64,000 nucleotides of DNA from Cymbomonas tetramitiformis (taxonomy: Eukaryota; Chlorophyta; Pyramimonadophyceae; Pyramimonadales; Pyramimonadaceae). Both the position numbers and the translations under genes were made by a program. The stretch is taken from the NCBI GenBank assembly GCA_001247695.2, contig LGRX02035036.1, positions 1 to 64,000 on the forward strand, given 5' to 3'. Shown piece by piece: positions 1 to 64,000 of the stretch. Below the pieces are notes generated by a model, which was not told the origin of the DNA, did not search any database, and worked only from the letters and a program-made list of their open reading frames with translations. The first letter of the stretch is position 1; each line of letters starts with the position of its first letter.

Positions 1-1598
1 ACACACTTAATGGCATGAGATCAGCCGACAAAAGCCAGCCCACCATCATCCCAGTGGATGTGAGAAGCAAATCAGGAGTAGGGTGGGGCCGTGACAAGAT
101 ACCACCAACTCATACATATTCGCAACTCAGATGCAAAGCAGCATGGAAAGATGATACGACGTGACCGATCATAGCCCAACAATTGTTGGTCCCAGGGTTA
201 CGGAGTAAGCGGACCCTGCTGGCATGCCCCCCAGTGGCTCACGGTCGATGGATGGGACCTGTTGGTCCATGGTTATGCCATGAATGCAGTCAAACCACAC
301 AGCTTGGACACCCCATGGTTAAAAACAAAAACATGCGGGCACCTAAGTGCTCCCCACAAAAATCAAGGGAAAACACAGGACGTGGACTTCACCACCCTCT
401 GCCTCTCCTTGCAGCAAAGGCAGACAAATCCACCGAGCTCTCCAAGAGGCAGTGCCCGCCAGAATGGTACCACAGGGACAACGGCCTCCCAACAACATGA
501 AATGCGGGGGACTCAAGGAAATAAACTGTTGATCTGTTGAATGTATGGTGTCACGACATGGTCTTACTCGTGACGCCGCGTCGTGACCTCGCGAGTGAGG
601 TAGACGATGGCGATTTGTTTGCGATGACACTATCTAGACTCGCAACACGTTCGACGTTGACGATTCGTTTTCGTTTTATACGATGAGACGTCTCGTCGCG
701 TTGCATCAGTTCTAAATTTCGTTTTCCGATTTATTTCTTTGCTTCGCTCGTCTGAGGGACAAATGGCGTGGCATATCGTGACGTACACGTCACGTACATG
801 CATGCACCAATCACAACGGCGTTTTGATTAGCTGATTGAGTTCAGTGATTTGCGCAGGTCTGTCCTTATAAAGAGCTTGAGTTATGGTGGAGGCAGCAGT
901 GGTTGGCTTCGGCGTTCAGCCGAAAAAGTTGGTGGACTGCTCGCCTGCGGGGGGTTGCCAGTTGCTTCACGGATGTGATACCGGGTGCGCAAGGGGGGCT
1001 GGACTTCATTGTTGTCTTGGGAGTGCTGGTGGGTAAGGCTGATGCGGTCACTGCGGAAATGCTCAAGAAGGCCAGGGCGATGTGTGCCATTTTGCCCATC
1101 TTAAACAAGCTCGTGCTCGCGCAGGCTCAGGCGCTTCGGCGCCCACCGGAGGCTGGGGCTCTGGCTGCGGGGTGTGCCGCCTTCCATGGATCCGCCTTCA
1201 TTGTTCGGTACTCGGAAAAACAATTTGAAAAGTTGGATCCAATTCTAAAATATCCACCATCTTCAACTTATTGCAGCGACAAGCATGCCGCCCGCTCCCA
1301 CGGACCCGTGAAACGCCCTGCGGCGCGGGAGCAGACTCGCAGATGCGGTCCCCGCGGGCCTGCAATCCCGGGCACGATGGCGCACATGCCGGGCACATGC
1401 GCTTGCGTCACTTGCGCGCAGGCTCTCAGGTGCCACCAGGTGCAGCCACGCAGCGCAATCAGACGTCTCCCTATGTCAGCTTCGGAAGCTTGAAGCGCGT
1501 CGCATGGCTCACAAAAGTGGCGCAGTCCGTTGGCGAGGGATATACCCACACGGGGGATGGGCGGCACTGCTGGCAGGTTTCAAGCGGTGAGCACTCAC
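1..1598. other. No confidently coding sequence; possible 3' part of channel gene
   Basis: The last recognised exon of the minus-strand ion channel ends at 1599 with a consensus donor (AAG|GTGAGT), so at least one further exon holding the rest of the cyclic-nucleotide-binding domain should lie to the left. I could not find its signature (phosphate-binding cassette with a GE...R-A pattern) in 1-1598. The intron may be long and the exon outside the window, or the exon may be too short to recognise. Confidence 0.4.
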
Positions 1599-4500
1599 CT
1601 TGAGACACAAGAACACGGCCACCATGAACGGCACCGAGCTGTGCCAGAAGAGAGGCATCTGCTCTATTAGGCCGCGGTTGAGGAAGATGGCCATCTCTTG
1701 CCGCAGGTGACGAGGCAACTGATTCATGAATGTCTGCGGGACAGCACAGAGCGTTGGTGTGAAGGTCTCCCAATGACACTTGGCACGCCCGCAAGCGCTT
1801 GGGCTTTGCGCCGGGGACACGATATCCAGCGGCCCTGAGCGGCCACCTCGCATCCGACGGCTCCCTGAGAGGCCCGTCACTGAAGGGACTCGGATGGTGG
1901 GCCTTCGTGGCCGAGTCAGGCTGCTGTTGACAGCTTCAGAGATGCATAGCATCCTGCAGGCTCTGGCAGCGGCAAAGCCTCTGCACCCGCAGTCTGTTCA
2001 TTGCCTCCCAGGTGAGGGCACAGTGCAGGACACACAGCGCGCACCTCGCCGTCTATCCCCTTGGTGGCCTCATACAGCGTATCATAGTATTCCGTGATTC
2101 GAGAACGAAGCGTCCGAGGCACCTGCAAGCGCACACGTGTACCACATCTGTATCTCGATCAAAGAGAGAGAGAGAGTAAAGGGAGGGAGAAAGGACAAAT
2201 TGGCCGTGTGTTGTAGAAAGTGCAAAGGGCTCCCAGGGGTGTCTAGTCAACCCGAGCGCCCGAAGGCAGATGCTCATGGGCCGGGCTCTCCAACTGGACC
2301 CATCGTCCTCCACCACTGCCCCCCTTAATGCAGGCATAATGTGATACACGAGTCACGCGAGCCCGAGAACGCATGCCCGCGTGAGGGCGTGGCGAGAGCT
2401 TGATGCGGTGTTGCCCTCGAGGGCCCTGGCATTCAAGCCAAATCCAGACGTGTGACGCAGCGCCGTCATACATGAGGCGCCGACGCCAGGAATCCGAGAG
2501 GGAGAGAGCAAACCTCTGTCTCGTGCGGCCCACACGCTGGGTTGCATCACGCCATAGTGAGGCGCCTGACGCATGACGCCACGGAGCAAGACTGGGGCAC
2601 GTTGCAGGAGGTCATCAGGGGGCTATCGGGCGCCTGGCGAGGGTCCCCCTCAGTGCCATGGAGGGCGCTCGCCACTTGGCCAGACAAAATCGGATTTATG
2701 GAAGCCCAAACGAACGGTACGGATGTCAGCAGGGAGACGTTTCTGTCGAGGCTGGGGTGAGAAGCGATCACGACCCGTCCGATCGAGCTGCCTCGCGGTC
2801 GCGGGCAGCAATGTTACACGCCGCTTGAGCAGCACAACACAGATGCATGGACGTAGAGCGCAGCTGGAGCTACTAGCACCGCTCCCCGGCAGCACTGCGG
2901 CTCCTGGCGTTGACACGACTCTGTATGACCGGCGGCGTGGCAGGAGCTACTAGCGCCGCTCCCCGGCAGCACTGCGGCTCTGGCGTAGGCGACTCTGTAT
3001 GACCGGCGGCGCGGCTGGAGCTACTAGCGCCGCTCCCCGGCAGCACTGCTGCTCCTGGCGTTGACACGACTCTGTATGACCGGCGGCGCAGCTAGAGCTA
3101 CTAGCACCGCTCCCCGGCAGCACTGCGGCTCCTGGCGTTGACACGACTCTGTATGTGACCGGCAGCGCGGCTGGAGCTACTAGCACCGCTCCCCGGCAGC
3201 ACTGCACGGCTCCTGGCGTTGACACGACTCAGTATGACCGGCGCGGCAGGAGCCCCACCGCTTACGCTCCAGAGGCACAGCACTACGTCACCCAGGCGTT
3301 AACACGACTCTGTGACGGCGGCGCGGCAGGAGCTACTAGCACCGCTCCCAGCACTGCGGCTCACCAGCGTTGACCGACTCTGTATGACCGGCCGGCGCAG
3401 CTGGAGCTACTAGCACACCGCTCCCGGCAGCACTGCAGCTCCTGGTGTTGACCTTGCGACTCTGTATGACCGGCGAAGCAGAGGTAGAGCTACTAGCACC
3501 GCTCCCCGGCAGCATTGCGGCTCACAGGCGTGACACGACTCTGTATGACCGGCAGCACTGCGGCTCCTGGCGTTGACACGACTCTGTATGACTGGCGGCG
3601 CGGCAGGAGCTACTAGCGCCGCTCCCCGGCAGCACTGCGGCTCCTGGCGTTGACACGACTCTGTATGACCGGCGGCGTGGCAGGAGCTACTAGCGCCGCT
3701 CCCCGGCAGCACTGCGGCTCCTGGCGTTGACACGACTCTGTATGACCGGCGGCGTGGCAGGAGCAGCAAGCAACACAGCTGGTGGTGGGGGGGAGAGTGG
3801 CATGCCTGGAGGCGCCGCATGTATGTCAGAGCTTTGTCCACCTGGCAAAATCCGCACAGCACGTGTCCGAATGTCATCAATGTGCCTACTCTGCATGTGT
3901 CATCCTGCGACAGCTCAGCATGCTCCAGCACCACATTACAGCATACAGCAGCGCAGCACACGTCGATATGCTTTGCGGCGATATGTCATGCGGCGAGCCG
4001 GAGGCAACATGTCATGCGGCGAGCCGGCGGCAACGCGTGGAACCCGGCGCAGCGGGCGGCGCTGGCGTGCATATCGGGGGCGCACGCTCGGATCGCAGAG
4101 TTGTCAGCGTTCTGTGACGGCAGCGCCCTGGGTGGTGCAGCGCTTCGGCCGAACTGATCCAAACCCATTCGAGCGCCGGACATCTGGGCAGGAGTGCAAA
4201 CAAGGCTGCAGCCAGAGGCGCGACAAGGGATGCTGGCTGGAATGTGTTAGGACCGGTGGATGGATCGGGGTTGAGATCAAGGGTTGGCGAGCTGATCGGC
4301 AATAAGACCCCATCGCCGCGGGTGAAGGGGGTTAGGGGCCGCCTTGTTGCAGCGACCTAAAGGTAGTGATTAGAGGGGTGGTGCGGGGTTAGGGAGTCCT
4401 GGATTTGCGTTCATTCGATGAAGCGAGGCTCCGGATGTGTGTGCATGGAGAGGATATTTGTGGGGGTTTTCGGGTTTTGTGGGGAGACGGGTGTGTGTGT

Positions 4501-7500
4501 GTGGCTTATCCCGCAAATCCTTTGGCACCAATTAGCCATAGAAGATAGGCTGCAGTATGCACTCACACTAGGGACTAGGAATTAATGGATTCAGCACACA
4601 CTTCGGGATGCTTATCTGGATTTTCTGCAGCTTGCCCAAGAAGTGTGTGGGGGTACGTGAAGGGGTGGCGGCGGGGGAGAACGGGGGTGGAGTGGGCTTG
4701 CCTTGATCCGATGCATCGATTCCGCTTGGTCCATCTCCCCCACAAGGGCGATGACATTACCAAAGGCGGACACCAACACGGAGCTACCAATCCAGAAGAT
4801 GGAAAGGGTCAAGACGAGCGTCGCCTGCGACTGCCGGGAGCATCAAACATCACCGTCCCACTCCCCCGCTCGTATCAGCGTCTCGACTCCCGTCATCAGC
4901 GACGGCAAGCAAGCAAGCAAGCTTCCAACTCCTTCCGTCGACGAGCTTCGTGAGAGCACCTTCAGCCAGCATGGGGGCAAGAGGAGAGGGGCACGGCAGC
5001 AATGCAAGAGGGAGGAAGGCAGGCGGTCAGGCAAGGGTGAAGGGTGGTGAGGCGAGGACGGGGATGACTTGTGGGTCTGTCTTGTGCCCGAGCATGATGG
5101 TGGTAACCCAATACAAACAGTACATATACTGATTCTGAGGATCTTTATCAAGGTACCCATCAACCTGCCCCATCGTTTCCACAGCCCACCTGCCCCGCAT
5201 TCATCGCACTTTCATCGTACAACCGCACGGCGGGGCGCAGCTTTCATCGTACAACCGCACGGCAGGGCGCAGCTTTCATCGCGCAACCACACGGCGGGGC
5301 GCAGCTTTCATCGTACAACCGCACGGCAGGGCGCAGCTTTCATCGTACAACCGCGACGAAGCGGGCGCATTCATCATCATACAACCGCACGGCGGGGCGC
5401 AGCTTTCATCGTACAAACGCACAGCGGGGCGCAGCTTTCATCGTACAACCGCACGGCGGGGCGCAGCTTTCATCGCACAACCGCACGGCGGGGCGCAGCT
5501 TTCGGCAACGATCATACAACATGGGGTGGAACGGCTTATGGAGCAAAAGCAGGCGCCGCAGCTTCCGGCAAGGTGCCTGCCCGGTGCATGGTGGTGCGCA
5601 ACTCGTGGGAAATGCATACCATGAACAATGAGTCAATGTTTCGTAGCGATGTCCCTGGCTTGTTCTCATGGGTTGTGGCAATTGTGTGTGTTAAGCAAGC
5701 GAACCAATGCACGAGGACCTGTCCACCCATTCCCGAGGCGCCCCCTTGCTTCATCAGGTTGTGACGTGCTACAAAGTTCCTCAGTCCTGGGATGGGGGTA
5801 CAAAGTTCACCTCTAAACAAAAAAACACAGTTGGGAGATCCTCGTTCGCAAGGAGCTTCAATGCCGCCCTCCACACACACTCGCTCTCTCTTTCTTGGAT
5901 TGTTTAATGCAGACACCAGAGAACCGCGCCCATCTCAAGCCTTCCGAGCGGGCAACGTGGGACGACATCCTCCAAGGTTTACCTGCTACTACTGCTGAGG
6001 CGTCGTCAACCAAGGCTTGTACAGATCGAACTGTTAGAACTTAAAACATTTAAATTTCCGGGGGGTGTGGGTGGGGGGGTCCCCCCGCTGGGTCTAGTTT
6101 TAAATTATAAATATATACAAGTTTTCTGATAACAATATTGGGATATTGTGAACGATATTGGCAGATCGGCGCGCGTCATCTTCACGCACTACGTGAGGAG
6201 AGTACGGGTTCAAAACAAGAACCTGCAAGAGTAAAACAGTTGTCAAATACAGGAGTCCTGCCATCGCCGTTTTGCGTACGGCCGCTCGTTTTTGGGAAAG
6301 GTTATCATGCCATCATAGCATATCGGTCTACGGCGAGCTGCGTCGGACCTTGTTGTATCAGGACTATTTCATTGAACAGCCCTTATTCTCAAGACGCTTT
6401 TCATTGTGTACCCGTACGCCTCCTCGCCCAGTCGGTGAAAAGGACGGGCGTGGATGTATCAAAATGGCTGACAACAACCTATATTGCCATTGGACTATAT
6501 TCAATAATTTGGCCATGAATAAGCATGCAGTGCCTGGACAAACTCGCTGGAGTTGCAGGCAGCCGCAGGAATCCCAGACCTCTGAGGAGGGGGGAGAGGG
6601 GGGACTTGCCGTTATGAAAAAACAAATTTTGATGAGGCGCAGCAGGCCCGGGTGCGACACGTCACGCTCGAGGTCCGCCATCTTCGTGAGCACCTTCACC
6701 ATGCGCAGCATGCGCATCATGCGGATCAGCTTGGCGAAGCGCGACGTCTTCAGCAGCCTCATCACCTGCAGCCGCTCCTCCGAGATCACTGCCCTCCACG
6801 TCAGCTCTGGCACAATCCCGGCAACGAAGAGACGGGAAACACCTGCTACCTACCCCCCACAGCAAGCAGGTGCATTGCAAGCCATCGGATCGGCTCGAGG
6901 GTCAGCCAATCCATGAGGCAGCCACTCTCCGTAAGACAATCACGTGAGACCAGGCGAGCTGTTGGCACCTTGCTCATCTTCAGACCCATGCTGCCGTCGT
7001 CCATGAGCCAGTGCCAGGGGACAGATGCCATTAAGTCCACAGCGAACCACCCCTTTAGATACTTCTTCGCAATCTCGGTGTGACTGAAGATCAGTTGCTT
7101 CTCATCCTGCTCGCCACGGACAGCATTGCGCGCCCCACAGCACTTTCAACGGGGACCGCATGCATCGGACGGCCCGCATTGCGCGCCCCAAAGCACTTTC
7201 AACGGGGACCGCATGCATCGGACGGCCCGCATTGCGCGCCCCAAAGCACTTTCAACGGGGACCGCATGCATCGGACGGCCCAAAGCACTTAGCGCAGGGA
7301 CCACATGCATCAGGGCAACCCGAGCACTGAATTACTTCCTACCTCTACAGCGGTGACGAAGTTCATAAATATGTCTATGAGGAAGATAGCATCCGTGGTG
7401 GTATCCAAGGTCTGCAATTCGGCCATCCCCCGGAGTTTACCCCCTTCGTCAGTCTGTGGACACGGTGAGTCCATTGGAGGGCCCTATACTCCCGATCGGC

Positions 7501-8388
7501 TAAGCCGGAGGCAGTGACATTCCATTGATCGTTTCCCTAATATGAAGTCCACCGGCTATGCCCCCCTAGAATACCCACCGCCACGAGCCCATCTCAGTCA
7601 ATCATGACGAGGAGCCCACCAGGCTGTGAGGAGTAACTGTTCGTGTAGGGGCGCAACACGAAGAGCACCCATGGGTGGTCATGCGCATCCAAGGCTGCCG
7701 GGGTGCACCCATGGGTGGTCATGCGCATCCAAGGCTGCCGGGGCGCACCCATGGGTGGTCATGCGCATCCAAGGCGGCCGGGGCGCACCGTTGAGAAAGT
7801 GGTTGGCGTGTTGTCAAAGCTGAGGCGGTAGGGCACCCCGTAGGCAGTGTACAGGAGCACTAGGAGCACCGCAACGTCCCAGCCGCGCCGAAACGAGTTC
7901 TGCGGGTCAAGCACCTGGGAGCAAATGAAGCAACGATGGATCGGACAAAGATTAGAAGAAGGAATAAGGACCACCGATTGAAAGACGGAGCACGGACCAA
8001 AGATTGAAAGGAGGAACACGGACCACCGATTGAAAGAAGAAACACGGATCAAAGTTTAAAAGGATGAACATGGTGCAAAGATTGAAAGAAGGAACCAGGA
8101 TCGAAGGGTTTTAAAGTTCCTGATGGAACACCTCCACCCATGAAAATAGGTATAGTTGCTGGGCATAGCTCTTAACTTCCTCCAGTAGCACGGCTCGCCT
8201 TCACATATTCGTGAAGACCTGAAATCTCAGATCTGGGTGGCGGGGCCCACCGTCCACTTGTCATCTGGCACGCTAGTAGGTGCAACAACACTTCCTCGAG
8301 GCAACGACGGTTCGAAACGGTGAGGATCGTACGCAACCGCGCCATCCGGCGCCTTTGAAGAAATCGGTGGGGCGTCCTTCTCCCTGCG
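1599..8388 (-). CDS. Cyclic-nucleotide-gated/HCN-like six-TM cation channel, multi-exon
   Basis: A spliced host gene read right to left. Exons, almost all phase 0: about 8388-8251 (ends ..DDKWT), 7914-7789 (S1, RRGWDVAVLLVLLYTAYGVP), 7411-7343 (S2, IFLIDIFMNF), 7106-6969 (S3, KKYLKGWFAVDLMASVPW), 6765-6610 (S4 with repeated Arg/Lys, RFAKLIRMMRMLRMVKVL, into S5), 5718-5620 (S5, LVHWFACL), 5164-5069 (pore, YCLYWVTTIMLGHKTDPQ), 4824-4702 (S6, FGNVIALVGEMD), 3841-3806 (VDKALTYMRRLQ), 2122-2045 (C-linker, LRSRITEYYDTLYEATKGID) and 1733-1599 (LPRHLRQEMAIFLNRGLIEQ then MPLFW). Order and spacing match CNG/HCN/EAG channels, which sit in membranes and pass cations under voltage and ligand control. The filter lacks GYGD and is closest to the CNG-type GETPPP region, suggesting low K+ selectivity. 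Donors at 6609, 4701 and 3805 read GC rather than GT. The CNBD core is not seen. Confidence 0.87.
2868..3770. repeat. Minisatellite, ~77-bp unit, about 12 degenerate copies, intronic
   Basis: The unit contains GGCGTTGACACGACTCTGTA followed by GACCGGCGGCG and GCTACTAGC. Copies vary by small indels. The array fills the channel intron between the exons at 2045-2122 and 3806-3841 and stops about 40 bp from the latter. Confidence 0.95.
5204..5505. repeat. Minisatellite, 32-bp unit, about 9 copies, intronic
   Basis: The unit is CGCACGGCGGGGCGCAGCTT plus TCATCGTACAAC, with point variants. It lies in the channel intron between the pore exon (5069-5164) and the S5 exon (5620-5718). Confidence 0.95.
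7124..7300. repeat. Minisatellite, 53-bp unit, just over 3 copies, intronic
   Basis: The unit starts GCATTGCGCGCCCCAAAGCA and ends CATGCATCGGACGGCCC. It lies in the short intron between the S3 exon (6969-7106) and the S2 exon (7343-7411) and begins less than 20 bp from the S3 acceptor. Confidence 0.95.
7667..7790. repeat. Minisatellite, 39-40-bp unit, 3 copies, abutting a splice donor
   Basis: The unit includes CACCCATGGGTGGTCATGCG and CATCCAAGGC(T/G)GCCGGGG. The last copy runs into the donor of the S1 exon (exon end 7789), so the donor's downstream bases belong to the repeat. Confidence 0.93.
7935..8110. repeat. Degenerate A/G-rich tandem repeat, intronic
   Basis: Five to six imperfect copies of a ~25-bp motif (CAAAGATTGAAAGAAGGAA type, alternating with CACCGATTGAAAG) fill the intron between the exon ending at 8251 and the S1 exon. 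Confidence 0.85.
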
Positions 8389-8739
8389 CCCACTCAAGCA
8401 AGAATATTGAGTGGAGGGACTCCTAAACAACCCGATGGACGGATTCTCCTCTCCTCTGAGTGTCAACACACATGCAGGGAGAGCACAGCGTGACACGGAG
8501 GAGTCGCTGCAGATCATGACCGCACGGGAGAGAGAGGTTGCTACAGAGCTATGACCGCACGGGCGGGAAGATGCAAGAAGAGCATGGCGGTTGGTGAATG
8601 TAAAGCGTGCAAGACCCGACAGCATGAAGATGCCAACCAAGCAACGTATGACCGCATGTGGAGAAGAACCACGCAAGGTCGGACAGCATGTGGGGAAGAG
8701 TGGAAAGGACGGCAGTACGTGGTGGGGTGACCCACCTAT

Positions 8740-9060
8740 AATTAGCTTTCGGAGAACTGCAAAACGGAAGCTTAGTCAGCACTCTCTGCAAGGGGTTGGG
8801 CGCTTTGGGTTTCACAAACTTGGACGGTCTGCGGGTATTGTTCGCTGCGAGGAGAACGACCGCCAAGGGGGACTGCACGAGTCCGTCCTTCTCAGGATCC
8901 CACTTTGAATCATCATCAAGAATCTTTCGCAACCCTTCGGCCCCTTTTTCATCTAACTGCCCTCGCAGCTTCGCCCAGCGGCGAATTACATCGTCTGTAC
9001 CCCCCACATACCCCACACAACCGCACCCCACCAAATCGGCGCTGCCGACGAACTCGCTGA
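8740..9060 (-). CDS. Possible N-terminal cytosolic exon(s) of the channel
   Basis: An open minus-strand stretch with protein-like composition lies upstream of the recognised channel exons. It is charged and partly helical (VIRRWAKLRGQLDEKG, then KILDDDSKWDPEKDG) and ends in a basic, Pro-rich part. Position and orientation suit the poorly conserved cytosolic N-terminus of a CNG/HCN-like channel. I cannot fix the splice sites or the start, and it may be a separate small gene. Confidence 0.3.
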
Positions 9061-9542
9061 CGTTGACGAGTCCGCTTTTGCGTGAAAACACATACTCCGC
9101 AACCGGGCGCAAATTGCCCGCTTGAGGAGAATCTTAAAATGTGAAGAAGGCGTTAGCGGATCCTCAGAGTGCTGGTACCCACTTGGTACTAACAGTCTTA
9201 GGATCATTATTCAATGCGTGCACATGCTTAGTATCATGGTTTTTGTGAAATATACATGGTCAAACAGGCAGTAAGACTCCTCCCGTGAGTGAGCCAAGAA
9301 AGGAATATACACGAACACTGCGAACAAAAACCGGGGAAAACGAGAAAATCGAACTACTAAGATCTGCCATCTGCCATCGTGGACAGTTTCTGAACCGTTC
9401 CCCGATTTATAGCTCCGTTGCATCTCAGAGGGCGATTTCCGTCATAGTTTCATATGAGCGCTTATACTATTGAAGCACAGGAAGGCATAGAGGCCTCGCG
9501 ATGCACGGCAAAGCCCGCGGACCCCCAAGTCCCGCCCCTTTC

Positions 9543-10238
9543 CTCAGGCCACACAGGCCTCAAGACTCTTGTCCCAATGACGTATATCGACCTGCATGGC
9601 GCGGTCGCCGCAACACACCTTCTTCAGGCAGGTCCGAGTCGTGGATGCAGATGCCCGTGGCGTCTGTGTGTGTGACCTTGGTGGCAATGTGTGGCAGCTC
9701 GTGCCAAACCTCATCTCCTGCAAGGCTTGTCCCACCTTCACCGCCCGGCCCTTCAGCATCGACAGGCCAAGAGCCTCGCCGCCTGGTGCAGCCCCTGGCT
9801 CGTGCAGGGAGGTCGGCTGCGTGTTCAAGGCGCGTGGCTGGTGCAAGAGCCCTCCACGCGGCAGACATGGAATCAGCACGGCGAGTGACGTAGTTTAGCC
9901 CTCAGGCCACACAGGCCTTAGGACTCTTGTCCCACTGACGTATATCGACCGACATGGTTCGTTGGTCGCAACACACCTTCTCCAGGCAGGTCCGAGTCGT
10001 GGATGCAGATGCCCGTGACGTCTGTGTGTGTGTCCTCAGTGGGAATGTGTGGCAGCTCGTGGGAAAACTCATCTTCTGCAAGGCCTGTCCCACCTTCACC
10101 GCCCGGCCCTATAGCCTTCTGCACAGGCCAAGAGCCTCGCCGCCTGCAGGTGCAGCCCCTGGCTCGTGTAGGGAGGTCGGCTGCGTGTCAAAGGCGCGCG
10201 GCTGGTGCAAGAGCCCTCCACGCGGCACACGTGGCATG
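9543..10238. repeat. Direct duplication of a ~358-bp block
   Basis: Two adjacent copies start CTCAGGCCACACAGGCCT at 9543 and 9901 and stay similar over about 340 bp, ending in CCCTCCACGCGGCA. They differ by scattered substitutions and small indels. No convincing protein is read across both copies. Confidence 0.9.
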
Positions 10239-10544
10239 GCCGATTGATTCGGGTTAGCCTTCCACGCGTGGAAAGCCCGCAAGACAGCCGAGGGAAGGGG
10301 AATACGTTCATTATTCAAGCTTGCATTCATTCTTGTGTTCGTTGCCCCTACGTGCGTGCGGAAGTGCGGAGCTTGGGGCGGCACCTGGGTGTGACTGCAG
10401 TGGCTGGGCTTCTCTCTTTGCGGAGCTCGGGGTGGGGGACCCGCCGCGGTCCAGGACCTCCTCGTCGCATATTCTGCTCCCAACCAACACTTCCTAAACC
10501 TGAACTAACATTTTGCGTTCTGCTATCGCATCGAACAGATCAGC

Positions 10545-10700
10545 GAAAAATCGCTTTTATGCAAGAGTTGCGTGTGCCGACGGGTGAGCTAGGGCTAAAA
10601 TCCTAGAACTGCGTGGAAAGGCGCCAACTCTACGCTCGAGTTACGCGTACCAACGGATTAGCCAGGGCTGAAACCCTAGAACTGCGTGGAAAGGCGCCTA
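10545..10700. repeat. Two-copy direct repeat, ~72 bp apart
   Basis: Both copies end in CCTAGAACTGCGTGGAAAGG followed by CGCC. The upstream halves (GACGGGTGAGCTAGGGCT and AACGGATTAGCCAGGGCT) have diverged. Confidence 0.8.
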
Positions 10701-11474
10701 TGCCACGGTCAAGCACACGCTCCTATATGTTCCATATTCTGCTTCTTGTGTGATATTTGGATTTGGAAGGTGGGCCGTATGGCGAGCAGGGTCGAGGCCC
10801 TCGTGTGAAGTGTAATCATGGTCTCGAGCACGCGAAGAACCATAGCAGTGCATGAGAACAAAAGCAGGGCTGGAGAAGTTAGCGATGCTGACTCAGCCGC
10901 CGTGTCAAACTTTCTCAACTCGGAGCCAGGTCGGCGAGGCTCTATCCCGAAACAAGCGCACAAACGCGTTTGAGGGAACACGAGCATTCGAGAAACGATG
11001 CGAGATAATGAGGGCCACCTAAGAAGTCGCACGCCACACAGAGAGCTCGCTCACGGTTCATAGCAGAACTTACGTGTGGATGGCTGGCGAAATGGAGGAG
11101 CGCTCGGGAGGCTGATAGGCTCGGACTAGATCGCGAAGCGCGGTCTGTACGGACAGCCTCCGAGATGGTGCCCGCTTAGTACACAAAGGATACCGGAGTT
11201 TCGTGTCAATGCTATTCCGCGTTACCCTCGGCTGCGCACAGCTGCTGCGAAGCTAAGGGAACGCTTCGAAACTGGGCAACTTTCTAACCGATGTTTGGGC
11301 GAGTAAAGAATATTTTCGCGCCGTTCTCATGGCAGACTGCACTCCCCTACGGCTAGACGACAGTCGTGAAATTTCGAGGCGCAGTGAAGCAGCCATTGTG
11401 AACTTGTCTGGAGACTTCGACGCAAGCGGCACGTGCGTATATCTGGCGAGTGTTTGTGAACAGAGATGAAGCAC

Positions 11475-11633
11475 CTTGATACGGTCTTCGAGTCTTGACC
11501 TTGCTGTGATAACTTCTTGTTTGAGTAGATCCAGTTCGAGTTGAGTTCTTTGGCTTACATCGTCTACTTTTTTGTCCCACAGTGCCAACTCGTTAGAGAT
11601 AATGGCCATAGTATGGGTGACACAGTTGTCCAT
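11475..11633 (-). CDS. Possible first exon of a coiled-coil protein
   Basis: An ATG at 11633 opens 53 codons with a strong helical, heptad-like pattern (ELALWDKKVDDVSQ, then LELDLLKQEV and SRLEDRIK). The stretch ends at AAG|GTGCTT, a usable donor. The frame stays open to 11253 with a less protein-like tail. I find no second exon and no family match, so this is tentative. Confidence 0.27.
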
Positions 11634-11889
11634 GACACTAATGCAATTTGAAGAGACGAATAACTGCACTATATTCCAGAGAGTTTTACGTTTCGATGGG
11701 AAGAAACTATTGCAGTGCGTCTAGAAACAACGCGTTAAATGTTTGGTTGAGCAAGATCCCGCGTGCATTGCATACCCAAACCACTGCAAGGTCGGTGAAG
11801 GAGCGCATTTTCGGTTCCGACGATGCTCACTGCGTATGTGCGTTTCACCAAAGACCCGACGCTGCTACGCAATTTTGAGAAATTCACTT

Positions 11890-13945
11890 GCCCAATTCAC
11901 TTGACGTATGATATCCTTTCGCGCAAAGTGCATGGAAATACGCAAAGGTAAAATAAAATTGCGAAATTTCTTGTGGAGTCAACCTTATTCCGACACAACA
12001 GCGCAGGTTTGCGCAGCCGAGCGACAGCGACAGCGGTATCGGTAGCGGTATATTTATGGGAATATCATCATCGATTATGGGAGAAAACACGTGATACTGG
12101 TGATAAAGATAAAAACCAAATGATTTTTTAAAAAATTAAATACAGCCGTCCGCATCCCTCTTCCCTTGAGAGTCCCTTGAGTGACACGTAAATGTAATAT
12201 GCCCACGTCGGACAGGTGAGTCATGTTTATTTGTTTTGGATGCGATGTGACACGATCGAGGCAAATTTAGCAGTCACGGTGCTGTTGATCCTTGGCATTC
12301 TCCCGTCACAGCGATGACGCGTCATCAGGGAGCCATAGCCAGATCGTTTCTGAATTGCGATCACAAGCGTCATGAAGCGTCTGTTCATCTCCGGTGGTAT
12401 CGCTGGTGTTGCTTTAAAACTTGCAATTTCGTGTTGCAAAACACTCATTTTTCCTGCCTGCTCACGAGTCTACGCTTTTCCCCTGTGGTTTTGTTTATTT
12501 TTTCTTTCTCAATCATGAGTTTCGTACTTTCTAACTTCGTTGCGTAGGTCAGATGATGCAATTCAGGTCCACCCGGGCTGTAGCGAGAACCGCAAGACCG
12601 GCCGATGAGAATTTGGGCCGGGAGTTGCTGTTGTCTCCAATGGTGTGACTACTTCTCCGCCAGCAACGACGGGTGCGACCTCCTTGCCGGGTTCCTCTAC
12701 TCGCGAAGTTCTTCGTCATAACTTACTTCTTTGAATTAATCATCCGTTGCGCGTGCTCGTTGCTCCGACTTCGGAGCCTCCTTGGGAATGGCGATATGCT
12801 CCTCCTTTTTCGAGAATTGTCTTGTGGGGCGTTGTTGCCGACCGCAATGAGACGTCCGTCATGAAGAATTCTTTTTCGAAATGAAGAATTCTTTGTGCAA
12901 CCCCAATGGTGGAGGTTGCTCCGGTTGTCCTGCTGCGGACCCAATGGAATCTCGGCAGGACAACCGGTACGGTGTCAGACCTTGTGCGCGAATTGGCGTA
13001 CCTAATCCTATGACTGCGACTCGGTTGGGTGTTGCGGGAACGGCGACTCTTGTTCCGGCCCCTAAAAGGAGACGTTGCCTCCAATCTTGCGTCTCCAATC
13101 TCGGACAATCTTGCGTCTCCAATCTTGTGTCTCTGGTGCCTCTGGTGCCAAGTTGTGTTGGGACCTCGGACCCTCCTGTGAGTGCCTCGGGGGTGTAGTG
13201 CTCTGCGTTGCTCTCTATCACGGTGTGCGCTATCACGGTGCCCAACCGCACCAATCTTCGTTCCCTCCAACGCCGTTATTTCCTCAAGCGCCTCTCGCCT
13301 ACGGGTGTATCCGCGCACTGCACTACTTGCAGTATTACGGTATGCCCAATGGGCTCAACGCTGGAGCACCCTCAGCCCCGGCTTTGACTCCAACTCCGGT
13401 CGGGAGGAAACTTTCTTTGCGGACTTGGTCACCTCAAGTGGGCCACCAGCCCGCCAACTTCACCCCGGCAACCAATCCAGGTAGTTAATTTTCTCTGGTC
13501 TCTCCCCTCCTCTCTCCCACCTTGTCTCCCCGTCACACTTACACTTATCAATTACTAGGTTATAAGTGTGCCTGTCGACATGCCCAGTTGCGGGACCCGG
13601 TTTGAATTTATTTGTTTGAAATCTACTTAGCTTGTGTTACGGTGGTCAGTCGTCTGTGTGTAGAGAACTGCGGGTGTGAATGTGTTGTGTTATTCCTTTT
13701 TCCCTTCTTGGGGTGGAATTTATTTGGTGGTTTCTTGGGAAGTCTTTATGACTTTAATGGTGAATTGAAATAAATTATAGTGATATACTTTGTTGTGATG
13801 AGTTTGAATGATGTCCCGTGTGGCGACATACTTTGGCAGAAGGCCACGGGGTTTGCCCGTTGGAGCCTGCAAAAAATGAAAATCCTCAAGTTGTGAGGTG
13901 CTCTTCCTGGGAGGGTTGTGGGTGTCCCGTGGGGACAATGTCTGT
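11890..13945. other. No confident gene; AT-rich then mixed sequence
   Basis: Several short open stretches occur on both strands between 12550 and 13490, but none shows a recognisable domain or stays in one frame. A short internal repeat (CAATCTTGCGTCTC, three times at about 13081-13132) is present. Around 13540 ACACTTATCAATT is followed by an inverted match (TTATAAGTGT). Sequence from 13560 to 13945 is AT-rich. Part of this could be a decayed transposon. Confidence 0.4.
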
Positions 13946-13954
13946 TAAATCAAA

Positions 13955-14243
13955 CAGGGTAGAAGTCTTACCGTGGCGGGCCGGCCCGGGGCCGCAGAAG
14001 CTCGCTCCGGGCCGAAACCGGGCCGAAGGGGCTTTCGCCCCCGGGCCGCACAAAAATATGAGCCGGCCAAACTTCGGCCAAAAATATAGGCATTTTATGC
14101 CACTTTTTATCAAACCCCCATACTTAATTTCAAATTTTCGCGCCTGCGGCGGGCATTGTTCTTCTTTGACCGTTTTGGCCGAAAGCGGGCCAGCGGAAAT
14201 ATAGTTTACGGGCCGTAAAGAATTTTGGAAGACTTCTACCCTG
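13955..14243. mobile_element. Small non-autonomous hAT-type element (MITE), 289 bp
   Basis: Perfect 15-bp terminal inverted repeats CAGGGTAGAAGTCTT (13955-13969) and its complement (14229-14243). It is flanked by an 8-bp direct repeat with one mismatch, AAATCAAA (13947-13954) and GAATCAAA (14244-14251). CAGGG-type ends with 8-bp target duplications are typical of hAT transposons. The interior is GC-rich, palindrome-rich and non-coding. It sits directly after the stop codon of the LamG gene, with the stop lying in the duplicated target. Confidence 0.85.
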
Positions 14244-14246
14244 GAA

Positions 14247-15703
14247 TCAAAAGGCGCGCAGAAAGTAGGTGGACGCGTTGCCAGGTGCCCCGATGTGCTC
14301 GCTATTCTCAGCGAGAATGCGGCCGTAAGTTAACAGAAAATTCGCGTGATTGTAACCTGCCGTGTGTATTAGGTGCTCGGAGAAATGAGCCTGATCAGGA
14401 CCGATGTCCTCCCACCAATTTGCGGTCATCGGATACCACGCAGCTACATTTTGCGCGTAAGAATTAACATTTCCAGTTTCAAACAAATTTGTCACTTCTT
14501 CTTGTGATAAAGAGCGATCGAGTACCAGCAAATTACAAAGAGCCATAATTCCTTGCGCGGCAGTTCTTTCCAAGTTGACGTACAATCGCGTGTCTGTTGA
14601 AAAGTTGTAAAAGGGGGCATTGTCAATCAGCATATCAGGTTCCGAACCAACAGTACTGGCGGCTTGTTTACTTTGTTTATTACCAATCTTGCCTTTGACA
14701 ATAGCCGTGACGTTGGACGCATCAGGGTTCATGTTGCCAAGATACACATCCAAAGTTGCATTTGCATGCATGACTAATGTCATCATCTGAGCTTTGGATT
14801 GCATAGCGTTTAGGTCATTCATTTGAAAAAACCATATGTTCTCCCAAGTGTAGTAAAAATTGTACTCCGTCTGAGAGCTGTAACTGTTGTGAAATTGTCT
14901 GAACATAGTTTGCATGTATATGCGCTGATTATGATTGGCTCCGGCCCCCCAAAATCTTATTTCAAATGAACGCGACAGACCTTGATTAACGCGATCGCCA
15001 CCAAAATCAGCAATTGTGAAACTGTTTGGTGTCGTGTACCCGCCTTTGCCATCCAGCATCAACCAAAAGCTGAACGTAAACGAGCGTCCATTCATCGCCT
15101 GGGCCAGACGCACGCTAGTTCCTGATGAGAGAATGTTCGCATACCGCGTCCAGTCATTACGATAGCGCACCGTGAGGTTGTGGCCCATCTGATAGTTGTT
15201 GTAAGCCGCATAATCATTGCTAGTGCTCTGTGCTTTAAATTGTGAACTCGACGTGTAGTAGAAGTGGCTGGTCTCGGGGTGAGCGTAGTGCTTAGCGTCT
15301 GCCACCGCCGGTGCGATCAACTGACTATCGGCCACTCGATAGGTCGTGAGCGCGTTTGCGGCGTCGGGGTTGTACCACGTCTGGTTGGGCGCCTGCACCA
15401 GATTCATCAGACTCATGTACCGGTAATTGGTGGGGCAGGTGGTGGTTCGCGAACACGCGTACGATCCGACGTTGCTACGGCGCATGTAGTTGTGAGTATT
15501 GTACGTGTAAGAATATGGATCACGTTGGGTTGTGCCTGACCATAAAAGATTGTATTCGTGATACTGCCCCCGGTAAAAGCTGGGGTTCCAACGAAACGGC
15601 GCATTTTGATCACCGACCATGCGATAATACGGATTTTGCTCTCCAGGCTTAAATTCGTGTTTTTTGAAATTTTTATTAGGATCTTGACTGTGACTGTAGG
15701 AAG
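14247..15703 (-). CDS. C-terminal LamG module of the giant LamG gene, separated by a hAT insertion
   Basis: About 485 codons that continue the gene at 19567-24820; the hAT element at 15704-19558 breaks it. Across the duplicated target the reading frame is the same on both sides (ends ..LEGASY, resumes SHSQDPNKNF). An ATG inside the transposon end at 15728 would give a 493-residue product, but that start is probably accidental. The part holds one concanavalin-like/LamG beta-sandwich (FTFSFWLMLDGKGG ... LVLDRSLSQEEV) closing with the family signature AAWYPMTANWWEDIG and a short G-N-A-S-x-[YF]-F tail, as in the other modules. Several N-x-S/T sequons suggest an extracellular or virion-surface glycoprotein. 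Stop TGA is at 14247-14249. Confidence 0.75.
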
Positions 15704-15724
15704 CAAGGCATGGAATCGGTTGGA

Positions 15725-16000
15725 ACAAGCAGTATCGATAGTTTTTGATTATTCCAAATTTTCAATTGATTAATAGTAATATCCTAAATTGTCCTATCAA
15801 TAAATTGTGATAAAAGAAGTCAGCTATCGATCGATTGTGATTTTTACATTATATTATCAATTGATTGCAATTCTAGCAAATGCACATCAATTGATAGTGA
15901 TTCCTACCGAGGCAATATCAATTGATATGATACCCCAAAATTTCTACCGAGGCTATATCAACCAAGGCTCGGTATCGTGATTTTTTGAACTTATCAAATA
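15725..16000. repeat. Left subterminal motif cluster of the hAT element
   Basis: Repeated AT-rich motifs built around TCAATTGAT/ATCGAT followed by TGTGAT or AGTGAT, about six copies at irregular spacing, next to the left terminal inverted repeat. A matching cluster lies at the right end. Confidence 0.8.
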
Positions 16001-16761
16001 ACGATGAATAAGTCAAATTTTATAATCGAACGATAACGATAATTTTTCGAACCTATCGACTGAGAACGATAACGATACCTATCGATACCATTCATGATAA
16101 CCAATTGTGCCCTAATGGGTATCAGATTTTGGGTTTTACCAATCCTATCACAACACATCGCACCTACGGGGGGTCTAAAAACGATTTTCGCTTAGGGTTC
16201 ATTAACTTACTTAAACTGTTTATATATAAGTTATATGTAGGACACACTTAGGTAACTTGATGTCGAGGAATCCAATGGTAATGACCGTTTTTGCTGATTC
16301 GCAGTAAATTGGTCAAAACAGTGTGTGAAAGTCAGGGTACCCTATGCCAGTACTATCGTACGACAATGGTTATTTGCATGCTGCGTAAATGAGGCTTCGG
16401 AACAACATTTATCAAGCACACGGCACCCTATATTGTTGAAAACATGCATAACATCTGTATTTGCTATGATATATATGTTGGTGATGCCATATCATGTTGT
16501 GCACCACACGCGCTTAGAGTTCTGGTCAGAAACCCTATGTTCACACTCTCAGTAGGTGTTTGTTCCTGAGAACACTTCAAATATCAGGTTTAATAATACG
16601 TGTCCTCTCCTAAACACTTTGAAAATACGGGGAACCCCTCTTTGGTTATGGGGCCAAACAGGAAACCAAGTGTTCCGTTTTCCAAAGGGTGCAAGCAACA
16701 TTCAAGCACAAGCTACGGAGCGCAATGGTGCTGATACAGACGTCGGACCGGTGGAATAAAG

Positions 16762-16921
16762 TCCTGTCAAAACACGACCACAAACTACGGCACGTTCCCT
16801 TCAAAGCCTTCGAGTTCAATATGCCTCGGTTGAGCGGGCAAGGGGTAATCAGGTGGAGAAAGTCACGGAGCTTGAAGCCATAATCACTCAGCTCAAAGCA
16901 GAGAATGAAGCAAAGAATTTC
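16762..16921 (+). other. Possible small coiled-coil exon inside the hAT element
   Basis: A plus-strand frame reads SLQSLRVQYASVERARGNQ and then VEKVTELEAIITQLKAENEA, a clear heptad pattern, preceded by an AG at 16760-16761. No start, donor or partner exon is certain. It could be a captured host exon. A strong hairpin with 18-bp arms and two mismatches follows at about 16976-17021. Confidence 0.2.
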
Positions 16922-17039
16922 CAAGGGGAATATGATATAAAATATATGCTTTACTGTGTGCGACTTCAGCACAACTTGTACGCAGTGTCTTGTATACTCC
17001 CAAGACACAGTGTACAAGCTGTGCATGCAAGTGGCAACT

Positions 17040-17640
17040 AAGGTTTGCACTGAGATCTCCGGAAAATGTTCCCGGCGCTCTTATTTGAGCTACTGCCACA
17101 GTAAAATTCCTCGGTTGCAACAGACAGTCAGGAACGCGTGACTGTGGACGGAGTTCACCCAAAAGATAATCGACGGCGGGGACGCTTCACACCGTTCCCG
17201 CCACTCCGCTAGCACCACAGCTTACAGGTTTCCATCACCAAACCAAGACGGGAAAATTCCCGTGGATCCGTTGTGCATCAGCAATCCCTTTGCCTGCTGT
17301 GCGTGCCCCAATTCCCAACATCGTACTTTTAGGACCTGGTCAGCCAGGTTATGGCAGTGGCTTCTCAGCATCAAACTAAGATCTCCGAAACAAGTTCCGG
17401 CGCTCTTTTTGAGCTAAAGCCACACGCGTGTTTCTCACCGAATGCACATCATTATGTGGGGATGGGGGGGGACTTCCAATACGTGGGAAAACAAGCGTCT
17501 CATTTATCTTGTGTACTTAAAATGCACACTACGCCCAAGCATATGCATAATACTTTCACAGTGTAGTACAACTCTCATGAGAAAAATACTCAACGCACAG
17601 CACAAGCTGGTGAAAAGACGCTCTGCAACTTCATAAGGTG
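17040..17640. other. hAT interior, short internal duplication, no gene seen
   Basis: A block with GAGATCTCCGGAAAATGTTC and CGGCGCTCTTATTTGAGCTA (about 17050-17095) recurs in altered form at about 17378-17420. From here to 18450 I see no convincing coding sequence. Confidence 0.5.
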
Positions 17641-18647
17641 TGGACTAGGGGAAAAACACCTGCCAAGCGAAAATGACTCAGCACGCAACTTTCAGTCACC
17701 AGTTCACGCCAACAGAAAAAAATGAGGGGACCCCGAGATCAGGATGGTGAGCAAACGAACTTTCAGACGCAGCAGTCGAGATTCAGGAAAAGAGTGAGCC
17801 GGGCCAATGAAGTGATTTTCACAACCGCATACAAGACTACCACAGGATTCCTCAAAAGATAAGGTAGGACTCTTAGGATATGATAGGACCACCTGCGAAC
17901 AGCATAAACAGAGGTCAGTCTTCCCGAAAATGGTGCAAACGGCCGGTCCAAGTCTGGAAAGTAATCGGTCGCTTCACGTCACAGGCGCGCACAAAGCCAG
18001 CAGGGCTGAAAATTCAGAAAAAATAATACGGTGACACAGGGAAGGACTTCTATCCAGTGACAGCGAGCGCTCAAAGGGCTCCACAGCAGTCAAACATTGT
18101 CAAAACGAGCTGTGGTCGGCAGGGATGAAGCATCCGACGAGCTAGAGCTATGCTACCCTAGCACGCCGTCATCAACGCCTTTTGCAAAGCTTGAAAGTCG
18201 CACAAGTCGAGGTAAAATATGCAGGTACACAGGAATAGACTCGAAATTCGGAAACGCGTAATTTTTTTTAAACACGAAATGATTTCAATTTCCAAAAAGA
18301 GAAACACCCCTTGCGCGTTTCGTTTTTTCGCTATATTCCCGCGAAGTTGCCTTAAACTAACGCCCGACTCACAGACTAAATAAACTACCGGAGCTAAACT
18401 GCCTGAAACTAGTCCTCGGAGGAAGCTCAGAGCGTGCGCCGTAAGAAAACATTTTCAAAAAACATCATTTCCGTTAAAATTACTCGCCGCCACGTGGCGG
18501 TGGTGTGTATACAGAGTACTCGCGTCCAGAACCCATGTTAGGCGCGGGCGTTTTTCGGCGTTAACAATCACTAAATTGGAGTGCCATAACTGAAAATGAC
18601 GTTCGCATTTCGATGACGGGGTAGGCGCGATGTGAACAAACAATATA

Positions 18648-19028
18648 TCATTGTGTTCGTCTATGAATGAGCTGTATGTATGCAAAGTTTCGGCCGGAGA
18701 GACCTCGTGCAGCAGCAGCTTGTGTTTCAAGGAGTTCTTGCTCTTCCTTGAACCGCTGCCGGAATTCGCTGATCAAGGTCTCGAGGCCGGCTAGATTTTC
18801 TACCGGCTCCCAAGTGTCGTGTTTCGCATCTGGAAAGTTCTCCCAGCCAACAAGCCATTGCGCGTTGCCTTTTGCCACCCGCTCTGCCTTAATCTCTCGC
18901 ACGCTGTAAACGATATCATCACTGCCAGCAGGGTCGAAAGGGGTTTGCTGCGTCCGTTTGATAGGGCCTTTCCCTTGGGCGACGAGTTTCACATGGTTAG
19001 GCTTACTTCCACGTCCACGTTTACCCAT
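18648..19028 (-). CDS. Chromodomain protein encoded inside the hAT element
   Basis: Starts at ATG 19028 with a basic, Gly-rich N-terminus (MGKRGRGSKPNHVKL). Residues about 38-95 form a chromodomain: VYSVREIKAERVAKGNAQWL, then VGWENFPDAKHDTWEPVENL and an acidic helix. The aromatic-cage positions (Y, W, W in the YxV / WxxWE pattern) are present. Chromodomains bind methylated histone tails, and in transposons they are thought to steer integration. The frame ends at 18648 after a weak tail (SGRNFAYIQL); a donor GTCTCT near 18699 suggests a further exon. It lies about 530 bp from the right terminal repeat and points into the element, as a transposase gene would. It may be the first exon of a chromodomain-transposase fusion. 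Confidence 0.7.
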   Translation of the reverse strand: MGKRGRGSKPNHVKLVAQGKGPIKRTQQTPFDPAGSDDIVYSVREIKAERVAKGNAQWLVGWENFPDAKHDTWEPVENLAGLETLISEFRQRFKEEQELLETQAAAARGLSGRNFAYIQLIHRRTQ

Positions 19029-19299
19029 CTTGATTCACACAGGCAGTCGATAGTTCGTCAATAGTCGTGACACTCCGTCACACTGTAAATTGAGGTCCTC
19101 GCGGCCAAAAAATTTAATTTTGGAATGCCACCAAATCGAGTCGAGAGCCTCCAACACGCCCCCTCCAATCTGAGGATGGGTGTCATTTGCATGTTTATTG
19201 GTTCATCTCAAACACACTTCAGCGAACCCAAATTAGAGACGAATGAAAAGCCTAGAATTCAAGAATGAAGGATCGGTTAGGGAGTTATATACTGCATAT

Positions 19300-19539
19300 C
19301 GATATGTGATTGCGTGTCACGCGCAAATATCAATCGATTCTGATATGTCCCACGGTCACGATCAATTGATTGTGATAATGCAAATCGAGAATCGATCGAT
19401 GGTGATAATTCGGATTAGGCATCAATCGATTGTAATTCTCGGAGGTGGGTATCAATTGATTGTGATATTTTGATTGTGTATCAAATAGGCATCAATTGAT
19501 TCTGATATTCTGATATATCGATGGTATCAGAATATCAAA
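19300..19539. repeat. Right subterminal motif cluster of the hAT element
   Basis: Six or more copies of ATCAATYGATTGTGAT/ATCGATCGATGGTGAT-like motifs next to the right terminal inverted repeat. They mirror the left cluster at 15725-16000. Confidence 0.8.
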
Positions 19540-19558
19540 CAATCGATTCCATGCCTTG

Positions 19559-22500
19559 GTAGGAAGCGCCTTCCAGTACGCGGAGATGTAAATTCGTACC
19601 GCTCACGTCTTCCCACCAGTTTCGCGTCATGGGCCACCAAGCGATCTGATCAGACGACGATGGATCGAGCGTGACACCTTGACCGCGATTGTAATAACCA
19701 CTTTCAATCTCTTCACGACTCAGTCCGCGATTGAGCAATAGCACGTTCGTGATGGGACTCTGTCCTTGCACGTAAAATTGCGGGTCCATTCCTAAGCATA
19801 AACGACCGACGTCACCCGAAAATTGACTTGGAAAAGTTGTGGATGTGATGGCTGCGCTGATTATTAACTCAAGCTCGGTGGACGTTGGATCCAATCCGCC
19901 GACGTAGATCTTCGCGGTAGCTCCACTCACTGTCATGGCCACAAATTGTGCTACCGTTTGCGCACCGTCCAGGTTGTACTGCAACTCGGTGCGCGGGTGC
20001 ACGTTGACCTCATTCGTATGCGTCCCCGTAGGATTGTGCGTCTCGCGCCCATACCTAAAGGTAAATCTCTGCTGCCCGGTGTTTACCCACTCCATAGAGT
20101 AGAATCGATTATCTTCCGTGCGTAGGTGCACTGAATCCCGGAACCAGTGACCGTAATTGTGTCGATTAGTCATAACAGTCCAAAACATGAGCGTAAATTG
20201 TTGATTGCGCATCGCATCGGCGATAATTGGTGAGTAACACGAAATCATAACAACGTAATTATCATCAAAAGAGGCGTTTCCAAAACTGCCCATAGAGTTT
20301 GTGGAGCCCGTGTCCAAAGGCTGCAGATCGCCCGCGTGATCTCTTGCATGTTTGCTACCGACCAACACGAATTTGGACGTAAGCGGGGAGGCGTAGAACG
20401 CGAGGTCCGTGTGCGCAGAGGGTGCGGCGACACTAGCCCTTGTTTCGTACACGCGCATGGAACGCAAACGAAGTTCGTCCGCGTTGTTGGGGCGCATACT
20501 TACCAAGATTACGCGCGTCAAAGTCGATTTAAAGCGTACGGTAAGCACGTTACCATCAATTTCATGCTTGGTGGATTCAGCGTCCGCAAAGTTGTCGTGC
20601 AAACCATTATCCATCAGTCTCACGCGCACGTTGCGCGGCGTAACCTCGCCCTGTTGTAACGTGAGCTGCACTGATGTGAGGTTGCGCGGCGCGGTCATAA
20701 AACGGTACGCATAGCCCGCCAATCCGGTGTCGGCGTTAACCTGTACGCGATGCGGCATGTACTGCTCCAGCGGATCGGCATCAACAAGCAAAGTTGAACA
20801 AAGCAAAGTCAGCCCGTCGGCGGACTGCATCTCTGTGCCGTAGACGATCAGCTGATCGCCGTTTGCGAGTAGGTGCCGGTAGCCTACTCCGAGCTCCTGG
20901 TGAAAGTAAATGTCGTCCGCAAAACGCAGATTGACGCAGTTACCGTCCGGTACAAAATTTCCCTCGTCTACCGAATTAGCCTCTTGCTCATCAGAGGGAT
21001 CTACAAGCGCCGGAGACTCGATTAGATATGGATACGCCTTATTGGCGGGTGGAGCGGCGCACCCAAAAACGCGTAGTATTCCTCCGTCGGGGCTATAGAA
21101 CCCTTCGTACTCTGTTAACACGCTTGCCGCATTCCGCTGGTCCAACCAACGTTCCTCGTCGAAGACTACGCGGAAATCCGTGGTCAGAAGTCCGGCATCA
21201 CTCAAAGCGAGCACCACGGGCGTGGATTTGAAGGGGCGCGGTATGTCGAATAAACCAGCGCCTACCGGGTCGCCGCTCATAGCGACGCGCACCTTCGTGC
21301 TGCGCGGCAGGTAACCAACGTCGTACTGCACCCCGGTCACGTACGACTGGCTGGCGAGCGCCACCCGGTACGTGGTGTTCATGTGCTCGCAGTCCTCGTC
21401 CATGGAGATCTCGAAACGAGATGCGGTGGCACCGCAGTGAATGTCGCAGCGGTAATAGCGGGTGAGTCCTTTGCGATTTGGGGCAAGGTCGGTGAAGGCA
21501 AACATCTGTTGATACCCGGAGCTCTGGTACCCGACCACCTCGCGCAGGCCGTCGGACGCGCAATCAGCGGATGCGGTCTCCTGCAGGTTGTGGTAACCCG
21601 CCCAAACCAAGTTGAGCTGGTCGCCAGGGCACATTTTTAGCTGAAAGTACCCGAAGCTCTCCACGTGCGTCCGGTTGGCACCCACGCGGGCGACTGTGTG
21701 CACCAGTTCGCTGCCGCACTCGTCTAGAATGGTGGAAGGCACGTCGTCGGTGGATTGCCACGTCTGATGTTCGACGGGAGCGACGTTAAGCATACCATGA
21801 TTTTCTCCCGTGCCCCACAGGCGGTAATCGGCGCTCGCGTTGACGACGCGGGCAAAAAATAGCGACCGGTCTCCTGGTTCGTTGCGGGCGATGACATATT
21901 CTGACTCAAACCAATTCGGTATGTTTTGATTTACAACGTGGTATGCGGAAGTTCGGTCCTTCACGGTGCGCACCCACCGTTCGGAGAGGTGCGCCCTGGA
22001 GCGGGCGATGTCCTCCCACCAATTTTGCTGCATCGGGTACCATGCGACCACGTGAGGAAGTATGTTGGCGGGGATGGAAGAGTTTCCGGTACCGTCGTTG
22101 TACAGCTGCCCAATCTCATCATCGTCTAATGCACGATCAAAGATGATAATTTGCGTCACAGGTAACTGTGCTGTGTCCATCATATTATCTCGTCCCGTAC
22201 CGACCACGACCCTGGCGGATCTTGACGTGCTAAAAGAAGCGCGCGTACCTTCGTATCGATCGTAAACCTTTTTCAGCAAAGGCGTGCCCGTGGAACATTG
22301 CAAGGCGGGGTCGTGTACGCTGCAGGCTTGCCCACCAACAAATAGTGACCCGTCCCTTCCATCATCGCTGACGCGAATAAAAACCATATGCGCAAGCGCG
22401 TGATTTATGTTTCTCGAAGTATCGGACGACATTTCGTTTAAACCTTGACTGTTTGTAACGCCAAACGAAAGTTGTTTAATTTGCTGGTTTTCGTGGTATA

Positions 22501-23017
22501 TCACCAGATTGAACATTACGTAACGTCGATTATTAGCGTTATGCATTGATCCCCAGACAACCCATCGGAAGTTGTTATCGAAAGTAATTGTCAAAGGTAT
22601 AAAAGTGCCGTCCATGAACATCTGCCCACTGGCAGAGCTGTGTACGTATTGTGGTAATATCGTCCAAAAAGCCAAGCTAAAATCACCATCCGACACACCC
22701 CTTGCCAGATCAAGATTGGGCTCCGACATTAACACCCGGGCGCGGTGCTCGAATTCGGAGTTTGGAGGAAAGCGATCGTACGTCGTCGGCTGCCCGGGGT
22801 AGTACCAGCCGGAGGTGGTGACGTTCGCAAAGTACGGCGTGCTGAGCGCTGCGTCGAGCATGGGCGGAGGCGGCAGCGGTGGCGGGGACGCAGGCGGAGG
22901 GGGCGACAGCAAGGGCTGCTCGTTGATCCACGCCTGGTAGGGCACCATCTTTATTCCTTGGATGTTGGCCCAATGTCCATGCACGGAGCGCCCCGTGTTA
23001 TGACGATACAGAAACTG
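19559..23017 (-). CDS. Central two-LamG part of the giant LamG surface protein
   Basis: Continuous minus-strand coding that follows the amber codon at 23018-23020 in the same frame. From the first ATG (22984) to the hAT target site it gives about 1,140 residues. Order: proline-rich linker (LLSPPPPASPPPLPPPPM); first LamG-like sandwich ending VVAWYPMQQNWWEDIARSRA; a Cys-containing beta-rich region (about residues 370-860, with paired Cys such as CGSELVHT and CDIHCG); second LamG-like sandwich ending QIAWWPMTRNWWEDVSGTN. LamG folds bind carbohydrates or proteins outside the cell. An attachment or coat role is inferred. The last codons before the current stop (19535-19558) come from the hAT element and are not original. 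Confidence 0.75.
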
Positions 23018-24820
23018 CTACCGGAGCTGATCTTTGTTCGTGGTGTTGTCGTACTGCAAGAAAAATTCAGACGCGTTGCCCGGCTCGTTTCTGGTGAACG
23101 TGGTCAAGTCGCGGCCTAACTCATCGACGAATGCCGGAGCGTCCCAGTAGTGATTCGTGCTGCTATCTCCCGACACGTGCGGTAAGTAGTACTCGGCCAG
23201 ATGCGAACGGTACGGTCCGACGTCCTCCCACCAGCTTTTTGTCATGGGCCACCAGTGCAGCACGTGAGCGTAAAATTGACGTGGCAGAGGTCCGCCGAAA
23301 CCGTCGCCCAGGAGCAAGTTCACTTCGCTCAAGGACACCTTTTTATCCAAGATCAGGGCGTTAGTAAATGGCATACGACCATTCGCGTAAAAACGGTAGT
23401 TGTCGGAGTTAGCTAATGGATCCGCGTACATTCCAAACACCACGTGCAGCGGATCGCGAACGCCCATGTATGGGTAAGCGGTGGCCGAGTACGTGTTGAC
23501 TTTTACGGCCTCGCCTTTGGTAGCCATGTTTCCAAAATAAAAGTCCATCGATTGCATCTCGTTGTAAAAGGTGACGAGCACTAACGCCATGTACTCGCGA
23601 TCGTTGTAACTCATACCGCAGGTGCAGCCGCTACCGCTGCAACCCCAAAAGTGGTGTTGGAACCGATTATCATCGACCTGTACGGTCAAGTAGTGTCGAT
23701 GCTGACACGCGTCGTGGTTGTAATTTTGCACCTGAATACGCAGCGCGCGCCTGCCGGTCGTGGTGATAAGGTTAAACTCGTGCGTGTTGTGCCAACTATC
23801 CTTGTCGTTATTGTAAAGGGGCAGCCAATACGCCACGGTAAGTTCGCCGATCTCGTTCATGGTGCCGCGCAACGCGGCGCTGGGCTCGCTGGTACGCAGG
23901 TAGTTGCTGACTTTGTCGCGCATGGCGTCCACGCCGTTCACTTTCTGAATGGTGCCTTTGTCGTAATGACCTGGAAAATACATATTGGACCGTTGTTTGT
24001 GCGCAGAAAATTCAATGTGGGGGAAAGCCCCTGCAAAAGGCGGCAGTGGGGGAGGGCTCGGCGGAGGAGGCATTGAGACGCTTTCCCGACCGCCTCCGTA
24101 CAACGTGTCCTGATCGAAGGTTCTGTTTATGCGTCGGGCGTTAACAAAAGTCGGCCCGGCGTGCAAACTGTAAGGCAGCCTCGGATCGTCCACTTTGATA
24201 AAGCGGTCGGTGTCGCCGAATTCGTCTCCCGGCTTGATGCCTTCGTGATGGTAGTTCGCTTGATTATAGTTGTTCCACCCATGCGTGTAGCCACGATACA
24301 TATCCATATAATTAATTCTGCGCCATTGATCACCGCAACGATTGCTATCGCATTTATCATAGTCGCACGCGTTCTCTAAACGGGTTTCAAAACCGTTCAG
24401 ATTTGTGGATTTTAATCGATACTCGATTACGTGCGCGTGTGGACTCATCAGGTCTTGGTAGTGATGATAAACCGTTGCGCTTGAACCGGCCGTCACCGTC
24501 GGTTGCTCAAGCGTCGAGGCGCCCGATCGGGTGCCCACCGAGAGCGAACATAAAGGTCTCGAATCTCCCATGCAGTCCGCATCGACCGACCAACCCATGA
24601 TGGAGGTCCCCGCGGCGCCCACCGCGGCGCACGATGGTTTGCTCGAGTCGGACCAACCGGTGAACGGGACGGAGGGAAAGCTCGCGAACGATCCTTCCAC
24701 GTCGATACGTACAAACGCGATCAGAAAGAATCGTCCAAAAAAAAGATCCTGGCAGGCACCGCGCGGGAGATAGTGAGCAATTTTCATATCCACCAACACC
24801 AACCGTAGCAATACAGTCAT
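23018..24820 (-). CDS. N-terminal LamG part of the giant LamG surface protein
   Basis: 600 codons from ATG 24820, or from ATG 24787 (MKIAHYLPRG). A hydrophobic stretch (DLFFGRFFLIAFVRI) soon after could be a signal peptide or anchor. Residues about 60-230 are Cys-containing and beta-rich, then comes a proline linker (PPPPSPPPLPPF), then one LamG-like sandwich ending VLHWWPMTKSWWEDVGPYRS and a GNASEFF tail. The frame stops at TAG 23018-23020, but coding-quality sequence continues in the same frame into the next part, so this is the N-terminus of a gene of about 2,240 codons (24820-14247). AT-rich sequence (AAATAAATA, about 24828-24840 on the minus strand) lies just upstream. Confidence 0.77.
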   Translation of the reverse strand: MTVLLRLVLVDMKIAHYLPRGACQDLFFGRFFLIAFVRIDVEGSFASFPSVPFTGWSDSSKPSCAAVGAAGTSIMGWSVDADCMGDSRPLCSLSVGTRSGASTLEQPTVTAGSSATVYHHYQDLMSPHAHVIEYRLKSTNLNGFETRLENACDYDKCDSNRCGDQWRRINYMDMYRGYTHGWNNYNQANYHHEGIKPGDEFGDTDRFIKVDDPRLPYSLHAGPTFVNARRINRTFDQDTLYGGGRESVSMPPPPSPPPLPPFAGAFPHIEFSAHKQRSNMYFPGHYDKGTIQKVNGVDAMRDKVSNYLRTSEPSAALRGTMNEIGELTVAYWLPLYNNDKDSWHNTHEFNLITTTGRRALRIQVQNYNHDACQHRHYLTVQVDDNRFQHHFWGCSGSGCTCGMSYNDREYMALVLVTFYNEMQSMDFYFGNMATKGEAVKVNTYSATAYPYMGVRDPLHVVFGMYADPLANSDNYRFYANGRMPFTNALILDKKVSLSEVNLLLGDGFGGPLPRQFYAHVLHWWPMTKSWWEDVGPYRSHLAEYYLPHVSGDSSTNHYWDAPAFVDELGRDLTTFTRNEPGNASEFFLQYDNTTNKDQLR

Positions 24821-24877
24821 GTCGATAGGTATTTATTTACAATATGTACTTAGTTTTTTTTATGCACGTGCGCCTGC

Positions 24878-26052
24878 TCATACCATCTGTTTGAGCATCT
24901 CTTTTAATGCGTAGTGACCTCCGGTTTTGGCAACTTCAAAACAGTGCGCGGCGCGCTTGTAAAGAAGCACGTTTCTTCGTGGTATCTTGAGGTTTTTTTT
25001 TATCAGCTTATTGAGTTGCGTTACGTTTACACAGCCGTTCATCTGCCTGATGTTTGCAAAAAGGCGTGTCACGATGTCGTACTGCGTCGTGTCGCATAGT
25101 TGCAGCAGCGCGATCGCGTAATGCCACGCGAAATCACGCGCTCGCTTGGTATCGACACCTTCATCGAGAGCGCGCCAGTTGCAAGGTCTGACGTGCGTCC
25201 TTTTGCCGAATGCGGCTTTGTTGTTTAGAGGGTTTACGCTGGTGATGTCGATAAAACAGAAGGTGTACCGTTTGCGCGCGTTCATGTAAAGGGCACAGTT
25301 CTCCCATTTAAAATCGTCCTGCAGCATGTCGTGTTCCAAAAGCTGCATGACGGCGCGCGCCGAAACCTTTATGATCTGCGTTACGGTTTTTGAGCTTTGC
25401 GGGGAGCTCCGCAAGAGTGTTCCCACGTCGCGCACATCGCCGCGTTCATGCAGTGCGCGGTCCACTGCAGCGTTTTGTCCGAGCTCGTAACTCGCGCGAC
25501 CGTGTCTTCGTCACGGGCCCTCAGCCATCGGTGCGGTATGAGCATTTCGAGATTTTCGCAGTACGTCGAGGGGTCGGATTTTCTGATGGAAACGCACGTC
25601 TTTAGAAGGAACATGGTTTTGGTGACGTCGTTGGAGTACTTCCAAATGGCGTGATCGCCCGAAACGCTTCGGTAGGAGCACGTCTGTGCTCGATGATAAA
25701 ACGTCGAGTAGTCGGTGGCATCGCACAAAACCTTCGGGGCCGCATCGCACGCGCGATTCGTTTTGGTGTCAAGATCTTGGGCGATGGCCAGTAACTGCTC
25801 TTCGGAAAGTGGGGCTACGCGAACGTAAGATCCGATAGTCATGTCTCGTCGGTACGACGACCGTGTTCGTCTTTGCATTTTCGGCGTCGTGTTACGGGTA
25901 ATATCAGCGGTACAAAAATTTTGCGACCGACTCACAGCACCGTCAGATAAATTCCATCCATGACGGTCAGAGGGCGTCCGATGCACGGTTTTTGAGGTTC
26001 CGGCACGTCTGGAGGTTTTTCGGGTATAGGCGGTAGATGCGGTACGTGGCAT
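24878..26052 (-). pseudogene. Protein-kinase-like gene broken by a one-base frameshift
   Basis: Two overlapping minus-strand frames form one gene. The upstream frame (26052 to 25381; a better start may be ATG 25842, MTIGSYVRVAPLSEEQ) carries an N-lobe-like part with a VAIK-lysine candidate in DHAIWKYSND. The downstream frame (to 24878) carries a C-lobe-like part with QDDFKWENCALY at the catalytic-loop position (compare HxDxKxxN) and FCFIDI at the DFG position. They join at a run of five A (minus strand, about 25385-25390) where one base appears to be missing. Phosphotransfer is the family role, but the HRD and DFG motifs are altered, so it may be a pseudokinase even when intact. Intronless, and in line with its virus-like neighbours. 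Confidence 0.5.
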
Positions 26053-26069
26053 CGTTTCTTTGAGTCCAT
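25932..26069 (-). CDS. Possible small proline-rich protein, 45 aa
   Basis: ATG 26069 opens MDSKKRCHVPHLPPIPEKPP and ends at 25932. A TATAAATA box lies at about 26112-26119 on the minus strand, 40-50 bp upstream, as for other genes in this block. It overlaps in another frame the extended start of the kinase-like gene, so only one of the two N-terminal readings is likely real. No known family. Confidence 0.25.
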   Translation of the reverse strand: MDSKKRCHVPHLPPIPEKPPDVPEPQKPCIGRPLTVMDGIYLTVL

Positions 26070-26211
26070 ACCGTCACGGATCGGTAAACAGACTGTAAGG
26101 TTATCGCGCATATTTATACAACGCATCGACGATGCGCGCGACGATGTGAACCCCTTTTTTCGCAGGGCGCGTTGACGTGTACAGCAACAGACGCATTACA
26201 ATTACATAATA

Positions 26212-27801
26212 CTAAGTATGTCCGCGCGTTCGCGGTCCCTTGGCTTTTGTTTCCGATCTAGGAGCCTGCGTAAAAGTCATTATGTCGTTAAACAGAAAGG
26301 CCCACACGACGTATCGCATTCTCCCGTTGGTGTCGTTGTAACCTACGCGCGTCTCATTTCCCGCTATGTACCTCACAAACCTCAGGGTCAAAGTGTTGTT
26401 GAAGGTTGCGCTGTACGCCAGCTGCACAAGCTGATACCTGTCGTCGTCGACGCGGTCGTCCGTGGTTTCGAGTCGCTTCTCCGCGGATTGTTTGCGCGCA
26501 GTCAATTTATGCTGACGGTCGGCGAGCTCTTTACGCGTGAGCTTGGCGTCCGGCGGCGCCTCTAGGGTCGCGTTTGTCATGCTGGCGAGCTGCGCGCGAC
26601 GACCTTGCAACACCTTGACCGCGTATTTTGGATCGTGCTTCGCTCTATGCAGCAGCACTTTTCGGTCCCGCTCTTTGAAGACCTTCTCATGCACCTGCAG
26701 AATGCTCTCGATCAGGTTGCTGGGGTTGTCCGCGGTGGCCGGCTTGCTCGCGGGTCTTTCGGCACTGAACAGTGCGGGAATCGCGTACGGCAGGTGGACT
26801 TTGTTGATCACGATGGGCATTACGTTGTCTGCGTGCTGTAGCAGACGCGACCACATGTCCGTGGTGTTCGCGTTGTTACACGCGTCGCACACTAGCAGTC
26901 TATGCAGCAACGTCAAAATGATACGCACGTTCTTCATGTCCATGGTAATGATGTCCCGCGGAGGATCCGACTGTTTGCTCGTCGGCACGTATATCTGAGA
27001 CGTGGTGCCATCCTTCACCACGGGAATGTTGTAATGATGGTTCAGCACCCGTCTGACCTGTTGCCTGAAGCTCCTGTCCTTGTTGTCCGATGTCGGTTTG
27101 CAGTGTCGTATCAGCTGGACCAGACGTAAGCACAGCGGCATGTACGTTGAAAACTCGTCTTTCGCGTTGTAGAGTTCGCGGTACAACGCGTAGAGCTGGA
27201 GCATTTCCATGACGTCACTGTCGGGCAACGCGATTCTGTGGTTTATGGGGTCTCCGTCGAAACGCGACTCTATCATGTTGCGCATCTCGGCAACCTGTTT
27301 GAGTCTCTGCAATGGGAGATTGTGTTTCAGCGCGTACGACTTGACGTAATTCTTGTTCGGGTAATCGCTCCGCTCCGTGTCGATAATATCCAAACACGCG
27401 ATGGTGCCGTTCGGCGGGGGGGGCGACTTTTCGCTCGCGGCGCGATTTACGAATTCAAGGCTCGTCGTTTCCAACGGACGGGTGACACGTTGTTTCTCGA
27501 CGTCCCTTTCCGTGTTGTCGATCCCCACATGTAAAAAGGACGGATCGGACGTGGGCGGATCCCACCCCACGTCGAACGAGCTGCCGCACGTGGTGCAGCA
27601 GAAAGAATCGCCGCAAAACCGCACGTAATGCCCTTTCGAATCCCAACAGGTATTATCCGCGGAATGCCTGTCCGTCATGGTCGGGTTGCACGCGTAAACC
27701 GTTTTTACGAGCTGACGCGGAAGGTCCACCTCTAAGGTCCATTTCGCGGACCGTTTGCGTTTTGCGGGTTTCAACCGTTTGGTATCTGAGAGGTGCTGCA
27801 T
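26212..27801 (-). CDS. Unrecognised virus-like protein with a Cys-rich zinc-ribbon-like motif
   Basis: About 529 residues from ATG 27801 (MQHLSDTKRLKPAKRK); a GTG at 27843 would add 14 residues. The basic N-terminus (KRLKPAKRKRSAKW) could be a nuclear signal or bind nucleic acid. A cysteine cluster follows at about residues 50-75 (CWDSKGHYVRFCGDSFCCTT and one more Cys), spaced like a zinc ribbon. The rest is mostly helical with a basic Lys/Arg/Gln-rich part near residues 400-460 and a conserved-looking core (LDIIDTERSDYPNKN). I do not recognise the family. Zinc ribbon plus basic head suggests a transcription or DNA-binding role, but this is inference. Single exon, head-to-head with the plus-strand gene at 27937. 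Confidence 0.6.
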   Translation of the reverse strand: MQHLSDTKRLKPAKRKRSAKWTLEVDLPRQLVKTVYACNPTMTDRHSADNTCWDSKGHYVRFCGDSFCCTTCGSSFDVGWDPPTSDPSFLHVGIDNTERDVEKQRVTRPLETTSLEFVNRAASEKSPPPPNGTIACLDIIDTERSDYPNKNYVKSYALKHNLPLQRLKQVAEMRNMIESRFDGDPINHRIALPDSDVMEMLQLYALYRELYNAKDEFSTYMPLCLRLVQLIRHCKPTSDNKDRSFRQQVRRVLNHHYNIPVVKDGTTSQIYVPTSKQSDPPRDIITMDMKNVRIILTLLHRLLVCDACNNANTTDMWSRLLQHADNVMPIVINKVHLPYAIPALFSAERPASKPATADNPSNLIESILQVHEKVFKERDRKVLLHRAKHDPKYAVKVLQGRRAQLASMTNATLEAPPDAKLTRKELADRQHKLTARKQSAEKRLETTDDRVDDDRYQLVQLAYSATFNNTLTLRFVRYIAGNETRVGYNDTNGRMRYVVWAFLFNDIMTFTQAPRSETKAKGPRTRGHT

Positions 27802-27900
27802 CTGCCTGAAGGAAAGCTGAGGAATGATCGCAAACGGGAGCACTAATGGTACTTATGGACTCCTTTGTTACGATGAGCGATGAAAAAATAAAACTGGTTG

Positions 27901-27908
27901 TATAAATA
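27901..27908 (+). promoter_or_regulatory. TATA-like box in a divergent intergenic region
   Basis: TATAAATA 29 bp before the ATG at 27937, in a short AT-rich gap shared with the minus-strand gene at 26212-27801. The same box in the same position (about 26112-26119, minus strand) precedes another gene of the block. Confidence 0.5.
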
Positions 27909-27936
27909 TGCTGAGCTGGCATTTTGAAGGGACGCA

Positions 27937-28023
27937 ATGGATTCTGGAGCCTTCAAAGTGATTGTCGATAACGAGTACCACTTTGTGGATCTGGTGACCG
28001 AAAGCGCGCGCGGTGACATGTGC
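27937..28023 (+). pseudogene. First 29 codons of a virus-like gene, cut off by the retroelement
   Basis: ATG 27937 opens MDSGAFKVIVDNEYHFVDLV and stays open to 28023, where sequence shared with the second retroelement copy begins (AGCTGCTGCGTGCAGTAGCA). A TATA-like box lies upstream. The frame does not match the coding sequence to the right of the retroelement at 41640, so the insertion either removed viral DNA or joined two genes. Confidence 0.5.
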
Positions 28024-28049
28024 AAGCTGCTGCGTGCAGTAGCACAGAC

Positions 28050-28967
28050 TCAAATATGGGCTTGTTCAGCATACTGGGTCGTATCACCATCTGCCATGAA
28101 CTTGCCCAAACTGAAAGTGAACATACCAATGCCTTCACCTTCTCCGCCCTGTAACATTCTGGCTCTGACCAGCGGATTCTTGAACACCAAGACCCACATA
28201 CACCTGCGGCCAATAGGTCCATGTTCCAGATGCCCAATCACATGCAAGCGTCCTGTCTGACTCAATCGTCTGAAGTACGCAGCCCTGCTCTCGGTCATGT
28301 CTGTCAAGTAATAAGATGGAACGTGGACACATGCCACCACACGACTGGCCATTACTGCCAACGGAAACGCGATATCCAGCGCCGCGAACCAAGGTGAAGT
28401 CACCACTGCATCACAGACGCCATACTTCTCCTTCCATATACGATAGTTACCTGGCTGAAGTGCGTCATGCGCCTCAGACCAACCCAACTGAGAGTTCCAG
28501 TCATTGTTCATGAATCTCAACTGCGGCCATTGCTCCACCATCACCTCACTGATGACCCCAGTGCCTGCCCATGGGTCCCACACGCCATCGACGGACTTCC
28601 AGTCCACCTCTGTTGCCAGACGCCTCACCTCAGAGGGCACTGTGATAACTAGTTCAAGCCCCCACTGCAGCGCGCTAGCTTCTCTCACCTGCGCCTTAGT
28701 CATGTGTCTCAACTCCCCTCGTCTTTCAACTTCTTCTTCAGCCAACGCAGGCACAAGAGGTGCATCCCTCAGCTGCCTTGCCATGGCCTTCTGTTCCCGA
28801 TATTTCTTGCTCAGCACCGTGCGATGCCCCTCATTCCAGTGCCCTGGCATGAAGATCTGCACAGCCTCAGAGAGCTTGTCCTGCCTTCCCCAATCAATCT
28901 GATCTGGCATGCCCAAGAACATGTCCTCTCTTTCAACAGCATCTCCCTTGATGAGATGGCATGCCAA
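28050..28967 (-). CDS. Second SAM-dependent methyltransferase domain of the retroelement polyprotein
   Basis: The last frame of the element, 305 codons from 28967, continuing the polyprotein after a one-base loss near 28930. It has class I methyltransferase hallmarks: motif I DPWAGTGVISEVM (about 28580-28540), an acidic loop FMNNDWNSQLG, and motif IV DAVVTSPWFAALD (about 28405-28370), which resembles the DPPY/NPPF/SPPW signature of amino-methyltransferases. An N6-adenine or related base-methyl role is therefore possible, but TSPWF is not canonical and the substrate cannot be read from sequence. Upstream is a basic helical linker. The same domain is in frame and well conserved in copy 2 (48791-49884), which argues that it is functional rather than passenger sequence. 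Confidence 0.72.
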   Translation of the reverse strand: MACHLIKGDAVEREDMFLGMPDQIDWGRQDKLSEAVQIFMPGHWNEGHRTVLSKKYREQKAMARQLRDAPLVPALAEEEVERRGELRHMTKAQVREASALQWGLELVITVPSEVRRLATEVDWKSVDGVWDPWAGTGVISEVMVEQWPQLRFMNNDWNSQLGWSEAHDALQPGNYRIWKEKYGVCDAVVTSPWFAALDIAFPLAVMASRVVACVHVPSYYLTDMTESRAAYFRRLSQTGRLHVIGHLEHGPIGRRCMWVLVFKNPLVRARMLQGGEGEGIGMFTFSLGKFMADGDTTQYAEQAHI

Positions 28968-31900
28968 GGCTGAAACTTGTCTCCCTTCACCACCCGACGG
29001 GGACCCACGTCTGCTGGCAACAGGCGCATCTCCGCGGACAGCTTCTCATTCAATTGCTGCTCCTTCATGCCCAGTCTATCCTCTAGAGCACCAGGACTCT
29101 CGTCTTTCTGGGTCTGCACCTCCGCGTTGGCGGCTTGCATCCCCGTGCCTGAGCACCTGGGACATAGCCACTCGCCTTCTGGTACTTCATTCAGTGCTGG
29201 GGTCAGACACCACAAGTGGTACCCCCTGTTGCATGCGTCGCACAACAACATCTCTGCCTCCCCATCAGTCTTCCTGCACACTTCACATGCTAGGTGCTTG
29301 CTGGGGAAGGCTGCACTGCAGTCATACTGGTCCTTCACCTGTAGGTGACATGGCGCGATGTTCTGCACGGTGCTCTTCTCTCTTAACTTGGTGGCGTCCT
29401 CAAGCACCACCACGCCATCTCGCTGTATCTTGACCAGCTTCAGAATGGCGGATTTGGTCGCGACTTCCATGCCGCTGCGAGGCTTCTGTCTGATGTAGAC
29501 GAAATCGCCCACCTTAAACTGGTGTGGACTAGGCTCATAGCCCCCGCCTCTTTTCCCTTCATAATGTAGTGTATCACGATGCTGTGCGACCTCCAGGCTG
29601 CAACCAGCGTGTACCATAAGTCGCCTCACCACCTGTGCTCTCCGGTGGAGGTCCTTGACTCTGGCATCCTTCTCATCTTCGATCTCAGCACCAAAATCTA
29701 TGCTGGGTGCCTGCTTCAAATCAGGCGGCACCACTGCCTCTTGGGCAAATAACATGGTGAACGGCGCCACCCCCGTGGACTCCTGGCGCGCTGCATTATA
29801 GCTCAGCACTAGTGGCCAGAGCTGCTCATCCCACTCATAATCGAGACCCTTCTCCAAGGCAAGCTTCTTAAAGCAGAACTTCATAGTGCGTACCACTCGC
29901 TCGGTCAGCCCATTGCCTTCTGGTGAGTCTGGTGAGGTGACTCGCCGGTCGATCAGGCAGTCTCTGCACAGCTGCTTGAACTCACCTTCAAACTCCTTAC
30001 CTCCATCCACCAAGCATTCTGCCGGCGCACCAAACACAGCCAGTACATGACTGCGAAATGCCGCTGCGATGGTGCTCGCCTCCTTGTCAGGAATGGGCAC
30101 GCAGATTATGAACCTGGTGTAGTGCTCGGTCATGATGAGCACTCGGTTGTTGCCAGACTTGGTTTCTCTCCTCGAAGGCCATGCCAAATCCAGCGACCAG
30201 CGATACATGAACGATACGATCTCGAGGGGGGATAAACATGCCTCCTCTCTCGCATAATGAGTCTTCACACGCTGACAGGTCTCACACTGAGTGACCACAG
30301 CCTCCACGTCTTTCTTCAGATCGGCCCACCAATGGTGCTGCCACAAAAGATGCTGCGTCCGCCTTATGCCCCAATGTCCAGTTCTGGAGTGGTATTCCTT
30401 TACCAACGCGAGACGGTCAGCAGGCTTAGGTATTCTCACCTCCTTGCCCGACATAGTGACCATGTAGATCTCGTCCGTGGCCTCGTCCCATCGATGTCGT
30501 GCTGCTCGCCTCCTCACTCGGCGAACTTCCTCTTCTGGCAACCTCACTCTACCATTGGACTTCAACCATCTGAGGCACCATGCATCATCGTGTATATCTC
30601 GATGCTTGTCACGGTCTACCTGCTGCTCAGCCACGCTGGCCATCAGGTCATCGAATCTGGTGGTACACGCCAACCTGGGGAGCTTCATCTCCGACTCTTT
30701 GGCAGGCGGACTCCAGGCAGGCACATCCACGCGAGCTGCTGGGGTTGCGCCCTCCTTCACGAAGTGGTTCTCATGTCTCTGACGATACTGCGCCACGGTG
30801 TAGAGCTGCCACTCTTTCTTCTTCTTCTTCTTCTTCTTGGTTCCAGCCTTCTGTCGCTGGGCTCCAATTCCTTCTGCACCTTTCTGCCCTTGCGAGCACA
30901 TTACCTGCAGCTTCTCCTCCCAGTCACGATGGGTCATAGTCTTCGCCACCTGCTGGGTATATGCATTCGAATTCTCAACCCATTCCGCCAGCAAAGCTTG
31001 CCTCTGCTGAGGGTCCGATCTCTCGTGGTCTGCCCAGTTGTTGTCTACAGCGATGGGCTGTCCTGGGGAATTCTCTGCCTCTGGGGATTCCTCGCTGTGA
31101 GGGAGCCCCTTCCTGCTCGCTTCTGCGACTGCCATCAGCAGCTCCATTGCCCTGCGATCCATGGCCAGGCCCAGGATGCTTGCCAATTCTACGTCGTTCA
31201 GGCCATCGGCCATGCGTAGCTCACTTGCGCTGTAGCCCATGGCTCGCGCCTTCTCGTCGAGGTTCACTTCTCGAGATTCTTCCTCGGCGTCTTCATCGTC
31301 CTGGTTGCGCACCACGGTGCCCATCCTCGCTCTTCTGAACGCTCTTGACCCTTGCGTCGCCATGATGGTGGGTAGTGCCCTCAATGGTTCTCCCACCACG
31401 TTCACCACGTAGTGAGGCGCGCGGTCTGTCCTTATCACTGGCCTGGGATGCCAGCCCTTGCATATGATTGACGATACGATTCGTCCTTCTGGTCTCACCA
31501 CCTTGCTCATGACGGAGCGAAACTGGTGGCTCTGGAACAAGTTGCTCCAATACGCTCGCAATCGATGTGCGTAAGCGCCTGCTTGTGCTGCATCAAAGGA
31601 CACTGGTCGACCAATGACGCTGGCAATGTACGGGAACACCTCGTCCCTGATCTTGGTTCCAGGTCTGCGTGACAACGGAGAAACATTTTCCAGGATATAG
31701 CCTGGAGGCCTCTGCCGCTGCAGCTGCTGGAGTGTGGACAGAAGCCTGACCACTTCATAAAATAATTTGCTGTGCCTGCCATCCAGGCCTGTGAGTGTTC
31801 CAGCAGGGGAGAGATCCTGGCATGGGAACCCACATACCATGACCCACTGGCGTCCTTGAAGAGCTCCTGCTCGTATGAAGTCGGCGCTGGTGGTCTCGCG

Positions 31901-34900
31901 CAGATCTTGGGGTAGAGCCCCAAACTCTATTGCACGGGGCGAGATGAGGTCAGGGTATCGTCTTAGCAATGCCGTGCACCTGGCCCTGGCAACTGTCCGA
32001 CTGCTCGGGGATATGTCCTGATACAGGTAGCGATCCACCTTCATCCCACTGCGGAGCAACATTTCTAGCCCAGCACATAGGCCTCCACATGGCTCGTAGC
32101 ACACCACGCCTTCCTGCCGAGCTTGCGAGAAGAACCGACTGCCCAGCACCCTGGTGTCCACCTTCTCGGGCTTCAGGATGCGCTCACCTTCAAAGTACTC
32201 ATTGCTGTACACAGCAGGGCTTCCCTCGCCGTGCGTACCTCGCGTCGGCCTGACCAGGCTCAACGCCTTCCAAGCTGCTCTGGCTAGCCTTCCAGAGTCG
32301 GTCACCAGCTCAGGTAAGTCAGTGTCGAACATGTCCCCATGATTGCATTCTAATTCCTCGCGGTAGTGCAAGTCGAACAAACGATGCACTGGTCCCGTGC
32401 CCAGCTGCTCCATGGCAGCCATCCTGCAGTAGTTGGCAACCTGCACCTCTGGCGTGGCCTCTTCCCCTGGGAAAGCATCCCCAGCCAACATAAAGCACAA
32501 GTGGTCACGGAAGTCCTTCGTGTGAACTTCCCCCACGCCTGCGTGTAACGCAGTCACCTTCTCCCTCTCATGCCTCGCTCCAGTCTCATCCGTCGTGGAC
32601 GGCAGTGGGTAGCGAGACGGCACGTCAGCGTTGCTGTTCTTGGCACCTGGACGATACTTCACAGTGAAGTCGAACTCCTGCAAACTGATTGCCCAGCGTA
32701 GGTGTTGCCCTTGAAGATCGGCCTTCTCCATCAGGGTGGTGAGCGGTGAGTGGTCGGTCACCAAAGTGAAGTGGACTCCATGCAAGTACTGCATCAGTGT
32801 GCGCACTGCCCATACCACTGCGAGCATCTCCCCTTTGAAGCTGGCGTACTGTCTCTCCGTTTTACTCAGGGATCGGCTGATCGCCATACAAATGTACTCC
32901 TTCCCATCATCGTCCTTCTGGCCCAACACTGCGCCAATGCCATAGGTGCTCCAATCGGTGTACAATATGAGGGGTCTGTCATAATCGATAGGCCTCAGGC
33001 ACCTCCCAGAACAGAGAGCATCCTTCAGTTCTTGAAGTGCTCGGTCTTGCTCCTTCCCCCAGGCTCCCTTGATGTCAGTGACCTCCTTTTTGAGCAGGTC
33101 ATTGAGAGGGCGGGCCATCTCAGAGTAGTTTGCCCCCCCTGGCTCACCCACCAAGCCCTTGTAGTAGTTCATCATGCCCAAGATCGAGCGGAGCCCAGTC
33201 TTGTCCTGGGGGCTTGGAAGCTCCTGGATGGCCTTGCATTTAGCTTCTTGTGCGCCAATGGAGTTGTGACCAATGCGATAGCCCAGAAAGTCCACCGTGG
33301 CTGCACCAAAGGTACTCTTGCCTGCGTGCAAACGGATGCCAGCGTCCCCCAAGGTGCGAAGTACGTCCTCAACGTCCTTCAAATGCTGCTCAGGCGTAGA
33401 ATCCGTGTAGACCACTACGTCGTCGACGTACGCCACCGTGCAATGCTGCAAGTGACGTAACTCGTAGTCCATGATTCTTACGAACGCAGAAGTAGCTCCA
33501 GCTGCACCAAAAGGCATCGAGGTGTACTGGTACAGCTGATTCTTCCACCAAAACGCCGTCTTGCTCCTGTCCTCTTCCGTGGCCATGGGAATCTGATGGA
33601 AGGCTTTGGTGGCATCCAGCGTGGTCTTGAACTTAGCCTTCGCCACCTTCTGGTAGAGCTCCTCTGGTCGGTGCGGCAGCGTATTGTCTTTGAGGGAGTG
33701 CCGGTTGACACCCCTGAGGTCCACGCAGAATCCCGTCTGGGTCCACAGGCCCGTCTCGTGATCTTTCTTGCCAGCTACGACCACGTTGCTCGCGTGCCTG
33801 CAATGTTTGGCTGCTGGCTCTATGAAGCCATACTCCAACAGTTCCTTGCAATGAATGTCAATGATTTCCTGCTCGCCCGGACTGTACTTTCTGGGTCTCT
33901 GGTAGGCGGCCTTGGATTCGTCTATGAAAGGAATGGAGAACGTGTTGTGCTCCGCCTTGCCCTTGTAGCCTGTCAGATCGTGAGGACTGTTGGCAAAGGT
34001 GGTCTTGCACCTGCGAAGAACATTTCGCATTTCCTCCCAGTGCTCCTCCTTGAAGTCAGGATGTCCTCCAAACGTGGCATTGAGCTCAGTGTCAAGCCAC
34101 GCTGCCTCGTCCTTGGTCACTGTCGTGTCACCTAGAGGTTGAAGCTCGTCCAGCACGGTGTACGGCAAGACCTCATCCTGCTCCGCGACGTTGGCCTCCC
34201 AGCCCGGCTCCCATTGCCTTGAGGATTGCTGAGCCTCCCAAGAAGTGCAGGGGGACGAACCCCAAGCGCTGCGTGTGGGTGACGTGACATCACACGTAGG
34301 CACATACTCGGTCATCTTGCCAGCGACCCACAAGATTCCGCACAAAAGCAGAAAAAATCGCAAAATTCGATTGAAATGCACTGCGGCTGCCGGCGAGTTC
34401 GAAGCGAGGAAGCACGCCATCACTCTCCACCCCCCGTGCGCCAAGCGAGTACTCCCACCAGCAGCGGTGAAGACCACGACTGCAAGGACAAGCGCCATGT
34501 AGGCGGCTTGCGCGATGCGGTGAAGGCGGAGATTGCGTCGGAGCTGTGTCCAGCGCGCCGCGAAGCGAGGCTTGTCCAACCTGGCCGGCAGAGCGGGCAG
34601 GCGCACGCGGCCCAACAAGAAGACTTGGGACAAGCGCAGAGTCGGAACAGTCCATCCACGGCCATGCTGAACGTGACCTGCGTCCAGCGGGCAGTGCACG
34701 TGACAGGAGGCGTGGCACGCCATGTCCTCAGCGTAAATGCGGGCACAAACCCAGAGCCAGGCGAGGACCACGAAGAGGAGGGCGATCGCACACTGTGACC
34801 AGCACGCCAAGGAAACGACCACCATCCGAAGGGGCATCACCATCCAATCCCCCGCACGCATACGGTGCATGCCAGCATAGACGCCTGTGGCGCGCACGAC

Positions 34901-35305
34901 AAGCAGCCAAACGTACCAAAGGTAACGTAGGCGAGAGCCCATAAGACCCAGACGTCGTAAGATGCACGAAGAGGATAACGTCGAGCGGCCGACCACCATA
35001 TGGGCAGGTGGCTCAAAAATGAGGCCACGAAGCGCCCCCACCAGACTTGAAAGGGGCACCATGACAAGTGCCAAGCTATTGCCTCCCACATCGCCCATGC
35101 GGCGACCATGGGAATGGGACCACGTCCCAGCCACCACCAAATCACTGCACTGCCTGCAAACGAGATACACGCTCGCAGGACACCTGGCCTCAAGCGGACC
35201 GCCTGTGCAGGCGGCCCACGGCCACAGCGTTGGTCGTTCACCAGGGCTGCCCGCCCGCTGCGCCCGGGGAGCCCTGCTGAAAATGCGTCCGTCTCTGCGC
35301 CTCAC
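28811..35305 (-). CDS. Retroelement polyprotein: RT, RNase H, C5-DNA methyltransferase, integrase, PHD
   Basis: 2,164 codons. Residues about 1-330: several hydrophobic segments (YLWYVWLLVV, IALLFVVLAWLWVC, AYMALVLAVVVF, LRFFLLLCGILWV). About 455-690: reverse transcriptase with YVDD near 625. About 775-865: RNase H (LYTDWS, KGEMLA, TDHSP). About 1060-1400: complete cytosine-C5 methyltransferase with motif I-like YEPCGGLCAGLEM, catalytic GFPCQDLSPAG, ENVSPL, a QxRxR-like AYAHRLRAYW and a C-terminal LGLAMDRRAMELL. A poly-Lys run is near 1490. About 1640-1680: integrase HHCC; about 1700-1810: DDE core (DLAWPS, VDGGKEF, TERVVRT). Then an SH3/chromo-like tail, and a PHD finger near 2005-2050 (CEVCRKTDGEAEMLLCDACN ... 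HLWCL). No retropepsin motif is seen. The true C-terminus is the methyltransferase at 28050-28967. Confidence 0.9.
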   Translation of the reverse strand: MRRRDGRIFSRAPRAQRAGSPGERPTLWPWAACTGGPLEARCPASVYLVCRQCSDLVVAGTWSHSHGRRMGDVGGNSLALVMVPLSSLVGALRGLIFEPPAHMVVGRSTLSSSCILRRLGLMGSRLRYLWYVWLLVVRATGVYAGMHRMRAGDWMVMPLRMVVVSLACWSQCAIALLFVVLAWLWVCARIYAEDMACHASCHVHCPLDAGHVQHGRGWTVPTLRLSQVFLLGRVRLPALPARLDKPRFAARWTQLRRNLRLHRIAQAAYMALVLAVVVFTAAGGSTRLAHGGWRVMACFLASNSPAAAVHFNRILRFFLLLCGILWVAGKMTEYVPTCDVTSPTRSAWGSSPCTSWEAQQSSRQWEPGWEANVAEQDEVLPYTVLDELQPLGDTTVTKDEAAWLDTELNATFGGHPDFKEEHWEEMRNVLRRCKTTFANSPHDLTGYKGKAEHNTFSIPFIDESKAAYQRPRKYSPGEQEIIDIHCKELLEYGFIEPAAKHCRHASNVVVAGKKDHETGLWTQTGFCVDLRGVNRHSLKDNTLPHRPEELYQKVAKAKFKTTLDATKAFHQIPMATEEDRSKTAFWWKNQLYQYTSMPFGAAGATSAFVRIMDYELRHLQHCTVAYVDDVVVYTDSTPEQHLKDVEDVLRTLGDAGIRLHAGKSTFGAATVDFLGYRIGHNSIGAQEAKCKAIQELPSPQDKTGLRSILGMMNYYKGLVGEPGGANYSEMARPLNDLLKKEVTDIKGAWGKEQDRALQELKDALCSGRCLRPIDYDRPLILYTDWSTYGIGAVLGQKDDDGKEYICMAISRSLSKTERQYASFKGEMLAVVWAVRTLMQYLHGVHFTLVTDHSPLTTLMEKADLQGQHLRWAISLQEFDFTVKYRPGAKNSNADVPSRYPLPSTTDETGARHEREKVTALHAGVGEVHTKDFRDHLCFMLAGDAFPGEEATPEVQVANYCRMAAMEQLGTGPVHRLFDLHYREELECNHGDMFDTDLPELVTDSGRLARAAWKALSLVRPTRGTHGEGSPAVYSNEYFEGERILKPEKVDTRVLGSRFFSQARQEGVVCYEPCGGLCAGLEMLLRSGMKVDRYLYQDISPSSRTVARARCTALLRRYPDLISPRAIEFGALPQDLRETTSADFIRAGALQGRQWVMVCGFPCQDLSPAGTLTGLDGRHSKLFYEVVRLLSTLQQLQRQRPPGYILENVSPLSRRPGTKIRDEVFPYIASVIGRPVSFDAAQAGAYAHRLRAYWSNLFQSHQFRSVMSKVVRPEGRIVSSIICKGWHPRPVIRTDRAPHYVVNVVGEPLRALPTIMATQGSRAFRRARMGTVVRNQDDEDAEEESREVNLDEKARAMGYSASELRMADGLNDVELASILGLAMDRRAMELLMAVAEASRKGLPHSEESPEAENSPGQPIAVDNNWADHERSDPQQRQALLAEWVENSNAYTQQVAKTMTHRDWEEKLQVMCSQGQKGAEGIGAQRQKAGTKKKKKKKKEWQLYTVAQYRQRHENHFVKEGATPAARVDVPAWSPPAKESEMKLPRLACTTRFDDLMASVAEQQVDRDKHRDIHDDAWCLRWLKSNGRVRLPEEEVRRVRRRAARHRWDEATDEIYMVTMSGKEVRIPKPADRLALVKEYHSRTGHWGIRRTQHLLWQHHWWADLKKDVEAVVTQCETCQRVKTHYAREEACLSPLEIVSFMYRWSLDLAWPSRRETKSGNNRVLIMTEHYTRFIICVPIPDKEASTIAAAFRSHVLAVFGAPAECLVDGGKEFEGEFKQLCRDCLIDRRVTSPDSPEGNGLTERVVRTMKFCFKKLALEKGLDYEWDEQLWPLVLSYNAARQESTGVAPFTMLFAQEAVVPPDLKQAPSIDFGAEIEDEKDARVKDLHRRAQVVRRLMVHAGCSLEVAQHRDTLHYEGKRGGGYEPSPHQFKVGDFVYIRQKPRSGMEVATKSAILKLVKIQRDGVVVLEDATKLREKSTVQNIAPCHLQVKDQYDCSAAFPSKHLACEVCRKTDGEAEMLLCDACNRGYHLWCLTPALNEVPEGEWLCPRCSGTGMQAANAEVQTQKDESPGALEDRLGMKEQQLNEKLSAEMRLLPADVGPRRVVKGDKFQPWHAISSREMLLKERTCSWACQIRLIGEGRTSSLRLCRSSCQGTGMRGIARC

Positions 35306-35403
35306 GTTGTTCGTCCGTATGTCGTTCGAACGCCTGCGTCTCCGCGCTACATATCGAAGCAGCTGGAGAAGGAGGACACTGCGAGGTAAGACCGGCCGGA
35401 ATC

Positions 35404-35990
35404 CTAGCTAGACGTCCTCGGTGCATGGACGACATGAGTAGCAGTCCCATGGCGGTTGACAGAAGGGGCAGACGAGCGCGCAGCACCGCCCGCGCCCGGC
35501 TGATGATGTGCAGGGGGGTCTCGAACCTCGTGCACATTCCTTCGCAAGGCCGTACCCATGTGTTCGGGTCTTTCGGCCACGTGAGCCTGACGGGCGGGCG
35601 GTGGTGGTGGCGGCGGCGGAAGACGCAGCGCCTCCAAGGCCTTCAGGGCTGGCATCAACCACGGCGCGGCTGACTCCCTGGTTCCCCATTGCAAGCACGC
35701 GAACTTCCGGTCGTCCCGTGCGAAGTACTCATTCGTGAACTCGGCGTGCCAAGTGGGACATCGCTGGTCCTCCATGAAGACGTAGTATACGGGCGTGGCA
35801 TTTGGGTGCGCCATACAGCGCAGCACGTGTGCCGCCCCAACTTCCACGTATTTGCACAGCGAGTACGCAATGTTCCTCGCGTGACCCCCTGGCAACTTGT
35901 GCCCTGAGCCACGGTGTGACAGGTCAGCATAGGCTGAAATCATCGCCTCCAGGAGGTTGGAAGACGTGCTGAAATCTGTATAGGCAGCCC
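35404..35990 (-). CDS. Unrecognised ORF between gag and pol
   Basis: A minus-strand frame with convincing composition: AAYTDFSTSSNLLEAMISAY, then a Cys/Trp-containing middle (CPTWHAEFTNEY, FACLQWG) and a run of eight prolines before a poorer tail. It begins after an AG near 35990 rather than at an ATG; the first ATG is at 35943. It is in another frame from pol and stops 99 bp before it. No family recognised. It may be part of a captured host sequence, head-to-head with the plus-strand ORF at 36359. Confidence 0.35.
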
Positions 35991-36070
35991 TGACTGGGAG
36001 TCCCGGTGCAGGCCCCTATGACAGATTCCTAGGACCAACACTGGACTACTGACTGATCTGTAGGTTCGTA

Positions 36071-36093
36071 CTGTGACACACGCTGTGTCACAG
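36071..36093. other. Perfect hairpin between head-to-head ORFs
   Basis: CTGTGACACA and TGTGTCACAG, 10-bp arms with a 3-nt loop (CGC). It lies in the gap between the minus-strand ORF ending its 5' side near 35990 and the plus-strand ORF at 36359. It could be a cis element or a fused pair of TGTGACA/TGTCACA LTR-type ends. Confidence 0.5.
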
Positions 36094-36358
36094 GTAGGCT
36101 AGACACCGAGACCGTCCGAGACCGTTCCGGGTATATCCAGCTTAGGGTTTATTTATCTTATACAGTTTATCCACACGAGTACGGGACTTTCTGATATCTA
36201 GTGTACTTGGATATTCCGGTAGGTCGTGGCCCCATCCACGTTTTCATTCCACTTGCTATCTTGGCCATGATTGGCTAAGCAGCCGCTGGAAGAGGTGGTG
36301 CGCACTTGCGCGTTTGGGTGCGACTAGGATTTGGACATGATTTTACGGGAGACGTCTT

Positions 36359-37035
36359 TTGCGGCTGCGAGTCATGGGCACCGCGCGTTGCTATTGCTCG
36401 GTTGTGGCAATGTTCATTTGCGTTGTTTTACCTGCCCTGATCCCGCTGGTTTACGTATTTTGGGCTGGTGCTCCGGACGCCTTCGACCACATCGACATTT
36501 GCAAGTGCCCCACGCTCTTTTTGCCGCTCCGCACGTTCTGCCGTTACGTCATCCCTCCATTTCCGCCACAACACCCAAACGTGCTACCGCGCATCATCTT
36601 TTCTCTGGCTTTCAAAAGTATGGCAACATCTACTCGAGCTCGTAAACGCCTATTGAAGGACTCCGACTTGGACGCCTCTATACGGCTTATAGATGCGGTT
36701 CGGGACACCCCAACCGCTAGCACCCCGCCTGTGGTGCCCCCTAATCCTTCCAGCAACTCCGACGCCGCTGTCGCGTTGCGGAAGCATCTCGTTGACCAAC
36801 ACGCTGCGGTCGACGTGGTCTACAAGGGGAGACTACATCGGGCTTGCGCCAAGGGTATCCGCGAGGATATCCTTGGTTCCAAGAAACATCATTATCGTGG
36901 TACCGACGACACCGACCGCCTCTCCGAGTTGGTGGTGCAGCTTCGGACCGAGTTTGAGTCCGCTGGGCTGGACTTGACCCCCTTTGACCTCGACGACCAC
37001 CTCTTTGGTTATCGAGAAGGTTACATGTCCATGGT
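36359..37035 (+). CDS. Unrecognised plus-strand ORF with one TM segment, antisense to gag 3' end
   Basis: From ATG 36359: a hydrophobic segment (VVAMFICVVLPALIPLVYVF), then from about 36618 a basic, charged part (MATSTRARKRLLKDSDLDAS) and an ordinary soluble-protein composition up to about 37035 (DLDDHLFGYREGYMSMV). Beyond that the frame is the antisense of gag. Composition and codon use look more genuine on this strand than the antisense gag reading between 36833 and 37035. It may be the 5' part of a host gene carried inside the retroelement; no family recognised. Confidence 0.35.
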
Positions 37036-37729
37036 CGCTGAAGTCAACCACCCCCAGGTCATCCACGCAGGCAGCGGCTGCACATTGAGCGGCAGCGCTG
37101 TCGACCACACCGTCGGGCATCTCATCCAATGGCACCTCCTCCGTCACTGTGGCGTGCATTTTCCCCAGATCATGCTCGTTGACCTCGGTGGGTTGCTCGG
37201 TTGTATCCTTCGGACCGTTGCCCATGAGCTCCTCCAGCGCCAAGAGATTCTCGATGTCCTTCGGGAGGTCGATGGCGTGCTGGGATATCAGGATGGCCGC
37301 AATCTGCGAGCAAGCGCGCACGGCGCTGCGAAGATTGGATGCCAACAGGTGGAACTTCCTACTGAGTACGTTGGGAGGAATGGCTCTAGGCACCTGAGCG
37401 GCCCTGTCAAACTCCTCCGGCGTCTTGACCTGGAAGCCCCGCATTTGCTGAGTGCTGCCCAAGGCGACAGCGGCGCTGGCCTGGAGACTCGGCGCGTGAC
37501 CGATGTCAACACCATGACCACCTTCCAGCCCATGCCCAGCAGGGCAGTCCTGCTCATCCTCCTCGTATTCAGCCTGTTGGGTGAAGTGGGAGTCGTACTC
37601 AGTCTCCGCATCACTGACCTCTGACCGGGCCTGTGCACCGGCGCCCTTGTCATCCTCTGGAGGTGACCCTGCCTGGAGACCTGTCAATTCCGCAGCGAGT
37701 TTCTCTTTAACCTCGGCACTGGCAGCCAC

Positions 37730-37766
<37 letters not shown>

Positions 37767-39358
37767 AGCGGCTGCTTCTGCTTGGCCTCAGGGAGCTTGA
37801 GCCACTCCTTGGTGGTGATCCCCATCTTGTGCTTATCAAAGCGGTGCGCGATGTTGTAGGCGCGCATCTGGGCGTTCTTGACCTCGTCCGGCCACTTGGA
37901 GTTCTGCCGGTCCTTATGGAAGTTGGGCGGCACCCGGGCTTCACGACACCCCGTGTAGCAGCGCTCTGGAGAATGGGGCAGGCGCGTGAAGCACCAATCG
38001 CACTGGAACTTCTTTGAAGCATCAGGTGGTGGCACCTTACTGTAAGGAGGCTTCTGACGTTCAGCATTGTTCGCTTCCCTCACAGGCTTCTTGGCGTCAT
38101 CGCCACCATGCTGTGCTTGCTCCTTCTTCTTGGGGTCCCTGCGTCTGTCCCCAGTCTTGGAGGCAGAACCCGAGCGCCTCATGGCTGCTACTAGTGCAGC
38201 CAGGTCAAGCCCCAGCTGCCTGGCCTCGTAGCAGGAGTACACGCAGTTGAGCCTGCGAACCAGCTCCTGCTGCAGTGTAAGGGCCCAAGCCTCCGCATCG
38301 TTCTTCAACTTGTCCTGCACCTCCACGATCACCTCCAGGTCCTCCCATGTGACCTTGTTGGGGGCAGGATGGCTGACACGCAGCTGCTCGGACACGCGAT
38401 CTCGATATTCTTTGATGCGCAGGCCCTTGATGCACTCCTCGATGTCCTGCCTGACGACGGAGTCCTCCACCCTCTTGCCGGTGTTGAGCGCTGCCTCCGT
38501 GCGTCGGCAACTCTTCACGTAGGCGAGGCCGTCCTGCTCGTTGGTCTGCGGCTTGGCTATCAAGAGATCCTCCTTTTCTTTGGTGCCCTTCATCAAGAAC
38601 TTAGCTTCAAGCTCTGCAACGAAAGCCCTCAAGGCCCAAAAGTAGTGAGAATCTTCAGTGCCATCTGGCCCCGTGAGACCCTTGGTGGAGGTTCCCTCGC
38701 CTGCCCACTCATCAGACTCCTCGCCATCCTCATCACCATCCTCGAACACCTTACAAACTGCCCAGGTTGATCCTGGCGCCAGCTCATGAAAAGGAGGCTG
38801 CGCACAACGCACAGATCCCTGGTAGGCGTCTCTCATGGTGAGATCCTTCAGGACATGGCAAGCGTGTGAGGCCATGACGCCATCCTTCAGGTATGCAGCA
38901 CACCACCAGTCATAAGCGACTGAGGTGGAATGGTCGTCCCCTGCCAGAAACGAGGGTATACTATCCCACAATGATCTGAAGTCTGGCCTGGACTCAGCGA
39001 AGGCCTTCTTCTGCTGCTGACTGAGCGCATGGAAAGATGCTGACTTCATGTGCCTACGCTTCTTGGCCTCAAAAGCCCGCTGCACTTTCGCAACCATGTC
39101 CACGAAACGCCTGATGAAAAGCGCTCTATCCTCATTCTTACCACCAGTGTATTGGAGTTTGACATCTTCCTTGTCAAATGAGTGGCTATCCCTGTCATAG
39201 TAATCCATCTCGTCTACGTCGTCAAGCGCAAAGAGAAACTGGTTTGCAGGCGCTGAGGCTGCTACTGCTGCTGCGAGTGCTGTCGCTGCGAGCGCTGTTG
39301 CTGCTGATGATGACGGTGCGGAGGGAGTGGTTTCTGAGCCCGACCCCTCTGCGCTCAT
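36833..39358 (-). CDS. Gag-like protein of the retroelement
   Basis: 841 codons from ATG 39358. N-terminal Ala/Ser-rich stretch, then an acidic segment (FALDDVDEMDYYDRDSHSF) and a long helical middle (about residues 80-430), typical of a capsid-forming Gag. A Cys/His part follows (about 445-480: FQCDWCFTRLPHSPERCYTG then CREARVPPNFHKD), a possible zinc knuckle for RNA binding. A run of 12 Gln is near residue 540 (CAG/CTG repeat, 37729-37765), then an acidic tail. The last 60-70 residues (36833-37035) overlap the plus-strand ORF and may not be original. Only copy 1 carries this gene. Role by position and composition: packaging the element's RNA. Confidence 0.65.
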
Positions 39359-39559
39359 ATATTCCGTGTCAAGGTCCTGACTAGCCCGCTCTCGCGCCAG
39401 CCGTCGTGCCTCACGTTCTCTGGACTGGACAGAGGCAGCGCTTGGCTCTGCCTCACCCTCCGTGGTGAAGTACTGTGTTGAGGCTCAACCAATGGGACCA
39501 AGGAAGAGTCCCCTCTCTCAGCGCAAAGCTCGTTCACCAGTAGACTGGAGGCTTGATTC

Positions 39560-41010
39560 AGACTGGCTCAGGCCAGTGCACTGAGTGCTCCTGGCTTCAC
39601 CTTGCTGACAAGCGAAAGCACGAAACGCGTGCGGCCAGCGAACGCCTAAAGGTCCAGCACTGTGCTCTGATTCCACAGCAGATGCAGAATATTCGCGCAA
39701 GGAAGAGTTAAAGCTGGGCCAGTGTGCTGAGCACTTCTGGGTTGACTGGGCTAGAGTTCATCAGGAGCACAGTGAAAGTGAGGGCAATTCCACGGCACCA
39801 AGAATAGCACTGATACGCAGCGGTGTGAGCTAGGCCAGTGTGCTGAGCACCCCTGGATTCACAACACCACTGCTAATCAAGGGCACCATAGCTGGCATAG
39901 GAGCTCACTCCCCAGTCTAGTAAGCAAGTACAAGGTCGCTGGCAGAGTTGGGAGCTAGGCCAGTGTGCTGAGCACCCCTGGATTCGCAGCACCACTGCTG
40001 ATTCAGAAGGTGACCAGTGGTATGAGGGCCTCACCGGCTGACCAATACCGTAGAAGAGATAGAAGTATTCTCCAACACATTATGATAAAGCACTAGAAGG
40101 TCACTCCAGTAGTAAGCAGCACTCCAAGCTGGTCAGGTAATTAACTCTGAATCCACCAGGTGACTGTATCACACCAGTGAATATTGCTTAAAAGACCACT
40201 CAGTTGTCGCCTTCAGGGCTGATGTTGCTGTCAGTCCTCTGGCAAGCTTTTCCCTGCTTCAGGCTTAGGCCAGTACACCAGGGGTGTCCCTGGATTAACC
40301 GTCAGACAGGGTGAAGCTGCCCAAGAAACCGTAAGTTGCAGATCCAGACATAGAGCAGTGACTCACTGCTGATCCACTTCTTTGCTGGTAAGTAAAAGCA
40401 GATGCCGCCGCTAATTAGCTCCCAGGTAACACACCTGCCTTTCAGCTAGGCCAGTACACCAGGGGTGTCCCTGGATTCACTTCAGACAAGGTGGCCAGCT
40501 GGAGAACCCACTGGAAGGTAGTTCATCAGGGTGCACATTAGCTGTTGATCCACTCTTAGCCGGTAAGTCAAGGCAGATGCCGCTGCTGATTAGCTCCCAG
40601 GTAACACACACTTGCTTTTCAGTTAAGCCAGTGCACCAGGGGTGCCCCTGGATTCACTTCAAACAAGGTGGCCAGCTGAAGGAACCACTGAGAGGTGCTC
40701 ATCCAGGTGTACATTCACTGCTGATTGACTCTGTCGCCGCCGCCGCCCAAGCTCATGCCGTGCTGATTAGCTCAAAACTGAAGAACACCTGTCAGCAGTT
40801 AGGCCAGTGCACCAGGGGTGCCCCTGGATTCACTGCAGAACAAGGTGCTGAGCATATCACCGGGTAGAAGGAGGCCGCTCATGACTAGTGAATTCAAAGC
40901 TGATCCGTTGCCGCCGTCGCTGGTAGCTCTTTCAGTGCAAGCACCACCAAGTTCAGGGAAGAAAAAGGGTCCGCCAGTGCACCGTGGGTGCCCCTGGAGT
41001 CGCCTGACTT
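39560..41010 (-). repeat. Retroelement leader: about nine spaced copies of a ~35-bp motif
   Basis: The motif AGGCCAGTGCACCAGGGGTG plus CCCCTGGATTCAC and its variant GGCCAGTGTGCTGAGCACCC plus CTGGATTCAC recurs at about 39570, 39720, 39835, 39957, 40266, 40447, 40624, 40801 and 40975, at 110-190-bp spacing. Each copy contains a short palindrome (CCAGGGGTGTCCCTGG type). It lies between the LTR-proximal leader and gag, so it would be in the 5' part of the transcript. The longer units share other words (GCTGATTAGCTC, GGTAAGT). Confidence 0.85.
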
Positions 41011-41116
41011 CCGAATCCGCTCTTGCAACTGCTGCTGAGTTCTCGCCAAAGGGCCCTTACTTCTGGATTAACACTGAAATAAAAAGCCGCTCCGCGCAGG
41101 ACATTATTGTTTTGAA

Positions 41117-41636
41117 AAAGTATGAAAACAGCAGTAAAATGTATCCGTCAAAATTGATATTATATCACAAAATACGAATTATTGTGTACAAAAGCTGTGA
41201 GCAGAACTGTCTTAGCAATCTAGCACTGGCACGCGAACAGCCACCTAGCACTTGCGAAGGCAAAACAATAATGAGTCCACTGATCTGACCTTCTGTCAGA
41301 GGTCACTTATCTCTCAATGCTCTGTCACATTTCCCAAAACTGTAACGGGTTCTAGCCCTCGAATCTTCATCTGGCCAATGGAAAGTCATTATTCCATGCC
41401 AGCTTTAATACTGTTACCGCTTAACACATTCTGACTGACACGTCAGTGGCAAAGGAGTTGCTGCCATCGTCATCGTATCATTCCTCAGTAACCTGATACT
41501 GACAATATCTTCTCTGACAAGTCTGTATCTCAAAGATGGTCATCTTCGCAAAGCCTGTCATACTGTCACCACTGTCATGCGTGTCACCAGCTGAACAAAC
41601 CCGGCGCGGTACCATGAGAAGCCGGCGTTTGTTACA
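41117..41636 (-). repeat. LTR-proximal leader block (copy in element 1)
   Basis: A 520-bp block nearly identical to 48016-48534. In the second place it lies directly inside an LTR copy (48535-48753), so it is read as the start of the internal region, beginning TGTAACAAACGCCGG on the minus strand. Here it abuts viral coding sequence at 41637 with no LTR between. A TGG-starting primer-site candidate (TGGTACCGCGCCGGG, minus strand) is about 20 bp inside. Confidence 0.75.
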
Positions 41637-41639
41637 ATG

Positions 41640-44600
41640 CGAATCACCGAATAAACCAAACTCGGTTTGCAGTTTTTTTACTTTAACCGACGTTTTCGGA
41701 TGGGTTAGCGATAACAACGTCGGATATAACGCAATAAAAAAATACGATGGCGTATCAAAAAACGTGTGGCGTGTTAATGGTTATGAAGGCAGCATGTTAC
41801 TCGGCATGCAAGGTCACGACCGTAAAATAAATCAGCAGCTGTACAAAAATGGTGGATTAAAACCGGGAGGAATATATACCACTTCTTTTTTAATGGGCTT
41901 ACGAAAAGAACCAGAATCACAACATAACGCGCACACTTATGGTCCTGACGACCACAGTCAACATTTCCCGAGTATGGTGGAAGTGAGTTACGATTTTGGG
42001 AAGGTGAATCTGGCGGGCGACACGTACGAGCGCAATCATATCATGTACCGCTTTGGTGAAGACCGCACATCGGAATACGCCGATGCGGTAACCACGCAAG
42101 AGGTTGTGGATAGCGCCTGCAACGTTCATAATCACGCAGAAGCGTGTCGTATATCTTTACATGCGACTCTGACGCAGGCGACAGACATGCAGCACTTTTT
42201 TTTCGAAACACTCGCACCTTCAAAATTTCCATTCATAACATTCCGCAGTCGTATCCTAAACTGGGATCTGCCGTATCTACTACAGTCCGCAACCGCACAC
42301 CCCGGACACGCGCCAGATAAAACAGTATATTTGGACAACGTTTTTTGGGGCATTCCAATCTGGGAATGTACGAATAATGATCGTACTATTGATAAACCAG
42401 TCGATTTGGATATATGCGTCAAGGACAGCGATCCACCACCGCCACCCTCTCCTCCGCCAAGTCCACCCCCACCACCACAGCCACCACCGCCAAGTCCACC
42501 TCCAATGCCATCACCACCTCCACCACGACCGACACCGCCTTCTCCTCCTCCTGCACCACCTCCACCACCGTCACCGCCTCCGCCGTTACCACCTCCTCCA
42601 CCACCTTCTGGCCGTCGCCGCCACCGCCACCACCGGCATCACCACCTCCTTCGCCTCCGCCGCCTTCGCCTCCCCCCTCTTTCCCACCACCACCTCTTCC
42701 ACCGCCGCCGCCTAATTCTCCACCCCCTCCACCACCATCGCCACCGCCTCCGCGCCACCTCCACCGCCTCCACCACCACCTCCACCGCCGCCTCCACCAC
42801 CACCTCCCCACCACCTTCACCGCACCCCACCACACCACCTCCACCTCCACCACCGCCACCCCCAAAACCACCACCCTCTCCGCCGCCATCGCCACCACCA
42901 CCTTCGCCACGCCACCCTCGCCACCTCCACCGCCATCGCCACCACCACCTTCGCCTCCACCTCCATTACCACCACCACCTTCGCCTCCACCTCCATCACC
43001 TCCAGCACCTCCACCATCACCTCCACCCGGAACGCCGGCACCGACCAAATCGCCCACCACCGCTCACCCGACCGCCACGCCCACCGAAACACCGACGGCC
43101 ATGCCCACCACGCGCACTCCCACCACACTCGCACCCACAAAAACGCCCACGCACCGCCGCCCACCACGCTCGCCCCACCGCCACGCCCACCACCGATGCG
43201 CCCACCACCACGCACCCCACGGGTTCGCCCGTGACCGTGGCGCCCACCACCGACGCGCCATCGGCCACGCCAACCACCGACGCGCCCAGCGAGACGCCCA
43301 CCACGGCCGCGCCCACCACGTCCCACCCCACCACGCTAACGCCGAGCACCTCCACACCCACCGTATCGCCCACCACCGTCCATCCCACGACGGCGGCACC
43401 TACCGCCACGCCCACCACGCTCGCTCCATCAGGTTCGCCCACCACGTATGCGCCGAGCCTCACGCCCACGACCAAGGCGCCGGACTTCAGCTCCGCCCCG
43501 ACCGTATCCAAGACGCCCACCACGGGCGAGTCGCAGTTCGAGTCGTTGGTGGAGCACAACCTTCCGGAGGGCAGCACCGCCAATCAGACACGTTATCGTA
43601 TACCGCTGCACTTTCCCACCACTTCGCGCGACATATACCTCGTGGACGGCACGAGGCGCCGCCGACTCAGCGCCATCGACGCCTCCCACTACACGGCGTA
43701 CGCGCACGCGCTCATCGCGGATTTTTATGAGCAAGCGCGTCGGTTCGTCGGTCAGAGCACAATGCCAGCGGATCCCGCGTGCCAGGAGCACATCGCCGCC
43801 GGGCAGGCAGCCCTCTGCATGGGCGAGCCGCTGGTGGGCCCGTTCGTACCGATCTACCCGGAGAATCGCGTGGATCTCAAGGTGCGCATGAACCTGACCA
43901 CGTACTCGCTGCTCTACGACGAGGAGGAGGGATTCACCGAGGCCTACCAGGAGCTGCTGACGGGCATGACCGCCAAGATGCGCGAGGAGTTCGACCTGAC
44001 GGTCACCGCATCCGCGCTGGCGGTGGTGCTGCACGCCGTGGAGACGGACCCGGACAACCCCGACACCGCGGTGCTGATCGATTTCAGCGTGGTGCTGCCC
44101 GATGTTGGCACCGAGGAGTCCGAGCGTTTCCGCGACGCCTTCGACAACAACTTTACGGACATGATGGGCAACGTCATCGAGAGTTTTCCGATGATGCTGT
44201 TGAGCAGCAGCAACCAGCACGGTTACCCGCGCACGCACGCTCCCACAACGTACGCGCCGACCACTGTCTTCGCCACCGCCGCCGCCTCCGAGTCCGCCTA
44301 TGCCGCCCTCGCCCCCGCCGCGACCCCCGCCGCGACCCCCGCCTCCGCCTCCGCCGCTGCCGCCTCCGCCGTCGCCGCCCTTACCCCCTCCGCCTTGGCC
44401 GCCGCCCTTGCCTCCGCACCCACCACCGCCGCCCTCGCCGCCGGCCATGCCCCACCCGCCCTTTCCACCATCCAGCGCACCGACCACGGCCGCTCCGACG
44501 ACCACCTGGACGCACGGACCGACCCTGACGCCCATATACGACGTGTCGGTCACGACGGTCTCGGCGTCGGAGACCACCGCCTCGCAGCTGCTGCTTCTGC

Positions 44601-45118
44601 TCGCCATGATGCAGCTGTCGAGTAGCACGCCGGCTCCGGTGGCGACCGGATCGGCGCAGTCCGCGCAAACGACGAGCGTGAGCAGATACGACCGGTCGTA
44701 CGTTTCCATCGATCCGCACATTATGTACGCGCGCGTCACGGTGGAGTCCAGCGAGGAGGACGCGTGGGTGGAGGCCACGCGGGCGGAATACCTGGACGGG
44801 CGCGGTGCGAACTGCGTGCGGCCATGGACCGACGCGTCGGTGACGGGCATTTCCGCGTACGACGCATACATCGCCACCAACGACGGGGCTTTGTGCAAAG
44901 CGTCCGCGGAGCAGAACACGCCGTCCGCGGAGCCTTTGCCGGCCGGCACGAGCTTCGGCGCGTACGCGACGCGCACGTGGATCGTGTACGGAGGGTACAC
45001 CCGATACTACCTGCGGGAACGGTGTTACACGATGCGACCGACGATACCGCAGGTGGATGAGACTTACTGCAAGGAATCCGGCTCGTTGGCGCTCGCGAGG
45101 GCGGTGCATGACGTGTAG
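41640..45118 (+). pseudogene. Large Pro/Thr-rich secreted or surface protein, N-terminus lost, several frame changes
   Basis: Coding-quality sequence begins just right of the retroelement (41640). About 41690-42410: a Cys-containing beta-rich domain (VFGWVSDNNVGYNA; KTVYLDNVFWGIPIWECT), like a carbohydrate-binding jelly roll. About 42430-43020: (S)PPPP tracts that switch frame several times, always inside the low-complexity DNA. About 43020-43500: PTT/APT repeats, mucin-like. About 43500-44220: a globular domain (LVEHNLPEGSTANQTRYRIP; DEEEGFTEAYQELLTGMT). A second proline tract at 44290-44470 again needs a frame change to reach the C-terminal Cys-containing part, which ends in a stop at 45116-45118. 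Proline-rich spacers and sequons suggest an extracellular fibre. The frame changes are either real decay or assembly errors in repeats. Confidence 0.55.
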
Positions 45119-45176
45119 CACAAAAAGAGGCGCCCATCTATCCCTGCAAACTCGTAGCGCAGATTTAATTGATTTT

Positions 45177-46310
45177 ATGGAGATGTTATTGCGGTACCGA
45201 CACAATCTTAGCGATTCCATGAGCGCTGCGTCCGCACAGGACGTGGAAGCTCCTTATTTTTACGACGGTTCTGCGTACCGCGAGAATTCGACCGGGCGCA
45301 CCTTGGCACGCAGCGCGGTTTTCTTTTCTTTTGATACTGTGCATCACGTTCTTCAGTTTGTACTCGCGCGCCAGCGTTGCAGAGCCACGAATGTGCCCGG
45401 CGTACGACGCCCTAGACCGCCAGGTGCACTTCGCTTACGCGGCCTTAAGAGAGTCTTTGAAGGCGACGAAGGTGACAGGGGCGACAGAGGTGACGACGGC
45501 GACGACGGAGGCGACGAAGCCGACGAGATTCATAATAATGGTTGGTACAGATTGCGCGCGAATGATAATAACGCGAATCCCGTCGAGTTTGGGAATGACG
45601 ATTACGATGACAGTCTGCAAGACGATAACGTACCCGTCGCCAGGCGCGTATACGACCTTAACGAAACCTTATTGATCGCCGAATTGATACGCGCGGTGCG
45701 AAATCCAACAGACCCTATATCAGATAACGCAACCTGGAACCGGCTGGTCGATCACGCTCGAAACAACCTTCGCGAGCTGGCGACGGGGCGCGTCGAAGAT
45801 ATGACGGAAGATTCCTTTAACGCCTGGTTGGATTCTTTGGCGGATGACCCCGACGCGATTAACGACGTTGTGCTTCGGGAGCAGCAAGGTGCCGCAATCG
45901 TGTCGCACAGAAATTTCAATCAATTTCTGCAGAGGAACCAAGAGGTCGACACAGAAATCGACAGGTTTCTCCGGCGAACAGTCGGTCAAAAAATATTTAA
46001 AATGTGCGGCGATAGCAATTGCCTCTTGCACGCGCACGTTTTCAATCACGTGATGTCACAGCAGAATAGGCGGAGAACTAAACCCAGTCATTACGGGTTT
46101 AGGGCCTCGGATCAGGAGTTGGACGATTTGCGTACTCCCCTTGTAGAGGAGATGGAAAGACTTGAAATGAGGCCAATAAGTATTCGACAAGTCGAGAACA
46201 AAGAATATCTTGATGAAGAAGCGGTCCAGGCGTTCGCCGTACTGGCCAATCCGGGTGGTGTGCTGGACTTTAGGTTCAGGGTTATTATTATGGGCTCTGA
46301 TAGCCCCTAG
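45177..46310 (+). CDS. OTU-like cysteine protease, probably C-terminally truncated
   Basis: 377 codons from ATG 45177 (MEMLLRYRHNLSDSM); an in-frame extension to 45057 overlaps the previous gene. Middle: an acidic Asp/Gly run (DEGDRGDRGDDGDDGGDEAD). C-terminal third: MCGDSNCLLHAHVFNHV fits the OTU deubiquitinase signature G-D-x-N-C, with catalytic Asp and Cys (Cys codon at about 46020), followed by a helix with PLVEEMERLEM and a Y-L-D-x-E-A-V region at the place of the OTU Y-x-x-[WD]-x-x segment. The catalytic His normally lies near the end with an aromatic after it; none is visible before the stop, so the domain looks shortened. OTU proteases are common in large DNA viruses and remove ubiquitin. 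Confidence 0.58.
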   Translation: MEMLLRYRHNLSDSMSAASAQDVEAPYFYDGSAYRENSTGRTLARSAVFFSFDTVHHVLQFVLARQRCRATNVPGVRRPRPPGALRLRGLKRVFEGDEGDRGDRGDDGDDGGDEADEIHNNGWYRLRANDNNANPVEFGNDDYDDSLQDDNVPVARRVYDLNETLLIAELIRAVRNPTDPISDNATWNRLVDHARNNLRELATGRVEDMTEDSFNAWLDSLADDPDAINDVVLREQQGAAIVSHRNFNQFLQRNQEVDTEIDRFLRRTVGQKIFKMCGDSNCLLHAHVFNHVMSQQNRRRTKPSHYGFRASDQELDDLRTPLVEEMERLEMRPISIRQVENKEYLDEEAVQAFAVLANPGGVLDFRFRVIIMGSDSP

Positions 46311-46357
46311 CCTGACCCTGTCACTGATCGGAACTGTGACCCCGCTAGTAGCTAGGG

Positions 46358-46384
46358 TGACTGTACAGAAGTACTGTACAGTCA
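46358..46384 (+). terminator. Strong hairpin 48 bp after the OTU-like gene
   Basis: TGACTGTACAG and CTGTACAGTCA, an 11-bp perfect stem with a 5-nt loop (AAGTA). It follows a smaller palindrome (CTAGTAGCTAG). Some giant viruses end transcripts at hairpins; here it could mark the viral transcript end. Confidence 0.4.
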
Positions 46385-46419
46385 TAGTCATTATTTCGTA
46401 TTATCCGGTTTCCGAGATG

Positions 46420-47789
46420 CATGATAAAAGCACTCGGCCGGACTGTTTATGGGAGCTTAGCCTGTTTGTTTCTTCCGAGCGGAACACCCGTTCTCGCATC
46501 ATGCATGTACTTCAATATACTCTTGCGCAGATCGATTACTCGAACTTGCTTTCGATCTCTCCCTTTCGCACATAAAGGATGGGTCTACAATCGCGCCATA
46601 TTCCGTTCGCAGCACGGAAACCAAACCTGTTAACGCACCCTCATTTTTCTCGACCCGATCGGCAGGCATTCCGAAACCTCGAAAAGGATGATTTAATTAA
46701 TTTCTCTCTCTCTGCGTAGGCGGTGTCTTATCACTGCTTTTGCCTTTTGGCGGTAATGTTGAAAAAGCCACGGAGCGCCATGTTGCCCAACGCTCGAAAA
46801 TTTGACTGCGCACTACCAACTTAGCTCTATTGGGAAAACCTCTACCGAAAGTGGGCGGTACCGCGTATGCTGTCGGTGTCTCACGGCCGTCAACGTGAAC
46901 ACGAATGAGACACCAACGAACACGAGGCACAACGCACGAATGAGAAATGTGTTTGCATGCGATAGTCGACTATAAGATAGTGGGAGCTGCCGATCGGGTC
47001 ATTGTGTAGACTGTCGTGTGTCACAATCGTCGTGCTTAACACCGCCAAGTCCCAACGATCCCGCCCACCTTGCACCCTTCGTCCCGGCGTCCACAAGTCC
47101 CAAGTCCCCCTCACCCCCACTTTCGCCGCCGGCCGACAAGCCCCAAGTCCCCCCACCCCCACCCACCTAGGCGCGAACAAGTCCCCCCCACCCCCCACTT
47201 TCCGAACGCGACCAAGTCGGAAGTGGGGGGTTTTCACTCCGTATTTTGAAAATTACTCTATCAGAAGTTCATACAGCAGCGTTTTTCATAGCAAAAACGA
47301 GATTGCCAGTCTCGAAAAACGAGACTGCAATCTCAAAGCCCATCTCGGGTACACGATCAAAAAAGAGCAAAGTATCGTTAGATCGAACAGAACTCAATCG
47401 AGTTTACCATCGCCACCGCAAATCTCAGGTATGACACCTTTTTGATATTGCAATATCAAAAACGCTCGTTAAATGGTGCCTTCTCGAAATATTATGAGAA
47501 TGCTTTCTAGAAGCCCAACCTGGGTACACGATAAAATAAAAAAGTCACCGATCGAGCAGAAAACGATCAAAAAGTCTATCGCGACCGTAAAAATGAAGTA
47601 TGACACTTCTTCGAGAATGTTCTCTCAAAAACGCCGCTTTCTCAGAAGGTCATATCTAGTAGGGCAGCGTTTTTCATAGCAAAAACGAGATTGCAATCTC
47701 GAAAATGGAGATTGCAATCTCAAAGCCCATTTCAGGTACACGATCGAAAGAGCACAGTATCGTCAGATCGAACAGAACGCAATCGAATT
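46420..47789. other. No gene seen; pyrimidine tracts and a two-copy ~125-bp repeat
   Basis: 47090-47240 holds CCCCCAC-rich pyrimidine tracts. The block CAGCGTTTTTCATAGCAAAA ... AACAGAACTCAATCGA recurs at about 47267-47403 and 47663-47789 with point changes. Each copy carries palindromic GAGATTGCAATCTC words. The second copy ends at the LTR. Confidence 0.6.
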
Positions 47790-48008
47790 TGTCGCAAACG
47801 CGTGCATATGATGGTACGAACATTCTCGGAATCGGACGAACTTAACACTCGCGACCGGTCATAAGCATCATTAACATTCACTGATGTTGATAATCATCCG
47901 AGCAACTCTCAGCACAGCATAAGATCGTAAAGCTACGAAGAATTTTTAAAACTCTGATATCCTGAGATCGAACGCTGAACTCTTACATGCAAGCCCAGAT
48001 TTCCAACA
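47790..48008 (-). repeat. 219-bp LTR, outer copy
   Basis: Minus strand TGTTGGAAATCTGG ... GTTTGCGACA: TG...CA ends and a short TGT/ACA inverted end. It is nearly identical to 48535-48753 (one difference noticed, ACCGG/ACTGG). With the leader block at 48016-48534 it forms LTR-leader-LTR. Confidence 0.72.
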
Positions 48009-48015
48009 TGAAAAT

Positions 48016-48534
48016 ATATGAAAACAGCAGTAAAATGTATCCATCAAAATCGATGTTATATCACAAAATACGAATTATTGTGTACAAAAGCTGTGAGCAG
48101 AACTGTCTTAGCAATCTAGCACTGGCACGCGAACAGCCACCTAGCACTTGCGAAGGCAAAACAATAATGAGTCCACTGATCTGACCTTCGGTCAGAGGTC
48201 ACTTATTTCTCAATGCTCTGTCACATTTCCCAAAACTGTAACGGGTTCTAGCCCTCGAATCTTCATCTGGCCAATGGAAAGTCATTATTCCATGTCAGCT
48301 TTAATACTGTTACCACTTAACACATTCTGACTGACACGTCAGTGACAGAGGAGTCGCTGCCATCGTCATCGTATCATCCCACAGTGACCCGATACTGACA
48401 ATATCTTCTCTGACAAGTCTGTACCTCAGAGATGGTCATCTTCGCAAAGCCTGTCATACTGCCACCACTGTCATGCGTGTCACCAGCTGAACAAACCCGG
48501 CGCGGTACCATGGGAAGCCGGCGTTTGTTACAGC
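48016..48534 (-). repeat. LTR-proximal leader block between two LTRs
   Basis: Matches the right end of element 1 (41117-41636) with a few differences. Lying between two LTR copies, it looks like a second element of the same family from which all but the leader has been deleted. Confidence 0.72.
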
Positions 48535-48753
48535 TGTCGCAAACGCGTGCATATGATGGTACGAACATTCTCGGAATCGGACGAACTTAACACTCGCGAC
48601 TGGTCATAAGCATCATTAACATTCACTGATGTTGATAATCATCCGAGCAACTCTCAGCACAGCATAAGATCGTAAAGCTACGAAGAATTTTTAAAACTCT
48701 GATATCCTGAGATCGAACGCTGAACTCTTACATGCAAGCCCAGATTTCCAACA
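48535..48753 (-). repeat. 219-bp LTR, 3' LTR of element 2
   Basis: Directly follows a purine-rich tract on the minus strand (AGATGGGGGA, 48763-48754), as the polypurine tract should. Starts TGTTGG and ends CGACA. Confidence 0.75.
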
Positions 48754-51700
48754 TCCCCCATCTGTAGCTGCTGCGTGCAGTAGCACAGACTCAAATATGG
48801 GCTTGTTCAGCATACTGGGTCGTATCACCATCCGCCATAAACTTGCCCAGACTGAAAGTGAACATACCAACGCCTTCATCTTCTCCGCCCTGCAACATTC
48901 TGGCTCTGACCAACGGGTTCTTGAACACCAAAACCCACATACACCTGCGGCCAATAGGTCCATGTTCTAGATGCCCAATCACATGCAAGCGTCCTGTCTG
49001 ACTCAACCGTCTGAAGTACGCGGCCCTGCTCTCGGTCATGTCTGTCAAGTAATAAGATGGAACGTGGACACATGCCACCACGCGACTGGCCATTACTGCC
49101 AACGGAAACGCGATATCCAACGCCGCGAACCAAGGTGAAGTCACCACTGCATCACAGACGCCATACTTCTCCTTCCATATACGATAGTTCCCTGGCTGAA
49201 GTGCGTCGTGCGCCTCAGACCAACCCAACTGAGAATTCCAGTCATTATTCATGAATCTCAATTGCGGCCATTGCTCCACCATCACCTCACTGATGACCCC
49301 GGTGCCTGCCCATGGGTCCCACACGCCATCGACAGACTTCCAGTCCACCTCTGTTGCCAAACGTCTCACCTCAGAGGGCACTGTAATGACCAGTTCAAGC
49401 CCCCACTGTAGCGCGCTAGCCTCTCTCACCTGCGCCTTAGTCATGTGCCTCAATTCCCCTCGTCTTTCAACTTCTTCTTCAGCCAGCGCAGGCACAAGAG
49501 GTGCATCCCTCAGCTGCCTTGCCACGGCCTTTTGTTCCCGATATTTCTTGCTCAGCACCGTGCGGTGCCCTTCATTCCAATGCCCCGGCATGAGGATCTG
49601 CACAGCCTCAGAGAGCTTGTCTTGCCTTCCCCAATCAATCTGGTCTGGCATGCCCAAGAACATGTCCTCTTCCTTCAACAGAATCTCCCTTGATGAAATA
49701 GCATGCCAAGGCTGAAATTTGTCTCCCTTCACCACCCGACGGGGACCCACGTCTGCTGGCAACAGGCGCATCTCCGCGGACAGCTTCTCATTCAGTTGCT
49801 GCTCCTTCATGCCCAATTTATCTTCTAGGGCACCAGGACTCTCGTCTTTCTGGGTCTGCACCTCAGCGTTGGCGGCTTGCCCGTGCCTGAGCACTTGGGA
49901 CATAGCCACTCGCCTTCTGGTACTCCATCCAGTGCTGGGGTCAAACACCACAAGTGGTACCCCCTGTTGCATGCGTCGCACAACAACATCTCTGCCTCCC
50001 CATCAGTCTTCCTGCACACTTCACATGCTAGGTGCTTGCTGGGGATGGCTGCACTGCAGTCATACTGGTCCTTCACCTGTAGGTGACATGGCGCAATGTT
50101 CTGCACGGTGCTCTTCTCTCTTAACTTGGTGGCGTCCTCAAGCACCACCACGCCATCTCGCTGTATCTTGACCAGCTTCAGAATGGCGGATTTGGTCGCG
50201 ACTTCCATGCCGCTGCGAGGCTTCTGTCTGATGTAGACAAAATCGCCCACCTTGAACTGGTGTGGACTAGGCTCATAGCCCCCGCCTCTCTTCCCTTCAT
50301 AATGTAGTGTATCACGATGCTGCGCAACCTCCAGGCTGCAACCAGCGTGCACCATAAGTCGCCTCACCACCTGTGCTCTCCGGTGGAGGTCCTTGACCCT
50401 GGCATCCTTCTCGTCTTCAACCTCGGCACTAAAATCCATGCTGGGTGCCTGCTTCAAATCAGGCGGCACCACTGCCTCTTGGGCAAATAACATGGTGAAC
50501 GGCGCCACCCCCGTAGACTCCTGGCGTGCTGCATTGTAACTCAGCACTAGTGGCCAGAGCTGCTCATCCCACTCATAATCGAGACCCTTCTCCAAGGCAA
50601 GCTTCTTAAAGCAGAACTTCATAGTGCGTACCACCCGCTCGGTCAACCCATTACCTTCTGGTGAGTCTGGCGAGGTGACTCGCCGGTCGATCAGGCAGTC
50701 TCTGCACAGCTGCTTGAACTCGCCTTCAAACTCCTTACCTCCATCCACCAAGCATTCTGCCGGCGCACCAAACACAGCCAGTACATGACTGCGGAACGCC
50801 GCTGCGATGGTGCTCGCCTCCTTATCGGGAATAGGCACGCAGATTATGAACCTGGTGTAGTGCTCGGTCATGATGAGCACTCGGTTGTTGCCAGACTTGG
50901 TTTCTCTCCTCGAAGGCCATGCCAAATCCAGCGACCAGCGATACATGAACGACACGATCTCAAGGGGGGATAAACATGCCTCCTCTCTCGCATAATGAGT
51001 CTTCACACGCTGACAGGTCTCACACTGAGTGACCACGGCTTCCACGTCTTTCTTCAGATCGGCCCACCAATGGCGCTGCCACAGAAGATGCTGCGTCCGT
51101 CTTATGCCCCAATGTCCAGTTCTGGAGTGGTACTCCTTTACCAACGCGAGCCGGTCAGCAGGCTTAGGTATTCTCACCTCCTTGCCCGACATAGTGACCA
51201 TGTAGATCTCGTCCGTGGCCTCGTCCCATCGATGTCGTGCTGCTCGTCTCCTCACTCGGCGAACTTCCTCTTCTGGCAACCTCACTTTACCATTGGACTT
51301 CAGCCATCTGAGGCACCATGCGTCATCGTGTATGTCTCGATGCTTGTCACGGTCTACCTGCTGCTCAGCCACGCTGGCCATCAGGTCATCGAATCTGGTG
51401 GTACACGCCAACCTGGGGAGCCTCATCTCTGACTCTTTGGCAGGCGGACTCCAGGCAGGCACCTCCACGCGAGCTGCTGGGGTTGCGCCCTCCTTCACGA
51501 AGTGGTTCTCATGCCTCTGACGATACTGCGCCACGGTGTAGAGCTGCCACTCTTTCGTCTTCTTTTTCTTGGTTCCAGCCTTCTGTCGCTGGGCTCCAAT
51601 TCCTTCTGCACCTTTCTGCCCTTGCGAGCACATTACCCGCAGCTTCTCCTCCCAGTCACGATGGTTCATAGTCTTCGCCACCTGCTGGGTATATGCATTC

Positions 51701-53410
51701 GAATTCTCAACCCATTCCGCCAGCAAAGCTTGCCTCTGCTGAAGGTCCGACCTCTCGTGGTCTGCCCAGTTGTTGTCTACAGCGATGGGCTGTCCTGGGG
51801 AATTCTCTGCCTCTGGGGATTCCTCGCTATGAGGGAGCCCCTTCCTGCTCGCTTCTGCGACTGCCATCAGCAGCTCCATCGCCCTGCGATCCATGGCCAG
51901 GCCCAGGATGCTTGCCAATTCTACGTCGCTCAGGCCATCGGCCATGCGTAGCTCAGTTGCGCTGTAGCCCATGGCTCGCGCCTTCTCGTCGAGGTTCACT
52001 TCTCGAGATTCTTCCTCGGCATCTTCATCGTCCTGGTTGCGCACCACGGTGCCCATTCTCGCTCTTCTGAACGCTCTCGACCCTTGCGTCGCCATGATGG
52101 TGGGTAGTGCCCTCAACGGTTCCCCTACCACGTTCACCACGTAATGAGGCGCGCGGTCTGTCCTTATCACTGGCCTGGGACGCCAGCCCTTGGATATGAT
52201 TGACGATACGATTCGTCCTTCTGGTCTCACCACCTTGCTCATGATGGAGCCAAACTGGTGGCTCTGGAACAAGTTGCTCCAATACGCTCGCAATCGATGT
52301 GCGTAAGCGCCTGCTTGTGCTGCATCAAAGGACACTGGTCGGCCAATGACGCTGGCAATGTACGGGAACACCTCGTCCCTGATCTTGGTTCCAGGTCTAT
52401 GTGACAACGGAGAAACATTTTCCAGGATGTAGCCTGGAGGCCTCTGCCGCTGCAGCTGCTGGAGTGTGGACAGAAGCCTGACCACTTCATAAAACAATTT
52501 GCTATGCCTGCCATCCAGGCCTGTGAGTGTTCCAGCAGGGGAGAGATCCTGGCATGGGAACCCACATACCATGACCCACTGGCGCCCTTGAAGAGCTCCT
52601 GCTCGTATGAAGTCGGCACTGGTGGTCTCGCGCAGATCTTGGGGTAGAGCCCCAAACTCTATTGCACGGGACGAGATGAGGTCAGGGTACCGTCTCAGCA
52701 ATGCCGTGCACCTGGCCCCGGCAACTGCCCGACTGCTCGGGGATATGTCTTGATACAGGTAGCGATCCACCTTCATTCCACTGCGGAGCAACATTTCTAG
52801 CCCAGCACAGAGGCCTCCACATGGCTCATAGCACACCACGCCTTCCTCCCGAGCTTGCGAGAAGAACCGTTTGCCCAGCACCCTGGTGTCCACCTTCTCG
52901 GGCTTCAGGACGCGCTCACCTTCAAAGTACTCATTGCTGTACACAGCAGGGCTTCCTTCGCCATGTGTACCCCGCGTCGGCCTGACCAGGCTCAATGCCT
53001 TCCAAGCTGCCCTGGCTAGTCTTCCAGAGTCGGTGACCAGCTCAGGTAAGTCAGTGTCGAACATGTCCCCATGATTGCACTCCAACTCCTCGCGATAGTG
53101 CAAGTCGAACAAACGATGCACTGGTCCCGTGCCCAGTTGCTCCATGGCAGCCATCCTGCAGTAGTTGGCGACCTGTACCTCCGGCGTGGCCTCCTCCCCT
53201 GGGAGAGTATCCCCAGCCAACATAAAACACAAGCGGTCGCGGAAATCCTTCGTGTGAACTTCCCCCATGCCTGCGTGTAGCGCAGTCACCTTCTCCCTCT
53301 CGTGCCTTGCTCCAGTCTCATCCATCGTAGACGGCAGTGGGTAGCGAGACGGCACGTCAGCATTGCTGTTCTTGGCGCCTGGGCGATACCTCACAGTGAA
53401 GTCGAACTCC
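48754..53410 (-). mobile_element. Retroelement copy 2, 5'-truncated
   Basis: Homologous to 28024-32665 of copy 1. The match starts in the polyprotein just after RNase H (EFDFTVRYRPGAKNSNADVP) and ends at the 3' LTR. Everything upstream, including gag, RT and RNase H, is missing; at 53410 the sequence changes abruptly to GGTAAAC-type repeats. Poly-Lys and a few other positions differ, and most substitutions are silent by eye. Confidence 0.88.
48791..49981 (-). CDS. Retroelement copy 2: linker and second methyltransferase
   Basis: The authentic part starts at about 49884, where the frame continues the PHD-containing polyprotein after a 4-base deletion relative to copy 1 (GCTTGC--CCGTGC against GCTTGCATCCCCGTGC). 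From there 360 codons run without a break through MFLGMPDQIDWGRQ to the methyltransferase (DPWAGTGVISEVM; TSPWF) and the end at 48791. This copy keeps the frame that copy 1 lost near 28930, which shows the ancestral fusion. Residues before 49884 in this frame are antisense-like noise. Confidence 0.7.
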   Translation of the reverse strand: MRRMQQGVPLVVFDPSTGWSTRRRVAMSQVLRHGQAANAEVQTQKDESPGALEDKLGMKEQQLNEKLSAEMRLLPADVGPRRVVKGDKFQPWHAISSREILLKEEDMFLGMPDQIDWGRQDKLSEAVQILMPGHWNEGHRTVLSKKYREQKAVARQLRDAPLVPALAEEEVERRGELRHMTKAQVREASALQWGLELVITVPSEVRRLATEVDWKSVDGVWDPWAGTGVISEVMVEQWPQLRFMNNDWNSQLGWSEAHDALQPGNYRIWKEKYGVCDAVVTSPWFAALDIAFPLAVMASRVVACVHVPSYYLTDMTESRAAYFRRLSQTGRLHVIGHLEHGPIGRRCMWVLVFKNPLVRARMLQGGEDEGVGMFTFSLGKFMADGDTTQYAEQAHI

Positions 53411-53412
53411 AC
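49825..53412 (-). CDS. Retroelement copy 2: C5-methyltransferase, integrase and PHD finger
   Basis: 1,195 codons, lacking RT and RNase H. In order: linker, complete cytosine-C5 methyltransferase (GFPCQDLSPAG, ENVSPL, LGLAMDRRAMELL; about residues 200-520), Lys-rich linker (shorter run than copy 1), HHCC and DDE integrase (about 760-940), SH3/chromo-like tail, PHD finger (CEVCRKTDGEAEMLLCDACN; about 1125-1170). The frame closes early after the PHD because of the 4-base deletion. Catalytic residues of both enzymes are intact. Confidence 0.85.
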   Translation of the reverse strand: MEFDFTVRYRPGAKNSNADVPSRYPLPSTMDETGARHEREKVTALHAGMGEVHTKDFRDRLCFMLAGDTLPGEEATPEVQVANYCRMAAMEQLGTGPVHRLFDLHYREELECNHGDMFDTDLPELVTDSGRLARAAWKALSLVRPTRGTHGEGSPAVYSNEYFEGERVLKPEKVDTRVLGKRFFSQAREEGVVCYEPCGGLCAGLEMLLRSGMKVDRYLYQDISPSSRAVAGARCTALLRRYPDLISSRAIEFGALPQDLRETTSADFIRAGALQGRQWVMVCGFPCQDLSPAGTLTGLDGRHSKLFYEVVRLLSTLQQLQRQRPPGYILENVSPLSHRPGTKIRDEVFPYIASVIGRPVSFDAAQAGAYAHRLRAYWSNLFQSHQFGSIMSKVVRPEGRIVSSIISKGWRPRPVIRTDRAPHYVVNVVGEPLRALPTIMATQGSRAFRRARMGTVVRNQDDEDAEEESREVNLDEKARAMGYSATELRMADGLSDVELASILGLAMDRRAMELLMAVAEASRKGLPHSEESPEAENSPGQPIAVDNNWADHERSDLQQRQALLAEWVENSNAYTQQVAKTMNHRDWEEKLRVMCSQGQKGAEGIGAQRQKAGTKKKKTKEWQLYTVAQYRQRHENHFVKEGATPAARVEVPAWSPPAKESEMRLPRLACTTRFDDLMASVAEQQVDRDKHRDIHDDAWCLRWLKSNGKVRLPEEEVRRVRRRAARHRWDEATDEIYMVTMSGKEVRIPKPADRLALVKEYHSRTGHWGIRRTQHLLWQRHWWADLKKDVEAVVTQCETCQRVKTHYAREEACLSPLEIVSFMYRWSLDLAWPSRRETKSGNNRVLIMTEHYTRFIICVPIPDKEASTIAAAFRSHVLAVFGAPAECLVDGGKEFEGEFKQLCRDCLIDRRVTSPDSPEGNGLTERVVRTMKFCFKKLALEKGLDYEWDEQLWPLVLSYNAARQESTGVAPFTMLFAQEAVVPPDLKQAPSMDFSAEVEDEKDARVKDLHRRAQVVRRLMVHAGCSLEVAQHRDTLHYEGKRGGGYEPSPHQFKVGDFVYIRQKPRSGMEVATKSAILKLVKIQRDGVVVLEDATKLREKSTVQNIAPCHLQVKDQYDCSAAIPSKHLACEVCRKTDGEAEMLLCDACNRGYHLWCLTPALDGVPEGEWLCPKCSGTGKPPTLRCRPRKTRVLVP

Positions 53413-53417
53413 ACTGA

Positions 53418-53760
53418 GAAGGAATCGTGGTAGAATGTGGTAAACTGGTGTTAAAATGTGGTAAACTGGTGGTAAACGGCGGTAAGCCCCTATGTGGGGT
53501 GGTAATCAGGTGGTAAACGTTAAAATATTTATAAAAAAAAAATAACTGACGGTAAATCATTGGTAATTTGCGGTAACATAGGTTGAAGCATGGTAAAAGC
53601 CTGGTAATTTCAGAACGGAGCGTGGTAAACGAGGATCTGGAATGGTGAATGGTCGTGGCCTAATGGTAAATGGATATAAAACTTCGCAATGTAGTATAAA
53701 TATAGAGACGGAGCTGGTAAACCGTGGTAAACGAGGATCCTGAATGGTAGATGTGCAATT
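53418..53760. repeat. GGTAAAC-rich degenerate repeat at the broken end of element 2
   Basis: More than a dozen TGGTAAA/TGGTAAT words at irregular spacing. A longer unit (GTGGTAAACGAGGATC(C)TG plus AATGG) occurs near 53620 and 53728. No coding potential. Confidence 0.75.
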
Positions 53761-54211
53761 CTCTGGTCTGTGGCCAAGGTAGAATTGACAGGAGTGGAGC
53801 GACTGGCGAATGGCGGCCAGGTATGAACGCAGGCAGGGGTATACATCATCGTTCAGTAGATAGGTGGGATGCGTCACATACAGATCGTATCATACCTGTC
53901 TCGGCTAAACCAGTAGGGAGCCGAAAGGTAGCCGATTTTAGTGGCCACGCGCACCATAGCTGGTAAGAGATAGAGGTAACGTAGCCAAGAAACCAAGTTA
54001 GGTTCTTGAAGTTGAAGTTTTCAAAAAACAGTTAAACTGTAAGAGTTTATTTTTTTGTTTATTTAATTTAAGTAGCAGAAGGTCGAGAAAGAAAATGGCT
54101 GGTAAGTAGTTTTACTTTTTTCTTGAATCACGCGGGTGACAGAAAGCAGTTCTGTTGCAATGTATGCAGAACAGGTAGTTTACTTTTAAAAGCGAGTACT
54201 GTTACTTAAGA

Positions 54212-54385
54212 ATGGAGAGTACCCGAACAGGAGCAACGAGCGCTGCTGAACAAGGTGCACCTAAACGGGCAAGGACGGCCACGGTTGGCAGCGAGGCAGG
54301 CCAGGCCGCACTCGCTCCAAAGGTTACGTGCCCCATGCTTGTCTCTTGTGGATGTGCATGTTGGATAGGTTCGTGGCTTAATTAG
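54212..54385 (+). CDS. Possible small ORF with a basic nuclear-type motif
   Basis: 57 codons starting MESTRTGATSAAEQGAPKRA; APKRAR resembles a nuclear signal. The end is Cys-rich (CGCACW). It may be a first exon (AAG|GTTACG is a possible donor). No family recognised. Confidence 0.22.
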   Translation: MESTRTGATSAAEQGAPKRARTATVGSEAGQAALAPKVTCPMLVSCGCACWIGSWLN

Positions 54386-54465
54386 TTAACCGCTGTTCGA
54401 CTGAAAGAGCGGACGGCTCCTGAAAGTTTCTGCGTAAATAGGTGGTCAGCGAATATGTGGATACA

Positions 54466-54525
54466 CACAGCCGGTGACTGCGCCCTGGTGCGGAATCACG
54501 TGCTTAGGAAAAGTCACCGGCTGTG
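54466..54525. repeat. Perfect 14-bp inverted repeat
   Basis: CACAGCCGGTGACT at 54466-54479 and its complement at 54512-54525, 32 bp apart. No coding or splicing context explains it; possibly the end of a transposable element or a regulatory hairpin. Confidence 0.6.
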
Positions 54526-56013
54526 CGTATTCATTCAGGTATGCGGACTCCCCTGTTTTCCGGCATGCACGCTGTGGGATGCCACTGCTGTGGGAATATC
54601 CCATGGTTTCCGCAGTGGATTCAAACATGCTTTCGTGAACTGGTGCGCAGGCCTCCGAAGCTGCAACCGTGCAGGGAGGCGGCCTCCCCCGGTCGCTGGA
54701 GGAGTGGTCGAGGAAAACCCGGTAAGACCGTGAACTTTTCCTTCCCCTCCCTTCCCGTACGGGATCCCGCCCGCCCGCCCTTCATCTAGTGAACGCAGCC
54801 GCCACTCCGCGGGTGCCTGGTCAGCAGCTTGTCGGGCGACTGTTCATCTGCGGTTGCGAATCAGCGGCCAAGGGGTGGACAGCGAGTCATGGGTGGGATT
54901 GTTTTTTTTCCCCGGCATATATCTTTGTGTATTTCTTTGTAGAAAGGTGCATAGGGTGCACGCAAGGAACATAGGACCCAGGGACAAAGGGTGCGGGGAG
55001 GCCGCTCCGCTCCGCGCCGAATCAGGCGCGTGGCGCGTGCGGCGCTCTCCCCGGCGCTGTGCCTTATCCTGCTTCATCTGCGGTTGCGAATCAGCGGCCA
55101 AAGGGTGAGCAGCGGCGCTGCAGGTCGTGGGTGGGGAGGGATGCGCGAGGGTGCGCGTACGGTAGATAGGTGCATAGTGTGCATCGCAAGGACCATAGGA
55201 CCCAGGGACAAAGGGTGCGGGGAGGCTGCTCCGCTCCGCGCCGAATCAGGCGCGTGGCGCGTGCCGCGCTCTCCCCGGCGCTGTGCCTTATGCTGCTTCA
55301 TCTGCGGTTGCGAATCAGCGGCCAAAGGGTGAGCAGCGGCGCTGCAGGTCGTGGGTGGGGAGGGATGCGCGAGGGTGCGCGTACGGTAGATAGGTGCATA
55401 GTGTGCACGCAAGGACCATAGGACCCAGGGACAAAGGGTGCGGGGAGGCTGCTCCGCTCCGCGCCGAATCAGGCGCGTGGCGCGTGCGGCGCTCTCCCCG
55501 GCGCTGTGCCTTATCCTGCTTCATCTGCGGTTGCGAATCAGCGGCCAAAGGGTGAGCAGCGGCGCTGCAGGTCGTGGGTGGGGAGGGATGCGCGAGGGTG
55601 CGCGTACGGTAGATAGGTGCATAGTGTGCTCGCAAGGACCATAGGACCCAGGGACAAAGGGTGCGGGGAGGCTGCTCCGCTCCGCGCCGAATCAGGCGCG
55701 TGGCGCGTGCCGCGCTCTCCCCGGCGCTGTGCCTTATCCTGCTTCATCTGCGGTTGCGAATCAGCGGCCAAAGGGTGAGCAGCGGCGCTGCAGGTCGTGG
55801 GTGGGGAGGGATGCGCGAGGGTGCGCGTACGGTAGATAGGTGCATAGCGTGCACGCAAGGACCATAGGACCCAGGGCAAAGGGTGCGGGGAGGCTGCTCC
55901 GCTCCGCGCCGAATCAGGCGCGTGGCGCGTGCGGCACTCTCCCCGGCGCTGTGCCTTATGCTGCGTCATCTGCGGTTGCGAATCAGCGGCCAAAGGGTGA
56001 GCAGCGGCCAAAG

Positions 56014-56241
56014 AATGGCTCTCCCCGGGCCATCGACAGGGCCATGGATACCTGGCGATGTCGGTCCCGAGCTGCGCATGCTTCCACAGCCATCGAGTGT
56101 ATGCCCCTGTGACAGTGTCCGTTCGCGTGTTTTTGTAGGGCCGCTCTCGCTGCTCTCTACGCACATGGCTGCTTGTAATAGTCCCCGGCGATGGCAAGTG
56201 TTTCATATGGTCGCTAGCAGCGGCAACTACCGGCCAGTTTA
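56014..56241 (+). CDS. Possible small ORF in the first unique insert
   Basis: 75 codons from ATG 56014 (MALPGPSTGPWIPGDVGPEL). The insert is unique sequence between satellite units. The protein has no recognisable motif and could be non-coding. Confidence 0.2.
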
Positions 56242-57431
56242 GTGAGCAGGCCGTGAGCAGGGATGGCGGAGGGTGCGCGTACGGTAGATAGGTGCAAAGC
56301 GTGCACGCAAGGAGCATAGGACCCAGGGACCAAGGGTGCGGGGAGGCTGCTCCGCTCCGCGCCGAATCAGGCGCGTGGCGCGTGCGGCGCTCTCCCCGGC
56401 GCCGTGCCTTATGCTGCTTCATCTGCGGTTGCGAATCAGCAGCCAAAGAGTGAGCAGCAGCGCTGCGAGTGGTGGGTGGGGAGGGATGGCGGAGGGTGCG
56501 CGTACGGTAGATAGGTGCAAAGCGTGCCCGCAAGGACCATAGGACCCAGGGACCAAGGGTGTGGGGAGGCTGCTCCGCTCCGCGCCGAATCAGGCGCGTG
56601 GCGCGTGCGGCGCTCTCCCCGGCGCCGTGCCTTATGCTGCTTCATCTGCGGTTGCGAATCAGCGGCCAAAGGGTGAGCAGCGGCGCTGCAGGTCGTGGGT
56701 GGGGAGGGATGCGCGAGGGTGCGCGTACGGTAGATAGGTGCATAGTCTGCACGCAAGGACCATAGGACCCAGGGACCAAGGGTGCGGGGAGGCTGCTCCG
56801 CTCCGCGCCGAATCAGGCGCGTGGCGCGTGCGGCGCTCTCCCCGGCGCTGTGCCTTATCCTGCTTCATCTGCGGTTGCGAATCAGCGGCCAAAGAGTGAG
56901 CAGCGGCGCTGCAGGTCGTGGGTGGGGAGGGATGCGCGAGGGTGCGCGTACGGTAGATAGGTGCATAGTCTGCACGCAAGGACCATAGGACCCAGGGGCA
57001 AAGGGTGCGGGGAGGCTGCTCCGCTCCGCGCCGAATCAGGCGCGTGGCGCGTGCGGCGCTCTCCCCGGCGCCGTGCCTTATGCTGCTTCATCTGCGGTTG
57101 CGAATCAGCGGCCAAAGGTTGAGCAGCGGCGTTGCGAGTCGTGGGTGGGGAGGGATGGGCGAGGGTGCGCGTTCTGTAGAAAGGTGCATAGCGTGCATGA
57201 AAGGACCATATGACCCAGGGGCAAAGGGTGCGCGGAAGCTGCATGATGGTGTGCATGGTGGGAAGGCGCCCGGTGATGGAAGGTTTTGATGTTCAATATG
57301 TGGGGACAGCTCCCCGGGCACGCGCCTGTCACCCGAGTAGATTTTGCGTGTTTCTTAAATTTCCAGCAGAATATTTATTTCGCGATAGATATTTTGGTGC
57401 CTAATTAATGCATATTGTTTTTTTCCCCCAG

Positions 57432-57665
57432 GAATTAGAAGATTCCAGTGAAGAGGAGGATGCGCAGTTTCACTGTAGACTTTGCAAGATCTTTCTGTTT
57501 GATGTGCTGGTGTATGGATGTTATCTTTGTGAAGAATATCCATACTGCCACAACTGTTCCACAAATATGTTCTGCGAGTGTGGTGTGTTTTTGTGTGAGA
57601 ACTGTGGGGGTCATGAGGAAAAGGTAGTGTGTAAAGCATGTAGGCAGGGGAAGATTTTTCATTAA
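57432..57665 (+). CDS. Small Cys-rich zinc-finger protein, terminal exon
   Basis: A perfect acceptor (TTTTTTTCCCCCAG, ending about 57432) precedes an acidic start (ELEDSSEEEDAQ) and then paired cysteines and a His: CRLCKIF, CYLCEEYPYCHNC, CECGVFLCENCGGH, CKAC. Five to six Cys pairs suggest two or three bound zinc ions in a RING/B-box/PHD-like cross-brace. Stops at 57663-57665. The first exon probably lies in 57245-57330 (MVCMVGRRPVMEGF). Flanked on both sides by satellite units. Function unknown; such modules usually bind proteins or act with ubiquitin. Confidence 0.5.
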   Translation, partial: ELEDSSEEEDAQFHCRLCKIFLFDVLVYGCYLCEEYPYCHNCSTNMFCECGVFLCENCGGHEEKVVCKACRQGKIFH

Positions 57666-58649
57666 CTCAGACATGTATCAGATGTTGGAATAACTTGTTT
57701 ATTAGCAACTGATCACCTTCAGCACACTATTTACTACCTATTTCAACATCAAAAAATCTGCGATTATTGATATTGCATATCTTGCCGTATATAACTTTGT
57801 TTATATCTTTGTAGAAAGGTGCACAGGGTGCACGCAAGGACCAGAGGACCCAGGGACAAAGGGTGCGGGGAGGCTGCTCCGCTCCGCGCCGAATCAGGCG
57901 CGTGGCGCGTGGGGCGCTCTCCCCGGCGCTGTGCCTTATGCTGCTTCATCTGCGGTTGCGAATCAGCGGCCAAAGGGTGAGCAGCGGCGCTGCGAGTGGT
58001 GGGTGGGGAGGAATGCGCGAGGGTGCGCGTACGGTAGATAGGTGCAAAGCGTGCCCGCAAGGACTATAGGACCCAGGGACCAAGGGTGCGGGGAGGCTGC
58101 TCCGCTCCGCGCCGAATCAGGCGCGTGGCGCGTGCGGCGCTCTCCCCGGCGCCGTGCCTTATGCTGCTTCATCTGCGGTTGCGAATCAGCAGCCAAAGAG
58201 TGAGCAGCGGCGCTGCGAGTGGTGGGTGGGGAGGGATGGCGGAGGGTGCGCGTACGGTAGATAGGTGCAAAGCGTGCCCGCAAGCAAGGACCATAGGACC
58301 CAGGGACCAAGGGTGCGGGGAGGCTGCTCCGCTCCGCGCCGAATCAGGCGCGTGGCGCGTGCGGCGCTCTCCCCGGCGCCGTGCCTTATGCTGCTTCATC
58401 GGCGGTTGCGAATCAGCGGCCAAAGAGTGAGCAGCGGCGCTGCGAGTGGTGGGTGGGGAGGGATGGCGGAGGGTGCGCGTACGGTAGATAGGTGCAAAGC
58501 GTGCCCGCAAGGACCATAGGACCCAGGGACCAAGGGTGCGGGGAGGCTGCTCTGCTCCGCGCCGAATCCGGCGCGTGGCGCGTGCGGCGGTCTCCCCGGC
58601 GCCGTGTTATAGGCTGCTTCATCTGCGGTTGCGAATCAGCGGCCAAGTG

Positions 58650-59153
58650 GTGAACCGCGAGTCATGGGTGGGACAGGCTTTGTGGAAGGCTGCCGTCGGG
58701 CGGGCATATGACCAGGCGACCAGCGACGGCTGGCCATATGTAGGGTCTTATGTAGCGCGACGGCTGTATCCATATCCGTCAGCTTATGGACGGACATGGT
58801 ATGGTGCGCAAGTGTTGTCCGCCAAGTGGGTCAACGAGGTGGGCGGCGAAGTAGAAGAATACGAAGGTCCTTGGGTCACGGGTTACGTACCGATCGTCAC
58901 CTCGCCGCCGGATAGGGGTATCAATTTTTATGTTTCTGAGCGGCAGTTCATCCCCCCCGGTGCCATTGACCACGGGTTCCCAGAAGTGCATCGGGTCACC
59001 GTGCCTGCAGAAGGGCAGCCCCGGCTGCTGTATAAAGTTCGATACCCTTGGGACGGGGACGAGGAGGAGCTGTGGCAGCATGAGGTGCTAGCTGGTGTCC
59101 TACACTTTCCGGTAGAGAAAGACCGTGGCTGCCGCATAGTGAAATCCAAGTAG
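58650..59153 (+). CDS. Unrecognised beta-rich protein, paralogue of 60196-60591
   Basis: An open frame from the end of a satellite unit to stop 59151-59153, without an in-frame ATG outside the satellite, so the N-terminus is probably spliced or starts at another codon (possible acceptor TATGACCAG at about 58713). Composition is convincing: WPYVGSYVARRLYPYPSAYG, EYEGPWVTGYVPIV, PPGAIDHGFPE, LLYKVRYPWDGDEEELWQHE. The last part resembles the other gene's GYVVVRLYHPRREHWLEWQE, both placed after a P-x-G-[AT]-x-D segment. A Tudor/agenet-like barrel is possible. Confidence 0.45.
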   Translation: MNRESWVGQALWKAAVGRAYDQATSDGWPYVGSYVARRLYPYPSAYGRTWYGAQVLSAKWVNEVGGEVEEYEGPWVTGYVPIVTSPPDRGINFYVSERQFIPPGAIDHGFPEVHRVTVPAEGQPRLLYKVRYPWDGDEEELWQHEVLAGVLHFPVEKDRGCRIVKSK

Positions 59154-59424
59154 TGGACAACTAGGCAAAAACATACCTCACCAACCGTAATTGATGAAGA
59201 CATACGTTTATAACAGATGTATGCGTGCGTATTGTGTGTGCGTATTGTGTGTGCGTATTGTGTAGAAATATACAAATAAATAATAAGAATAAACAAGAAC
59301 CATGGGCGCGGGGAGGCCGGTGTGCATGGTGGCACGGCGGCTGGTTATAGCAGGCTGTTTAGGAGGAACTGCGTGACGTTATGGCAAATTGACCCTAGGT
59401 CACGGGCTTGCACAGGGAGATGCA

Positions 59425-59664
59425 ATGGAGGAGGAATACACGTGGGAGGACGTCCAGAGAATCTTTTCCCCCAGATCCGAGGAGGCGTTCTGCATAGTGT
59501 GTTTAGAGGAAGTGGATCCGGAGGATGTAGTGGACTGCGGTGGCCTAGGATGCGAGTGTAAAGAGAAATACATGCATATTTGGTGTTTTTCTTTGCTTGT
59601 AGAAACCCTTGCCTCCTCGAGGTGGGTGACGTGCTCATGCTGTAGGCAGAAGTGGTTTGAGTGA
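59425..59664 (+). CDS. Small RING/PHD-like zinc-finger protein
   Basis: 79 codons from ATG 59425 (MEEEYTWEDVQRIF). Metal-ligand pattern: FCIVCLEEV, a Cys after about 14 residues (VVDCGG), GCECKEKYMHIWCF and a final CSCC near the end. This C-x2-C ... C-x-C ... H-x2-C ... C-x-C-C layout is like RING or RING-CH fingers, which recruit ubiquitin-conjugating enzymes. Acidic head, no membrane segment. The 5' flank shares GGTGTGCATGGTGG with the leader of the gene at 57432. Confidence 0.5.
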   Translation: MEEEYTWEDVQRIFSPRSEEAFCIVCLEEVDPEDVVDCGGLGCECKEKYMHIWCFSLLVETLASSRWVTCSCCRQKWFE

Positions 59665-59835
59665 ACCTCTTTTCAACATGTGTGTACATTATGTGAATAG
59701 TACATTATGTAAATGCTACTGAGTCTCCGCTGGCCTTTTGTTGTTAACTTACAACTTGTTATTTGTTCTTTGAAAGTGATCATGTGGATGTTTTTGGTGT
59801 CCTTCAAAGTGTCAACCTGTGGTTGCGATCGTCGC

Positions 59836-60150
59836 TGGGGAGGGATGCGCGAGGGTGCGCGTACGGTAGATAGGTGCATAGTGTGCACGCAAGGACCATA
59901 GGACCCAGGGACAAAGGGTGCGGGGAGGCTGCTCCGCTCCGCGCCGAATCAGGCGCGTGGCACGTGCGGCGCTCTCCCCGGCGCCGTGCCTTATGCTGCT
60001 TCATCTGCGGTTGCGAATCAGCGGCCAAAGGGTGAGCAGCGGCGCTGCGAGTGGTGGGTGGGGAGGGATGGGCGAGGGTGCGCGTACAGTAGAAAGGTGC
60101 ATCGCGTGCATGCCGGGACCAGAGGACCCAGGGACAAAGGGTGCGGGGAG
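59836..60150. repeat. Satellite units between embedded genes
   Basis: One and a third units of the 223-bp satellite. The second copy stops at GGGGAGGCTGC, where the unique sequence of the next gene begins. Confidence 0.93.
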
Positions 60151-60195
60151 GCTGCGCGCGATGGGGGTTGTGATCCCTAGCGTTGAACGTGCATT

Positions 60196-60591
60196 TTGTG
60201 GTATGCGTGGCAGCATACATGGGTCAACACGGAGAACGGGGGCTCGCTGCCTGTGCGTATTGGATGGTCGGTGACGCTTCATGAAAGCCGGTTCGTACCG
60301 GCGCCCTGGATTATCGAAGCGAAAATTGTCGGATTCAACCCAGACCACGTATGGACCGCGGCGCCCACGGAACATGATGTTCCCGAAGGGACGTATGATG
60401 GAGAATTTGGAGAGCGGCCCCCAAACGGTTACGTGGTCGTGCGGCTGTACCACCCGCGAAGGGAGCATTGGCTGGAGTGGCAGGAGTATGCACAAATTGT
60501 GGAATCGGAGGCGGAGTGTCCGACACACACGGATCCGTCCGACGATGATGAGGAGTATGTTAGTGAAACTAGCGAAGAAGACACCAATTAA
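60196..60591 (+). CDS. Unrecognised acidic-tailed protein, paralogue of 58650-59153
   Basis: 131 codons; the first codon used here is ATG 60196... to stop at 60589-60591. PAPWIIEAKIVGFNPDHVW, then VPEGTYDGEFGE, then GYVVVRLYHPRREHWLEWQE suggest a small beta barrel. The C-terminus is strongly acidic (DPSDDDEEYVSETSEEDTN). Preceded and followed by satellite. The resemblance to the gene at 58650 is modest and by eye. Confidence 0.45.
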   Translation: MWYAWQHTWVNTENGGSLPVRIGWSVTLHESRFVPAPWIIEAKIVGFNPDHVWTAAPTEHDVPEGTYDGEFGERPPNGYVVVRLYHPRREHWLEWQEYAQIVESEAECPTHTDPSDDDEEYVSETSEEDTN

Positions 60592-60825
60592 CATGCTCGG
60601 CCTGTTTGCGCACTTAACGAAATGTAATGAGATGTAACAATATTGAGCATAAATCATCTTTGTGTGTAAAACGCGTGCGTGCGTGCGTGCGTGTGCGCGT
60701 GTGTATGAGACCGCCCTGGACGGCCTGCCCTGGTGGACCTCAAAAGTCATTATGATGCAATGTCGCAAGATCTGATTATGCATGTACCCGACGGTGCTGT
60801 GTGCATGCACGGGGTGGGGACCGAT

Positions 60826-60960
60826 TGTATCGGGGAGGCTGCTCCGCTCCGCGCCGAATCAGGCGCGTGGCGCGTGTGGCGCTCTCCCCGGCGCCGTGCC
60901 TTATGCTGCTTCATCTGCGGTTGCGAATCAGCGGCCAAAGAGTGAGCAGCAGCGCTTAAA
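60826..60960. repeat. Partial satellite unit 5' of the oxygenase-like gene
   Basis: About 135 bp from GGGGAGGCTGCTCCGC to GCGGCCAAAGAGTGAGCAGC. It is the same part that precedes the other embedded genes. Confidence 0.9.
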
Positions 60961-61030
60961 ATCGTGGGTGGGATGGGGTGGGGTATCCCGGGTGGGTCGG
61001 TGCGGGGCGCAGTATGTTGGCCAGGTATCA

Positions 61031-63613
61031 ATGGCGTGCCATCCACATGCGGATACGCCATGTAGGGTTCTTCACGTGCAGTCGGGGCTACCCAAAGATC
61101 TGGAGGGGCTAGGCATGCACGTGGTGCCCCCTCCCATGTCCTGCGGGTCCAACGGTGACTGCGTATTGGTTGACCTGGAGAAGGCGTGCCTGCTTGTCTG
61201 GGCCGCATGCTGTATGGCCCCCCTTCGTATGGTGCAGAACCAGTGCGAAAGACACGGGTGCACGCTTGCGCATCTGGTGAAATTGCTGGATTGCTGGACG
61301 GCGGCTATGGAAGAATTGGAATCCCCATCACCGGCTGATTCAGCGATGACGACTAAACGGTGTGAAGCTGTCGCGCTGGGGAACCGTGAGGAGAACGTCA
61401 GAACTGCCTGGGAAGGGGTACAGTCTTTTTGCAAGCTCCATCGCTTCACCCTGCGTGAAGGGGTTGACCCCACGGCACTGCACGATGCGTGTGAGCTGCG
61501 CATACGTGTATGCCACCAGAAGATTGAAGACTGTAAGGCGGAGTGCGCGCGGATCTTGGAAACGATCGTGTGCGTGAAGGATTGTCCCCGCTGTTCATCG
61601 CTTTTCACAAAAGCTACAGACCGTGCGGTTGCGAATTTTCTGACGCCCTCTTCCCTGTTCAGCACGCGTGAGTGGGACCCGCGGGTCGAGCGGGACGAGC
61701 GGTGGCTCCGACCAGGGGCGAGGTATTCCGTGAAGGTGGACTGGGAGCGCGCGAAATCGGAATATCCGGGGATCTGGGGGAAGGTGCTTGAGCATCATCA
61801 CGTCAGCATGCAGAAGGCGGTCCGGGTGTCAGGGGTTGGCCAGTTCTTGCTATTCCCAGCTGTCCTCCTGCGCAACCTGGGGAGCTGGGTGCAGATGTGG
61901 CACACTGACCTCTTGCTCCGGAGCGGCGAGGAGGCAGTTTTCCCTACCCAGTTTTCCTCCGGGATGTTCCTTGACGAGCAGAGCTACACGGAACTCCTGC
62001 CTGATTCGGTAGATGGAAGGCATTGGCAGCGGTGCGAGGACGGCGTGTTCCACTTCACACTCGAGCACGCAGCGTCCGGCTTTCCGTCAGCCACGCCGTT
62101 AAGGCGCGTCCGTTTTGCTGGCCCGCCGGGCAGCGTCATTGTTTGGCCGGGGGACAGGACTGTGCATCGGGGGCTTTGCCCGGTTGGGGAGGTGCCTGGT
62201 GGGGGTCGCGGCCTGCGCACCGCGGCCACGATGTCCGCAATTCTCTACGGCGCCATCAGCACGGAGGCTGGAGTCCCCGCCACGCACGACGCAATCCGCG
62301 CCGAGCCGCTGGGGACGTTGTCCCAGTATGGGATGCCATGGCACATGCAATGCCTTGCTTGCGGCGACGCAATACGGTTTGGAGGGAGCTACGGGAGCCT
62401 GCCTGAAGTATGGAGTTGCGATCTATGTGTGAAGGCGGGTCGGCGGTGTGACCCGTTGCGGGGAACTAGCCTCCAGCAACCCGGTCTGGTGATGTGTGGC
62501 CCATGCTACGACTGGCGCAACCAGCATGCGGTTGGGGCGCCCCGAGTGGTGCACCCTTTGCACCTCTCCAGCCCATGTCCCAACTTCGAAAACATGGAAG
62601 GCTGGTCAAAGCTGCCCCCCCCGGAGGCGCGGCTGCACGCCACTCTCAAGATGTCCGACCTCGTCCTAGCCTGGGAAGTGCTGGAAGCCTTCGTTGGGAA
62701 GGAAGCGTGGGATGCGAGGCCGGAGGCAGAGAAGGAAGAGCTTGCCCGCATCACGTGGAGAGATGGTCAGAGAGTAGTAGATCCTCCGCGTGTCCCTGCA
62801 CGCGTGGGACCGCTGACATTCGATGGGTCCGCAGACACACAGCGGACGGACACCTGTCTTCTCTACCAGCGGATGGGTGTGCATTGCCCCGGACTGCGCA
62901 GTCTGGTCTTTGGAATCCTGAAGGCGTGCAGGGCCTCAAACCTAGCAACGGTTATGGATCGTGCGATCCCCACCAGGAACGTGGGGCACTTATTCCATTC
63001 ATCTGGTGGTGCGGTGAAGGTGAATAACCAGCTGGCAGCCGTACTTGCCGACCGAGGCAGGTTGACCATGGAGTTTGCGCTGGGCGTGGCTGTGAAGCTC
63101 ACGCACAACTTCAACGGCGAGTTCCCGAACTTCAGTGGGCGGGAAGATGCAAAAAAGGGGGGTCCCAAACGCAGTTTGCTGGTCCGCTGTGACTGCTCAC
63201 AGCAGGATGGGGGTGACGAACCACGACCCGCGGTGTGGGATGGACGCTGGGAAGCGCGACCGACGGCCGCTTGCCAAAATGCTGAGGGGTCGCGAGTGGC
63301 GCAGCCCGTGTGTACTCCCTGCATGGATCCCGATCGCACTGGCGCAGATGACGCAGCGACAGCTACCAGCCCCACTGGTACCGCAGAGGCGCAGCCGCGG
63401 GTGGGGCCCTCTCCCCAGACGCCAACGGCTACTGCGGACTCGGCCGCGGCGGAACCCATGGACACCCAGGCCGACCCCAACGCAGCGACACCTGCCAGCC
63501 CAGGTGTGTGCACCCTCGCTCAGTCTGCTGACGCTGTGCAGTTCAGACACCCTAGGTGTATTGCGCTTGAAATGAGGGGTACGTGGGTGGTGGGATCGCT
63601 CTGGCGCAGATGA
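61031..63613 (+). CDS. Large 2OG-Fe(II)-oxygenase-like protein with a following Cys cluster
   Basis: About 860 codons from ATG 61031 (MACHPHADTPCRVLHVQS). Residues about 40-230: Cys-rich helical region (CKAECARI, CVKDCPRCSSLF). About 300-430: a double-stranded beta-helix oxygenase core, with iron ligands H-x-D in VQMWHTDLLLRS, GPPGSVIVWPGDRTVHRG supplying the distal His, and a downstream Arg (GLRTAATMS) in the place of the 2-oxoglutarate-binding residue. This fits PhyH/TET-JBP-type dioxygenases; which class is unclear. About 440-500: a zinc cluster (MQCLACGDAI, WSCDLCVKAGRRC, MCGPCYDW). Then a helical region and a low-complexity tail encoded by a 262-bp tandem repeat. The end at 63613 lies in the first repeat unit and is uncertain. 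Confidence 0.5.
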   Translation: MACHPHADTPCRVLHVQSGLPKDLEGLGMHVVPPPMSCGSNGDCVLVDLEKACLLVWAACCMAPLRMVQNQCERHGCTLAHLVKLLDCWTAAMEELESPSPADSAMTTKRCEAVALGNREENVRTAWEGVQSFCKLHRFTLREGVDPTALHDACELRIRVCHQKIEDCKAECARILETIVCVKDCPRCSSLFTKATDRAVANFLTPSSLFSTREWDPRVERDERWLRPGARYSVKVDWERAKSEYPGIWGKVLEHHHVSMQKAVRVSGVGQFLLFPAVLLRNLGSWVQMWHTDLLLRSGEEAVFPTQFSSGMFLDEQSYTELLPDSVDGRHWQRCEDGVFHFTLEHAASGFPSATPLRRVRFAGPPGSVIVWPGDRTVHRGLCPVGEVPGGGRGLRTAATMSAILYGAISTEAGVPATHDAIRAEPLGTLSQYGMPWHMQCLACGDAIRFGGSYGSLPEVWSCDLCVKAGRRCDPLRGTSLQQPGLVMCGPCYDWRNQHAVGAPRVVHPLHLSSPCPNFENMEGWSKLPPPEARLHATLKMSDLVLAWEVLEAFVGKEAWDARPEAEKEELARITWRDGQRVVDPPRVPARVGPLTFDGSADTQRTDTCLLYQRMGVHCPGLRSLVFGILKACRASNLATVMDRAIPTRNVGHLFHSSGGAVKVNNQLAAVLADRGRLTMEFALGVAVKLTHNFNGEFPNFSGREDAKKGGPKRSLLVRCDCSQQDGGDEPRPAVWDGRWEARPTAACQNAEGSRVAQPVCTPCMDPDRTGADDAATATSPTGTAEAQPRVGPSPQTPTATADSAAAEPMDTQADPNAATPASPGVCTLAQSADAVQFRHPRCIALEMRGTWVVGSLWRR

Positions 63614-64000
63614 CGCAGCGCCAGCTACCAGCCCCACTGGTACCGCCGCGGCGCAGCCGCGGGTGGGGCCCTCTCCCCAGACGCCAACGGCTACTGCGGA
63701 CTCGGCCGCTGCGGAACCCATGGACACCCAGGCCGACCCCAACGCAGCGACACCTGCCAGCCCAGGTGGGTGCACCCTCGCTCAGCCTGCTGACGCTGTG
63801 CAGTTCAGACACCCTAGGTGTATTGCGCTTGAAATGAGGGGTACGTGGGTGGTGGGATCGCTCTGGCGCAGATGACGCAGCGACAGCTACCAGCCCCACT
63901 GGTACCGCAGAGGCGCAGCCGCGGGTGGGGCCCTCTCACCAGACGCCAACGGCTACTGCGGACTCGGCCGCTGCGGAACCCATGGTCACCCAGGCCGACC
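63339..64000. repeat. 262-bp tandem repeat, 2.5 units, running off the window
   Basis: GGCGCAGATGACGCAGCG recurs at 63341, 63603 and 63865. Units are about 97% alike. 262 is not a multiple of three, so each unit is read in a different frame, and the coding frame of the upstream gene ends in the first unit. Confidence 0.93.

Follow-up and report, generated by a model that had tools for sequence, protein, structure and literature searches.

Several retrotransposons that carry DNA methyltransferases have been described. According to the accessible text of de Mendoza et al. (2018, PMC5890265), Dnmt3 was acquired independently in dinoflagellates and in a charophyte, giving SymbioDIRS-Dnmt3 and KnitGypsy-Dnmt3 (Klebsormidium nitens), respectively. 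The first-pass annotation of the locus studied here had likewise mentioned reported captures of cytosine methyltransferases by LTR retrotransposons, in Symbiodinium and Klebsormidium. An opinion paper (PMC6338049) states, in the part accessible, that DAM- and DCM-encoding Ty3/Gypsy and DIRS elements have been reported in green algae and charophytes, among others, so that the presence of methylase-bearing retroelements in green algae is in itself no novelty. For Cymbomonas tetramitiformis, the prasinophyte green alga studied here, the accessible text of the genome paper (PMC10675990) describes Chlamyvir-type chromoviruses and mentions a viral element flanked by chromoviral pol genes that are nearly identical. 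No word in its main text begins with "methyl".

The retroelement and its protein domains

An ORF scan combined with Pfam showed that the minus strand of 28.0-41.6 kb in a 64,000-nucleotide stretch of the C. tetramitiformis genome (the window) carries a Ty3/Gypsy-type retroelement. DNMT-bearing Gypsy elements are known in kind. The part for which we found no description is a second methyltransferase, called MTase2 here, which is widespread on such elements in green algae. The coding features, all on the minus strand, are as follows.

36833-39484 (-): gag-like ORF, stop to stop; the ATG ORF is 36833-39358 (ORF position)
28811-35305 (-): pol ORF, 2164 aa (ORF list, Pfam)
33272-33700 (-): reverse transcriptase, RVT_1 (Pfam)
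32672-32986 (-): RNase H (Pfam)
30926-32128 (-): C5 cytosine methyltransferase, DNMT3/DRM family (Pfam, PDB sequence and profile search, conserved residues)
29921-30424 (-): integrase, zinc-binding H2C2 and rve core, the latter a little below the Pfam cut-off (Pfam)
29153-29287 (-): PHD finger (Pfam and Cys4-His-Cys3 pattern)
28053-28928 (-): MTase2, class I SAM methyltransferase, predicted amino-methyltransferase (in copy 1, in a frame other than that of the pol ORF)
48766-53410 (-): copy 2, truncated on the 5' side inside the RT/RNase H region; has C5 methyltransferase, integrase, PHD and MTase2
48794-49669 (-): MTase2 of copy 2 (comparison of both window copies)

Pfam supported the domains of the pol ORF and the order in which they had been annotated: RT (2.8e-22), RNase H (1.3e-31), DNMT3-like C5 methyltransferase (C5 DNA methylase, 1.1e-8), DDE integrase (zinc domain, 1.4e-15), and PHD finger (1.2e-11). 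MTase2 comes after these. The integrase core matched rve at 5.3e-7 with 30.3 bits, slightly under the cut-off of 32.6, and the H2C2 zinc domain was well above its own cut-off. While these domains stood, the extent first given for the element (28050 to 35305) did not. Copy 1 is larger, running from a terminal repeat at 41636 through the gag-like ORF and pol to a broken 3' end near 28025. The gag-like ORF sits where gag is expected and aligns over 704 columns, at 39% identity, with the N-terminal portion of a 3150-aa Cymbomonas polyprotein (P0013); the Pfam scan found no domain in it, gag included. The PHD finger has both the Cys4-His-Cys3 pattern and a profile match, and the same scan found it in pol instead of a chromodomain. 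No recombinase domain was detected by Pfam in the five ORFs scanned, in which the integrase domains were H2C2 and rve. Copy 2 is 96.0% identical to copy 1 over 4655 bp.

Elsewhere in the window, ten neighbouring ORFs had no Pfam family, two of the ten were also searched against PDB and had no match, and searches for Rfam families and plasmid matches were negative. Relatives of the element have a segment between PHD and MTase2 that we call Tudor-like by our own judgement; a PDB search with it gave only ribosomal L3 at 0.028.

Split repeats, putative priming and insertion

The element is built with split direct repeats, in the order B - gag - pol - A - B - A. Identical LTRs directly at both ends, the usual Ty3/Gypsy arrangement, were not found: the 5' end is B and the 3' end is A-B-A. 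The repeat features in the window are the following.

41113-41636 (-): 5' terminal repeat B of copy 1; sense strand starts TGTAACAAACG; 96.2% identical to 48009-48532
41102-41114 (-): putative primer-binding site CAAAACAATAATG, where B meets the internal part
48755-48765 (-): polypurine tract ACAGATGGGGG ahead of the 3' repeats of copy 2; all 8 of the genome 3' ends examined carry this sequence in front of A
48535-48754 (-): repeat A, first copy (TGTTGG...GCGACA), 3' end of copy 2 (repeat comparison)
48009-48532 (-): repeat B, 3' end of copy 2; the A-GC-B junction is CGTTTGCGACA-GC-TGTAACAAACG
47790-48009 (-): repeat A, second copy, terminal, completing the A-B-A end

Copy 1 has no repeat A ahead of its 5' B, and we initially read A+B as a conventional 745-bp LTR that had lost its 5' part in this copy. 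That reading was dropped given the copies elsewhere in the genome (851.7 Mb in 25,745 contigs were searched, the window being contig C24858), which have B alone at the 5' end and A-B-A at the 3' end. Ten of the 11 genome 3' ends that were read show A-B-A, the eleventh being interrupted by a contig end. B comes first, with no A before it, in six of seven 5' ends; in the seventh (C23734), A and another pol end precede B in a head-to-tail tandem. The exact A-GC-B junction occurs 1183 times in the genome, compared with 0 for a reversed control.

The putative primer-binding site is complementary at 13 of 13 positions to a stretch 363 bases into B. None of 1958 control windows reached 13 (the longest was 12), and among seven genome copies the complementarity was 13 nt in six and 11 nt in the seventh. 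Self-priming of this kind is known from Tf1. At the two element ends, TGTAACAAACG and CGTTTGCGACA form near inverted repeats (9 of 11 positions, by eye). Matching target-site duplications of 4 bp (GTGG, AACA, TTGA, TGAT, and GTTT) flank every one of the five non-tandem copies for which both ends are available, which shows that the element inserts precisely. One copy (C23847) was at one point taken to have no duplication; this was rejected because the flank came from an earlier partial B, and its true 5' end has a 4-bp duplication. The two B repeats within each of six copies, the tandem among them, are 98.3-99.8% identical, so these insertions are young.

Two unrelated methyltransferases

The best PDB match of the C5 region was DNMT3A, at 2.6e-6 with the single sequence and 1e-11 with a profile, and the best protein match, CYMTET_51793, was 99% identical. 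A ten-sequence C5 profile matched 49 PDB sequences. The first 35 consist of 33 entries with the name DNMT3A/B/C or DRM2 and two given simply as DNA methyltransferase (4onj and 4onq, which we take to be DRM), and HhaI ranks right after them. The key motifs annotated earlier are in place, with PCQ, ENV, and AHRLRAYW in unrearranged order. From a set of 102 homologues we kept the 88 with a C5 match of more than 300 residues (14 were dropped) and aligned them with the window, for 89 rows. The catalytic Cys, the Glu of motif VI (ENV), and the Arg pair of motif VIII are kept in 88 of these, Pleodorina P0104 being the exception; immediately before the Cys, 55 rows have Glu and 24 have Pro. By profile and conserved residues, the C5 enzyme is DNMT3-type and may have de novo activity.

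MTase2 was harder to place. The window protein alone had no family match in Pfam, NCBIfam, PHROG, or PADLOC; single-sequence searches returned nothing in Pfam, NCBIfam, or PDB, and nothing better than E 0.19 in PHROGs. Its assignment consequently rests on its relatives. Among these relatives, the strongest profile matches were to phage and bacterial DNA methyltransferases (phrog_799 at 2.3e-13, PADLOC type II methyltransferases at 3.2e-5). A profile search of PDB gave only weak hits, at 0.065 and worse, and no relative was confirmed when viral and prokaryote contigs were scanned with the MTase2 alignment. The Pfam D12 match lies near noise, as an NCBIfam model for an unrelated transaminase scored 7.3e-4. 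A second class I methyltransferase had been annotated from the motifs DPWAGTG and TSPWF, and structure prediction bears this out: the model has a class I fold with motif I and, after strand 4, motif IV, whose third residue is W in the window (SPWF) versus the pattern [DNS]PP[YFW]. No obvious target-recognition domain was seen in the model. DNA and RNA N6-adenine enzymes tie as structural neighbours, and Foldseek's own ranking puts gidB and O-methyltransferases on top, so the fold alone is no proof of a base substrate. The first-pass annotation had regarded grouping with RNA or protein methyltransferases as evidence against its reading. In sequence, the best relatives are DNA enzymes; in fold, DNA and RNA enzymes tie. 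Overall, the first-pass interpretation is partly supported.

That tie bears on the strongest alternative, which we nevertheless consider unlikely: MTase2 could be an N6-adenine RNA methyltransferase like METTL5, acting on the element's genomic RNA or on some structured part of it, with a role in packaging, translation, or escape from RNA sensing. The profile matches above, which are strongest to DNA methyltransferases, argue against it, as does the intact MTase2 motif, which is S-P-[PWF]-[FY] and not the NPPF of METTL5. We keep to MTase2 as a predicted amino-methyltransferase, unrelated to the C5 enzyme.

Whether MTase2 is retained for activity at all also has to be weighed. It could be a pseudo-enzyme or a protein-interaction module of the polyprotein, kept for its shape and with any activity incidental, a reading to which we give slightly less credence than to an RNA target. 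SP[PWF][FY] is kept in 24 of 59 aligned rows (SPWF in 14, SPPF in 7, SPFF in 2, SPWY in 1), and the 35 rows without it, at least three of which are truncated there, include many that still match the profile over most of the domain. However, all three tested motifs are kept in 23 of the 59 rows, the window among them, with the others variant, degenerate, or truncated. Furthermore, the two window copies of MTase2 differ at 36 synonymous and only 4 nonsynonymous sites over 292 codons (dN/dS 0.027, the lowest of the parts tested). The same comparison gave 27 and 4 for the integrase (0.039), 23 and 12 for C5 (0.155), 7 and 5 for the linker (0.187), and 1 and 4 for PHD (1.09, with too few changes). 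With a neutral nonsynonymous share of 0.77 assumed, binomial p values were 3.5e-19 for MTase2, 6.7e-14 for the integrase, 8.9e-8 for C5, and 1.0 for PHD. Both methyltransferases are thus shown to be under purifying selection, which is strong on MTase2.

MTase2 of copy 1 is not in the frame of the pol ORF. The two window copies break the frame at different places between PHD and MTase2, which indicates that the split is damage or decay, not design. Searching the genome with MTase2 produced 3442 first-look candidates; scoring started from the best and covered the top 134. All 134 cover residues 1-292 at 99-100% identity, and in 21 of them MTase2 lies within one open frame of 2413-2416 codons. 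The stop-free share (131 of 134) is biased upward by scoring best first, and copy 2 of the window is not even among the 134. A second search used the DNA between the PHD finger and the MTase2 end as query, and the best 40 of 2495 candidates were scored: 35 span the query completely, and the remaining five have all of MTase2 but are missing the upstream end of the query. The possibility that MTase2 is a chance ORF was rejected on the basis of its homologues, the purifying selection, and the genome copies. The element is very abundant and recently mobile: this one alga has at least 134 copies that are nearly identical.

Beyond Cymbomonas, the PHD pattern is present in 85 of the 102 homologues, and the other 17 were left out of the MTase2 count. 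MTase2 follows PHD in 58 of the 85, including 58 of 61 with tails of at least 240 residues and 0 of 24 with shorter tails, some of which are perhaps cut ORFs; 24 of the 27 homologues lacking it are thus short-tailed. Chlamydomonas eustigma (P0102) and Pleodorina starrii (P0104) have MTase2 with the tested motifs lost, and the Haematococcus rows P0065 and P0066 do not have it. On a quick C5 tree, MTase2-bearing rows are spread across many branches, with at least 22 label changes, of which starred branches force 16. Six rows without MTase2 and one scored neither way make up a clade with a support of 100 by the quick method. Our reading is one old gain with repeated loss, although the C5 tree cannot separate gain from loss. 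Judged by sequence, this is a Gypsy clade with a conserved DNMT3-type enzyme, found in several chlorophytes and on many contigs that are probably metagenomic.

A proposed self-marking cycle and known systems

Since both methyltransferases and the PHD finger lie beside RT and integrase in pol, we infer methylation of the cDNA and PHD-guided integration. The element RNA would prime its own reverse transcription, which, from the primer site beside B and the tract before A, would yield an A-B...A-B cDNA. In the particle or the pre-integration complex, the C5 enzyme and MTase2 may methylate this cDNA, adding 5-methylcytosine plus either N4-methylcytosine or N6-methyladenine. The cDNA ends would be joined, possibly in a circle, to form a B|A junction, and a cut at the A-GC-B inverted-repeat site would give B...A-B-A. 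The PHD finger, a probable histone-tail reader, may dock the integrase on histone H3, and integration would join the TGTAAC...GCGACA ends. The marks probably make the new copy resemble host DNA or set its chromatin state. On balance, we favour this account of an abundant split-repeat Gypsy element, ending in PHD and a predicted amino-methyltransferase besides its DNMT3-like C5 enzyme, that would self-prime, methylate its own cDNA, and integrate by PHD docking. More tentatively, and as a possibility that we rate below even, a whole green-lineage Gypsy clade may place two base marks on its own cDNA, couple a histone reader to its integrase, and integrate with a DDE enzyme from a permuted, probably circular form.

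It is improbable that the methyltransferases instead target host DNA or competing mobile DNA and viruses, in a defence or silencing function from which the host would benefit: an antiviral role has been proposed for retrotransposon accessory methylases (accessible text of PMC6338049), the Cymbomonas genome holds much endogenous viral DNA (accessible text of PMC10675990), and MTase2 relatives match anti-phage restriction methylase models, but there is no evidence of action in trans, and the position of the domains within pol favours cDNA as the target. With self-marking as the preferred reading, two methyltransferases and a probable histone-tail reader suggest an element whose DNA copies receive chemical marks from its own enzymes ahead of genomic insertion. 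The DNMT3-type enzyme appears as a conserved part of a chlorophyte Gypsy clade, beyond the captures reported for dinoflagellates and one charophyte, and many members add a second, unrelated methyltransferase. If the more tentative, clade-wide reading is true, the clade would be a source, retained for a long time and present in very many copies, of a bacterial-type DNA mark in the nucleus of a eukaryote. The near-identical copies, together with published nanopore data, make self-written methylation by a transposon directly testable.

Among known enzymes, METTL5, M.TaqI, and phage DNA methyltransferases (phrog_799; Listeria phage LMSP-25 gp046) share with MTase2 the class I fold, motif I before IV, and a sequence match over motifs I-IV. 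However, they are not retroelement domains, and the phage protein has NPPF where MTase2 has SP[PWF][FY]. DIRS/PAT elements have split-type repeats, and the Cymbomonas element also has split direct repeats; DIRS elements use a tyrosine recombinase, whereas this one has a DDE integrase. SymbioDIRS-Dnmt3 and the DIRS elements with Dam-like methyltransferases (accessible text of PMC5890265) are alike in bearing a DNA methyltransferase on a retroelement, but the Dam profile PF05869 was absent among the families matched by 20 MTase2 members (E up to 1). Chlamyvir shares the Ty3/Gypsy pol and the host alga but contains a chromodomain, as the accessible text of PMC10675990 describes, in place of the PHD finger. 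The accessible text of PMC6338049 names no element with two methyltransferases or a PHD finger, and searches of the open-licence literature listed no retroelement that combines a C5 with an amino-methyltransferase. The closest known system, judged by description rather than by sequence, is KnitGypsy-Dnmt3, which in the accessible text of PMC5890265 has a Gypsy pol with a Dnmt3-type methyltransferase, conserved key residues, purifying selection, and, per a figure legend, DIRS-like repeats; the same text does not contain "phd finger" and mentions no second methyltransferase. Its host is a charophyte, while Cymbomonas is a chlorophyte, and the presence of such an element in chlorophytes raises the idea of one old Dnmt3 capture in the green lineage.

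Open reading frames around copy 1

Long open reading frames (ORFs) lie on both strands around copy 1 of the window's minus-strand Ty3/Gypsy-type element:

19535-22984 and 23018-27843, minus strand: series of long ORFs, all on one strand (1149, 600, 195, 223 and 543 aa)
41536-44625, plus strand: 1029-aa ORF overlapping terminal repeat B

The minus-strand series directly adjoins copy 1, on the side where the 3' end of that copy is broken, and none of the five ORFs in the series had a match in Pfam. By eye, the first (1149 aa) resembles two LamG-type lectin repeats. The 1029-aa ORF abounds in low-complexity stretches of proline and threonine. A 223-bp repeat is also present at 54904-61097, where its approximately 15 copies are spread over several blocks, some of them interrupted.

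A tandem arrangement elsewhere in the genome

In the Cymbomonas contig C23734, around the 5' end of an element copy at 11.3-12.8 kb, two copies of the element are arranged head to tail, with the terminal repeats A-B of the next copy directly preceded by the pol end and polypurine tract of the other.

Possible reader segment and catalytic motif among relatives

In several homologues, including P0049, P0053, P0065 and P0077, the PHD finger is followed by a conserved-looking segment (WG.v.FrG...P.YF.v.Y.DG), which is not evident in the window. Judged by eye only, this segment resembles a Tudor-like reader. In the C5-methyltransferase alignment (88 homologues plus the window), Glu replaces Pro directly before the catalytic Cys in 55 of the 89 rows, and the Cys itself is retained; the resulting ECQDLSPAG is an odd form of a classic motif.
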